A stretch of DNA of 64,000 nt. Source: Tetradesmus obliquus. Lineage: Eukaryota; Chlorophyta; Chlorophyceae; Sphaeropleales; Scenedesmaceae. The notes beneath the pieces are model-generated. The model saw only the letters and a program-made list of their open reading frames with translations, was not told where the DNA came from and did not search any database. Location: assembly GCA_030272155.1 (NCBI GenBank), contig CP126193.1, forward strand, positions 496,001 through 560,000, in the 5' to 3' direction. Shown one piece after another: positions 1-64,000 of the stretch (positions are counted from its first letter, which is position 1; every line of letters begins with the position of its first letter). Position numbers and translations under genes: made by a program.

Positions 1-2247
1 TTCCGAGGGTTAAAGGCTGAAAACACACTGATTTGACCAGCGGTGGCAGCTGCTGCTGCTCCTCTGCCTGCATGGGTTCTGGCTGCTGCCCTGGCTCATG
101 TTGCAGCTGCTCTGATTGCTGCTGCTCCTGCACAACGTGCCGCTTCTGCTGTCCATTCTGTGCTGCCACGCAGCTGCTGCTGACCGGCTCAGCAGCAGCA
201 TGGCTTAAGACGCGCTGCTGGCCGTCTGAAGGGTAATCAGGCAAGTGCTGCACAGATGGTGCGTCCTGCAGCCACATGCACAGGCGGTGATGGCAGTAAT
301 CAGAGACAGTAGGCACACAGTGCGCCAGGCATGCTGCTATTGCCAACCAGCTGGCTCGTGATGATACTTGAGGGTGTTTGAATGGTTTGAACATGCACGT
401 AGCTGGATGCTTGACCCTCCAAACTGGAAACCGTCTGTCTGCTTCACAGCTGAGCTGCAGCTACTGTAGCTGCAGCGCTTGAGCGTGGTGCAGGCACCTT
501 ATTGGCTAAAACTGCAGTTTAATTGCAATCTTCAGCACATGGCGCTGCACCTGGTGCTGCTCACAACAAGGGAGTCCCAACCCACGCACCGAATGCAGGC
601 CACGGCCTCCACACACGCTAGAAAATAATTTCGCTGCTACGCTGTTCATATGAACGTCAGGCACTGCAGACGTCCATGATTGCTCGCAGATGGGTCTTCT
701 CAGACTCTCGGAGCTGTGCTCTCTCGATTGTGTGATATATGATCAGAATTTCTGTGAAATGTCTGTTACCGTTAGCTGTGACGGCATCCATGTGTCCGTC
801 AAAGTTGCTGCTATGAACATGAAGCTGGTGGTTCAGTGGATTACCCCACCACCCCCATCCCCCTTGACCAGCTCCATGCGTTCAAGGTGGAACCCACGGG
901 CAATGCCGTGACATCAAAAACAATAATCAATACTCCAAGGCAACCCTGCCAAGTAGACAAAGTTGGCGCAAGCCTGGTGTAGTGGCTCCAAGCCTTGCCT
1001 AGCAGAACCATGTTGTTGACACATGGGCATGTCATGTGATGATGGTTGCAACTCTTCACCCGACAGCAATCCACCACTCCCAACGACACCAGACCATTGA
1101 ATCTTATTGATCTTTCCAGACCTGCAGAGGATCAAACTCTGGTGGCCGAGGAAGAAGCGTGATGCTGTGGACCCTGCATCACGCACTTGACCTGAGCTCA
1201 TCGTGCACAAGACCCACATGCACCTGCTGCAACGTGGTCTTCTTGTACCAGCTACTGCTGCCTGTCAGCTGCTGCAGTGCCTTGCGTGCTTCTTGCAGGA
1301 CAGCCTCCTTGCCAGCTGCTTCAAGCACCTGCACATGCAGCGCAAGCAACACAACATATGTCAGCTTGAGAACCTTGCCCGTATCACCCGGCCATAGTGG
1401 TATCACACATGGCCCTGAATGCTATCCCTACAACTCAACAGGTGCAAGCCCGCTTAGCTGATGAGGGGCACCCACTTTGGTGGAAGGGGGGAAAGGAAGC
1501 TGACGGATCCCATGGTGATGGCCAAACATTGTACAGATGGACAGTCTAGCATTGTGCTGCACCGCCCTATTCCTATATAATTTATTCCGTTTAAATGTGA
1601 CTATGCAGCACATCGCTGCAACTAAACAACTGTGCGAGAACAGCTCTGCAGCGGCTTGCCGTGTAGCGCAAAGATCATTGCATGGTGCGTGAAAATACCA
1701 TGCGCTGCTGGTCCACACCTCCACGAATGACTTGAGCTTGCTGACATTGGTGATCTTCCATGCGCGCGTGATGAGCGCCTTCTCAGTCATGCTGTTCATC
1801 CTGCAGACATAACACGTGTCAGCAGGGGTTGGCATGGCAGCAGCGCCGGCGCCCTCAGCATCTTTTACTTAGCACAGCCTGCTCAGCACTGACAATAGAC
1901 TGCTGAGATTTGGATGTTCATCCAACGCCATTTTTCTCGCGCAATTGAGTCAAGCCTTTATATGCAGTCCAACCCGTCATGGGCAGGCATCTGCAAACGC
2001 TGCAGGGCCTGCCCTCCCATGCGCTGGCTGTCGTCCAACACGGCTGTTGCTGGGCCCGGCGCAGAGCAGCATTCCAAGCATAAGCCGCATGCCAGGGCAG
2101 TGCTGATTGCTGCTCTTCCTCACGCACCTGAACACGTTGTGCTGCAGGAGCGCGTTGACATCCAGCTTGCTGGCTGCTGCGAATACGTGCCGCCGCTCCA
2201 CAGGGCCAGGTTTGCTGTTGCAGCCCCCTAGGCCCAGCTCCCTGTGG

Positions 2248-2299
<52 letters not shown>

Positions 2300-2300
2300 G
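1..2300 (-). CDS. Unrecognised split gene, partial (runs off left edge)
   Basis: Several minus-strand stretches look like coding exons with good splice signals, but I do not recognise the product. The best is 1328-1224: 35 codons, phase 0 at both ends, preceded by a GCAG acceptor and followed by GTGCAT; it contains KEAVLQEARKALQQL and SWYKKTTLQQ. Another is 1800-1719 (27 codons after one split base, donor GTGTGG), containing MTEKALITRAWK and VSKLKSFVE. A third, ending at 2128 with donor GTGCGT, contains ERRHVFAAASKLDVNALL. Bases 1-200 read as a Gln/Glu-rich frame on the same strand with no stop before the window edge. The exon at 2953-2635 may belong to the same gene. No domain was identified and the linkage between exons is inference. 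Confidence 0.35.
2248..2294. repeat. (CAGG)n microsatellite
   Basis: About twelve uninterrupted copies of the tetranucleotide CAGG (CCTG on the minus strand). Probably intronic in the minus-strand gene. Confidence 0.9.
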
Positions 2301-2634
2301 GATGTGGCAAGCTCAGCAGAATCACAAGCGAGCCAGGGTGGGTGTTGTGCGGTGTCAGGAGTATGTCCACAGTTGTCATCCACAACATGCTTGGCATCCA
2401 GGAGATACAAGTCAGCCACAACACGCGACTGCAGTGCCCTGTGAAATGCCACACGGGGCTGCTATGGCGCATGCGGTGCTGTATGCTGCTCAGGTGCGTG
2501 TTCACTGCGCTTGCTTGTGTCACTCTGCGTGTTTGGTGCGACGCGGCTCGAAAGCGACAGCAGTGTTGTTGCTGTTGGGAGCTGACTGCTGCCGCCTTTG
2601 AAAAAGTGCAGCTGCTCAAGAGTTGCCTACTCAC

Positions 2635-2953
2635 TGGTGCTCATGTGCAGCCTCTGCTGGCTGGCTTGCAAGCCGCCTAGATCGCCGTGCTGGCTGCTGC
2701 TGCTCTTGCTGCTCGCCGTCAGCGCTTTGGCAGTGCTGCCGCTTTGCTGCACGCTGCTTCGCGCGCTTGCTGCTTCCTGCAAGCAGTTTTGTTGCTGCAT
2801 TTTCCAGCCCTAGCTCAGCCAACACCTGCTTGTTGCGCTGTATGCGGCGCAGGCGTTCCAGTTCATACTCGTTGGCCACTGCTGCTGGGGCGTCTGATGG
2901 TCCGCTGCTGGCGTTCTCTGCCTCATGCCTGCCATGCCTATGGCTTGCTGGGT
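2635..2953 (-). CDS. Exon of a probable chromatin/DNA-binding protein
   Basis: This exon lies between a CTTGCAG acceptor and a GTGAGT donor (phase 2 at its end). It encodes a charged segment with the pattern ELERLRRIQRNKQVLAELGL, then a basic stretch (KRAKQRAAKRQ), Gln-rich spacing and an RRSRRLA motif. The combination of 'Y/E-ER-R-I-N-LaaLgL' helix and RRSxR is common at the N-terminus of plant and algal nuclear proteins, such as WDR76-like and zf-4CXXC_R1-like proteins. I infer a nuclear DNA- or chromatin-associated role only. An in-frame ATG lies just upstream at 2966-2964, so this could be the first coding exon. The following exons at lower coordinates are not resolved. Confidence 0.45.
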
Positions 2954-3691
2954 GACTGCAAGACATATGCACTAAAGGATGTTGGAGCGATTGTTTGGGG
3001 TGTTGTGTCTGTGCTGGTACCCAGTGTTGTGGATTCTGTGCAGTCGAGTCAGCAGGTGCGCTGTTGTTGATCAGCAGTAGGTTGCTGTAGCCAGAAGCGT
3101 GCTGCAGTGCCTGTGTAAGCTCTAACCGGAAGTGCCTGCAATAAAGTGATGCTATGTGTCGCTTAGAACTCCCTTCTGCTGAGAAATGTGCAACTTCAAC
3201 AGCTTTTGAATTCCGCTGTCATATGTGGTGCAAGGGTTTCGTGTTGAGGCGGATCGGACAACCAGACCGCTGTAGGATGTATTGATACATGTGAAAGCAA
3301 TTACCTTGTGTTGTAGGCCTGCTGTAGCCCTGTCAGGAGTAACAGCTGTGAAAGGACCTCCGCATCAGCTGCTCCTAGCTTTTACACAGCTGTCCGGCCC
3401 AGGACAAAAGGAACGATTCGGGGGTTATCTGAGCTGTGCTGATTGCTCAAGAACAGTCGGCGCAGCGGGCACCCGGGTTCTTCAGGTGCTGTTCTTGGCA
3501 GCAGCAGCAACAGCAGCAGTCTCAAGATGTTCAATCAAGGTGAGACCAAGGCACAATAGCAGCATACGTGCGAAGTTGCAGAGCTTTACCTGTAGTGTGC
3601 ATCCTTCAGCTTCACTGCTGTCTACGGCTGCCAGGCAGGGCTGAATGTGTGCATTTGTTGGTCAGCCGCTGCTGCCGCTGCTGCTTTACCC

Positions 3692-5547
3692 ATGCTCTCC
3701 ACTGTGATGGCCTGTGTGCCTGCATGTGTCACGGCAGGCTCAGGCCCCACGCGGCGCGAGACGCGCTCGCGCAAGGTCTCACAGCGCATGGCTGTGGTGG
3801 ATGAGTCCACACGGCAGCAGGTGCGCTGCCCAGGCATGCTGCGTCAACTGCTCAGCAACGGCGCTACGCCTAGCAACGCCTCAGTGTACTGTAGCAGCGC
3901 TGTTGAGGACACCGGCTTCCGACGCAAAGGACTTTGTATGCCTGAGCCCTGGTCGCCTCCCAATGCCAGCCGCTGCAACAGCAAGCTGTAACATGTCGTC
4001 TTTTGCAGAGTGCAGAATGTGGTTATGAAATTGACCTTCTGCTGCCCTGCTGAGGCAACGCCCTACAATCAGCCAACCCATGATCAACCCGCTGCAACAA
4101 CTCTATGCAATGAATGTGCTGCCTGCTTGCTGCACTCCTGCTTGCCTCATTCCTGCTTGCCTTATTCCTGCTCCGGCTGTTGCCAGGCTGCCCAGTCTCG
4201 CCTGGATGCGCTTGAGAACGACAACCCTGATGACGCACCCGACCCTTTCGGGCTGGGTGCGGGCGATGAGGATGATGAGTTTGTTATGGAAGAGTCTGAG
4301 GAGGATGGTGGGTTGCACTGGGATAGATAGAGGGGTTACACGTTGTGTTCATGCGGCATACGCCACCACAGACACCTGGTGAAATCGGAAGCTGCAAGCA
4401 GCTCAGCTCGGGCTGCCACTCTGAGGTTAGCATTGGGCCAGGCTGGCAGGCTTGGTGGCTGGCATGATTGGAAATGCAGTACTCCTGCTGCAGCCAGCGA
4501 TGCTTGTGGTTGGTCAGCGAATGTACGTGTGCATCCTGCAGTCAAATCCCATATGTACCGTGGCTTGCATGCACAGCCTGGTCATTGCCTCAACCTGCCC
4601 TCAAGCAGACTTGACTGCAATTGCAACTGCTGCGCCCTGCCAGAGGTGGATGTGGGGCGCAAGACGCGCCGCCGCAAGCCGGCAGCCAAGCGGCGCACGC
4701 GCGGCGCGGGCGAGGGGCGTGCCGTCAAGAGCTTCCAGCGGCTGGTGGAGGAGGTGAGATTGGAGAATGGATGGGCTGCTTTGCATGCGCGTATTCAACT
4801 GAAGCAGTCGTCTGCACATTCTTCCGATAACTCTGCAGCTGTTCCAGTTCTGGCGGGTGGTTGGCATGCGCGGATTCATCTGGCGGTTTGCATATTTTCC
4901 TACTATTCCGCTGTGCCTGTTTTGGCGGGTGGCAAGTATACTCGGTGACCCGTGCGCAGCGGGGTGCGCAGGCATTGCTTCTGTTTGCTTGCTGTGTCCA
5001 TGCTGGTGTTGCCACAACATGAGGCACACATCCCCCCGTAGGTGATTCAAACCTGGCTCCTACAGGAAACCATATCCGCTGCTGCTGCTGCTGCCGCTGC
5101 TGCTGCCATCTTTGCAGTCCGGCATGCTGGACGCCCCGGCTGGCGACGTGAACTACCTCAGCGCTGCAGCGGGGCCCTCTGTGTTCTATGTGCCGCGCAA
5201 GTTCTGCTCTGTATGCGGCTTCTTGTCATCGTGAGTAGGCTGCTGCCTGTTACTGCACTGTGCTTTGCTATGCGTGTAACGTGGGTTTGCTGCTGTGTAC
5301 TCCTTGTTGTGCCTGCAAATTGATATGCTGCTGGTGCCATCAGCTGATTGGGGTGCTGGTGCCTGATTGGTGATGGCAGCTTGCCTATGGAGGCTTTATA
5401 TGCTGTGTTGCTTGCCAGCCACATATCGTCACACCTTTTTGCCAAATGCATCATGTAAGGTTCATGTGTCGCTTGTAGAACCGCTGGATGCATCCATCCG
5501 TGGCGATCCTTGCACTCCCTATGCTGGCTGGCTGGCTAGCGCTCAGC

Positions 5548-5600
<53 letters not shown>

Positions 5601-5693
5601 AGCTACACATGCTCTCGCTGCGGCTCCAAGTACTGCTCGCGCAAGTGCTTCACCGTGCACACGGAGACGCGCTGCCTGAAGTTTATGGCGTGA
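3692..5693 (+). CDS. SWC6: HIT-type zinc finger subunit of SWR1 complex (SWC6/ZNHIT1 homolog)
   Basis: The protein is a nuclear subunit of the SWR1/SRCAP remodeller, which exchanges H2A for H2A.Z. Five exons join in frame into 187 aa: 3692-3820, 4187-4307, 4644-4753, 5118-5230 and 5603-5693. All introns are GT-AG and the phases agree (0, 1, 0, 2). An N-terminal basic segment (RRETRSRKVSQRM) is followed by the family hallmark LDALENDN, an acidic stretch, a basic RKTRRRKPAAKRRTR region and the phrase VKSFQRLVEE. The C-terminal HIT finger has ligands C150, C153, C161, C164, C169, C173, H177 and C182 and ends in ETRCLKFMA, as in plant SWC6 and human ZNHIT1. The length matches plant SWC6. Met at 3707 is an alternative start. 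Introns 3 and 4 end in (CTG)n runs abutting the acceptor. The last 24 nt including the stop are triplicated (see repeat). Confidence 0.93.
5549..5602 (+). repeat. (CTG)n tract forming a 3' splice region
   Basis: About 17 CTG units run directly into the CAG acceptor of the last SWC6 exon (starts 5603). Similar sense-strand tracts abut the acceptors at 5118, 13835, 17729, 18195 and 22995, and on the minus strand those at 44782, 51162, 61565 and 61868. Confidence 0.85.
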
Positions 5694-5742
5694 ACTGCTT
5701 GAAGTTCACGGCGTGAAGCTGCCTGAAGTTCAAGGCGTGAAG
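5672..5742 (+). repeat. Triplicated 3' end of the SWC6 coding sequence
   Basis: Three head-to-tail copies of a 23-24 bp unit: 5672-5694, 5695-5718 and 5719-5742. The first encodes the true C-terminus C-L-K-F-M-A-stop. The next two read C-L-K-F-T-A-stop and C-L-K-F-K-A-stop, so they lie in the 3' UTR but keep the codon pattern. Confidence 0.9.
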
Positions 5743-8450
5743 CGGCCGCGATCACCTGCACGTCATCCCGCCAATCAGCCAACCAACAGCTGGCTGCTGT
5801 CTCCTCACAGCACCTCGCACACACTCCCTGCTGCGGCACATGTGTCAGCAGCGCTCACGCCCACAGCCACATGCGTGCAGCGCTGAGCACATGCACAGCT
5901 TCCCTGCTACCTTGCTACAGCCATCGCAGCTTTCATCAGCGTTCAGTTCATCTTGCAAGCAGCCGGCAGCGCAGCTCGCAGGTCCTGCCTGTTGGCAGGT
6001 GTCCTGTCAGCCGGCTGCACAGTGCCAAGCTGTGGTGGCGGTTGCTCAGAGGCGTTGTGCATGGCAGTGGGTGGCTTGGGTTCAGGCAGCAAGGCAGTTG
6101 GTCATCGCGTGTGCTGCTGTGCGGGGCTTGCTTGTTCAAGCATCATGCAGCAACCCCACCCAGCAACTGTGCATGCTTGCACCCCTAGCCAGTAGCACGC
6201 TATACGTTTCTTGCTGCCATGCTGGCACCGTGTTGGGTCCTTGCAAAACATCTGGTGGAGTGCGGCGGTTTGCTCGCAGAGGGCGTGTGCAGCATTGCTG
6301 TGCCAGCCATGCGTTGCTGTTCCCACACTCATTGCACGGTGCTGTGTGTGGACAAGGCCTACGTGCGGCCCGGGGCACTTGGGGCTGGCAGATGCATGCC
6401 AGGAGGATCGCCACACTGCATGCGTGCACGCTGGCTGTTGCTTTGCTGGTGCCAATTTGCAGTGTGCGTGTTTGAGGCGTGCAAGTGCTGTTCTGAGCTG
6501 CGGAATGTTATGCATGCCTGGCATCCTGTGATTGGTGCACAGCAGTGTGCATCCCTCGGCTGACGCGCTCCGCGCCACATTCTGCATGCCGTAACCATGT
6601 TGTTTTGCTCAGTATTGGAGCGGCGCGCATGCGCTTCTGACGTGGCTTGTGCACATTGTGTGCTTCCAACCGCGTGAGATCCAAGGCTTGGTGATTGGCA
6701 ATCGCTCATGGCCCTGCCATGTCTGCAGCAGGGCCCACAACAGCGTCGTGATACCTTGGCATGGAGTCATAGTGCTTTGTTACAGCTGCCATGCAAGATG
6801 GCGGCAGAGTGTGGCTGCTACATTGGGGCAGCCCTTGCACGCCGCCTGCTAGCTGTGTTGGCTGCATGTGTTGTATGCTGTGTAGCATAATGCAACATGA
6901 TGCATGCATGCACGTGGATCATCTCAGGGCGCAACGTGGCAGTCAACTGCCGCAGCAGCTTGCGGCGTTAGCTCCTGGGGCTGGTCTTGATCCCATTGTA
7001 GCATTGATAGCTATCGCAGGTGTTGTCTTGTACTGTGATGCATTGCTGCAGCATCTCATTGCTGTGCGGCATGTGAACAGTCGCTGAGGCTCGTGACGGT
7101 GGCCACAGGCGCTGCTGAAGCAGCGCAGTGCTGCCTGCACTGCTGAGCGGCCATGTACTGCCTCAAGCCATGAACATCATGCACATGATGGCACCATGTT
7201 TGATAGATATGAGTTTGTGCCACGGATGTACATGCGCACATGTGGAGCAGCTGTTGTGTCCGCATGATTGCGAAGTTTGAAACAGTTGCCCATACTCAAC
7301 AAACTCTGGAGTGTATGCCTTACACACGCAGCGGTTGGCGTGGCTGCTGTAGCTTGACTGGTGACGTCAACTGTGTGTGTGGCACACTAGTTGCTGCGGC
7401 AGCTGACAGCCTGCTTGTAGAAGTACTGCCAGTGGTAGGCAGTACCGCAAGATACATGTGCCTGCAGCGCTGCTGAGCATGTTGCAGCAGGAGTAAACTT
7501 TACTTGAAGGCACATACAACCGGGCTACTGGAGGGTTGGCTGTGCTCCTGCCACCACACATGCTGCTGCCGCTTGCTGGTCAGATCACGACACCAAACCC
7601 CAAGGCAACCAGGGCTCTAGGGTTTTCACACTAAAAGACCGTGAAGATAAGCACACAACTACATCTAATGTTTCAGTCAACGTTTTGCAGCTGCTCCATG
7701 CATGCTAAGCATCATTCTGATTCGTGTGCCTGCTGTGCAATCGCCCTGTCACGCTTGCGTCTGCCCTCGCTCTCTGCTGCGGCCTGTTGCTCGAAGTTTT
7801 GATAAGATTGACGTTCCGAAGCGTGTGGCTCTAGCAGTTAGCAGGACTCGACCATCATGGGGTACTGGCTGGGTACACTGATCTTCTTCATCATTCAAGT
7901 CATCGTTACTGTATGCATCAACGTCTTTGACAAGAAACCCAGCCATGGGTGAGGCGCTTAGGCTGGCATTGCAGCTGCCTGGCATGGCACCACTGCTTGC
8001 TGTCTTGTTGCTGTGGACTCCTGCTCACGCTGTCTCCTTTGCTGCAGGTTGGCGCACACCCTGGCAATCACATCAGTGTTACAATGCTGGTTCCTGTAAG
8101 TCTCTTTGCTTCCTTGCAGCTGTTGCCTTGCAGCTGTTGCCTTGTAGGTGCTGTCATCGTGCACAGCAACAGAAGACAACAACAGCAGCGATGGCTAACA
8201 GCTGTGCGCTAGAAGCAGCAATTGCTTGCTGGGACCTGCACGATGCCTGCATCCCCGGTATAAATAGCTTATAGTAGCTATCTCTAGTAATAGCAATGGT
8301 GTGATGACATGCTTTCAAAACGTTCCATGATCTGTTGCTGTTGCTGTGCAGGTGGTCGATTGTGTACATGGCGCACATGCACCCACTGATACAGCCAGGC
8401 AACAAGTAGCACAGGCAGCTGGGCAGCAACAGCAGCAAGCTTATGGGGCA

Positions 8451-8523
8451 AACAGCCTGTTTTGCTGAGTCATCTGCGACGTTGATGGCTAACAGCCTGT
8501 TTTGCTGAGTCATCTGCGACGTT
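8451..8523. repeat. 33-bp direct repeat, unit spacing 40 bp
   Basis: The 33 bases at 8451-8483 recur identically at 8491-8523, separated by 7 bases. Confidence 0.9.
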
Positions 8524-8611
8524 CCAGATTTTCGGGTGTTCGTTGCAACGTAGTTGCCTGTGCACACCGTGTAACCCCTCTTCTCTCTGCTTATGGGGCT
8601 ACGTGCTGATC

Positions 8612-8855
8612 CGCAGTGTAGGGCATCTGCAGGCAGGGTGCTGTCAAATGTTACAGCGGAAGCAAGTGGTGGTGTGCAGGCACACGCATGGCACTGAACA
8701 GCGGGACGCACTAGCAAGCCGCGCAGCGTGCCAATTCGCAGTGTAGGGCACCTGCAGGCAGGGTGCTATCAATTGCTATAGCGGAAGCAAGTGGTGGTGT
8801 GCAGGCACACGCATGGCACTCAACAGCAGGACCCACCAGCAAGCCCCGCATACCT
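8612..8855. repeat. Tandem duplication, about 125-bp unit
   Basis: Sequence from 8612 is repeated from 8737 with a small number of substitutions. Both copies keep the long shared block around GCGGAAGCAAGTGGTGGTG. I see no coding function; the minus strand stays open in both copies, which may be chance. Confidence 0.85.
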
Positions 8856-9411
8856 GCAGCAGGGCGCACAGCGCGCACAGCGCTCGTTGCGCTCAAGAGC
8901 GTGCAGCAGCGGGCGCAGCCGTGTACACAGCCATATGCAAACTCTCTGTGAACAGCGTACATCCTGTCTGAGTGTGGCATTGCAGCTGCTTCAAGGAGGC
9001 GTGCAAGGCGGGTGGTTGGCGTGGCATGCGCTGGCAGCAGCAGCAGCACCAGCAGCAGCAGCAGCAGCATTGTTGTGTGTAAAAACGAATGTCTGTTGTT
9101 TTTACCATGTAACTGGTGTAGCAGCTGCTGAGTTCATTTGCGCCAGCTGCTGAAAAGAATGTGCTCCGCCTCACCTGGCCACCAGTTCATTTGGCCCTGG
9201 CACCACCGCCTGCACTACAGCGCACCAGCTGGTGCAAAGCAGCAAGCCGCAATATGCTTGACGTGCTGGCGCGAGCACAGCCTGATTGAGCGTCAGCTCA
9301 CGCACCCGTTTCTCTACTGATCCCTGCAATGAGCGTTGTTGTTTGGTACCTTTGTGTCACGTGATGCTGCTGCATCTAGCATGTAACTGCATTTCTGTGT
9401 ACTGTTCCCAG

Positions 9412-9525
9412 GTCTGCGCGTCTACTGCACGTATGTTTATGCAGTCTGAGCAGAGCACATTGGCCACTGTTAAGGCTGGCCGCAGCGTCCCTAAAAAACC
9501 CTACATGAGTGGTACACTGTTCAAG
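9412..9525 (+). CDS. Isolated exon candidate, function unknown
   Basis: There are 38 open codons with phase 0 at both ends, between a TGTTCCCAG acceptor and a GTAGAA donor. The peptide includes ARMFMQSEQSTLATVKAG and VPKKPYMSGTLFK, which reads like real protein rather than translated microsatellite. I could not assign a family or find neighbouring exons. It may be part of an unrecognised plus-strand gene upstream of the oxidase, or a gene fragment. Confidence 0.3.
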
Positions 9526-12350
9526 GTAGAACTGTTTTGTGCCCCATCAAATATGGTGCTGACTGTCATCATGTGCTCTACATCAATGTTAGTCAGCATC
9601 ACTGCTGTATCGACGTATGGGCAAGGCGCCTACATGGCATGGGCGGACGGGGCCAGCAATTAACAAGCGTGTTGCTGTGGCAGTGTGGCCCACGCACTTC
9701 ACTGTGTGCTGCAGTGCAGCAATGCTGGTCATATTATACCAATATTGCATTGATTCAAACCAAACCAAAGCAGTTCAGGTCAACTTACTGCAAATGATGT
9801 TTGACTAGCTGTTAAGCAGCAGCAGCAGCAGTATATTTCAGCAGTGGCATTACAGCGGCTTGAAAAAAAACACCCAGATGCAAGGCGGAAAATTGCAGCA
9901 GCACAGCTCTGCACCTTCAGGCAACTATTGAATACAGCTGCCAGGTCATGTGGCTGTCACACAGAAACCCTAAGCGAGCTGAAGCCTAGGATGGCTGCCT
10001 GATGCCGTCAGCAGATCAACCAGCCTGCTGAGCCATTTTCTCATACAACACCTGCTATTACAATCGCTGGTGATCCTTTACAACGTTGCAAGGCAGCTGC
10101 ATTGACTGTTTCGTTGAGGTCCCTACGAGCGGTGGCGATCTTCCAAGTCGCGGTACTTGACTGCTTAGCTGGAAAATATCGGCACATTAGCGCTGCAATT
10201 TCTCTCGCCGTAGTATCAGCGACATCCAAGCTGGTCACTGGGTGTGGCGGGAATGCTGATCTGGCTCGCTCTGCGGCGAGTACTCATACGAAACTGCTCA
10301 CGGTAAGGAATATTGGCTGTTTTTGTTGTTGTGGCATGCAGCGGCAATAGCTTGGTAGCTTGGTTGTGCTCTCACTGCGTATTGCTGCCAGCCACCGGCG
10401 ACCTACATACTTGAAGGCTCGCTACGTCGCCAAGGCATTCAGCATCATTTTCTTAGGATATTTATTCTGCAGCTTGACATGTCAATGGTGTGGCTGCCGG
10501 GGTGAATCACCGAAATACATGGGCAATACAAGTCGAGCGACATTGACCTGACCCCTACTATATGGGTATTTCTACTGTCATCGTATCTTTGCATGCCCTT
10601 TGTTGCGTCGTTCGACTGCTCTGTGTAAACAGCTGCGTGACTTGTACTACGGCACCTCAGCAGATCAAGTCATCGCTGCTCAGCTCGGACACTGACAATA
10701 GTGTTTGAGATGTAACTTAAACATATGCGATGCTACGCAGGTGCAGCTGCCCGCCGTTCAGCGAACAGCAATGACACCTCGTGGCCACTGCTCACCCCAC
10801 GTCAGCCCACGTGCTTTTGCTGCTCCCAGCTGTGCTTTGTGATGCTGACAGTGGAATCTGCTGCAGCTGTCACATGCACCGCACCCAGCACTTTTATACT
10901 TCCCTTGGCTGACTCTGTCATGTCCTTACTGCTTCCGGGTGTTGGTGCTGCAGGGACAGTGCCGCACTGCGGCTTGTGCTTGATGGTGACAGCCAACAGA
11001 GTTGTGGCGTGCACCGTGTGCGTGCTGGCCTTCTTGCTGCTGCTGGTTGCAGCCGCTGTGGATGGCGTGAGGGTCAATGGTGAGCGGCCATAAACAGCCA
11101 GCGTCCTGCTAATTCAACACTGTTGCGGCAACTATGCGTGCGTCCAATGGTCACCTTGTTCAGTGTGAGCCGCCACAGCCGAGCATACATGCTGTCAGCA
11201 AGGCACACACCGTGTGCTCTTGTGGCACAAGCTGTGGTGCTACCATAGCTTTATGTACTCCATTCGTTAGTCGCCGTGGTCGGTCACCATCCATGGGTTC
11301 AGGTACTGGCTGCTGATAATGCATATGCTATGGCTGCTGCTGCTCTGCAAGCGTGACGCTGATTCTCCAGCCCAGCACCAGCACTTCTATTGTGCTGCTG
11401 CTGGTGCTGCTGCTGCGTGATTGCAGCTCAACATAGCATGCCGTGTGTCACTGCCTTTCTTGTCCTGCCACTGCTGCTTGCGCTGCTGCCTCAACCCCTC
11501 CTTCTGTAGGTGATGGTTCCAGTGCCAGGCGCCGCCTTGCGCAGGGTAACTCCAGGAGGGGGCAGGGCGGCATTGGGGTGAGCCGTTGCCTACGTGTGCT
11601 GGCACCTGAACGGCAGCGCAAGCTCTTTCACAAGCTGGCCCGTGACCTGCTCAGCACTAATGCCAGCTGCATTGTGCTGGCCTACGTGTGCTGGGACCTG
11701 AACGGCAGCGCAAGCTGTTTCACATGCAGCCAAACTACTACTATACCTGCATGAACAGCTCACTCGGAGCATCAGGAGGCGTTGAGCGGGGGTCTCCTGG
11801 TCCAGCATTGCTTGAAGGTGCATGGTTGTGCATGTACTGGCCATCTACATCATACAATGCTGGCAGGTGGTCTGCTCAGCAGCACTGTCTCCAATGTATT
11901 GGCAGCGGGTGCCACTTTAGGGGCTGATGCAGGAGATGGCATTTGTGTACAGGTGCACCCTACACCCCAGAAAGTAGTCCTTGGTGCTGAACCATTGCTC
12001 ATGCCGCCTATTCTGCTGCCGCTCCTGCACTGTGCAGTCGCCCTGCTCACAGCCGAAGGACTGCCAGCCTCAGATCACTTGCTGCATCGTGAGTGCAGCA
12101 GCAGAGTGACCACATGTCGCAGGATGGAATACTCCTGGTCACCAGCGCTGTGCTGACACGCTGCGCAAGTGCAGCCGCATTCCACTTGTGTTGCACGCAG
12201 CCATACGCAATACGGCATGTTGAACAAGGCTGCAAGGCTTCGTTGGCAGCAAGACAGCAGCAGACTTCGCGCGTGTGGGTGAATGCTGCTTGGCCAGATT
12301 AGCATTGATGGCTTCAAGCCAACAACAAGTTGTTGTGCATGCTCTAGAGC
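9526..12350. other. No recognised gene
   Basis: Both strands are open over parts of 10040-10350 and 10725-11090 but nothing is recognisable. A plus-strand frame near 11590-11680 (ERQRKLFHKLARDLLS) looks somewhat protein-like. It is disrupted by a 92-bp tandem duplication (11589 and 11681). The region just before the oxidase may hold its promoter and 5' UTR, but no clear element was seen. Confidence 0.4.
11589..11724. repeat. Tandem duplication, 92-bp spacing
   Basis: A 43-bp block at 11589-11631 recurs at 11681-11723 with only a few substitutions. The intervening sequence is not repeated. It resembles the partial exon-edge copies seen in the downstream oxidase gene. Confidence 0.75.
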
Positions 12351-12356
12351 AAATCT

Positions 12357-12800
12357 TTGATGCTGCAATACAGCTCACACCCGCCGAGCCTGCGCGTCTG
12401 CTCGCCCTGCTGCTCACGCTGCTGCTGCTGCGGCTGCTCTCTTCGTCCTGCAACTCCCGGCCTCCATCAACTGCCACGAGCTCAGGGTGTGTGTGCCGCC
12501 AGCTGCTCGGGTGGGCCCATCCCACCCGCTGCATCACCCAGCCCACCACCCGCACCCTCACCCAGCCCACCACCCCCGCGCTCGCCCTCCCCAGCCCCAC
12601 CAATCCCTGGTACCTCACCCGGTGTTAAGCCGTCAACAGCCCCCGCCCCAGGTGTTTCCCCGGAGCCCCCTCCACCTCCGCCTGTCTACGTGAACGGCCC
12701 CGTGCTCAACCCGGCCTGCGTGGCCAAGTACCAGTCAACGCTGCTGCTGCCGCCCATCATGCCCAAGCTGACAGGGTGAGGGGCAGCCGGGGTGTCCGGG

Positions 12801-12838
<38 letters not shown>

Positions 12839-13778
12839 CCTTGCTGGCAGCCCCTGCTGTGGTTGCTTTTATGCCATTCGGACAGTTTGAATTGTCTGTT
12901 GCCGCATGCCAGCTTGGAAGGAGCCCCTGCATGTAATCTGCATGTCAGCAGAGAGAGACGCACAGCAACTTGATGGCACAGCGCTCGATCAACCCTTTTG
13001 AGCCTTGTCTGGCTCCTTTGTGGGTGGGCCTGTGGCACAAGGCCCGCTATAAAGTAACTACTTTGCTAACTGGTAACTGAAAGCGAAACAATCCTGCGGC
13101 AAGGATGCAGGAGCTGCATGCTGTGGGTACAATGACAGCATTCTACACTGTGACACCGGACACTTTGTGCAGCACTCTGCAGCTGCAGAGGCTGCAGTGG
13201 CGCACATACCTGCACCTCAGTGCACACAGCTGCACCTCAGCACTGCCAGCGCAGCATGCAGATAGAGTCCTTGCTGCACGACATGTTGCAGGCATACCAT
13301 AAGATGTAGCATGCTAAGCAACATGCTGTTGATCACTCAGTGACACTACCATAATTGCTGCTGCTGCATGCTGTACCGCAGGCGGCAGCAACCAACGGGG
13401 CCTATGACCAGGTGTGTGTCGGGCTGACAGGGCGTGTGGTGTCCTGCTCTTCTCAAAATGGGCGCAGTGCGCCATATGTTGCGCATTTCCTGCTGTTTGA
13501 GTCGCTTGCATTTATGGTGGCGCGCACCATCCGAGCTGGTGACTGGACCCACCTGCAGCTGACGCCACTTGCCTGCTGCAGAAAACGATATGCCTGAATT
13601 GCCGCATTCAGTGACTGTGGGTGGGGACTGGGACAGCCTCTCAATAATGTTGTGCAGCGAGCCCTTGCCCCTGTTGCGGATGTGCAGCAAAAGGCACATG
13701 CAGTTATGCAAGATTGTAACAGTGATGCGTGCAGCACCTCTACACACAGTGGAGCATGAAACCCCGTTGCTGCTGCTG

Positions 13779-13825
<47 letters not shown>

Positions 13826-16800
13826 GCCCTGCAGTACAACATCAGCGCCCGCGAGATCCTCCAAGCCGTGCTGCCGCCCGTCTTGCCGGCCAACGCGCCA
13901 CCTGAATGCGCTGGTTACGACCTTACTGCCAAGACGCGGGTGTGGGCGTACGGCACAGACGCGGGAGGCAGCTCCACGCACAACTGGCCATCATACACAA
14001 TTGAAGCAACGGTAGGTTGGCACCTGGCCCTGCTGCACACACTTACTTGAATTGTTCATCTTGTTTGAAAGTAGTTTGTGTATGTGTGTCGGGCTCACTT
14101 CATCGACGCGCATCACCACGTGCAGCATGCGCACGTTGCAGTTGCACGCACTGAAAAGTCATCCCGCTGAACTGCTCAGGGCAAGTCAGCTCTGCGAGCT
14201 CTCTGCTGATGCCCTTGCTGTGGCTGCTGACTGTATTCTTGTGTGCATGCCTGCGTGCTGCAGCGCGGCAAGCCAGTGCAGGTGCTGTGGGGACGCTAAC
14301 GTTTTGTGCTCTGAATGTATCTGTCGTCGCTGCTGCCTGTGTGTTGTGTGCATGCCTGCGTGCTGCAGCGCGGCAAGCCTGTGCTGGTGCTGTAAAACGA
14401 CCTAATCATTGTGTTCTCAAATATTGTTTGTTGTGCTGCTGCCTGTTTGTCTTGTGTGTGGCGCAGCGCGGCAAGCCTGTGCAGGTGCTGTTGGGTAATG
14501 AGCTGGTGGACAGTGCACGGCGCTACAGGCCCCACCTCTTTGCTGACCAACTGGACCAGACGCTGCACTGGTGAGGGGATGTACTGCTTTTGTACCGCCT
14601 AGTGGGAGTGTTGTACTGCCTAGGGGGTGTGGTGTAATGCCTTGAGGGTGCTGTTGTACTACCTAGAGCATGTTGTGGGGCAATGAGCTGGTGGATAGTG
14701 CAAAGCGCTACATGCCTCATCTCTTTGCTGACCAGCTGGACCAGACGCTGCACTGGTGAGGGGATGTACTGCTTTTGTACTGCCTAGTGGGGGTGTTGGA
14801 CTGCCTAGATGGTGCTGTTGTACTGCCTAGAGCATGCTGGCTGACCAGTTGGGTCATATGCTGTATTCGTAGTTGTTTAGCCGACAGCTTGCATCTGCCT
14901 TGGTGTTAGATTTCTGGCAGCATGTGAAACAACAACACCGTACTGCTGTACCTCTGCAGTACTGCTGCACTCGTCTTTCTAAAGCACATTTCTTATCATG
15001 AAGCGCGTTGTGTTGCAGCTGCCTGGCATGTTTGCAAATGGCGGTTGCATTTTACATGCTGCCTGGCTACTGGCAACAGCGCACCAACCCATCACACTCT
15101 GGGGGTGACATTACTGCCTGAAATGCATCGCTAACAGTTGCACGCAGGCAGAGGGTGTGGAGCCCAGGAGCGACGCCCCTGGCCACACACACCCTCCAAG
15201 CCTTAACTTACCCAGGAGCTGCCGAGCTGCCTGGGTAGTCACTCACTCCCTCACTCACTCACAGTGTACCCTGCCGTTTGGTGCATATGTGTGTGTGCAT
15301 GCAGGGCCAACCCCGCGGTGAGATGCCAGACCAACTGCAATGAGGACACCTGCAGGACGATATGGTTTGGGCTGCAGACCTTGTTTACAGCTACCTCTGC
15401 TCAGCATGCTCAGCAGCTGTGCGATAATTGCACTGCCGTATGTGTTGACACCAACTGTGATGCTGCACTTGACAGCAAGAAATGGTGTTGAAAGATTAAA
15501 TGCTAGCATCACAGTCGTGAGTGATGCATTGTTGTAGCGTATGCTTAGCGCGGTGGTTATCCCACTAAGCCACGGCACTGAAACACGCATTGTGCTCCTG
15601 GCTTGCTGGTCCACAACCATCATGCACTCCTGATACTGCTGCTTCCGCTGCTGCTGCTGCTGCTGCTGCTGCCGCTGCTGCTGCTGTGCTTGCCAATGCC
15701 CTGCAATGAGAAGAAGCTGGGAGGCATGCTGGACGACTCCCCCTGCATGGGCTGCCCCAACCCACCCGGCTGCAAGAAGGCAGCATGCACCTGCAACGTC
15801 GCTGCCTGCACGTAAGCGCGCGCCCTGCTTACATAGAAAGTTTACTGTCGTGCATTGCCTGCATGAAAATGCATGAAGTTACTGGTTGAAGATGAAGCCG
15901 CGCCCGGCAAAGACCAGTAAAGCAGTGTCCTTCACGACCGTGTCTTGTATAATGTGTCGTACACACAGGGGGACGCAGGGCACATGTGGTCACAGACACC
16001 ACCGCACAGCACGCGACTTTCAGCGCCAGCCCACCTGCTTGTTGGCGAATACCAGTATGGCGCTGTTCTTCACACGAGTGTCATGCGGATCATAGATGAC
16101 GTGTCGTACATACAGGGGCACGCAGGGCACACACACACAAACACAGGCCTGGCCCCATAGCACCCAATGGCAGCCCACCTGCTTGTTGGCGAAGACCAGT
16201 ATGGCGCTGTTCTTCATGAGTGGGTCCCGTTGAGTATGTTGCAGACAAACACCCACAAACAGAGGCCTGGCCGCACGGCACTCAACTCCTCTGCAACCTA
16301 AAACCAGCCCACCTGCTTGTTGGCGAAGACCAGGATGGTGCTGTTGGTTACACTAGTGTCATGAGCGGGTCATTGAATATGCGTCGTACACACAGGGGCA
16401 CGCAGGGCACACGCGCAAACACAGGCCTGGCCCCATTGCACCCAATCACAGCCCACCTGCTTGTTGGTGAGGACCAGTATGGCGCTGTTCTTCATGAACG
16501 TGTCTTGTACACCGTGGCGTACGCACAGGGGCACGCAGGGCATACAATCATGAACACAGCCGCACAGCACGCGACTCTCAGCGCCAGCCCACCTGCTTGT
16601 TGGCGAAGACCAGTATGGCGCTGTTCTGTATGAGCGGGTCGTTGATGATGCTGCGGAACTCCTGGCCGGCGCGGCCCAGCCTGTCCTTGTCCTGAGAGTC
16701 CACCACAAAGATGAGCCCGTCCGTGTTGTTGAAGTAGTGCCGCCTGCGGGGATAGAAGGGAGCCCACAACAACACAGCTTGAGTGGAGGGTTTGGTGTTT

Positions 16801-17682
16801 CAGCACAGCAAGCAGCGCAGCAGGCCAGGCGGCGGTCACCACGAAGATGAGCCCGTCCGTGTTGTTATAGTAGTGCCGCCTGCGGGGATAGAAGCACATC
16901 CACAACAACACTGCATGAATAGAGGGTTCGGCGTTTCACCACAGCAAGCAGCGCAGCAGGCCAGGCGGCGGTCAGAAGAAAGATGAGCCCGTCTGTGTTG
17001 TTGAAGTAGTGCCGCCTGCAGATTTGACAACAACACGCACCATAACACAGTTAAGTAAATGTTTTGCTACGGTTCAGCACAGGAGGCCGAGCAGCAGGCA
17101 GCAAACTGATGAGCCCGGCCCTGATGTTGTAGCGGTGTTGTCTGCAAGACCACGCAGCAGGCAGCGCGCAGCACAGCAGCATGAGGCCTCGGCACACTGT
17201 CCCTGGCTGATGGCAGGGGTGAGACATGCTGCAGTGGGCTAGACAATGTGCAGTGTAACGCCAGATAACAGCTTGCCAGAAGGCCTGCACTGCACCCCTG
17301 TAGCACACTTCACCCCGGGGCCCTTGTTCTACCTGACAGTGGAACTGAGCCTGCCAAATGCTTGTCATCATGCCTGCCTGCAGCACTGCCGCCACCAGCA
17401 AGTACCTCGGGCCAGTGCCGCTGGTGACGCATGTGCATGGCATGGAAGGCATGCAGGACAACAGCGACGGCACTCAGAGGCCTGGTTCATGCCAGATGCA
17501 GTCAACCTGGCCGGCTATGCAACGGTGAGAGTGCAGGTTGTACTGCTGTGGTGCTTGTTTGTTTGCTCAGGGCAGCTTGTGGTGCAGCTCTTGTTTTGTT
17601 GCCCACAATGTACGCTGCTGGATCTTGCCGCTTGCTGGTTTCTCAAGGAACAAAGCGCTGCTGCTACCTCCGTTGCAACCGC

Positions 17683-17724
<42 letters not shown>

Positions 17725-18122
17725 TTAGAACGGCTCTTGGTATGACATCCTGAGGGCCTCAGCACAGGCCAGCAACCCCGGCAGTGTGTTTGGCCCTGGT
17801 GTTGCCACCTACACCTACCCGGTCTCTCAGAGGCCAGCTCAGCTCTGGTTCCACGACCATGTGTGAGTGGCCAACGCTGCCTGTGATGTTTGTACTGCTG
17901 CATCCACCCGTCCTGTCACATGCAATCACCCGACGCACAAGCGCTCTGGAACCCTGCTGAATGACAAGAGTTATATACCCAGCCACTCAGCAGTTTTTGG
18001 CAGGTTGCACTTGGCAGCAGCCGTAGCTGTATGGAGCATGAATGTGTGTGCTTGTCATTTGGCCAACATTGTAGCACTTGGCTCAACGTGTATGCCGGCT
18101 TGGCTGGCTTCCTCATGATGCA

Positions 18123-18192
<70 letters not shown>

Positions 18193-21100
18193 AGGCTAGG
18201 CATCACGCGCCTCAACGTGTACTCCAGCCTCGCCGGCTTCTTCATGGTGCGCAACGCCTTCCCACAGAACGGCCCCGAGCTGCCAGGCCTGCCCTACCTC
18301 CCACCAGGTATGGGCCCTGACAGCGCAGTGAGGGAGCTGCCGCTGGCCATCCAGGACCGTGCATTCGACACGAGCAATCAGCTGTACTACCCCAAGCAGA
18401 CCACGCTGCCGGCTGCGGACGCACTGCCGAATGGGCCTGTGCCGCCGACTTGGGTGCCTGGTAAGACGCGGGTGGCGTCCTTGCAGCAGTAGTGACAGCG
18501 CTGCAGCTGCAGAGCAGTGAGCCTCACGGCTACAGCAGTAAGACAATGCAGTTGAAGTAGTGCTATACATTGTGGCATTGCTGCACAGCCGGTCGAGGAT
18601 GTGCCGAAGATTATGGGGGTGGCACTTTTTGCAGCAGCCCCTGCAGCTGCATTGAGCGCCACGGCTGCAGCTGGTGCAGCGGCACACCTGTGCCGCAGTG
18701 GTGCTGCAGCTGCTGCTGGTGGATAGTTGCTTGCCGCCGCAGCTGCTGTAGGCACGCCGCATTCCAAGCCCCTCCCGCACAGCACTAGTCACAGCTGGCG
18801 CCAGCTTACAAACGTGCTGTTTGTGCTCCGTATGCTTTGCAGAGTTCTTTGCCTCCCTGCCAGATGGCAGTGACGCGACACTGATGACAGTCAACGGCCG
18901 CGTGGCACCCCGTCACGTGAGTTGCGTTATGTTAGATTGAGTGACATTACAGTTGCCTGCGTGGCCTGCCAGATCAACCAGGGTGGTGCACCACCTCTGC
19001 ACAGTATATTGCTGTGCAGGTTCGGCATATGACTACAGCAAGCAATGCTTGAGCAGAGACAGCGCAAGAGCCTCACAGCGCAGCGCAGTGTGTGTGACTG
19101 TCGGTTGCAGCGCTTTGCTGGTGACGCAAGAGCATAGGTCCAAGGAGGCTTGCCTGTATTTGATACGTAGGACAACGTGTAATCTTCTGGTTTGCTGCCG
19201 GTGCTTGCTGCAGGACGTTGCCAAGGAGCCGTACAGGCTGCGCATCCTCAACGGCTGCAATGCAAAGTCGCTCATCATCTACTTCAGGTGCGCACAACAG
19301 CTCCACAGCAGTCCTTCAACGCCGGGGCCAAGGCAACTATCAATTGCAGCTGCAGGTGCTGACCTGGTCTGCAAGCACATTGCAGCGCTGCATCAGCTCA
19401 AGTGCACTACGCAGTTGCATACCAATGCATAACATTCAACAGCACGCCGCAAAAACTAAAACCACACATGCCACGCTTGTGAATGCTTTCACCTGTCACA
19501 GACACGGTGTCTTGCAATCAACATTATGCGGTCCCTGTCATCTGCTGCCTGCAGCACCACTCAGCCCACTGTGGGTGCTGAAGTGGTGACCAGTGGTGTG
19601 CTGCCCTTCTGGGTGGTGGGCAATGAGGCAGGCTTCTTTCCTTCACTGGTGGGCCCAGTCACTCAAGTGCTGCTGGGCCCTGCGGAGCGTTATGACGTCA
19701 TTTTTGACTTCAGCACCGTGCCTGGCAGTGAGTTGCCGCAGCAGGCTGTGCGCAGAATGTGGCTGCTTTGAGACGTTGGGAGTGCACAAGATGTGGCGTT
19801 GAGACATTGAGTGTGCACGATATGTGTAATCTTGTGGTTTCAAAACAACAAGCGTGCATTATGCAGTGGCTTGCAGCGCATGCGTTTGTTGGCCAAAGCT
19901 GGCTGCGCGGGGAAGCGGCTTGATGGCGGTTGAGCAGACGGCGCATGTTGGGCGGTCGAGGCATGATGTGGTGCGCGCCCCCACGCATGTGCAGCCTGAC
20001 CAGGCGATGTGCACAGTGTACAATAGCCTCTAAGCAGTAGGAACGTCGGCACATGGTGTGTCATACAGCAGCACATCTCCTGTGCAGCTGCACAACGCAT
20101 TTATAGCCTGAAGCAGGCGTGCGTAGCCAGCAAGCAGCATAATGCGTGACACGTTGTGCGACAGGTTCTGTGACGCCTGCTTCATGTGTGCCGCGTGCCT
20201 GCAGATGCCGGCAGTGTGTACATGCTCAACAAGGGGCCAGGGGTGCCCTTTAATGGGGCTAATGTTGGCGGGGGCACAACTATTCATCAGGCCCAGGTGC
20301 GAGCAAAGGCTTCAGCAGCAGCCAAAGCAGTAGTCGTGTACCAGGCAGTGCATGTATACTTGACTACTTGATTACTTGCTACTTGTATACTACTGCTGGC
20401 GTCTGTTTGTAAGCATCAGTTTATGTTTGCTTTTGCAAGAGTGTTTCTGTTCCTGCTGCTGGTGGTGCTGCTGCTCTTTGCATCCTGCAGGCCATGCGCT
20501 TTGACGTGCTAAAGTCGCCAAACAGTATCACGTTTGACAAAGCTCGGCGCGCAACGCTGGATGCTGCGCTGCGAGCTGAGTACAACAAGGCGCCCACCCA
20601 GCTGCCAGCAGCGCCCAGCAGGACACGGCAGGTAGGCGTGCTGCGCCAGCATACAAAGTTACTTCTCACTTAACTGGAACTGCAAATTGACGAGACCAGA
20701 GCTGCCCCTCAGAAAGGAGGTGTTTTGCAAGCATGCACTTCATCACTGCATGCGAGCCTGCCATCTTTGACTGCATTCCTCAGACGTCGCTGTACACGCT
20801 TTGTATTGCTGCGCTGCTGTGCAGTTTGCGCTGCTGGAGTACTTTGGGTCCAACGGCAACCCCATGGGCCAGTTCATCGGCAACGTGGACGCGACCAACC
20901 CCGCTGCGCTGCAGGGTGTGAAGCAGACCTGGATGGACCCGGTGAGCAGGCCAGGCCAGGTGCTGCATTCATGTGATGCACTGAAGTCATGGAGGCAACA
21001 TGTTTGGCCACGCTTGCCCTGTTTCTGGGCACAGATACATGGTTGCTGCATTGTTGCAAGCTGTTTAGGTTTGAAACATGATTGTGCTATAGTGACTATA

Positions 21101-22767
21101 CATAACATCTGCATGTTAGGATAACTGGCTGGCCTCAATGCATTGTATGGGCTGCCCGTTTCCTTGTGCCTGGTGCTACCTATGGATGTGTCGAAGATCT
21201 CACCGCCGGCTCTGCTGGTGGGCCTGTGTGTGCAGGTGGCGGCTGTGACTGGCACCGACGCAGTTGAGCAGTGGACCATCATCAACCTCACCGGGGATGC
21301 ACACCCCATCCACATGCACAAGGGCCTCTTTGAGGTGAGTTTTGTTGCCAGTCAAAGCTGCCACCTGCACATATATTTCACCAGCAGAGCTGGCTATAGA
21401 ACCTCACCGGTGATGCACACCCCATCCACATGCACGAGGACCTCTTTGAGGTGAGTGCACACAGGTCACACATCACAAGTTCTACAGCATCCCCCATCAG
21501 TCCCACAAGCAGCTTCACATTCACCGCGTGCGTACAGAAACATCTGAACCTTGATGATTAAGTTGACCGCCGTCACTACTCACCCTGGCGTCTGTGCACT
21601 GCTGCCCTCATTTCTATTGTGCAGGTGGTCACGCAGGAGGAGGTGACCATCAGTCCTTTGATACTATCTGTTCCATAAATGTGCCGTCACTGACCACCCT
21701 GGAATAACCACCGCACTGCTGCCGTCAATTTCTACAGGTGGTCAAGCAGGAGGCGGCAACCATCAGCCCCACAGGCGCCTTCACCTTCACCGGCCAGCTG
21801 GGCCTGCCAGCAAAGCTGCTGGAAGGCAAACTCAGCAATCATCCAGGAACATCTGAACCCTGAAAACCACTGCGACCCCGTCACTATTCACCCTGGCGTC
21901 TGTGCGCTGCTCCCCTCATTTTCATCACGTAGGTGGTCAAGCAGGAGGCGGTGACCATCAGCCCCACAGGCGCCTTCACCTTCACCGGCCAGCTGGGCTT
22001 GCCAGCAGGGCTGCTGGACGGCTAGATTGCCAGTGCTCCGTGTGACACAGGCACCTGCTTTGTGCGCAAGGACACCATGCTCGTGGCAGCGGGTTACGCC
22101 ACCACGCTGCGCTTCAAGGCCGCCAGCAGGCCTGGCCTGTTCATGTGGCACTGGTGAGCGTGACTGCCGCACACACACGCATGCGGTTTGCATGCTTGTA
22201 CGGGTACCAACATGACTAGCTGCACAGGCAGGTGCTGCAGAGATGTTAGATGTCTCCAGGCGGCCAGCAGGCCCGGCCTGTTCATGTGGCACTGGTGAGC
22301 TTGGTTGCCGCATGCAGAGATGTTAGATGTCTCCAGGCGGCCAGCAGGCCCGGCCTGTTCATGTGGCACTGGTGAGCGCGACTGCTGCTAACGTCGCACA
22401 CGCGCATGCATGCGAGTTGGCATGCTGAGATGCACACACAGAGAAGCTGGGTAGGCAGGTGCTGTATAGATGTTGTCATGGATGTCAAAGGCGGCCGGCA
22501 GGCCTGGCCTGTTCATGTGGCACTGGCGAGCTTGACGTCCCGCACACGCTTGCACATGCAGACATGGCTAGCTGCACCTACAGGTTGCTGCATAGATTGC
22601 GGATGTTTCAAGGCGTCCAGCAGGCTTGGCCTGCACATGTGGCTATTGTGAGCTTGAATGCGGCACGCACACGCATGTATGTTTATTGTATGCGTGTACC
22701 TACAGACATGGGAAGCTGCATAGGTGGGTGCGGCGGGAAAAGCAGTTGAGGAATTTGCGGCATGCAA

Positions 22768-22834
<67 letters not shown>

Positions 22835-22911
22835 ACCATGCCTGCGCTGCAGCCAGCTGCTGGAGCATGAAAATTATTCATTCCTTCAGGCACTATTCAA
22901 AGCGTTATGCG

Positions 22912-22975
<64 letters not shown>

Positions 22976-23094
22976 AACCGTGCCTGTGCTGCAGCCACCT
23001 GCTGGAGCACGAGGACAATGAGATGATGCGGCCCTTCTGCATTGGCAACCCTGGCTACACCAACCCGCACACAAACAAGCCCATGTGTGCCTGA
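12357..23094 (+). CDS. CotA/bilirubin-oxidase-type multicopper oxidase, possibly broken
   Basis: The family (laccase-like) oxidises phenolics or metals by reducing O2 to water; it is probably secreted. Exons I infer: up to 12775, 13382-13411, 13835-14011, 14467-14570, about 15305-15317, about 15706-15811, 17384-17524, 17729-17862, 18195-18460, 18843-18916, 19214-19287, 19555-19727, 20205-20296, 20491-20631, 20825-20941, 21236-21334, 21933-22153 and 22995-23094. From 13382 to 14570 and from exon 15706 onward the phases fit. All four copper motifs are present: THVHG, WFHDH (split by an intron before LGITRLNVY), HPIHMH, and HCHLLEHEDNEMM spliced across 22153/22995. The N-terminus is a Pro/Ser-rich stretch after a hydrophobic, signal-like region whose start I could not fix; the first donor does not match the next exon in phase. 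Defects: one base missing at 17471-17474 and an in-frame TAG at 22023-22025. Either a recent pseudogene or assembly errors. A TGTAA at about 23395 could be the poly(A) signal. Confidence 0.85.
14264..14392 (+). repeat. Two upstream echoes of the 5' edge of exon 14467-14570
   Basis: The acceptor and first about 25 bases of the exon (R-G-K-P-V-Q-V-L) recur at 14264-14292 and 14368-14392. Each is preceded by a matching GCAG and flanking intron sequence, with 104- and 99-bp spacing to the real acceptor. Confidence 0.88.
14677..14770 (+). repeat. Downstream echo of the 3' edge of exon 14467-14570
   Basis: The last about 75 bases of the exon plus its GTGAGG donor and the following intron bases are repeated, with the junction at 14755. 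The peptide is nearly unchanged (NELVDSAKRYMPHLF against NELVDSARRYRPHLF). Confidence 0.9.
15899..16592 (-). repeat. Array of about five echoes of the 3' edge of an Arf exon
   Basis: On the minus strand, units ending in NSAILVFANKQ followed by the donor GTGGGC occur with junctions at 16457, 16313, 16179 and 16035, plus a decayed copy near 15900. The period is 134-144 bp. Each unit holds the last 10-20 codons of the exon plus about 80 bp of intron. Confidence 0.88.
16593..16743 (-). pseudogene. Orphan exon of an Arf-family small GTPase (ARFB-like)
   Basis: One full exon: a CCCCGCAG acceptor, one split base, 50 codons, and a GTGGGC donor. It encodes the Arf core from RHYFNNTDGLIFVVDS to NDPLIQNSAILVFANKQ. 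That covers the region after switch 2 and the guanine-specificity motif NKQ (NKxD family, with the D in the next exon). The NDP-x(3)-NSxILVFANKQ wording resembles plant ARFB. No exon for the P-loop (GLDAAGKT) or for the C-terminal third was found on this strand nearby, so this looks like a displaced gene fragment. It lies antisense inside an intron of the oxidase. Arrays of partial copies flank it on both sides. Confidence 0.85.
16744..17141 (-). repeat. Array of echoes of the 5' edge of the Arf exon
   Basis: The acceptor plus the first 13-15 codons (RHYFNNTDGLIF) recur with exon-like starts at 16879 and 17015, and as a more diverged copy at 17141. The spacing is 126-136 bp. The intron-like filler between copies is also shared. 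The copies nearest the real exon are the most similar to it. Confidence 0.85.
17688..17722 (+). repeat. (CTG)n tract before oxidase acceptor 17729
   Basis: Roughly a dozen CTG units end just upstream of the CTCCTTAG acceptor of the exon encoding the WFHDH copper motif. Confidence 0.85.
18071..18194 (+). repeat. Echo of the LNVY exon edge followed by a (CTG)n tract
   Basis: 18071-18120 is a diverged copy of the first about 50 bases of exon 18195-18460, reading LNVYAGLAGFLM where the real exon reads LNVYSSLAGFFM. It is followed by about 70 bases of CTG/TTG repeat that run into the real acceptor. Confidence 0.8.
21400..21450 (+). repeat. Duplicate of the HPIHMH exon end with its own splice sites
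   Basis: Seventeen codons (NLTGDAHPIHMHEDLFE) sit between a CTATAG acceptor and a GTGAGT donor, phase 0 at both ends. The sequence copies the end of exon 21236-21334. It could be skipped, or included without a frameshift. Confidence 0.85.
21625..21834 (+). repeat. Two upstream echoes of the VVKQEA exon edge
   Basis: Copies of the 5' edge of exon 21933-22153 start at 21625 (about 29 bases retained) and 21738 (about 95 bases retained, including AFTFTGQLGLPA). Each has an AG acceptor and shared upstream intron sequence. The copy at 21738 has GAA-GGC-AAA where the real exon has GAC-GGC-TAG. Confidence 0.85.
22240..22650 (+). repeat. Four downstream echoes of the PGLFMWHC exon edge
   Basis: The last about 40 bases of exon 21933-22153 plus its donor recur with junctions at 22294, 22371, 22525 and about 22648. 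The first two keep GTGAGC, the third has GCGAGC, and the fourth has lost the donor. This is an ordered series of decay. Confidence 0.9.
22770..22994 (+). repeat. Duplicated (CTG)n plus acceptor plus CHLLEHE exon edge
   Basis: A block made of about 20 CTG units, a short GC-rich link, a GCAG acceptor and the first codons of the last oxidase exon occurs twice. The upstream copy begins its exon part at 22863; the real exon begins at 22995. In the upstream copy the copper-ligand His is Gln (C-Q-L-L-E-H-E), so it could not make a working active site. Confidence 0.88.
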
Positions 23095-26000
23095 GGCACC
23101 ACAGGTGCCGCACCGGCTGTCACCATGTACGCATTGTATGCTGTTTCTTGTAGATTGAGGAGTACTTTGCTGCCAAGAGCTGCCTTGTGTCTCAGGCGCC
23201 CGAAGCGGTGCCGGGAAAAACCCAACAGGAGGGAGTGCTATGCCACTTTCTTCTGATGCGCTTGCATGCAAAGATGTTTTTGCGGCGATCCTGCACGCAT
23301 GTGGCGCAGCTGGCCTGTTGTGACGGCTGGCTGCATTCTTGATGGTTTGATATATGGTCAACAGCAGCATCTTGGCCATCTAGTTGCATGATTCGTGTAA
23401 GTCGTCGCCTTCCTGGTGTTGTGCATGGCGCAACTTGCACGCATGTGGCACTCTAACCCAGCATGCTGTGATCAGCCCAGACAACAAAAGTGCCTGCATT
23501 ATGGGGTGGCCGTGCTCCCAATGTGCTGAGCATCTTTTTATCTAAACACCTTCATGCAGAGCGCTGTTACGGCACCGCTGTGCGTTTGCCACACACAAAA
23601 GGGCGTGCTTCACTCCTTCTTCATGGAATTTGCAGTCTGAAATAGCACATAAAGCTTCTGCCTGTGCCTGCCTCCTGCCAATGTGTAGCTGCCACGTGAT
23701 GGCTGAGACTGCAATTGGCGAATGGTTTGCGCAGCATCAATAACTGCACAGTTGTGTTCTCTGCTACTTTGATGGATACTCCTGGCTGTGTGCACTGGGC
23801 ATATGCTGCTCAGGCATGTTCAACATGTGCACAGATGCAGCACAGAACAGGTACATGCTAACACAGTGCAGTCTCAGGGGTTGTGCTGCAAGAACTGTGT
23901 GGCTTTCTGCTGGTTGGTGTAGTTGTTGTCTGGCTGCACAGTGCATCTGATACCTGGTGCATCCTGCTAGGTGTGCGCACATCAGAAGCCCAAGAGCCTG
24001 CTGCAGCAGTGCTGGTTGCTAGGTGCAGCTGCAACGTCATACACAAGTGCACCCATGCTTGTCCAGCAACGCCATTTCAGAGGTCGTGGTTGCTACTGCA
24101 CTGTATGCGTGGCTCAACCCTTTTGATGCTAGTGTTTTTTGCTGCAGTTTCACTTGCATGCCACACAAAATTGCTGCCAGCAGGAAAGCATAGGGCAAGT
24201 TCCCGTGTGCTGCAGTCAGCATGGTTGCTGTCATGCTTTTTGCACACAAGCAGCATGGCTGAACTGCACTAGTAGCATATTTAGTACCTGACATGGTGTG
24301 AAGCTGTGTGAGCCCGCGCCTCTGCTGGCACAGATAAATTTTGCAAGCGACCAGCATGGTCGCAAAATGAACATGGTTTCTTCAATCAACACGGGTGGCA
24401 GCCTGGCAATGCGCATGCAGCACATGGTTTACGCCTGCAGCTTTGTCGGACAGCTGCATCCACGCATCGTCTTCTGTTGCCACGCCACACTTTATGCTGC
24501 CGTGCTGTTGATTTGCAGGAAACACCGACGCTGTCATGCTCACAGTGTGCTAGTAACCCATCGCCACAGTTTGTTGCATTGAGCTTTGGAAAACCACATT
24601 GCTGCGGCTGCCTGCACTCTGCAAACATGTCATTTGGTGCCGGACAGTGGCTGCTGCGGCTTGCTTTGCGTCAGCACAATGCTGGTGACGACAGACAGTT
24701 TGCGTATGACATGGATTGCTCAACTCTTGTCTGCTGTTGTGAGTTTACATGCGAATCCTTGACACAAACCTTGTGTTGCTGGTGTCTGCACAGGACATGG
24801 TCACCAGACGCATGTGCAGGATACTAGCAACTTCATTGTTAAAGGAATGCGACTTCGACTGCATGCCTACGCTTTGTGGACTTTGGTAGAAGGCCTCAGC
24901 CACCTTGCACGTCAGCAGGTCACCAGTGTGTGTTCTGTAGCTGCAAAATGCACTTGGTAGACTGCTGTGTGCCGCTTGTTGTGCCTCATTTATGAGCCTG
25001 GGAACAGGCTCCACAGCAGCATCATGTGCTGGGACGACCCACACACGCATTCAACACGCACTGCAATGCACAGCTGCTGGCTCACTCTGCAGAGCTGTAG
25101 TGCGCAACAGCCGCGCTTCTTGTGCAGTGAACGACGTGGCTTTGATGTGTGTGAGCGTGCAAGGATTGTGTTGCATCCACTGCTCAAGGGAAGTGAACGC
25201 AGCACGGCTGCCCAGCCAGCGATCCAGTCTGCGGGGAGGAGAATTGATAGCCAAATTTCTGTTTTACAGTGAGGAACTGAGCTTGTCTTCAAAGTTGTGT
25301 GTTGTTGGCGGAGCCTTGGAGCGCTTGAAATGAACACAGCTGGTTGTGTAATGCATGCATGCAGAGTTTTGGTGAAGGTTGGTGCCATGGCCGCCACACA
25401 AACTGCGCTCTGGGCAGTGCTGTTTGTAAAGCACTGCTGGCCACGTGTTGCTGCAGCCAGCCACATGACATCTTTGACTGCAGGATGCTGCTGCCCGCAG
25501 ACACGCCTGCTTTGCCGCCTTCAAAGTGCAGGGGTGACCAGCCACCCTTTCTCTGCCAGAGTCCAAACGTTTTGGGGCAGCTCCTGGCTTGCCAAACGAT
25601 TTGGGGCAGCTCCTGGCTTGCCACATGTCTCTGTTTACACACCATGCACAAGCGCACTAGTGGTATTAGGACTGGTGTGTTGCACAGCATACTGCACTTG
25701 CGGCCCAGCCAGCAGCCTCATTTTGCAGTGTGCTGCACAGCTGCTGGTGCATGGCGGCATGACGCTTGACAGCTGCCACATCTATGGCAGGTTGCCGTTG
25801 GCTTTTCTGCAGCAGCGCTAATGCGCGCACGGACAGATGCAGCAGTCGCATTGCTAAAAAGAAGGGTTCCTTTACATTGCTCTGTGCGCTTTTAGACCCC
25901 CTCAACGCACTTTGGCATGGCATGGCATGACGTGCTGTTGCAGCTGCCAGGGTGTGGCACAGCTGTCAACAGCACCACGCTTGCAGAGTTGCAAAGCCTA

Positions 26001-29000
26001 ACATGCCGCTTTGAGAAGAAGCATCCAGCCCTGACAGCCCTTGACTGCAGGGCTCCGTTGAGCCATATGTCATGATGCTTCGTCTCTGGCACCATTTGAG
26101 GTGGAGCAGGCCTGGTAGACTGCCAGGTCGACTGCTAGATTTTTCTTGAAAGACCGTTGAACATCTTGCTAGCCAACAAAATGTGAAGGCCACCAGCATG
26201 GCGTGTAACAAGGCAATGAAGTTGATTACAAAGCTGTTAGTAGCGCACCTGTGTTTTGTATCGTGTACAGTGGCTACGAACGGACTGCTGGCAGAGTTCC
26301 TCTTTGCTGCAGTCATCAGTGATGACTCATCACCAACATTGCCACCATAAGTCATGGTATATAAGGGTTGGAACGTGCATGCAGGTCAATCATTGCAAGC
26401 GTATGCAGCATAATGCGTACTCACATATGGTGCGCTGTCAGCTTTGGGCTGTTCTGTTTCAACGTATGTTACCAACCACATTTTGAAAGCCATAGCAGCG
26501 ACGGTGTGTTCAAAAAGTGAGGGTGTTACATCTTGGCCAGCCAAACCGGATGGGCACTAACGGCGCCGTTTTATTGCATAGTCCAAAACACCTGCAGCCA
26601 CGAGAATGAAAAGCAGCAAAACGGGAGCTGCAGACAGCAATCAGCGCAACAAGTGCGGCATGTAAACAGACTAGGGGTTAACCCCTACTTGCTCCTGCAG
26701 GACCCACTTAGGGTATGCATGCACTGCGCATACTGCAGCAGTCTTGGTGCCAACAGCAGCAGCAGCAGCAGCGCCTCAGAGCAGGGGTCAGTGTTGGGCA
26801 GCCGCCTCCCAGCAGGCTGGCAAACGCTGCTGCATTCCACTAGTTGTTTTTGGAGCTCAAGCAACCTTCAATGTGGCCACCAGTGCATCTGGCATTGCAA
26901 CCACGTGCAATGCAGCCATGAGTTGGCCTTCATCTTTCTGTACAAGCAGACGACCCAAGCTTTCGTCATGCAAAGGTCCTCCCATGCAGTGCGATGGCAG
27001 CCATTGTAGGCTCTCCTTTGATTGCCAGCTGCCAAAGAAGTCACAACCCACAGCTGGGACGCCGACGAAAAAGCCCTGCAACCGCATGCATGCAGTTTGT
27101 AGCATAGCCACAAGTTCTAGTGATCACGTGCAGCATGCGCATCCACGTTGTCCATCAAAACAGTTCATGCGTTCTTGCAGCCGTGCACAGCCACATGGCG
27201 ATCAACACCCATCCAACCAAGTGGCCCAACCTTTAACAACCGTCTCACAGAGTCCGCTGCGAGCCAGTAGGGGCTCCACGCAACCAAGCGAAGCCAAAAA
27301 ACAGTGCAGCAGGGCTGCGCGTGCTGTGCAATGCTAAACCCACAAGCTGGGTGCTGCTGCCGACCATCAGCGGCTCCTAAAAAAGAAGAAAAACACACAG
27401 AAAAAACACAAATGTCAGCAGCCACCAGGCCATCAAACAACCTGCCTTGCCTGCGACATTGTGCCTGCTTCGTTTTGTCGGAAGTCGGCAGTTGGTAAGC
27501 CTCCATGTGTTGTTCTAATGCATTTGACAGCAGTGCACGCCGCAGTGGCGTCCCATGCGCATGGCTGCAGACAGCTGGAGCACACACACAAAACAGTTGC
27601 AAATCTACTGCACACCCGCAACGCGACAAACACAGCAACCCAGGCTCTGAGAGACGCACCAAGCCAAGCGGAAAGGCAGCCCCGACAAGTGTGACGGTCA
27701 ACCCTGCAGTGTTTGTTATGTGTGGCAATCATGCCGTGCTATGGACAGCGCCAAGAGCAGAACCAGCCACCCCTGATAGGCCGCCTCCTACCACAGATCA
27801 CACAACACGCACTGCAGTACAGCTTTGCACCTTGGCAGCATAAGGGCTCCCTGTGCACGATCAGCAGCAAGGCACAGCTGCGCACCGTGGTTTGAAGCAG
27901 AGCAGGAGCCAGCTGCTGCTGGGTGCATTGCTGCCTGAGGCAAAATCCATGCAACAAACATGTGTGCGTGTGTGTTCACCAGTCACCTTGAGCGCTGCAG
28001 AGACCGCTTCTGGGGGTCTCTTCAAGCGAGCATGCAGCATCCTCCACAACAACATTTGGCATGGAATGCACGCCCCGGCCCATATACAAAGTCCCTGCTG
28101 CGAGTAAATGATGCTCAACAGAGGTACATGCTGCTACATCCGGCACTTCACAAACTCACCGGTACGTTCACGGTGTTCGTAACAAGAAAGCAGATCAGCA
28201 TGCCGAGCAGCACCCACATCCAGGGAGATGTTGTGTTTTTGTGGTTCTGTGGCATGCACAGAGGCGCACGCCGCTCGCTGGTGAGGTGCAATACTGAGTT
28301 GATCACACCAATGTGACAGGAAGTAAGGGCGTTGCGGTTGGCAGGGGTGGTTGATGCATGCACTTGGATCATGCACAAGTGGAAGTGGGCCGCGCGTGGC
28401 AAAACTGAAAATGTGACGTCATGCTGTGTGTCTCCTCCACCAAACAAGAGTGCAAGTAAGCTGGGAACCTCAGACGCTCTGCAGAAACTATGGTGCGAAG
28501 TGCTGCTGCTGCGTCAGACTTGGCGGGGGCGGAGGGTTTTGCGTGCACCACAGCACCACCACCACAATCAACGTCAAGCGTAATAGCAGCGCACCCCATA
28601 CTGTGCCACACTCTTGCAGATTTATGGCGCAAGCCGAAGGAGTGCTCAAGCAATGGCACTGACACACGACATGAAGTAACACGCCAGTGCAGTGAGCACC
28701 CCGCTTATTTTTTTGATGCCAACCGCCGCGCACACAGGCACCGCTGGTGCCATTGAAAACCCGAAATGGTCGCAGCCCTGTACACCAGAAACCCTGATTC
28801 TGGCCGCAGACGCCATGCTGCACCAACCAAGCGCAGCGCAACCCTGCTGCTGGATTATGCGAGATCAGCCTGCTGCTCCTGTCACTGCCACTTTGTTGTT
28901 GAGCCCTGCAGATGGTTCTTGATACCTTCGGCAGCATGGACAAGGCATGCAGCATGATGCTGGTATGAGCGAGCCTTGCCCAAAACCCCTTGCGACACAA

Positions 29001-30970
29001 TCAGACACGCCACCACCCACAATGTTCCACAGCAGCCCACGCTGTATGCTGTGCTGCGGCAAGTTGAGCAGCTCTAGCAGGAAAAACCAAACCACACAGT
29101 CGAACCAGCTGCACCTGTACAGCACCCATACTACCCCCATAGCCTCGTATGTTGCTGACCATGGCTCCAAACTGTACATATCCTGTTATGATGTGCAATG
29201 AGAACCTGCCTTATGTAAGGATGCCCTGCACATGCCACCAAGGAGTTTGCCACCAGTTGGGCATTTGCCATGGTTGCGCCACATGTGCACAGCCTCCTGT
29301 TCGTTGACACCTGATGATCTATCCCTGCTAACACATAAACCACATGACACCAAGTGCCAACCCCGCGCAGATTTGGCAGTGCACATCCCACCTGCGCTGG
29401 CGGCACCTGCGGCTGTCAGCCATGCAAAGGAGTGCGCCGCGCTGCGTGGGCTTGCGCCAACACTGTAGATCATCATCATCATTATCATCATCATCATCAG
29501 GCTAGTGCTGAACATCATCATTTTGTTGGCGGTGCAACCCTCCCAATGCTAACGCTTTCTCCCTGTTAAAAACACCCCTAAATGCCAACCCTTCCCAGCA
29601 GCCACAGCATGACTCCTGGGTGCTGAAGCTACAACAGCATGCCTCAACCTATTCCTGTTGGCAAGCTTTCAGCAGGCATTCAGAGCCGAATGACCTCAGC
29701 CGAGCATCATGCAAGCTGCACCTCCCACCCAAAACTGCAACAAGGCACTGGCAACATGCACACTGCAGGATCCAAGTGCCCCCAGCAGAGTGGTGGTGCT
29801 AGCTTGCATATCCGCACCATTGTCTTTGTGCAGTGGTGCCCGCCCCCACTTTTGATGTTTATTTGAGCCACAGCCTCTGCCTTGGCAAAAACACCGCGGC
29901 TGACAGCACCGCCACACTATGTATTGGGCGTCTGTCATTGCGGGCGCAAAACACAGGCATGTTGTTGGCAGTTTGAAAAAAACCATTGCTGCAAGCAGCT
30001 ACGCAGATTCAGCAGGAAGCCACAATGGAGCCAAGCTAGGCATGCATCGCCCTGCAGCACCTGCAGGCAGCGCTGCACAGCCCACACAGGCCTCACCAGG
30101 CTTCAGCAAAAGCCACAATGTCTACACATGGAGCCAAGCTAGGCACGCATCAATCTTCAACACGTGCGCTGCGCAGGCCACACAGGCCTTGCCAGCAGGC
30201 GAGATGCCACGCATGCGCAGCCACATCTGTCCATGCCAAAGGGCATTGAAATCACACCGGGATTCAGCTGACCCCTCCACACGCATCTTCCCTTGAACCG
30301 CAATGCAGAGATGTTTGTCAATGCTGGTCGAAAAAGCTAAACGAGCGCCTATGCCACGTTTGAAAGAGTTTGCGACAGCAGCACTGCCTCGCATAGTTTA
30401 GTTGGTCTCTGCTCACAGCGGTATGCAAGAGGCAGCAACGTCTGCTGGAGCTAGCACATCTATGCATGCAACTTGCTGGCATCTCTTCGTGCAACCTGTC
30501 CAGAATGCATGACGTGTCAGCATAGTATGTATGTGCCAACAGCATGACCTCTGCAGGCGACACCCCACCAAAACAAGACACAAGAAGCAGCAACAACTGT
30601 TACGTGAGTCTGCAGAATGTAACCGAAGTCGGTGCCTAGCAGTACCAGGCCCATATTATGCAACACACTCGCTCATACGTACGCCACTGCTGCGCATTTC
30701 CGTTCACCAGCTGAACGGCGCCGCTGTATTGAACACAGCAAACCTGCGCTTTGCTCGCAGCAGCTGGCTTGCTTGCCATCAGCTTCTTCCGGGAGACACA
30801 CTGCACAGCATCAAACCGACTGCTGCAGCAGTGCACATATACACACACACAGCAACACACAGCATGGCACACAGCACCTAGCATTGTCAGCCCTGCCATC
30901 CTGCTGGCAGCTGTTATTCATGCCGCCACACCCAGCACTGTCCAAGGTTGTTATCTGTCCTGCAAAGCAG
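23095..30970. other. Long stretch with no recognised gene
   Basis: Nearly 8 kb in which I found no recognisable domain or convincing exon on either strand. Open frames up to about 197 codons (for example 26744-27337, plus) have low-complexity, non-family composition. Notable only: a small duplication at 25560-25620, a 16-bp perfect palindrome at 26672-26687 and an (ATC)n run near 29469-29501. A rapidly evolving or non-coding gene could be missed. Confidence 0.5.
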
Positions 30971-33039
30971 TCATGCCTCCTGCAGCAGCCCCAGCATGAG
31001 CTGCATGTCCTCCATCTGCGACTGCAGCACCTGCAGCCTGCTCTGCAGCCGCGACATCATCTCAGAGCGGTGAGAGCCGCCACGGCCAGCAGTGGTGCCG
31101 CCGGAAGCGGCAGACGAAGGCGGCGCACGCAGCGCGCCCTGCTGCTGCTGCTGCTGGGGTGCGCTGAAGGCAGCAGGCGATGGCAGGCTGGTGCCACATG
31201 CAGCTGCTGGCACCCACACGCCAGCAGCAGCAGGAGTGCTGTTGCCTGCACAGCCTGCTGCCATGCCAGCAGCAGCAACCGGGTTGCTACAGTTGCGGTG
31301 GGCGGGCAGCATTGTGCAGCTAGCTTGCTGCTGCTGCATTGGTTGTGGTGATTGACGCGGCGGCTGCATTGGCTGTGGCTGCTGGTACTGCACAGCATGG
31401 TCGACACGTGTCGCCTGCTGCTGCTGCTGCTGCTGCTCCTGCTGCTGCTCCTGCTGCTGCTGCTGATGCTGCGGCACAGGTGCGTGGTGCCATGTGAAAT
31501 GGGCTGGCGCTGGGGCCGGCACTGAGGCCGGCACTGCCGGCAGCGGCGTGGCGCTGTTGCTGTCATTCACAATCACGCCCGCTGCTGCCAGCTCCTGCAG
31601 CATGAACTGCTCCAGCTCCAGCACAGCCTGGTCTGCCATGCCGCTGCTGCTGTAGCTGCCACTGCCAGGGCTGCTCAGGCCGGCAGCAGCTGCAGCAGCC
31701 AGGCGCTGCGTGCATGGCAGCTGGCGCTGCTGCTGCTGCTGCTGCACTGGAACCTGCTGTTGCAGGTATGTTGTGCAGGCTGGAGGGGAGCCCAGGCTGC
31801 CTGGCGCCATCATTGCTGCAAAGCTGCCGCCACAGAACAGCGCTGCCGGTGCTGCTGCTGCTCCCGCTGCTGCAGCAGCAGTGCAGCTGGACGAGGCAGG
31901 ACTCACCAGAGACTCGTGGCTGCTGCCATCATGTGCCGCTGCCGCTGCTGCTGCTGTTGCTGCTGCTGCGGCTGGCCCTGCCTGTTCTGCTGCTGGCACC
32001 TCCAGCCAGCCGCTGTTGTTTGGCAGCACCAACCCCGCAGCAGTGCTGCCCCAGGCGGCTGCCTCAGCCGCAGCCAGTTCACAAAGCTCTGGCACAGGCC
32101 CCGCAGCAGCAGCATATGCTGCATCCCAGCCGCCGGCCTGTGTCAGGCCGCCGAACGCCGCTGCTGCGGCCGCTGCAGTGTCAATTGCTGCCCAGTCGTA
32201 TGGCAGCGGCCACGGTGCGCTGTGGCCGGTGGCGTCGCTGCTGCTGGTGTGCGGCTTGCGCCTACGCTTGGGGCGCTGCTCGCTCTCAGCTGGGGTGTGC
32301 TTCACGCGCCTGCTGAGGCTGTCCCTGCAGCTGCGCTTGGTGAAGTCGAACAGTGAGAGCGGCTCCAGCACGCCGCACTGCTGGCAGAAGCGCATGATTT
32401 GGTTGCGCACAGGGATGATATCCGCCTGCAACACGCAAGTGGAAGGACAAAGCAAGGGTGAAATCAGCGTGCAAGCAGGGGCAGTGCACACTCCTGACTA
32501 GTGTTCGAAGCAAAATCAGCAAGGAAGAGCAGCTGGCATTGCGCGCAGGGTCACCCAGTCCTGACAGCAGTAGTCTGCGGCATGCCATGTTATCGTGCGG
32601 ACTGAGCAGTCTGCGCAATGTTTGCCTGCTGGGCTGCTCCAAGGCAACTCTGCTGTCAATGATGTACACTTCGTACGGGTGTAGCTTTACCTTCATGTGT
32701 ATGGGGCAGATTCTCTTCACACTGCAGTAGGGCTTGCCGATTGCCTCCAGGTCAGCAGTGCAGCCTGGCACCTGTGAGCAATGCAACAAAAACATGAGTG
32801 CACAGGATACAAAACCGGCGCAGCGCGCTTTGTTTACAAAGCAATTGCGCCAAACATGCTGTACACACTGTGCTAGCATGTGGATCAGCCACCGTGCAGG
32901 CACACCGAACGCGATGCTGCTGTGGTGCATCGCTCACCTGGCACACGCGCTTGGGCCTTGGCTTGCACAAATGCTTCTGAGATATGCGCTGACTCTCGTC
33001 ATCGCTGGCCCATTCTGAGCTGTCGTAAGAGGGCTCCAT
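30971..33039 (-). CDS. SBP-box transcription factor with variant second zinc site (copy 1)
   Basis: SBP proteins are nuclear DNA-binding factors of plants and green algae that recognise GTAC-core sites. Three exons join in frame into 545 aa: 33039-32938, 32771-32691 and 32425-30971. The SBP domain spans about residues 32-103. Zinc site 1 is C33, C38, C56, H59. In site 2, C75, C78 and C94 are present but the usual His in FCQQCSRFHAL is Glu82 (FCQQCGVLEPL). Basic runs (KRSC, SRRVK, RPKRRRK) fit the bipartite nuclear signal. The rest is Ala/Gln-rich with poly-Q. The conserved LELEQFMLQELAAAGV segment may be an interaction motif, and the last about 29 residues (RLQSRLQVLQSQMEDMQ) suggest a short coiled coil. 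It is divergently arranged with a damaged paralog at 35732. Confidence 0.92.
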
Positions 33040-35731
33040 GCCCAGCTAGCGCCTGATGGCACTGTGTTCTGCGGGGGCACAGAGGACGGGCAGATCAGCC
33101 GTGAATACCATAGACAAACAACTTAAGCATTCCGTTGCGCATGCAGGAGGGCTACAGCTGCCGTGTTGAAGTGAGCAGGGTGCATGATTCTGACGAAGGC
33201 AGAGGGCGGTGCTTCAGCCCATACTAGGGCCTAAACCGACCTACGTCTGTTAAAATTTGATGGACCGGCAAGGACTGTGCTGGAGGGTCCTCAGGATGGT
33301 AGCTCGAGCTGGCTGTGAGGCTGAACGTTCGTAGCTTGCACAGCTTCCTCTAGATAGAAACAAAAAGTCCATACACGTCAGAATGAATAGGACACCGCAG
33401 CGTGTATCTGAAGGCAGAGCTCCTTATCAATTTTCCATGTTGTACGCGGGCGCCATGGTCCGTGTAAGCTATATCAGGCTCTAATAACATCCACTACACG
33501 TAGGAGTCTCAACAGCGTGCGCTCGGACACGCACACCGGCTTTCGGCAGATTGCCCTGCCAGGTCGAGGTCTCAGGGGTGGTCCTGCGAACTGACATGCA
33601 GAAGCAAAGGGTTACACCGGGAATCTGGAAGCAGATAATTCACAAGTCGCATAAATGTGGTTTTTCTGGACATGGCTCATTATTTTGATGGTCTGATGAA
33701 GCATGCGCCGCTGTTCGTACTTTGTATTGTAGATCGAGCAACCAGCGCAATCAACTGTCGATGCGTATGCCAGGCAACGACACTTGCACGCATTGCTTAT
33801 CTTTCGATACATCTGTGTGTAAGTATGCATTTGGGCATGTGCATGTCCAGCCGTTTGGCACCTGTTTCACAAGTCCAGCCAGCTGCAGCTCTTTGTGCAT
33901 GATGCGTTTGCTGTTTGGTGTTTACAGTCGTGTCCTGCAAGCCTTCACATGCATGCACATTGTGCAGTGACAGCAGGCAGTGGCCAGTCACCAGTGCCGA
34001 GGGCGACCACCATCGAGGTGTTCTTGACTGCAGCTTTACTGTGGCGTCGAGATACGCATATAGTGCTTTTGTTACAGCTTTTCTGGTGCTGTAACACGTG
34101 TCCAGTTGCACGTCCAGTGCTCGTCCAGTTTGACGTCCAGTCTGCCTCCTCGACGTCCAGTGCACAACTGGACGTGCTCACGTCCAGTCGCAACTCGACG
34201 AGCCACATGTCACGTCCAGTTGCATGATGTGCAACTGGACGTGCCTTGACTTGCATCTTGATTGTCTGGTGATCATAGTGCTGCCAGGCTGGCATGACCG
34301 TCAGGTGACCTGAGGGCGGTCTCTCAGCCACGAGACCTCCGCCACGGCTGCAGTGCGGCGAGATTTTCTGGTGCATATGGTGGTGCAGTACTGTTCAGCG
34401 GTGTTCGTTGCCACAGGTGTGTGCACTGGACCCGATAATGTGCCCACACGTAACCAGTCAATTACCCAGTGCGTGCCAACAGGTGTGTACATCGGGCCCT
34501 TTAATGCACCTGAAGTTGCTGAAATAGGTTTTAAACACAAGTCGGACAAGTGCAGCGCTGACCTCCAGCACGGCGCGTCACCTTAGGGCTGCCTGCGGTC
34601 ATCATTAGCGGGGAGAGCTATCTGCAATGACAGATGTGCAAGAGCAAGATCGTATAATCTCGAACTTGTTAGACATGCTTTTGCATTGACGGACACGTGA
34701 GAGTCTGCCAAGTATCAAGCGTCGTATGCCTGCTTCTATTCTCTTCTAGCAAGCTTCCCCGTCGTCGCATATGATTGTGGTCCACATCACAAAGTGAGGC
34801 GTAGACATGTTTTGCTGTTATGCGAACGTAAGGGGCTTAGATTTCACGATCTTGGACCAACAGTGAAAGTTTACTCTTGACGGTGACGCGCTGCCAGACA
34901 CACCACAACAGGCATTTCAAAGGCAAATCATTAGGTTTGAGGCTAGAGCTCCAGCTGAAAGCAAACTGGCTGAGCGACATTGCACCAGCTTGGCAGCGCG
35001 CTCATTCTCTGATTGCAGCTTCGATCTGCCATCAGTGTACCCGTAAGTTCAATATGTTATTTCTGTTGACAATTATTGCCATGCTGGCCAGCCTGAGCGC
35101 AGCTCAGCTGCGCCTCAAGCCAGCAGCTGCTGCACGCACATAACTTCATGGAGATTACTGCAGTGGCATAGCGACAACGATCAGTGTGTACTGTCCAGTC
35201 TACAGCCCTTGGTTAGTATAGCATAGCTTTTAGACTGCCATTCATCGCCGAATTTCCCTGCTGCGTGCACGCAGTGACGTTGTCCTCTTCTCGCCTCATC
35301 CGGCAGCAGGCGTTCGCAACGCTTGATGGAGCTGATGGACATAACAAGCGATTGTTAGCCTTGTAGCAGCAGTGGTATCGCACACCGAGTACAGCTCAAG
35401 CGTATGTGCCAGGTGAGCGGCTTGCGCGGCAGCCCAGGACGCTGTGCAACCAGGATGCTTTGGCGTATTTCGAAATACGAGCCCTGGCTCTGCTGAGCAA
35501 GTGGCGTAATGAACGCGCTCAGTGAAGGCCTGCTCTTGCACCGTGGCGCTCCGTTGCACGCGATCATGCACCATGCAATGCCCTGTACAGAAACTTTATG
35601 ATGAACGAGTAAACTGGTGTTTCTGTTACGGGGTTGTGATGCGCTGGAGGCGTGTGCAGATCACATCTGTCAGCTGCAGACCACATCCTGTGTCCTGCAT
35701 CTTTGAGTGTTCTCTGTGTGCTACGCTGCAG
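33040..35731. other. Intergenic region between divergent SBP genes
   Basis: This should contain the promoters of both SBP copies, but I see no standard core element I can support. The clearest structure is a cluster of CGTCCAGT motifs at 34097-34243 (separate entry). No coding frame is convincing. Bases 35645-35662 resemble the end of SBP copy 1 exon 1 (GGCGTGTGCAG), but the expected GT donor is absent. Confidence 0.5.
34097..34243. repeat. Cluster of CGTCCAGT motifs with a 14-bp hairpin
   Basis: Within about 145 bp, GTCCAGT occurs about seven times directly and twice inverted, mostly as CGTCCAGT. The last direct and inverted copies form a perfect 14-bp inverted repeat (34211-34224 with 34230-34243) around a 5-base loop. 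It could be a regulatory site cluster or a structured RNA; the function is unknown. Confidence 0.85.
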
Positions 35732-37137
35732 GTGCCTGGCTGCACTGCTGACCTGGCAGTGATCGGCAAATCCTACTGCTACGTGAAGCGCATCAGCCCC
35801 ATCCACATGAAGGTGGGACAGTAATCCTGGCAGTGTGCGCATGCAACATGCATGCACGGGCGGCAGTGTGTGCAGGCAGCTCAGCCAATGCCACTGCCAT
35901 GAGAGTTGCACCCCCATAGCCGAGCAAGATACCAGGACCAACAAACACTGCAAGCGGCCCCTGCTTTGAAAACACTGCAGTAAGATGTTGCAGCCTGAGC
36001 TGCAGCCTGGCCTGCAGCCTGCTCCGTCAGCATTGCTGCAAGGTTGCCGCAAGTATCGATGCCTGCAACAAGCAGCGGAGGTCACGTTCTGCTTCACCAA
36101 ACTGCAACCGCGTGCTCCATCATCAAAAAAGCCGTGTGACATGGGTGTTTTGCGATTCGTTATTCAGGCCGACATCATCCCCTGCGGCGGAGACGTCATG
36201 CGCTACTGCCAGCAGTGCGGCGTGCTGGAGCCGCTGTCACTCTTCGACTTCACCAAGCGCAGCTGCAGGGACAGCCTCAGCAGGCGCGTGAAGCGGCCCG
36301 TGCCTGCCGCAGCAGCTCCCAAGCGCAAGCGCCAGAGCCGCAGCCAGCGCCACAGCAGCAGCAATGCACCCAGCAACGCCGGCGAGTGGGCAGCGCCGCT
36401 TGCCTGGGCTGCATCCAACACAGCAGCGGGCGCAGCAGCAGCGTTTTTGGCTGCACGGCAGACATGCCGTGGGATGCAGATACAGCACTGTACGCTGCTG
36501 CAGCGGAGCCTCTGCCGCAGGGCAGTGGCTTAGCCGGAATCGATGCAGCGACCTGGGGCAGTGCTGCTGCTGCTGGCGTGGCGTTTCCTAACAGCACATG
36601 GCTGGAGCTGCCAGCAGCAGAGCAGCCAGCAGCTGCCACAGCAGCAGCAGCAGCAGCAGCAGCATGTGGCGGCAGCCCTGCATCATCCAGCTGCACTCCA
36701 GCAGCAGCAGCAGCAGCAGAGCCAGCAGCATGCGATGGATGGATGAACGTCATGCCAGCATCAGCAGGCGGCGGTGGCTTCTGCGCGCCAACAGTACACG
36801 CACCACAGGCTGTCTGTGCCAACCCAAACGGCTTCACGGCCGAGTTGGCTTGCTCGATGCGGCAGCAGCAGCAGCAGCAGCGCCAGCCGCCATGCGCACA
36901 GGACCTGGCTGCTGGGCTGAGCAGCCGTGGCAGTGGCAGCTACAGCAGCAGCGGCATGGCAGACCAGGCTGTGCTGGAGCTGGAGCAGTTCATGCTGCAG
37001 GAGCTGGCAGCAGCAGGCGTGATTGTGAATGACAGCAACAGCGCCACACCGCTGCCGGCAGTGCCGGCCCCAGTGCTGGCCCCAGCGCCGGATCAGCCTC
37101 AGACAGTCTGGCACAATGCACAAGGGCCGTACCAGCC

Positions 37138-37178
<41 letters not shown>

Positions 37179-37632
37179 TGCTGGCGCCGCCACAGCAGCC
37201 ACCGCTGATGATGGTTGCTTCCGACTGCCAGCAGTGGCAGGTTGCAGCAGCCGGTGAGGCAGCTCAGCCTGTGGGGCTGAGCTATGCTGCGGGAGACAGT
37301 GCTGCTGCTGCTGCTGCTGCTGCTGCCTCTGCTGGCCCGTGGGTGCCACATGCAGCTGCTGGCACCCACGGGCCAGCAGAGCTGCATGTGGCACCAACCT
37401 GCCATCGCCTGGTGGCTTCAGCGCACCCCAGCAGCAGCAGCAGCAGCAGGGCGTGCTGTGTGCGCCGCCCTCGTCGGCCGCTTCAGGCGGCCCCGCTGCT
37501 GGCCCTGGCGGCTCTCACCGCTCTGAGATGATGTCGCGTCTGCAGAGCAGGCTGCAGGTGCTGCAGTCGCAGATGGAGGACATGCAGCTCACGCTGGGGC
37601 TGCTGCAGGAGGCCCGTTATGAGTTTTTATGA
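35732..37632 (+). pseudogene. SBP-box transcription factor paralog, frameshifted (copy 2)
   Basis: The exons 35732-35812 and 36168-37632 match copy 1 throughout: PGCTADLAVIGKSYC, then FCQQC-equivalent YCQQCGVLEPLSLFDF with the same His-to-Glu change, poly-Q, LELEQFMLQELAAAGV, and the C-terminal coiled coil ending in LGLLQEARYEFL. Reading requires two frame changes. One is at a T5 run (36444-36448), where the frame moves after AGAAAAF. The other is at 37345-37390, where a 29-base hairpin-templated insertion lies between WVP and ACGTNLPSP. The first exon has no clear counterpart. I read it as a decayed inverted duplicate of copy 1, though assembly error at the T-run is possible. A TGTAA lies about 320 bases after the stop. 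Confidence 0.8.
37336..37395 (+). repeat. Hairpin-templated insertion in SBP copy 2
   Basis: CCCGTGGGTGCCA (37336-37348) is followed by its exact reverse complement at 37360-37372, and GGTGCCACATGCAGCT by a reverse complement ending at 37395. Copy 1 has neither. The net extra length relative to copy 1 is 29 bases, which shifts the frame. Confidence 0.85.
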
Positions 37633-40600
37633 ATGTCGTCTGCTGCTGCAGTGCCACTGCGTGTGCTGAAGCGCAGGAGGCTTGTGCTTGGGCTGTTTGC
37701 TATAACAGCCAGCAATTGCATGCACAGAGCGCCCGGCACCCTGACGAGATGCACCAAACAGATGAATACAGCTGCTGCTGCAGCAGCTGATGTGCGCACT
37801 GTGCCCATTTACCATCAAAGACAGGTCAATTTACCCGACAGGCTTCTGAGCTGGGCTGTGGCTGCAGGCACTGCTGCATACACGCCGCCTGCGTTACTTG
37901 CCTGATGTATCTAGCTAGTTGATGATGGCTTGGCATACATCGCCACACTGTGTAAGCAGCGCTTACAGCTGCTGATGGAACGCATAGACCTGCAAACAAC
38001 TGTGGCAATGCACCTGCACTGATTTTGGATAATAGGGTGACGACCAACGGGTTGTTCCTATGCTCACTGTGTGAACGGTTCAGATTATAGCTGGTCTTCC
38101 GGTGCTGCTTCTCGCCATGCGTTGCAAGCATGCCGTGCTCAGGTTGCCAATGCATGTGATCACAATCAACTGGCCGCACAGCCCTTGCGGTTGTGCGCAG
38201 AGCAAGAAGTGCCCAACGTTTATTGATGCGAAGCTAGCATTGGAATGTGCTTAATAAGGCCCACGCATTGCCCTCAGCATGCGTCTGCCATTGGGACAAT
38301 GTATTGCCCAAGGTGCTGCATTGCCAGCTGCTGTGGCCTGTTTGATTCTGTGCAGCTTGAAGAGTAGAGAGTTGGAGTCGTGTCAACAGTTGCGCAAGCA
38401 ACACGCATCGATCTACTGCAGCCCCTTGTCTATTTGTGCAGTGTTTTGCGGTGCTGTGTGTTTCGACCTCACAGCATGTTTTGACCTCACAGCATCTTGT
38501 GACGGTATTGATGTGTGCATGTGGCCTTGTATGCGCACGCTGAGATGTCTGAAGCAACTGCAAGCTCCCCCTGCGTGCTACTGCCAGCAGCGGTGGCTGA
38601 CTATGCTTGTTTAAATACACGCCCATAATTGCAACGATGCTGCAGGGGGCGCTTGCAGCCAATGCTCGGAACAGTGTGGAATCAAAACAGGGGCCTGCAT
38701 GCCTCAGGGGCCTGTGCTGTTAATTTGTGTGCAGCTTCAGCACCCAGGGATGGCTAGTGCATCGTTCTTCTGTGTGTGAGTAGTTGTGCAGCACATGTGC
38801 TGCATCAGCTCCACAATTGCAACTGCTATGCACCTCATCATTCTGGACTTTTCAGTTGGCGTGTGGTATGCAGTTTCATCAGCTCCCTACTGCGCGGCTG
38901 GTGGTGACACCCCACCCCACTAGCAGCTGCACATGTTTGATGTCCTGCACACGTGTTGCCGCCCGTCGTGTTTCATCCACACGGTTGAGCTTCAGTGTGC
39001 GATAGTAATAGTGTGTGCTATATTGCAGGCCGGGCCTGCGCCGTGCCATAGCTGTACTGCCAACCGCGATGAACATGTGACAGTGTGTGGCGTTGGTGCA
39101 GTGACCTCCTGTTGCTGATTCGCTGCATACGCCACTGCTGCCGATTGCTGCAGGCAATTGCATGACGTGTTGTGCGATATGCTAGTGTGTGGCTGGGGCA
39201 CACCTGTTACGAGGCGCAGATCTTATTCCGCGTTGCTTTTCATGTTGCCTGCCTATGCTGTCACAACTGCTTCCTAGTGCTGTGTTGTGTTAGGCGGCTG
39301 CGGGCGCATTGCTTACTAGCGCCCGGGTACTTGCAAAGATCAAACATGCCAAAAGTACGCATGGTGAGTTTTGTGGTGTGGCTGACGTGGCGTGTAGCAA
39401 AACCTCAATAAGGGCAGCGCATTGTCGTGTGGCATGCTGGATGATGCTGGATGCAGCGCGGTTAACGTTGCTGTCAGCGCCACGCATTGCAGATGCATCG
39501 CTGGCACTGGCACTCCCGGCCAGCCTATGCAGCAGCTGCCTGCACCAGGGTGCCTGCAGGGCAGGTGTGCATTCAATCTGTTTCTGCGTAGGTGTGGCAG
39601 TGTGGGAGTTCGGAGGGCTGCGTGTGTGCTAGCAAACTAGAGGTGGTGTGGGTGGCGTGGGGAAGCTGCTCCATCCGACGGTGCCGCGTACTTGCTTGCT
39701 TTGTAGTTTCTAGGTGCTTCTGGCACAACTCCCGCCCAAAATGCAGCCACTGCCAGCTGCTTGCTGTGCTTACATCTCGCATCGCTGCATTTTGGATCAG
39801 TGGAGCGTGTTTGCAGCTGATGTCTTGTGCCGTGCGATGTGAGACACTTGATGTGCAGGGCTATAGCGCTTACGAAACGCATGTGAGAAAGGCCGTTCAA
39901 TGCATGTAGACCAGGCTCTAGCTTTACAACTGTCCAAACAACCTGCTTGCCAAACTGCGTGCTAAACTGCTGGGCACCCTCCAGCAGTGAGGTGTTGGAT
40001 GGTAACTTGTGGGTTTTTGGGGTACATTCAGCGGTGGAACGAACGGAAAACCTGGGTTTTGAGGGCCTTTCGAGGGTTTTGGGGTCCTTGGGGGCGATGC
40101 ATGTTTGCTGACTGCCCAAGTGCAGCACACATGGAGGGGTGTCCAAATATCTGCAGCTGATCATGCCACTTGACCTGCACCTGCGTGTGCTGTCAACTCG
40201 CTGAGTGCATTCTGCATGCTCGCTTTGCTGCACCCTTGCACGGCTCTGAGTTTGAGGTTCGCCCACGGAGTGTGCCGTGACTTGTCGAAGGTGCTGGTTG
40301 CTTCCTGCAGTATGTATCCCGGGGTGCACAGTTGCATTGAAAAGTGGCATGCAGCACTCTGTGCTGCTGCTAGAGTCGTTGAGGCATGTGCAAAGGCAGT
40401 GTGTCAAGGCCTTGCGGGGATGTATTGCTGGCTTGCCCTGCTGCCAGTTTCAATGCTGCTGCCCCGTGTGGTGTGACGCCTGCATGCCTCCGTACGTGTT
40501 AAACAGCAGCTGTGCATTGACCGCAAAGACACGCCCCTTGCTTGCACTGAACAGAAACGCTTGCATTTTTGTGTATCACAGTTTGGTGTCATAACCGTGC

Positions 40601-42791
40601 CCCAGCTGTGATGGTTTGCACTGTCATGTTGAGACACCTCCGTGCTGCTGCTGCTGCTGTTGTGTGGCAGTGCGAGGGGTTCGTGCTTTTTCCCCTGCCC
40701 CACCTGGTATGGCTGCGCGATCCTGCTGGCGTGGCTGCCATGCATTGTGCTCTTTCTGATGAATTGCTGATCTGCTGGTTTGCCGTATGTTGCCACAAGA
40801 AGCAGCTTGCTACAACACTGATAGTTCTGCAAACACTGACGGAACTGTGTATCAGCCGTGCTGCTTGTTGTACGAGTCTGACCTGCTTTGGACTCGCCTA
40901 GCTTGTTGTTGCAGTAGGCCCTTTGTCATAAAACGTGTCTGCTTGCACCATTCCATGTATGTGTATGCAAATAAACCTGGTCACAAACCATCAAGCATGC
41001 GCCTCTCTGTAAGAGGCTGCAGCACCTGCTGTTGTGAAGAGCAGTAGCGTTTATGTGCGGCACGTGTGTTGTCTGCCAGAGCAGGTACCAGGTACACCAA
41101 GGCTCCATGTTGGCTTGTTTGTTTGTGTGTGCCTTCCTGTAGTGTCCTCGGACCTGCTGGTAGTGCATGAGTACGCATTACGTTGCATGTGCTTGTAATG
41201 TATGACCTGCATGCACGTTTTAACCCTTAATGCATGCCCCCTTGTGTGCAGTCAGGGTGCACACTGTCTGGCAGATGTGGTGCTCTTCAGTACGTGTCAT
41301 TGTCAACGCAACTTGCGAAGTCCGGCAGCTCGACAGCGCTGGCTGAGCAACTTGAATCAGGGAAACAACGAAGCTGTGTGTGCGTGTGATCCCGTGTTTG
41401 GTGCTGTGGCGAGGGATGGTTGGCCCACCTGAGCCCATTGCGCTACACAGGCTGTCAACAGCACAGCGGTTGCCAAAGTTGCGAAGCTGCCGATGTAACA
41501 TGCGACATGGATGACCTGTGATACATCAATGTCACCGCATGCTCAACCATGCCAGGTGGGCCCCTGCAGGAGTGGCTCGCCGAGCCGAGAGTTTGAAACG
41601 GATCAGCTTCCAGCCACGTGAGTACTCATTATGCTGCATTATACTTGCAATGATTGACCTGCTTGCACGTTATACCCCTGAATATACAGCTACTGATAGA
41701 GACTGACTCACTGACTGCAGTGTGCACAGCAGCATTCGTCACTTTGTAGCAGATGCACATGCAGATAGTCACACCCTGTGAATTGACACCTATGCTTGAC
41801 CAGCTCCAACTTGGCTGAGCCTTTCCAGAGGCCTGCTTTTCCCCTGCCGGGCTGAACTGGGCATGCAACGCTAGCGGCGGCTGCATTGTTGGACAGCTTG
41901 CCGAGGTTTGCATTTCTGTGTTTCCGAAACACAGGCTGTGATCACTGCTGTTTTGGATTCTTGCTGGAGCCCATGGGCATTGTCTGGTTCCTGATTGGGC
42001 GGGGCTGTGGCCTTACTTTGCTAGTTGGGTGCAGTATGCTGCTTGATGCATTCAATGCATGCCTTGGTTGAGCATGGTCTGCTCATGGGCTGCCAAGCCA
42101 GATACTGACTATTGTAGCAAGACCTGCAACCCCGTTGACCAGTGTGGGGCAGATGTTTGGTAGATGTGCTGCTTTAGCTATCTTTGGTGACATAATTAAA
42201 CATAGGTCATGTAACAAGCTGGCATGTAACTTCATTTTCCTGAATCAATATGGTTGATGTGGTTAAAATGTACATTGCACGCTTACTCAGCCATGACTAA
42301 GTACCCACCAGGAGCAATAACAAGCCGCAAAAGGGCAGAGACACTCCTACACACGTGACAATCCTATGCACAGAAAGGGCTCGGCAATGCTCAGGGAAAG
42401 GAGCATTGCCAACTGCGTGCTATACATGTAACAATGACGCCCAGCATGCAATGTTCAAACAGTTTCTCTATCAAGGAGATGCAAATGTTCTCTTCAACCA
42501 GTGAAGATCATTCGTTATCAATCAGTGCAATGCAGCGCCGCCAGACGCGCGCTGCTCACCAGCTCGCCCACCTGCTGCTGCCAGCAAAGTGCACGCACTT
42601 TGCTTCTTGCGCGCAGCTACCAGCAGCAACCACAACAAACTTGCTAGTGCTGTTGACAGCAACCCACAACACCCCTGCACCGCGCTGCCGGCGGCAATGA
42701 AGACAATGTGCTGCGCAGAGTCCTGCTGCACGCTTGAGCACTGCGGCTCATCTTGGTTGCACTATGCTGCAGCTTGCATCATGTGCAAGCA
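37633..42791. other. No recognised gene
   Basis: About 5 kb with only low-complexity or unrecognisable open frames. The longest is 256 codons on the minus strand (39637-40407), with no domain I know. The sequence is TGC/GCA-rich like the other non-coding parts. It holds the 3' flanks of SBP copy 2 and of the metalloprotease 2 gene. Confidence 0.45.
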
Positions 42792-43493
42792 CTATGGCAG
42801 CGTCCGAGAGCTGGACACTCCTTGAGACACAAGGGTGTAACCAGGTTTTGTGACGGAAGCAAGGGAAATGGTGCACCATGCGTTGGGAGCGATAGGTATC
42901 TGTTTTGTCTTGGATTTAAAAACGCCATTGCCGCCGCTGTAACCAACATCTGCAAACGGCATGTTGCGTGCAGGGTTGCTGGACGACCACGACACAGTGA
43001 CAACTGCACTGCTGATGGGGGCATTGGTGCGTGCATCCCTGACACTGACGGATGCGGTGCACACAACAGATGACGACCCCCTCTCACTAGTCATCACAGG
43101 CGAGAGTGCAGCAATCATCTGCAGAGGTGCTGGTGAGGGGCTGGGCGAGGGGCTTGGTAACAGGCTGCCTGGCAGGCTGGGCGATGGGCTGGGCGATGGG
43201 CTGGGCGATGGGCTTGGCAACACATCAGGTGACGGGCTGGGTGATGGGCTTGGCAGTACATCAGGTGATGGGCTGGGTGATACATCAGGAGATGGGCTGG
43301 GAGATGGGTTGGGAGATGGGCTGGGCGATGGGCTGGGCGGTACATCAGGTGACGGGCTGGGTGACACATCAGGAGATGGGCTGGGTGATGACTCTGTTGG
43401 TTGTTGGTTTTTTAACTCAGCGCCGTTGGCACCGCCACCGCCTGATGGCGAAGGCGATGGCGATGGGGAAGGTGACGCGCTTGGCACCACAAG
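42792..43493 (-). other. Last exon of metalloprotease 2: Ser-Pro linker and C-terminal domain
   Basis: This 233-codon exon starts [13 protein letters not shown], has about 100 residues of [12 protein letters not shown] repeats, then a domain with two Cys and a beta-sandwich-like pattern ([21 protein letters not shown] ... AWCTISL) ending at a TAG. The same order (Ser-Pro linker, then C-x-A-x-V ... domain) ends metalloprotease 1. Ser-Pro linkers are typical of hydroxyproline-rich extracellular matrix proteins of green algae. Confidence 0.8.
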
Positions 43494-46400
43494 CTGCAAC
43501 AACGCATATGTGCAAGAAGTATTGACATTGACATATGTGCAAGAATAAGGGCGGAGATGTGAGATGTGACGGGAGCGGGTGCAACACTCCTCAACTGTGA
43601 TACGTATCAATAAGCAGTACCGGTTAGACGGCAACATATATGCAGGCAGTTGAGAACACGCTCTACCAACACTGCAGTGCGGCACTGCTGGGCACCAGAC
43701 GTCTCTGCTGCAATAGCTGCACAAACACAGTCAACGCACTGTTATGTGCAGCCAGAAGCCTGCAGAAGAAACATGAACATGCAGCTGGCATTCAAGGCCA
43801 GCAGTTGCTATTGCTGACATGTAACTTGCATGACCAGAGCACTCTGTGCTCACCAGACAGCACGCCTCGTCACTGGGTGGCGAGAGAGATGCGTTCGCTG
43901 GGTTTGGAACGTAGTTGCCTGTGCATGGCCAGCTATCCCTTGCTTCGGTTGCAACAGTAGTGTCTTGGCATGTCGGCTGTCAAAGCAAGGCCCACCACAA
44001 CAGGGACTCGAGTTCAGCAGAGAGCATCAGTTTAGGGTTGATCAAGATTGATTTCAAACAAAGGGAAGCCATATGCCGCACTGTTCAAGAGGCTCTAGTG
44101 GTTCATGCAGGATGCCAAGCAATCCAGTATTAACTCCATCAAGCTGTGTCACTACCATCAAACATTGAAGCTCTCGCTGCTGCAGAGCACATCCAACCTC
44201 ACAAGGCACACACCAACCCGCCACATGCCTGCACGACAATGCACTACATCAGCAGGACTGCATTTTGCCCTAGCAGCAGCAGCCACCGCACCCCCTCATG
44301 TGACTGGCGGTGTCGAAATCAGCATATTCCACTTACCAGGCAGCACCGTGCGTAGGAAGGTGATCCTATTAGCGGACTGCTGGGAGCCAGAGCTGTGCCA
44401 CTTGGGCAGGGCCATCGCTGTAGGTTGTCCAGCCCAGCGTTGCTGTCAGTGCATGTAGGCTGCATGTATGACAGCAGCAGATGACAGCACGGCACGAGCA
44501 AAGATGAGCCTGTCACTGGATTCACAAGAGCCAGTGCATGCTTCCCATGCAACTGCGGAAGGTTCAGACATTGTGTAGGTGACTCCTTTAACCATGCATG
44601 CACCAGAATCATGATTGGAAGGTACTTGCAGCGCATTGCAGCCTTGCAAGGTGTCTCACCGAGCAGCAAAGGCTATCAGTAGGCGGCCCCAGCAGCGCAC
44701 TGGCTTGGTTGGGCAGCGTGGCAGGAGGGCATCTCCAAGCCTGGTAATCTGGGATGTCAACAAATTCGTCGGAGCAGGTGCCCTGCAGCAGCAGCAACAA
44801 CAACAACAGCAGCAGCGTCGTCAGCACAGAAGCAGCTGCATAGGTTTCACGTGTGGTACATCCAACGCAAGAGGGTGCTGACGTTGCGCGCAGCAACGGG
44901 CACTGTGACGAAGCCGACCGATGCGAATATTAAACACACCCTGGTGGCGAAGTGTTTGCGACATCGCTGGTGAACAGCAGCAGCAGCAGCAGCAGCAGCA
45001 GTGGCGGCATGCGCGGCTGCTGAGCCCTGGCTGCAGCTGCTGTGCTTACCATGCAGCACACGCTGTTTGAGGGCGGCCCCAAGAGTGCACTGGCAGGGTC
45101 ATTGAGTGTGCCAGCTGGGCATATCCACGTCTGGTTGCCAGGCTCCGTGACATTTTGGTCGACGCATGTTGCCTGCACGGTCAGCAGCAGCAGTGATGTC
45201 ATGCTGCCAATGATGTAACACATGAGCTGTTCATCGCCGCCACGCAAAACGCGTATGCTGTGCGCAACCCGTTCTGGTGGTGGCCTGGCATTGCACTTTG
45301 CAGATGTCTTTGCTTGACAGCAATTGTAACAAGCATTCTTATGCTTACACCAATGACGTCTGACAGCGACATAGGAAAACCTCAAAGGCTGCCAGCCAGA
45401 TGAGGCTACGCCATGTTGCTGTCAACAACCCCATTGTGAGCAGGCACTGCATCATCGCGGAAAGTGCAAAGGGGTCATGACCAACTACCCAGGTCCCTAC
45501 CGAGCAGCACAGGGAGTCTGTTGGAGGCCCTGCCAGTGCATTCGCTGTGTTGCGCACGGTGCCAGCTGGGCAGGTCCATGTCTGGTTGCCGCCTTGAGTG
45601 ACGTTGCGGTCAACGCAAGTGGGCTGGACGGAACAGAACAACACAGCAGGCAAGTTATAGGCTGTGTTTCAGACCACTTTGGATATGTATTGGCTGTCAG
45701 GTTGTTGCAAGCATGTGATGCTTCTGCATGCTTGCCTTCGGGCCTCTTCGAGTCGTATAGCATACATAAAAGTGCAAATGTTGAATGACATGGCAGCTGC
45801 GACCCGTACGGACGAGCGCAGCAAACCGTTCCTCCGTTGCTACCTGTCACAACTGGCACCTGCTCTCAAATCATCAACGTTTTGGATCACTTGAGATATA
45901 GATTGCATGTCTGAGTGCAGTGATCCTAGTGGTGTGCATGCATCTCAAGATTACTCACCAAGCAGCACAGTGAGTCTGTTGGAGGCCCTGCCAGTGCATT
46001 CGCTGTGTTGCGCACGGTGCCAGCTGGGCAGGTCCATGTCTGGTTGCCGCCTTGAGTGACGTTACGGTCTGTGCAAGTGGGCTGCAGGTGATAGAGGGTG
46101 CATACAGACGCTTGCTTCTGTCAGTGTACTGGAAACGATTTATCTGTTACTAAGCTGCTGTTCCTGGCGCGTCAAGTTGCATGGGCAGTGACGTCTCTCC
46201 TTTTCACATGCTACCGGCGAGGGCCCAGGTGAGACTCTGTTTCCGCCACATATTCTGTGCAGTGCTGAAGCTGCTTGAGTCAGCAGTGCCAGCCAACCTG
46301 AAATCAACCTGAACACCATACAGTAACAGCCTCACCGCCCTGGGCGTTGCAAGCAATCAAAATGTGCTCACTCTCCTTTTCTGGTCTCTGACCTTGTGTT

Positions 46401-49400
46401 CAACCTGTTGTGGCTCAAGATGGTGCCAGGACCCACATGTAACTATCTTCTCTCAAAATCACTTTCCAGCAGCATCCTGCCCACTGCTGGGACACTCACC
46501 GTGCAGCAAAGAGCGTTGGTTGGCGGCCCATTTGACACAGGATTCAGCAGCGTGGCGGCAGGGCAGCTCCACGTCTGGTTGCCAGACTCAGTGAGGTTTG
46601 TGTCCGCACAGGTGGGCTGCAGGTGCAACACACACAGTGAGTGAGGGAGTGACTACCCATGCAGCTCTGCAGCTGATAAGTTAAGGCTAAGAGGGTGTGT
46701 GTGGCCAGGGGCAGCGCCCTGAACACACACAGTACTACAGCGTCACAGGGCCATAATCATGTTATAAGGCAGCCAGCATGGCAGCAGGGAGACACACAAA
46801 AGTCACGGACATCGCATGCATTGCCAGTTGCATGTCTGTCAAGGTCGTGCGGTGAGCTGGGCTGCCCACTGCTTGACATACACCGTCACCACAACATCAG
46901 CCAAGTGGCAGTCTCAGCAAGCAGCTGTGCACTTCTTGGCTGCAAACGCGTTGCAATAGGCGCTTTGATATCAGCATTGCGGTTTGTAGCTCACCAGGCA
47001 GCATGCGGTCAGGCTTGGAGGTGTGACCTTGGCGTTGCTGGGAGGATACCCAGCTGGGCAAACATAACCCTCGCTTGTGCTGGTGTTGACGTTGGTGTCA
47101 AGGCATGTTGGCTGCAGTCAAGCAACAGATACACATGGTGGTGTTGGTGCGCAGACTCCGCATGGGCTGAAACAACGTACATGCATGGCAACGTGTTTCC
47201 GAAGCACTTGAGTACCTGCTACGCTGGTTGTGCTGTGCTGTGCAGCGACTTGTTGTGCAAGCCAGGCTCAACCATGTCTTGTATTATCAGGCTAAAAATG
47301 GCGTGCGCAGCGATGGCTCGTTACTCCACTAGCACTCCCCAAAAGAGGTTCACCAGCGTCCGCACTGTGCGGCACCGCTGCAGCAGTGCCAGACAGCAGT
47401 ACTTGACGCCGCCTTCCCTTCCTTTGGCTGTAAGTAGTTGTGGCGTCATGGCTGTGCATGCTCACCTGGCAGCATGCCATGTTGGTGGGAGGGTTGACAA
47501 GCAGGCCGTTACCCAAACTGCCGCTCGGGCAGGGGTATGCCTGGTTGCCCGATGACTGCAGGTTAAAGTCCTTGCAGGTGGCCTGCAGAGACGGGCAGCG
47601 GTCATCAAGTCACGCTGTTGACAGCAGTTGCTGCGATACCCACAGCTCTTGGCACAGTGTACTGCAGCCTGCTGACCGTCAAGCCTTAAACATGAATCGC
47701 TGTTGTTTTTGCTATGAATGGTGTGGAGAATTAAAGCAGGGTTCAATAGTGAGGTGTCACCACATGCAGAACTTTCTTACTGCCGCAAACGGTTCTGGCC
47801 AGAAGTCAACTGAATGACCAACACAAACACACATCAGATAGGTCTCAAGCTGTGATGTGCGCAGCTGTCTCATCCTACTACTCTGTCTAACACTGCTGAG
47901 TCACTGCGTTGATGCTGCTTTGGGTTGCTGCATGTTCCTGTATCTGCTGCTGCCGCTTCTGCTGCTGCCGCTGCTGCTGCACCATATGCTCACCAGACAG
48001 CAGCGTGCATCAGATGGTGGCCCAGTCATGGCGTTGGCCGTGTTGGTCAGCATGCCGTTGAAGGCAATGCCGTTGGGGGCACTGCAGTTGTACGCCTGGT
48101 TGCCGGGCAAGTTGACATTCGTGTCTGTGCACGTGGGCTGCAGGCAGAGAAAAAGTATTCAAAACCAAAGAACATGGGCGCGCTATCTATAGGGAGGTTT
48201 ACATGCTTTTATCACAAGGACGGGTGCGCCCAGAATGCTCCGCAGCTGGCTTTTTATCAAGTGAGTAGTTTGCCACTCAGCGTGCTCGACAGCTTGCAGT
48301 TGAGATGTGCACCTTCTAGCTATGGTGACAGCAACAGCCACAACTCACTGAGCAGCACAGGGTGTTGCTGGCTGGTCCAACGGCTGCATTGGCGGTGTTG
48401 TTGAGTGTGCCGGAAGGGCACACCCAAGGCTGGGGGCCAACTTGTGTGATGTTGGCGTCTGCGCAGGTGGTCTGCAAGGCAGCACACACAAATGCAAGAA
48501 TTGTAATGCCGCCCAATCGCATTGTGTTGTGCCGCAGCAGGCGAGAGGCGAACAGCTGCCTGAGGTACACATGTAACCAGCTTCATGCAGACATACTATT
48601 GCAGATGGCATGGCATGCTTGTTTGCACCACATCTGTGCGCTGCAAAGCAAGTTAAGTTCGAGCTGTGCATTCTGATGCATTTGAAAGCTACTTGCTGAA
48701 GGACTGGCGCACAGGCATGTTTGCCTTGGGCAGAGTGTAACATGTGCTGCTGCTGATCGGCAAGCGTCAGAACAGCAGCCACTGTTTCTTTTGCACATGC
48801 GTGCATGTCCACTGTTTTTGTGAACTGAACATGTGCATGCTCAATGCTGAACATGGTGCAAACCCACCATGGAGCTGCTGCTTCAAAGATTGGCACACAG
48901 GCTCGGTTGACAAGGGCAGAGTGCATGCTGTTGCCATTCTGCTTTCAGTTTAGCGTGACAACAGCAGCCACAGACTTTGTGCATTAATGTTGTATACTGT
49001 TGCAGGTACGAGATGTGTGCATATTTGGCGCTGAGCCTGGTGCGAACCCACCATGCAGCATGTCTGTAAGGTAGGTGGAGTCGCCAATTCAGCCCCGGGG
49101 GTGGGCAAAGAACCAGCAGGACACTCAAAGCTTTCGCTGATGTCAGTGGTAACGTCCATGTCCAGGCAAGTGGGCTGCAAACAGGCACAGCACAGAGCAG
49201 GACAGTTGGTTGTGGTGAACAGGGTAAAAAGCATTCAACTGATCCACCGTGCAGTCGGCAATGACTTGATGTGCAGGCCTGACAAGTTGTCATGGCTCAA
49301 AGCTGAGCACTTCCACAGCCAGAGATGGATGTGTAAAGGCGTATGGACAGCAACTGCCGGCGCCGTACCACGCATGGCGCACACTCACCAAACAGCAGTC

Positions 49401-51171
49401 CAGGTATGTGCCTGGGCTGAAGGTATTGGCGGTGTTGTCCACAGTGCCTGGGTAGCAGGGGAACCTCTGATTGCCTTGCCGGGACATGTCGTAGTCCTTG
49501 CATGAAGCCTGCAGCAGCACAATGCATGCGTGCAGGCTCTTTACATATCGGGCAGTGTGCATTGCATTGTTCTCTGCTGCCACCGGGCAAGCAGCAGAGC
49601 CGGCCCACACGCAGCTCTGCATCTGGCAGAGAACCAAGCTCAGAACGTCTGGCTTTGTGCAACGCTTGAGATGTCCAGGCATGTTGTCTTTAATGCCTGA
49701 AATAACAGAAGGCCCTTCTCCGTTATGACCAACCAGGTCTGTTATGACCAACCGGGTTGGTCACATGTCTAGTAATGTGCACACATGGCACTGTGTAGCT
49801 TTGCAAATCAGAAATAAATGCGAAGCACATGATCAGGCATATGCATCTTACTGTTTTCTGGCTGCAAGCTTGCTTGGCTGTGTATGAGCAGGCCGACAAG
49901 CACTTACCACACAGCAGATGTCCAGGCTTGGAGGTCCCAAATACGTGTTGGCAACGTTGAAGGCAAAGTTCAAAGAACCAGCCTGACAGTTGAAAGGGGT
50001 AGTCTTGTTGGGGGAGATGTCTGTGTCTCCGCATGTTGCCTATATACAACACAATGAAAGCAGCAGTGTGTTTCACACAATCGAGCTCCTCAGCACACAA
50101 CATCCACGCTCATAGCCAGCACGATCAGCAAGCAGAGCCACCGACAACAACATGAAGAGCCAGATCATGCAGCACAGATTCAACTGTGTGTCTGTGTACC
50201 AGGCACTCGTGTGATGTTTAACGCGTCAACATGCTGCCACCTCCGCCACTCACGAAGCAGCAGGTAGCCACATTAAGCACATCATAGAAGATGCCGTCAT
50301 TATTGACCATGGAGCCAGGTGGGCAATTGTACGGTGGGCTGGAGCATGTTGGAGGCACTGGGGTGGGGCTGGGGCCGGGGCTGACAGGCAGGGCATGGCA
50401 GCAGGCAAAACAGCATGTCAGTAACAGCCCTGGATAACTCCCACTGAAGATCGCCCTTAGAGCTGCAGCGCATGGCACCATACTTGCTGCCTGGGTATGT
50501 GAGCTCCTTCAATTCTGGCTGCTGCACTGCTCAAGAAATGCACATGATCAGGGAGACGGGTTTCGGCATCATCAAAGCCTGGACGGCGACATGCAAGAGG
50601 CTGCAATGAGGCACCGCAGCACAACTTTTGCATGCACTGGGCCTTACCTGTAGGCCGCCGCAAACTGGTTGTCAGCTGAAGTCGGGTACTCCAGCGACAG
50701 GTTGAACTTCCCCATGCTGCCATAGCTGCTGTAGGAGTCAGCCAAGCCCGTGCCTGACACTGTGATGTAGTACGTGCCATCGATCGGCAGCACAGACGTC
50801 TCGGCTGGCACGTTGAGCGTCTGAAGTGGGGTGGTGGGCTCGATGGGGAAGATTTTTTCATCCCCGGCAGTGTTCCAGATCCTGACCGTCAGATCCACAT
50901 TTGTCCGGTTCAGGTAGCTGCCGCCGTAGAACCAAGCTTCCAGGCCATCAACAGACACCGTGAATGGGCCCGACGTTGCGTTGAACATGTACACGGCTGA
51001 CTGCACGCCGTTGGCGCCCACAATACCCACGAGTTTCAGGGAGCTCGTTGTAGAGCCGGCATTAGGCGTGCCTCTGACAGCGAGAGCGTTTGCAGCGCTG
51101 GTGCCGGCGTCCTGTGGAGCCCAGCCGATCTTGGATGCAATGATGGTGATGTCGTCCTGGAGCTGCATGTC

Positions 51172-51210
<39 letters not shown>

Positions 51211-54186
51211 TGCGGGACAGTATCAGGCACAAATGCGAGCAGTACAATGCACTGTGCTGCAGACATTCACATGATCTGGCGGCAGCGGCGGCGGCGGCAG
51301 CAGCAGCAGCAAGAGCAACAGCAGCAGCAGCATGCGTAGGCTGGTCTCGCCTGTACCCAGCAGACCTGCTGGCAAGGGCCCATCACATGCTGTGTGCAGT
51401 ACTCAGTGCATGAAGTAATGGCGACTGGCATGCTCATGAGCAGGCTCTAGGCAATCAGAGTGCAGCTGCTGACACTGCTGTGTTGACGATGACTGATTGC
51501 ACGCTTACTTGGTTGGCGCCAGGGTATTCGCCTGCAGGCGCAGCAGCGATTACAAGCAGGTAGCGAGGAATAAGTTGCCATACTCATTGATGCAGTGCTT
51601 GCATCAATTAGTTACGCCGCCTACTGCTTGACGCACTGCATGCCTAGGAAGGCAACAGCCATGTACATGTGTGTAACCGAGGACACCTGTGTGCGAGCAG
51701 GCGCAACACAGCACTGCTGTGACAGCACACACATTACTGCTTCTTTGGCTATGCCTCACCTTTGCTCCATTGTGTCAACCGAGACAAGTAGCCTGCAGAA
51801 GAAGAAACATTGCATGAAAGTCAACTGGTGAAAAGACGCAGAAGTGGCTGATTGGCTTCGATAAGATAATTTTGCAAAAGATGTTATTGTCATCTTGCAG
51901 GGTGTACGGCAGCAGGCTGCAGCACTCCAATGGTGTCTATCTTTGTCAGGTCCAAGCTAAGTGCTGTGAAGCATGTGTAAACGTAGCCACTCACTTTGAC
52001 CCTGTTATTGGAGAGCCACCAGAGCAGAATCAGGCAGCCAGCAAAGCGGATAGACAAAATTGGCAGCAGCAACAGCAGCAGCAGAAATAGGGCGACCGAA
52101 GGTTGTCAGTAACTCACTTTTGCAGTTACCATCTTGAACCACAGCAGGAGTGCAAGGTATTCGTGGGGTGCAATGCGGCATGCGCCCTGCTTTATGCATC
52201 TGCTGCACATGTACAGCCAAACACTGTCTTGTCGGGTTTCAGCAGCACTCTCTACCTGTCCACGTTCACTCAAAACTACAATAGATGTGTGGGAAGTTGC
52301 ACAGCCAGACATGAGCAGCACTGAAGCTCACCATGATTGGTGCCCACTCTTGAGTTCCTTGGTAGTATTCTGACACTCCTGCCACCCCATCACTGCAAGG
52401 CAGATGTGAACCCACAACTGAGCGCACAGGCTAGCAGCAGAAGCCGAAGACAGAGAAATTGCCCTTGCAGTATAGTGCATTGCTGAGGCAACATGACGCG
52501 TTTGGTGGAGCAGATGGCTGCATGCTGTCATCCTTGCCTCTACATGTCGCGGTCGCAGGAGGCATGTGTTGCTGCCACTTCAACCGCCAGCCAGCATCGC
52601 CATCCCTGCTGGTGCGCACTGCTCTGCTGCAAGCTGATAACCACCAAACATTGCATGTTCAGTTCTGCAGCATCCTCAGGCGTTGGGTTGGCTGACATAT
52701 GCGCAAGCAGCAGCAGTTCTAGCAGGCCGCAACAGCAGCAGCTACTCACTGGGACAGTCCCAAGGTGTGGCCAGCTGCAAGAAAAGCATCAGCAGAGATG
52801 CACAGCATGACATGCAGTCAGCTGTTGGTGCTGGCAACTTAAGCACAACATTGATGTGCATGTCGGCCCATGTGCACGCAAATCAACAAGCAACATGCAC
52901 TGGCCATGCACTGCAGCCCCACTACTGCGGCATGCAAGCAGCAAGCAGCTGTTTATGGCTGTCGGCGATCTGATCAACAGCATGCATATGTGCAGGTGCC
53001 TTTCAGTGTTCACTCAGGTTGTACCTTTCATCCTGTCTCACAGCAGACCTAATAACATAAGCTAAGTTCATCAACCCGTCGCACAGCAGTCCTGAGGTTT
53101 GCAGCTGAGCTGATGTACATGCACACAGCGAAAGCAGCGGAACTGCACCTTCATGCGACACGGCCTCCCAGATGTTCTTGGTGAAGTTTGTCAGCCGCTG
53201 CAGGGAGGTGCAGACGCACAGCACGGCAGTCAGCAATTGCAGGGGGCAACCTTTAGGCAGCTGGCAGCTTCCCAGTACCACACCAATACCACTACCAAAG
53301 TATAGGATTGACCTGCCTGGCGGCTGACAGCAGTTCCTCCTGTTTGTCCACGGCAGCATGGCGCACAAGAAGATGCACGAACCACGCAGCCATCTGCTCC
53401 AACAAAGCAGCCTATGCCTGCCACTGCTAGTGAAGCGCTCTGATGCCGGCTGCTGCCATTTGCTGAGAGCCAGCCGTTACAACAAATCAGCAATAGTACA
53501 GTGTAATGCAGAGCGGCACGGCGCCCATGGCCCTGGCAATTGCTAAGCCGTCGTTCTCACCATTGGGAAGACGAATGCTGGCTGTGCTGTGACATTCCCA
53601 AAGGAGTTGAGGTTTGCCACACCGCCAGCACTGCCTGAGTACCACGACCCGGCTCCACCTGAACAGCGGAAATGCAGCAGAAAGCGGTACTCAAGCCATG
53701 GCTCGCTGGCCAGCACAACCCAACGGCTCAACTGGCAAGTTTGCGCACAAATGGTCTTGCATCTCTTCTTGAGCTTTAATGATACAGCAAGCACCGAGTT
53801 GCATGGTCTGCTGGTCTGGAGTGCTTTTTGTTAATGCGCCACAGGTGTCGCCCTTGACTCGAGTTGGTAGCTTACCTATCACAACGCGCGTGTAGGTGGG
53901 GGAGAGTAGGTCGGGGGGCGGCATGTTTGTCACATCGATGTTGAACGGCGCATAATCTGCAATGCGGCAGTGGGCGGGGCACGTGTCATGGGTGATCAGC
54001 GCACCGTGACAATGCTGTTGTTGATCAGGTGCCTTGCATGCAGCAGCGGCTGCTGTGTTGTTGCATGCGCCTGCGTAGTGGCTTGCTGCTTTTTTGATTG
54101 CACATGTGCGTTACGAGCGCAGGGTGGGTGCTGTAGGAACATGCCACGTCCAGTGGCTGCTGGCTGGCTGGCTGGCTGGCTGTGAA

Positions 54187-54230
<44 letters not shown>

Positions 54231-54433
54231 TGAAGCTGGCTGGCTGGCTGGCTGTGAGGCTGGCTGGCTGGCTGGCTGTGAGGCTGGCTGGCTGTGAAGC
54301 TGGCTGGCTGGCTGGCTGGCTGTGAAGCTGGTTGGCTGGCTGGCTGGCTGCTGGCTGGCTGGCTGTGAAGCTGGCTGGCTGGCTGGCTGTGAAGCTGGCT
54401 GGCTGTGAAGCTGGCTGGCTGGCTGGCTGTGAA

Positions 54434-54469
<36 letters not shown>

Positions 54470-55785
54470 TGAGGCTGGCTGGCTGGCTGGCTGCGAAGCT
54501 GGCTGGCTAGCTGGCTGTGAAGCTGGCTGGCTGTGAAGCTGGCTGGCTGGCTGGCTGTGAAGCTGGCTGGCTGTGAAGCTGGCTGGCTAGCTGGCTGTGA
54601 AGCTGGCTGGCTGTGAAGCGGGCGCTGCAGCACACCTTCAGCCACAGCCACCAGAATCGCCATCATCTCTTCCTTCTCTTGCCTGCGACAGCCAGCACAA
54701 GGCGTCATCAGTCAGTTTGTGCAGTGGGCATGGCCTGAACCTGTGCACGGGCACCCGTGCAGCCTATATATATGTGAAGATGGGTGCGGAAATATTAGGG
54801 CAGTACCAGGTCTGTTGACGCAGCATGCAGGGTTGCACATGCAAGGTGTTGTGTGCATGTATGCTGCACTTGTTGCTGCCTTGCAGTCTTGCAGCCCCGG
54901 ATGCAGCTACGGTGGCTCAAAATAGCACTCACGGTGAAAAGGTAGTGATGTCACCATCCTGTGAGCAGCACAATGGAAAAGTGGCGGCGGAAAGGAGTTT
55001 AGAAACAGATCAGCAAGTATGAGTTGCATTTCAGCGCTAGCTGCCACCAATGCCTCCGCAGGTCTCCTTTACGTATGCATGAAGTGCACATTCAAGCCAC
55101 CCTTGCCTGCATGTTGCGCAGTGGCGTACCTTGTCATATGGCGAAGTGAGGATGACGCTTTGAAGCGAGTTCCAGGCTGCATGGATTGAAAAAAGCAGCA
55201 GCAGACGCGGCATGGCATGAAGCAGCAAACCGCCTTGCATGGAACTGCTGTTGGGCTTGAGCCATGCACTTTGCCAAGTGTAGCCATCCCTGGTGCTTGG
55301 CGGGTGCTGCTGTATCCGAAACAGACAAGCTGCAGTGCTGCCTGCTCAGGATGTCTGTCATCGCTGCTGCTGTGACTGCCATGCTAGCGCAGGTGCAGCT
55401 AAATGACGTCACAGCTGCAGTCCACACATGTCTGCCTGCTATATGTCGCTATGCTGTTTACCATCGCCGCTGCTGCTGCTGCTGCTGCTGCCGCACGTCG
55501 CATGCAGTGTTGCTGGCTGCCGCCGCACTGCGTCTGCGCCGCACTTGAGTTGGTGATTGTGCTGCCAGCAAAGTCCAGCCAGAGAGTGTAGGGGGCTCCT
55601 GGCCTTGAGTTGAAGATGAAGGGAATCGCATCAATCTTGGCGACTTTCGGTTCGGTGGTGCTGCCTGTGGCATCGGAGGTGGGGATGGTCTCCAGGGGAG
55701 TTGTGACCAGCTGGCTGCATCCATACTGCAGCGCCTCGTTCACCTCATCCACACCCTGCGGTGTCACGGCAGACGGCAAAGGTGA

Positions 55786-55822
<37 letters not shown>

Positions 55823-56695
55823 GTGCTAACTGTGGCGAGCAGCAGCTGCTGCAGCAGTTGCAGCACTCGCATTGAGGCTGGCTCTTTTGCATCTGCCGCT
55901 GCTGCGGCAGCCGTGCAGATACCAGGCAGGCTGCTGTGCCCTGGCGGCTGCAGTCCGCCAACCTGGGCTGTTTTTATCTTGTCTGTCACTTTCAAGGACA
56001 CAACACCCGCACTGTGGCTTCCAGCGCCACAGAGCACACCCCCACACCAGCTGACTCTGTTTGCTTCAACGTGTTAGGTGCAGCAATCACACCCAAGAAG
56101 GCACATGCATCTGCACCTCCACAAAAACCCAGAAGTTGGAATTCATGCAGCCACAGACATGATATGCCAACCCGAACATTCTGGCTGCTGCCGCTGCCCC
56201 AGTGCCAGCGGCAGTGCAACGGCAAGTGGGTGACACATCTCTGCCACAGGCAGCAGCTATCTAGCTTTGCTTAGCATCTCCCATTCCAACTTGCTGCACT
56301 TTCTGATGATTCAATCAACTTACGAGGTCTGCATCATTTTGAAGGAGCGTCTCCAAGTCCTGCCTGGTACCCTTCTTCCAGTTGCTGTTCTTCAGGATAC
56401 GCTGCAGCTTACTGGAGCCTAGACTGTCCAAGTACGCCGCTACGCCGCCAGGCCGTGACCTGATTCCGAAAGCTCTCCCAGGTGGATCCCGTCCTTGCGG
56501 ATTGGCAGCCAGGACTCTGCCCGGCGAACGGGCTCCTGTGCCTGAGCTGGTGCCCTGCTGCGCTTCGGCCGACCCCACATGCCTGTCGTTCCGCTGCAAT
56601 CTATGTGAATTACATGCGGTGATTAATGAAGAAATGCATAGCAGCAAAAGCAGCACGGCCCTGTGGCGATTGTGCTCGCACGGAGCACCCATCAT
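42792..56695 (-). CDS. Secreted metzincin-type zinc metalloprotease with 14 Cys-rich modules (metalloprotease 2)
   Basis: At least 29 exons; taking exon 2 as 55755-55545, all join in frame to about 1,343 aa. Exon 1 (56695-56324) has a signal peptide ([13 protein letters not shown]) and a propeptide start like metalloprotease 1. Catalytic exons: 55755-55545, 55176-55130, 54958-54933, 54682-54636, 53956-53876, 53658-53561, 53197-53149, 52774-52750, 52392-52332, 52001-51995, 51792-51760 and 51531-51509. They give [28 protein letters not shown] (zinc and catalytic Glu) and the Met-turn WAPIM. Exon 51162-50648 encodes a beta-rich PPC-like domain with a [11 protein letters not shown] motif. Then come 14 Cys modules (50380-44337), and a last exon (43493-42792) with a Ser-Pro linker and an Ig-like C-terminus. 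Substrate unknown; a wall or matrix protein is plausible. An extra propeptide exon before 55755 may be missing. Confidence 0.85.
44337..50380 (-). repeat. Array of 14 cysteine-rich modules, one per exon
   Basis: Exons: 50380-50254 (module 1 with a Pro-rich lead), 50039-49908, 49508-49389, 49174-49052, 48471-48349, 48137-47994, 47582-47466, 47111-46995, 46616-46500, 46081-45959, 45623-45501, 45172-45050, 44782-44660 and 44459-44337. Modules 2-14 are 39-48 codons and phase 0 at both ends. The pattern is T-C-x-D-x-N near the start, G-N-Q-x-W-x-C-P-A-G-T in the middle, and G-P-P-x(4)-C-C at the end, so four Cys per module, with several N-x-T/S sites. I do not recognise it as a named domain. Confidence 0.9.
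54150..54625. repeat. GCTG satellite in an intron of metalloprotease 2
   Basis: About 475 bp built from GCTGGCTG units interrupted by GCTGTGAA. It sits just downstream of exon 54682-54636 on the minus strand. The open frame it creates (Ser-Gln-Pro-Ala repeats) is an artefact of the repeat. Confidence 0.9.
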
Positions 56696-58340
56696 AGCAT
56701 GGTTTTTCCTGGAATCGTGCTGTTGAAATTGTTGATTTGAGTCAGTTGCACTCTATCGTCACAGTGTGGCTTGATGCGGGCAGGTACTGGACAGCAGTTA
56801 CGAAGCCAATGGTGAAACCACTGTGGCGCCAGCGTACCGACATGTGCCACTTCTGAGATAGTCAGAACTCGGTCGCGTCTGGTTATTTATTGTTTGTAAG
56901 TTGCCGGAAGACTACTAATTTGGTACGATAGTGGGTCACTGGACACAGCGGCGACTTTGAAAGTCTGCTTGATGTGATGCTGGATTAGTGTCGCGGACGT
57001 AGCAACGATACTAACGCGCTGCTATTCTGAGCTTTACATCATAACATATAAACGTTTACTGATGGTATTGATGCGGACGAACGTGACTCAACCTCTGCTC
57101 CCAGTTCCAGGAGAGCTGACTCTGTGGTTCGCTGCACGTGTGCACTCTCTCGCCCCCTGTACAGCAGATACGTCAGCCTCAGTATAAGGACTATGCCGTG
57201 CAAGCAGGTCAAATATTGTAAGCATAATGCAACAGAATGAGTACTCACAGGGTTAGAAGTGGCCCGGCGGGGGGGGGGGGGGGGGGGCAAAGGCCACTAT
57301 GGCTGCTGAACCTCAGCGGCACCTAGCGCAGATAAATCAAAGCGGATTTCTGCTCACAATCAGTTTACAGAACAAGGTCGTCAGAAGGATGGAACTGTAG
57401 TGCAAAGCTGGAAGACTCAGTGTTACAGAATTCACCAGATATGCATGCACATCGTGCATCACATGGAATGTAGATGTCACTATTTTCAGGCATGTGATAT
57501 GCTGCAGCCAGCAGCAGTGTTGCTGCCAGCAGTAGGCTACATGACCTTGCTGCAGTTCGGCAAACACCAATGACTGCTGCAACATTGTGCAGAAGGCATG
57601 GGGGGCCATGCTGCACAGGGATCGGCAGCTTGATGCCAGGCCAGCAGCGTAAGCACCATCTGCAGTACAGCAGCATAAAGAGTTTTGCTGGGCATACAGC
57701 ACCTCAATCGCCTGCCAATGGCAGGTTCATAGGGCTGCAAACAACCTACAAGGAATCAACACCGCCAAGAGCATGCTGATCCACCTGCACTCTGCACTCG
57801 TGTGCTGGATGAGCGGGTGCATGCACCTGTCATCTAGACAGGCTTTTGCTTTCACTGGCAACGATCAAGAAAGGGTTCGTTCAAGTTTATGTATGGCTGC
57901 CGGAGCTTCCGTCTCAGACACACGCTTAGCATGATGCTGCGCCAATTCAGGCCGAAGCAGCAACACTAGGGATGCATCCAGCGCTTGCAGTGCGCAATAC
58001 AAGTGTGCAAACTGTGCTGTGAGATGCTCTTGCATCGGATTGTGAAGCAAGGTGTGCATGCTCAAAGCAGCTTATGACTTCATGCCACGAGCAAAGTACA
58101 TGGCAGTCTGACAAACCATGCCACATTTTGCACAGCCCGCATTTGAATTGAGTTTCCAAGCCACACATGTATGGACTGCACACAAAATGGGCTCCTCATG
58201 CCAGCAGGTGGTGCCTCCTCTGTGTGCCTCACACGCGGAACAGTCTGCAGCACAAGCGGCCTGCAAGATCTGCACAGAACACCAGCTGATCAAGTGCAGA
58301 CCTGCTACAGCATGACAAGCTACATCAACAAACACTGTTG
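56696..58340. other. Spacer between the two metalloprotease genes
   Basis: No supported coding sequence. It should contain the 3' end of metalloprotease 1 and the promoter of metalloprotease 2. It includes a run of 19 G (57269-57287). Confidence 0.55.
57269..57287. repeat. 19-base G homopolymer
   Basis: An uninterrupted poly-G run. It can form a G-quadruplex in principle and is a likely place for sequencing length error. Confidence 0.9.
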
Positions 58341-61300
58341 TCACCACCGGGCTTCAGCCGTCAGCTGTGACGCAGCTGCATCCCACATGAATCCCGGCAG
58401 AGACACAGCGGTGAGCGTCATGGTGCATACACGGAACGTCCGTGTGTTGATGTTCCCCACTGGCAGCAGTGCCACCCCATTGCTGGTACTGCTGCCTGCA
58501 GCCGCTACTGCCATCGGGCTCCAGGTGCCAGCGACTGACACACTTGACAGTGCAGCCCCATCAGACGTCCGTACCACTCTTGCAGATGCGGTACAGCTGC
58601 GCCTGTTGTTGCTGAAAGTTGATGAGACAGTCAGAGAGCTGACTGCCATGCTCTGCAGAGGAGCTGCTGGCGGTGCTGGGCTTGGGGAGGGCCTGTTGTG
58701 TTGAAAAGGAGGTTGGATGCAGCAGCAAGGCACCCGCAGCTCACTGTGTCAGTCCCTAGCATTTGCTTATGCTCAGGCACTGTTTGCAGGGAGATATGGC
58801 TGGTGCGGCCCACTTGCATGATTGCTGCTTTGAACATTGCTGCTCTCCCTAGCAACCTTCATTGGTTTACGGGATGAGGCGCGTTGCTTCAACTGTGAGC
58901 GCTGGCAAAACGAACCACTAAGCGCCGAGATGGTCATAGCGAGCCGGATGATCAACAAATGAATGCAGCCTACAACAGCAGATGGAGCTCAAACCTAAGC
59001 AAGCATTGCCAAGCCATGACAGGAGCCACGACACTCACGCAATGTTGACGCTTGGTGACGGGCTGGGGCTGGGCGACGGGCTGGGTGACGGGCTGGGCGA
59101 CGGGCTGGGGCTGGGCGACGGGCTGGGTGACGGGCTGGGTGACGGGCTGGGTGATGGGTTGGGTGATGGGCTGGGTGATGGGCTGGGTGATGGGCTGGGT
59201 GACGGGTTGGGTGATGGGCTGGGTGACGGGCTGGGTGACGGGCTGGGTGACGGGCTGGGTGACCGGCTAGATGACGGGCTGGGTGATGGGCTGGGTGATG
59301 GGCTGGGGCTTACTAGCTGAGGAGAGGGTAATGGATCAACGGGTTGTAGTAGTGGTGACGCGTTGGGCGGGGAAATTAATATGTCTGGGGATGGGCTGGG
59401 AATATTTGGGGATGGGCTTGGGCTGCGAGTAGGCAAGCACAGCTTGGTGTTATAACTGGGCGCTGAATGGACAGAAAGGGTTGCTGGCACTTGCCAGATA
59501 TTTCATACATACCACTTACATGTTGTTTCAATTGCTTAAGTGAAAGAAGGTCTACAGCTGGGACTAGCATGTATTGATGCGAGGAGAGCAGCATGTGCAA
59601 GTTGCAATGCATGAAGCGGCGTGGTAGCTGTGTGGCGCAGCAAACATGTCACACCGTGCCAGTGTTGCTTTTGGGTGTGGCATTCCCGGCGGCTGCAGTG
59701 CAGGGCTGCAGTGCCATGCATGTTGTACAGTGCAGTGTCCAAACTGGCATGCAAGAGAGTGGTTGCTGCAGTGCAGTGGCAGGCAGTGCAGGCTCGCGTA
59801 CCTAGGACTGGGGCTGGGGCTGGGCTTGGGTGGACTTGGCTTCAGCGTCACTGCCACGCTGTACGCGCCAAGGCTGGCGTAGTTTGTGTAGTAGTTGCTC
59901 CAGCCGGTGCCGCCCACAGACACAAAGAACACGCCTGGGCTCACTGACGCGCTCAGCGTGGCAGAAAAGGAAGTGTAGCTGGGCCGGCCGCCGGACGCTG
60001 GCACTGCATTGGCAGATGCGATCTGCCCGCCGCTGGAGTTGAACAGCCGCAGCGCGATGTCCAGGTTTGCCCGCAGCGCATTGTTGCAGCAGCCAACTGT
60101 CGGCTTGGCGGCTATCGTGACCGCAGCCGCATACGGGATGTTCAGCGCGTGGAACTCTGCTGTGCCGGTGCGTGCCACGAGGCCTGTGGTGTTGCCGCTC
60201 ATGGTGTTGTTTGTACCATTCACCAGCAACAGCGGCATCGCGTTTGCGATGTTGATTGCTGTGCGTGGGATGTACGCCAGCCCTCCAATGCTTGCCATGA
60301 CTGCCAGGTCATCTTGCGGGCCGGCATTTGACACATATGCACAGGGGTAGCCTTTGCCGTTGTCCCAAGATGAAAAAGTGGCGTTGTAGGCGTTACCTGC
60401 AAGCAAGATCAACCAAGAGTAAGCGGGTCCGCCCAAAGCCCTACCACGGCAGGTGATCATCGCCACAAGCAGATTCTGGACGCAGATTCAGGAGATGTCT
60501 GCTGATGCTTTGCATCATCCCTCCGTACAACTGGGATACACACAGCAGGGAGTAGCTGCACCAACATACATCAACGCTGCCGGGCACAGCTCAAGCAGCT
60601 CGCTGTTGACAGCTGCAGCAGTCTCGCACCCATAATCGGCGCCCAGTTGTAGCTGTTCAGCTGGCCATCGTAGTACGTCTGATTCTGGTACGCAGAGCAG
60701 CCAGGCAGTGTTGACAGCAGCTGGTCGTGGTACAGGCCCAGGCTGTGCCCCACTTCGTGTGACACAGCACTCCACACTAGGAAGGGATTGCCATTGCCCA
60801 GCTGGGCGGGGAACACGTAGCTGCAGACGATGCACACACATGCAGCGTTGCAGGAGTGATATGCAGTAACAGCGGCAACACTAGAAAGGGGTTGCCACTG
60901 CCCAGCTGGGCGGGGAACACGTAGCTGCATGCAGGGACAGCCACACGGCATGTTGCAAGGGCAGCAGGACCAGCGATGGGCATTTACAGGGCTGGCAGTT
61001 TGGGTCGCCTTTCCGAGCAGCAGTTTGAGGCATGCCTGGCTGCGCTATGCTTGCAGCACCCCTGATCTCACTGCTCAATAGCGTCGCAGGCTACCAAGCT
61101 GCGTGCCGTACACAGAGCTGCTTGCTGACGCGCACCTGGTGTATGTTTCGTTGAGGTCCGAGCGCCAGGCGAAGCTGGTTACGTATGTCAGGCCGCCAGC
61201 CAGCAGGCCAGTCCACGTGGAGTTACCGCCAATGACCACTCGTATGCTTTGTGTGGGTATGAGTCCAGCATCCAGTGTCGTGACATCGACATCAAACATG

Positions 61301-61594
61301 GCAAAGTCTGCACAGAGACACAGGTGGGCCAGATGTCTAGTATATGGTACAGTGAAGAGCAGACTGTCAAACATACAGTACAGTTGGCAGCTGCTTCTAA
61401 ACATGATGGGCCCCCCTTTACGGTAATTGAGCTGCAGACAGCACTGTCACTGTGTTCCCTGCTGTTTGCGCAGGGCAAGCAGTGAGCCCTACAGCACTCC
61501 CGCACCTTCCGCAACACTCCTCCATATGGCAACGATGTTGCTGAGCTCCGTGGCACTAAAGAAGGCTGCAGCAGTGGCAGCAGCAGCAGCAGCG

Positions 61595-61625
<31 letters not shown>

Positions 61626-63579
61626 AGCACCAGCAGGCGTCATCATTTAGTGCATAGGCAGAAGCACCAGCGTCCAGGGTGTGTAAACATGTGAAGTGCA
61701 CCACTGAGCAGGCCCAACGTCAAATGCCATGGCTCATCAAAGCAACAAGCTGCACTCACTTGTGTTGCCATCGATGTCATACGCTGGCGTGTCGAAAGGC
61801 AGTCCATTGGTGTAGCCGCTGTTAAACTTGGTCCCATTGGTGGTGTGACCATCAAAGTCCAGCAGGATCTGAAGATCCAGCAGCAGCAGCAGCAGCAGAA
61901 GCGTCAACGGCGAGTACGCATACAAGCCACAAGCGCGCTATCACTGGCTTATGCTGTGCACATTGCAGCGCACACAGCCTTGTTTGACCCGCATTCGGCT
62001 GCTGCCGCGTTGAGATGTGGTATGTGTGCATTGCATTTTGCTCAGTGGGAAGTAGCGGCAACAGTTCCTTGCGGCATACAGAATGGCACGGCAGTAGTGG
62101 CGGTGCCGTGGTACATGTTGAAGGCGCCTTGGAATCCACTTGGCTACATGCCTGGCATGGCGGAGAAGTGATTGCACAGCAGCTACATGCCATCAAAGTC
62201 TGCTGGGCTGGCCTCTAGCTATTGCCACTGCGGCCTGCTGCCTCACCTTTTTTGTGGCAGTGGGCCTGGACCTCAAAGAAAACACAGCCTCCAGCTGCAG
62301 TGGGATGGTTGCATCAGCGTCGGAAGGCAACAGGCCACCTGTCGGGACTGCTGCTGCTGCTGCTGCTAGTGCAGCTGAAGTAGCAGCACTTAGGCTAGAG
62401 GTAGCTGCAGCAAGCGTCCCACTGAGACCTGTCACTGCTACTGCTGCTGCTGCCCCTGCGTCTGCTGCAACTTCCTCCGTCACCACTGTGTCATCCTGTC
62501 GGATCTTAACCCGAGGCTGTGCACTCCCGGGATCCTGAGGGATGACATTAAAAACAACATCGACAACGCTGTGGCTGCCTTGTGACCTGAGGTTTATCTT
62601 GTCCCTCCCTCGCCCTTTGCCAGGGTCCCCTCCAGCATCCGGGCTGCTGGGGTCACTGCCTGGGAACGGCTGTGCATCACTTCCCACTGGCTGATCTGAG
62701 CCATCATCTGCCGCCAAGCCCTGGCACACATACACAAGCGCATCTTCTTCCACGTCCACGATCTGCACGCATGGCAGGTGCAGGAGTGGGGTCAATGCGC
62801 CGCGTTTGCAGGTGCAGCGGCACAGCATGTGCAGGCAGCTCAGCGCGACTTTAGTGTTTGAGGATGGCTCTCTCGACAGATGTGTTTGTGTGTGTTGAGT
62901 GTGTGTGCGCAGGTGCTGCGCAGGCATGTGTTCAGGCAGTACACCGCCACCTGCAACACCATGCAAATGCACACAGCAGTGCGCCTTGCATGCCTGCAAA
63001 TGCTGGGGTGACATGCAGGTGATCATGAGGTAAGCAACTGCCGAGAGACTGGCAAGGGAGCGGTGGGTGCCACTGCTGCAGCTGCTGGTTCAACTAGCAC
63101 GGTACTGTGCTGCAGCACTGGGGCACCGGCAGAGCAGCAGATGCCAGCTGGCACCAGTGAGTGCAGCAACAATGCCGTGCACCATGCTCATGCCATGTAC
63201 AGTTACAAAGCACCTTCCGCAGAGTGTGTGCACGCAGCTGAAGCACTCATAGCATTTCCAGGTGCGACTGCCAGCAGCAGACAGCTACACACCCACTGCC
63301 AGTGGGCACACGATGTGCCAGGGGCCCACAGCCTGGTTGCAGGTTGCAAGGCTAACTCACCACGTCATCGTCCTGTTCCAAAAGCGATACAAACTCTTGC
63401 TCCGTGCCTCTGAAGGCTACGTTTTCCTTTATTTTGAGGAGCTTGCTGCGTCCGAGTTCAACTGCAGCACCCCTGCCCTTGTTGCTCTTGAAATTGCGCA
63501 GCTTGTCTGGATCACGGTCGCCCTGACAACTTAGCAGCAAAGCTATTAAAGTAAACGCAACTACAGCCTGCCAACGCAT
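58341..63579 (-). CDS. Secreted metzincin-type zinc metalloprotease (metalloprotease 1)
   Basis: Nine exons join with matching phases into 865 aa: 63579-63361, 62762-62247, 61868-61760, 61565-61506, 61307-61136, 60820-60630, 60396-59802, 59422-59039 and 58692-58341. Signal peptide at residues about 1-18 ([13 protein letters not shown]); Ala-rich propeptide to about 245. The catalytic domain begins [13 protein letters not shown], continues through AMFDVDVTT, and has the zinc motif [11 protein letters not shown] (H380, E381, H384, H390) and the Met-turn WAPIMG near 418-423. A PPC-like beta domain follows (about 423-615), then a long Ser-Pro linker (about 620-748) and an Ig-like C-terminal domain with Cys pairs. 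This order of catalytic domain then PPC is known from bacterial secreted proteases; it differs from gametolysin/VMP (M11). I chose the ATG at 63579 because it starts directly at the signal peptide. The substrate is unknown. Confidence 0.92.
59039..59422 (-). repeat. Ser-Pro repeat exon of metalloprotease 1
   Basis: The plus strand shows tandem GGGCTGGGTGAYG units, encoding (SP)n with occasional NPSP on the minus strand. It forms an extended, probably hydroxyproline-glycosylated stalk between the protease and the C-terminal domain. The repeat is prone to length change. Confidence 0.88.
60879..60929 (-). repeat. Echo of the 5' edge of the catalytic exon of metalloprotease 1
   Basis: The GCAG acceptor and first about 46 bases of exon 60820-60630 ([15 protein letters not shown]) recur 104 bp upstream, with the exon-like start at 60924, reading [15 protein letters not shown]. 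Only a few bases differ. Confidence 0.9.
61575..61625 (-). repeat. (CTG)n tract (minus strand) before acceptor 61565
   Basis: On the coding strand CTG/TTG units run into the CTGCAG acceptor of the fourth exon of metalloprotease 1. A similar tract lies at 61879-61900 before exon 61868. Confidence 0.85.
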
Positions 63580-64000
63580 GCTGCGTTGCGTCTCAGCGGG
63601 TTGCACCCAATACTGGCGGGTTCAGTTTCACTGAGAATGTGTTTCCATGAACAAAAACCATCAATAGATTACTTTGATGAAAGAAAAACATTGAGCTCTG
63701 GGTCTGGTCTGCTGCGTAGTTCAGAGGCAACAGGGCGACGGCGAGCTACGATAGCAGTGGCCGGGCGCCTGTGCCACGTTGGTCTGGGGGCCCCCTGGTG
63801 CTACGATTTTCGAGTTGATAACTTTATCAGTTTTATGCTTTGAGTTGTCACGTTGGCCCGCTACTGGTCACCAGGGTCGTGGAGCACATGCCGCGTACGC
63901 ACCAGGGCAAGCTGAAGTGCGCACTTCGGCATGCCTAGCCCAGCCGATGCATCCACGGCATCGATGAGGAACCAGGGACGTCTGAATGCAGTAATCCCTC
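63580..64000. other. Upstream flank of metalloprotease 1
   Basis: Presumably 5' UTR and promoter of the minus-strand protease gene. No core element is clear, and no plus-strand gene is supported up to the window edge. Confidence 0.4.

Follow-up and report, generated by a model that had tools for sequence, protein, structure and literature searches.

Copies of exon edges, here called echoes, lie in the introns adjoining their own exons in an oxidase gene, an Arf gene, and other genes of Tetradesmus obliquus; the observation was confirmed in the window (the whole 64-kb stretch of DNA analyzed) and is not confined to it. The echoes are arranged in tandem with a characteristic spacing, lie on the same side as the edge they copy, resemble half-exons, accompany longer introns, are in excess at exon-intron junctions, and are missing from one oxidase paralog. 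We favor, with moderate confidence, an origin by local tandem duplication, at the DNA level, of segments straddling splice junctions.

The sample comprised 315 kb of T. obliquus DNA, namely, the window and 30 loci chosen around kinesin or Arf genes, and since these 31 sequences were chosen nonrandomly by their kinesin or Arf matches, the frequencies given here are not genome estimates. An ab initio gene finder written for this analysis gave 412 confident exons over the 315 kb and, of 65 kinesin matches, recovered 63 over more than 70% of their length (65 of 135 kinesin rows were used, rows with internal stops and loci not yet sampled being left out). Paralogs within T. obliquus served for comparison in place of a related species.

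Copies in the window were located by self-alignment and exon-by-exon BLAST, and the oxidase exon-edge copies named in the initial annotation were found at exons e4, e8, e15, e16, and e17, all on the forward strand. Exon e4 (14467 to 14570), which is the same exon in paralogs L037 and L038, was the source of two exon-start (head) echoes with acceptors, at 14264 to 14292 (offset −203, 93%) and 14369 to 14393 (offset −98, 96%), and of an exon-end (tail) echo at 14671 to 14755 with 85 exon bases and its donor kept (88%), within a 169-bp tandem copy. The head of e8 (18195 to 18460) recurred at 18082 to 18121 (alignment offset −129, 80% over 40 bp), and a head echo of e8 in the C7 paralog, read by eye, ends at the same exon position. 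A tail echo of e15 (21236 to 21334) with its donor kept was found at 21400 to 21450 by self-alignment and BLAST. Head echoes of e16 (21933 to 22153, by BLAST) were located at 21625 to 21656 (BLAST and gene finder) and 21738 to 21827 (90 exon bases, 93%). Its tail recurred at 22255 to 22294 (donor kept; self-alignment and BLAST), at 22332 to 22371 (donor kept, within 65 bp that are repeated identically around the preceding echo), at 22488 to 22525 (donor now GC; BLAST), and at 22607 to 22647 (donor kept, more decayed; self-alignment and BLAST). Exon e16 itself carries an in-frame TAG at 22023 to 22025. Exon e17 (22995 to 23093) had a weak head echo at 22835 to 22876, a member of repeat family 22835 to 23012, with a CTG tract upstream.

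The same rule had been claimed for two further exons of the window, both on the reverse strand, and it held at each. Arf exon 2 (16593 to 16743) lies alone inside an oxidase intron and is near-identical to an exon of a C16 Arf gene. It has two head copies at 16837 to 16894 (offset about −136) and 16979 to 17019 (about −272) and four tail copies at 16454 to 16504 (+136), 16310 to 16382 (+280), 16176 to 16245 (+414), and 16032 to 16069 (+558), all on the reverse strand; a single tail copy distinguishes the C3 Arf array from that of C16. Exon 60630 to 60820, the translation of which contains an HEVGH metalloprotease-like motif (read by eye), had one head copy at 60878 to 60929, also on the reverse strand (offset −104, 94% over 52 bp).

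The check proposed in the initial annotation, a comparison by side of each exon edge with its own introns, was run on the 315 kb. At a threshold of at least 36 bits, 29 of 397 exon starts had a copy in their own upstream flank and 27 of 408 exon ends had one in their own downstream flank, compared with 8 of 395 starts and 9 of 400 ends on the opposite side. Reversed own flanks and swapped flanks yielded no matches to exon heads or tails at this threshold (0 of 393 to 408 per class), and exon middles had copies in 2 of 212 and 6 of 217 cases (1 of 213 in one swapped control). Echoed edges numbered 56 on the same side and 17 on the opposite side among all 412 exons; among the 252 exons scoring at least 15 the numbers were 30 and 0, as the proposed outward rule predicts; 44 of the 168 alignments in this edge count did not reach the junction. 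Echoes were present beyond the window in kinesin, Arf, WD40, and GST genes. The suggestion of a general process thus stood as far as unrelated genes beyond the window are concerned but did not extend to every gene, the 45 echo exons falling in 9 of 31 loci. Loci were labeled hot after echoes had been seen, a label used for 40-bp window rates, same-copy detectability, and intron lengths, so that near-zero echo counts outside hot loci are partly by construction.

The structure of the copies was assessed in a set of 110 echoes of 51 edges, each aligned over at least 15 exon bases and at least 2 intron bases. This set, which underlies the echo-echo identities, codon changes, far-side sites, outer-flank relatedness, and site strengths, is biased toward kept splice sites because of the 2 intron bases required. 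Exons scoring below 9 were also excluded from the far-side, outer-flank, site-strength, and spacing analyses, from which the e16 tail array of the window (77-bp step) is therefore absent. Echo spacing was 90 to 149 bp in 70 of 93 cases. The echoes were half-exons, their far sides lacking clear splice-site enrichment, and the exon-side breakpoint was common to copies of one array (e.g., at L018 5081, read by eye). Exon depth at 26 edges was 21 to 70 bp, with a mean of 48 bp versus 71 bp under uniform breakpoints, a narrower range that counts against the duplication model; lower-scoring cases in the window reached depths of 85 and 90.

Echoes of exons scoring at least 20 were far more alike in their exon parts (0.917) than in the adjacent 50 bp of intron (0.576; random, 0.503), the exon part being higher in 35 of 35 pairs; for all scores, the values were 0.903 and 0.720, with the exon part higher in 114 of 127 pairs. 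This decay is at odds with a plain neutral clock, a point that we counted against tandem duplication. A position-by-position identity profile was made without an intron-side limit from 63 of 72 exon-edge rows, 59 of which passed the identity filter; the nine rows left out were at L024 1574 (two), L006 8129 (two), the window 21738 tail (one), and L026 2996 (four). Identity was about 0.94 in the exon edge up to the junction, 0.96 at splice positions 1 and 2, and 0.83 to 0.87 at positions 3 to 6. At intron positions 7 to 12 it was 0.48 in 46 copies, a class defined by having no detectable intron match, and 0.85 in 13 others, the ungapped comparison also depressing intron identity. AG or GT was kept in 54 of the 59 copies. 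In 21 of 45 families, no relationship was detectable between the intron flank of the outermost copy and the remaining flanks, which again speaks against the model. Among copies with alignments covering at least 2 intron bases, donors scored 7.5 in echoes and 6.5 at real junctions, acceptors scored 4.7 and 6.3 (random AG, 0.7), and 31 of 93 echo sites scored above their own real site. From this comparable strength, it is plausible that echoes may act as decoy splice sites.

Introns with echoes were longer, as the initial annotation had supposed (median, 368 bp versus 270 bp without echoes in the same loci and 240 bp in other loci). The L037 oxidase paralog, 82% alike in exon 8, had no copies of the window's echoed exon edges in this comparison of one gene family, and its introns at the echo sites measured 166, 295, and 379 versus 455, 598, and 841 in the window. 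The L038 paralog carried e4 tail echoes with a different exon breakpoint, and its long e15-e16 intron (618) contained no echo of either edge, which shows that intron length has other sources as well. In one table covering five green algae, T. obliquus has the longest mean intron, 462 bp (PMC5966456), a value compatible with intron growth of the echo-array kind.

Under local tandem duplication, segments of mostly 90 to 150 bp across an exon-intron junction would be duplicated, with one end usually 20 to 70 bp inside the exon and the other inside the intron. Only the innermost junction would remain joined to the exon body and so stay the used one; the other copies would end up farther out in the intron, upstream for exon starts and downstream for exon ends. 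The outward direction would need no special rule, because after duplication the innermost copy alone stays attached to the exon. Additional exchanges or duplications involving the copies would then enlarge the arrays while the intron lengthened and copies decayed, and the molecular event would most simply consist of staggered breaks, fill-in, and end joining. Adjacent direct repeats of one contiguous segment made up 24 merged families (alignment covering ≥0.7 of the period, ≥80% identity), and many other families retained only the exon-edge part of the unit. The model would not explain the junction preference, the restriction to some genes, or the longer survival of the exon edge and splice consensus; we know of no mutational cause for the junction bias, which was counted against it.

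The association with junctions exceeded random placement, in keeping with the earlier proposal: 40 of 43 local-duplication families within genes touched an exon edge, compared with 18 (12 to 24) under the genic null; a separate placement comparison gave 48 edge families, some of them coding repeats, e.g., window 43132 to 43390. Among young full-unit copies (those aligned across ≥0.7 of the period), 20 of 23 families that were not wholly exonic touched an edge at ≥80% identity (6.6 expected), as did 12 of 15 families at ≥85% identity (4.5 expected). A possible but distinctly more tentative reading is that splice junctions themselves are the target, units of exon edge and splice consensus being copied or kept beside the exon at nucleosome-like spacing (about 90 to 150 bp), so that introns would become arrays of half-exon decoys with junctions maintained while the rest turns over.

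We consider it unlikely that duplication is blind to junctions and that the pattern reflects detection bias, coding constraint on one partner keeping exon-containing copies recognizable for longer. Such bias would accord with the 40-bp windows of hot loci, in which local copies occurred at similar rates at intron edges (26 of 240) and mid-intron (80 of 656) and about twice as often at exon edges (59 of 277), as one-sided constraint would give; however, the mid-intron windows include the echo arrays themselves. It would also accord with the detectability of the same 82 copies, of which 72 were detectable by the exon edge and 30 by the intron edge. Yet 2-, 3-, and 5-fold edge detectability would give 24.9, 28.6, and 32.9 families at edges (P < 0.001, P < 0.001, and P = 0.004), and young full-unit copies were edge biased too. 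Junction-blind duplication alone is insufficient, because 40 of 43 genic families touched an edge.

Retention by selection, in which duplications arise anywhere and junction-bearing ones are kept for a function such as decoys tuning intron retention or capturing U1 or U2AF, appears rather improbable. The identity profile, high through the exon edge and splice consensus and then falling, the retention of AG or GT, the site scores, and the e8 head echo apparently common to the window and the C7 paralog would all suit it, as would the codon changes between echoes (42 synonymous and 48 nonsynonymous, 47% versus 29% under uniform mutation). However, exon-part identity would lead one to expect roughly the AG or GT retention that was observed (0.92). 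Codon changes between echoes and exons were 65 synonymous and 51 nonsynonymous, i.e., 56% versus an estimated ~45% if the echo is neutral and the exon constrained, the copies not being independent; a reading in which echoes are translated thus finds a synonymous excess only somewhat above the two combined. Arf paralogs differed at 9 of 80 positions in the echo exon part and 30 of 175 in the spacer, which was not significant (P = 0.26), and they were set aside as a clock, array turnover making copies hard to pair. Junction bias was already present in young copies, and decoy use would usually add a frame-breaking spacer, which was open and in frame in 13 of 93 cases.

Splicing of echoes as alternative or mini-exons giving variant proteins, as the initial annotation had envisaged, is very improbable. 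Some echoes were called exons by the gene finder, the deposited model OEZ86_002257 gives 21625 to 21642, inside an e16 head echo, as a mini-exon, and 19 of 47 tail echoes had an acceptor scoring at least 2 (28% in random sequence). That model may simply be mispredicted, and donors scoring at least 2 at head echoes (7 of 42 versus 12%) and acceptors scoring at least 4 at tail echoes (6 of 47 versus 14%) were at chance level. Periods were even modulo 3 (34, 28, and 31 for remainders 0, 1, and 2), with no multiple-of-three preference. We rejected the reading on far-side site scores and reading frame, tail acceptors scoring at least 2 alone exceeding random. An artefact of assembly or gene prediction is equally hard to credit: the exon calls were ab initio predictions, and some of those with low scores themselves resemble echoes, which would give apparent cross-side cases, but copy identity was graded from 100% down to about 75%, seven proteins from hot loci (some trimmed, and a part of those predicted) matched Pfam families, and the five kinesin-motor regions alone had 13 of 14 families at edges (5.6 expected). 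Introner-like or other mobile elements carrying splice sites, spliced intron-sized repeat families of which are known, including in green algae (PMC9860276), have a negligible chance of being the source of the spacers, since the 138 echo and junction flanks had 39 matches elsewhere in the sampled loci, 34 between two Arf paralogs and 5 short (19 to 30 bp), and we found no family there.

The echoes bear on intron growth and on how the spliceosome selects one of several near-identical sites spaced by about 100 bp, for which they offer many graded natural test cases: the introns gain length and carry extra strong-looking splice sites. Judged by coding continuity, the innermost junction would be the real one, which exon definition would also favor, despite comparable echo scores. 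Echoes can also mislead gene annotation, as in OEZ86_002257, which includes one.

Decoy exons promote intron retention and carry two splice sites. The echoes resemble them in having intronic splice sites that are presumably unused and differ in having one site instead of two; tandem exon duplication with mutually exclusive exons does not describe them, as their far sides showed no clear splice sites. Literature searches, largely without subscription full texts, turned up no earlier report that we recognized as exon-edge echo arrays and no publication describing this assembly, and the main text of the S. obliquus genome paper (PMC7590803) makes no mention of intron, exon, or tandem. As in intron gain by tandem duplication, local duplication supplies duplicate splice sites; that model duplicates an exonic AGGT and makes a new intron, whereas the T. 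obliquus copies derive from junctions already present and lengthen introns already present, and, by site scores alone, far sides gave no clear splice sites for a new intron between copies. Introners, as described in the accessible text (PMC9860276), likewise are repeated intronic sequences with splice sites, but they form one family in many genes, whereas each T. obliquus array matches its own exon; near-identical sequence across introns of many unrelated genes was not found within the sampled loci. Small tandem duplications by fill-in at staggered, induced breaks in mouse and human cells make short local direct duplications a regular repair outcome, with no splice-junction preference noted in the accessible part of that report (PMC8355091), whereas the echoes favor junctions. 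A further likeness is to potato RdRp, in which, according to the portion of the paper available, a tandem genomic duplication across an intron-exon boundary included the intron end and the next exon start, most splice signals being inherited from the parent junction (PMC4974935). The duplicated segment likewise spans an intron end and an exon start in T. obliquus; the potato duplication, however, is a single case, with the upstream exon fragment in use and an intron gained via a cryptic donor, whereas in T. obliquus the copies stay intronic and both exon ends are affected, with 9 echoes in one array and 45 exons involved.

The oxidase copies listed by the initial annotation, partial repeats of an exon edge and its splice site within the adjoining intron (echoes), were recovered by self-alignment of the window and by exon searches. 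The window lies on contig C3 (496001 to 560000) of a 104.66-Mb genome in 17 contigs. Thirty further loci, the Arf gene of contig C16 and 29 loci around kinesin matches, were fetched, and exons were called with a small gene finder, a hidden Markov model whose training set was exons of kinesin and oxidase genes; it covered >70% of 63 of the 65 kinesin matches and returned 412 confident exons. After every confident exon had been masked in the search targets, exon starts (heads) were repeated upstream in 29 of 397 cases and exon ends (tails) downstream in 27 of 408 (same side); heads were repeated downstream in 8 of 395 and tails upstream in 9 of 400 (cross side). Reversed and swapped flanks each gave 0 in every head or tail class, and exon middles were repeated in 2/212 cases upstream and 6/217 downstream (swapped control, 1/213). 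Every one of the 17 cross-side edges came from an exon scoring <15, and several of these exons resemble echoes themselves; exons scoring at least 15 (n = 252) had 30 same-side edges and 0 cross-side edges. Kinesin exons taken directly from the Pfam search had echoes in 7 of 65 cases, with all exon-edge copies on the same side. Seven proteins of the echo-bearing (hot) loci were assigned by Pfam to the kinesin (four), WD40, GST, and Arf families.

Local duplications were concentrated at exon edges. Among 60 local-duplication families, 48 touched an edge, 10 were noncoding only, and 2 lay within exons, versus 15.4 edge-touching families expected (95%, 9 to 22) from random placement in the same loci. 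The excess was also found within gene spans (40/43 versus 18 expected [12 to 24]) and in five kinesin-motor regions (13/14 versus 5.6). When the detectability of edges was raised 2, 3, and 5 times, the numbers expected within gene spans became 24.9 (P < 0.001), 28.6 (P < 0.001), and 32.9 (P = 0.004). Young full-unit copies touched edges in 20/23 cases at 80% identity (6.6 expected), 12/15 at 85% (4.5 expected), and 4/5 at 90% (1.4 expected; P = 0.016), and of the three edge-free cases at 85%, one (window pair 22236/22313) is in fact an echo of oxidase exon 16 (e16, 21933 to 22153). One of the few noncoding cases, at window 8602 to 8850, is a clean tandem duplication in two copies of 125 bp (90%) that lies away from any confident exon. 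The window also contains minisatellites (54154 to 54623, 59066 to 59307, and 43175 to 43388), whose units include TGGC and GGGCTGGGTGAC.

The 45 echo exons were confined to 9 of 31 loci (5,000 random draws: average, 23 loci; never below 16). In echo-free loci, a split made after the echoes had been seen, local copies occurred in 0/508 exon-edge windows and 1/862 mid-intron windows. Third-position GC was slightly higher in hot loci (0.795 versus 0.762). Echo-bearing introns had a median length of 368 bp, versus 270 bp for others in the same loci (P = 0.016) and 240 bp in other loci.

Exon parts of echoes were closer to each other and to the exon than the adjacent intron parts were. Echo-echo identity for exons scoring at least 20 was 0.917 in the exon part versus 0.576 in the intron part (random, 0.503) in 35/35 pairs, and 0.903 versus 0.720 at all scores (114/127 pairs). 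A symmetric detectability test with 40-bp windows on each side of the junction found 20 copies in both windows, 52 in the exon window alone, and 10 in the intron window alone; the corresponding counts for pseudo-junctions placed within introns were 18, 22, and 27. Position by position, 59 copies had an exon identity of about 0.94 up to the junction, and 54 retained AG/GT. Identity at intron positions 3 to 6, 7 to 12, and 21 to 40 was 0.83, 0.48, and 0.33 in the 46 copies without detectable intron similarity and 0.87, 0.85, and 0.59 in the other 13 (unrelated real junctions: 0.52 to 0.61, 0.27 to 0.29, and 0.26). One-sided constraint and indels explain the gap in part; the remainder may stem from selection acting on the junctions of echoes, from conversion by the exon, or from junction-limited copying. 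The difference between exon part and spacer was not significant in the Arf paralog comparison.

Neighboring junction copies were spaced 90 to 149 bp apart in 70 of 93 cases. Exon depth at 26 edges was 21 to 70 bp (mean, 48, versus 71 predicted by uniform breakpoints), and was greater in the window for the e4 tail (85) and e16 head (90). In several arrays, L018 5081 among them, the copies, read by eye, broke at a common position on the exon side. Splice sites of echoes were strong, in a set restricted to copies whose alignment extended into the intron by 2 bases or more. A clear far-side splice site was absent: a donor score of at least 2 was found in 7/42 head echoes (random, 12%), and acceptor scores of at least 2 and at least 4 in 19/47 and 6/47 tail echoes (random, 28% and 14%); an echo is therefore half an exon. 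Frame through the echo was no better than chance (period remainders 0/1/2, 34/28/31), and 30/93 segments were open, versus 27.6% of random segments. At locus L024, one 1,030-bp open frame (2927 to 3956, minus strand) contains about six echoes of the head of a kinesin exon, together with CTG tracts, and the gene finder therefore makes it a single exon; tandem copies of about 250 bp at 442 to 1762 (plus strand), encoding GYTPESVDEYFYQDSWQGP-like peptides, may represent repeated coding sequence instead of echoes.

The window oxidase is a CotA/phenoxazinone-synthase-like multicopper oxidase (PDB matches, E about 1e-11; Pfam Cu-oxidase_2, 1.2e-15). It is probably decaying, with a frameshift in e6 (17384 to 17524) and an in-frame TAG in e16 (22023 to 22025); the deposited model starts past the former and ends at the latter. 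Among deposited proteins, those closest to an oxidase paralog (P0001, P0005, and P0006) are T. obliquus OEZ86 models, and P0006 has GLFEVVTQEEVVKQEAV, in which VVTQEE is echo 21625 to 21642, annotated as a mini-exon.

Paralogs lie at C3:13295 (L037; 82% over exon 8), C7:4314455 (L038; 78%), and C7:4331695 (76%). L037 has neither the e6 frameshift nor the e16 stop and no copies of the exon edges echoed in the window gene; its single repeat is 6902/7014. Its e3-e4, e15-e16, and e16-e17 introns measure 166, 295, and 379, versus 455, 598, and 841 in the window. The 618-bp e15-e16 intron of L038 is without echoes of the e15 or e16 edges, and echoes are thus not the sole source of intron length. Echoes of the e4 head (exon 14467 to 14570), e15 tail (21236 to 21334), e16 head, and e16 tail were found in neither L037 nor L038 and, judged from these sequences, would most simply be gains in the window gene's line. 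L038 has its own e4-tail array, its exon breakpoint, read by eye, unlike the window's, and the e4 tail was probably duplicated two separate times. Both introns after e4 (L038 1622 to 2175; window 14571 to 14840) hold e4-tail echoes with differing breakpoints and TGTACTGCCTAG-type repeats common to both. The L038 e8-head echo stops, by eye, at the same exon position as that of window e8 (18195 to 18460), and the e8 echo looks old and common to both genes. The window e8 echo and the L037 exon have TATGCCGGC, where the window exon instead has TACTCCAGC; matching the L037 exon and not its own, the echo therefore looks like a fossil of an older exon.

An Arf exon 2 flanked by both of its echo arrays (15910 to 17132) stands alone within an oxidase intron, in antisense orientation; the window revealed no Arf exon 1. 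The exon is identical to the C16 Arf exon at 147 of 151 positions, and surrounding aligned stretches are mostly 75 to 86%.

Echoes probably arise by local tandem duplication straddling splice junctions, and the outward position of the copies is a consequence of this mechanism. Since the coding copy is innermost despite comparable splice scores of the echoes, exon definition is a natural guess for splice choice in this alga. The spacing, mostly <150 bp, and the median exon length of 151 bp would be compatible with nucleosomes as a possible placing factor. Staggered breaks with fill-in are reported to yield small tandem duplications elsewhere (PMC8355091); the preference for junctions does not follow from tandem duplication and is the new part.
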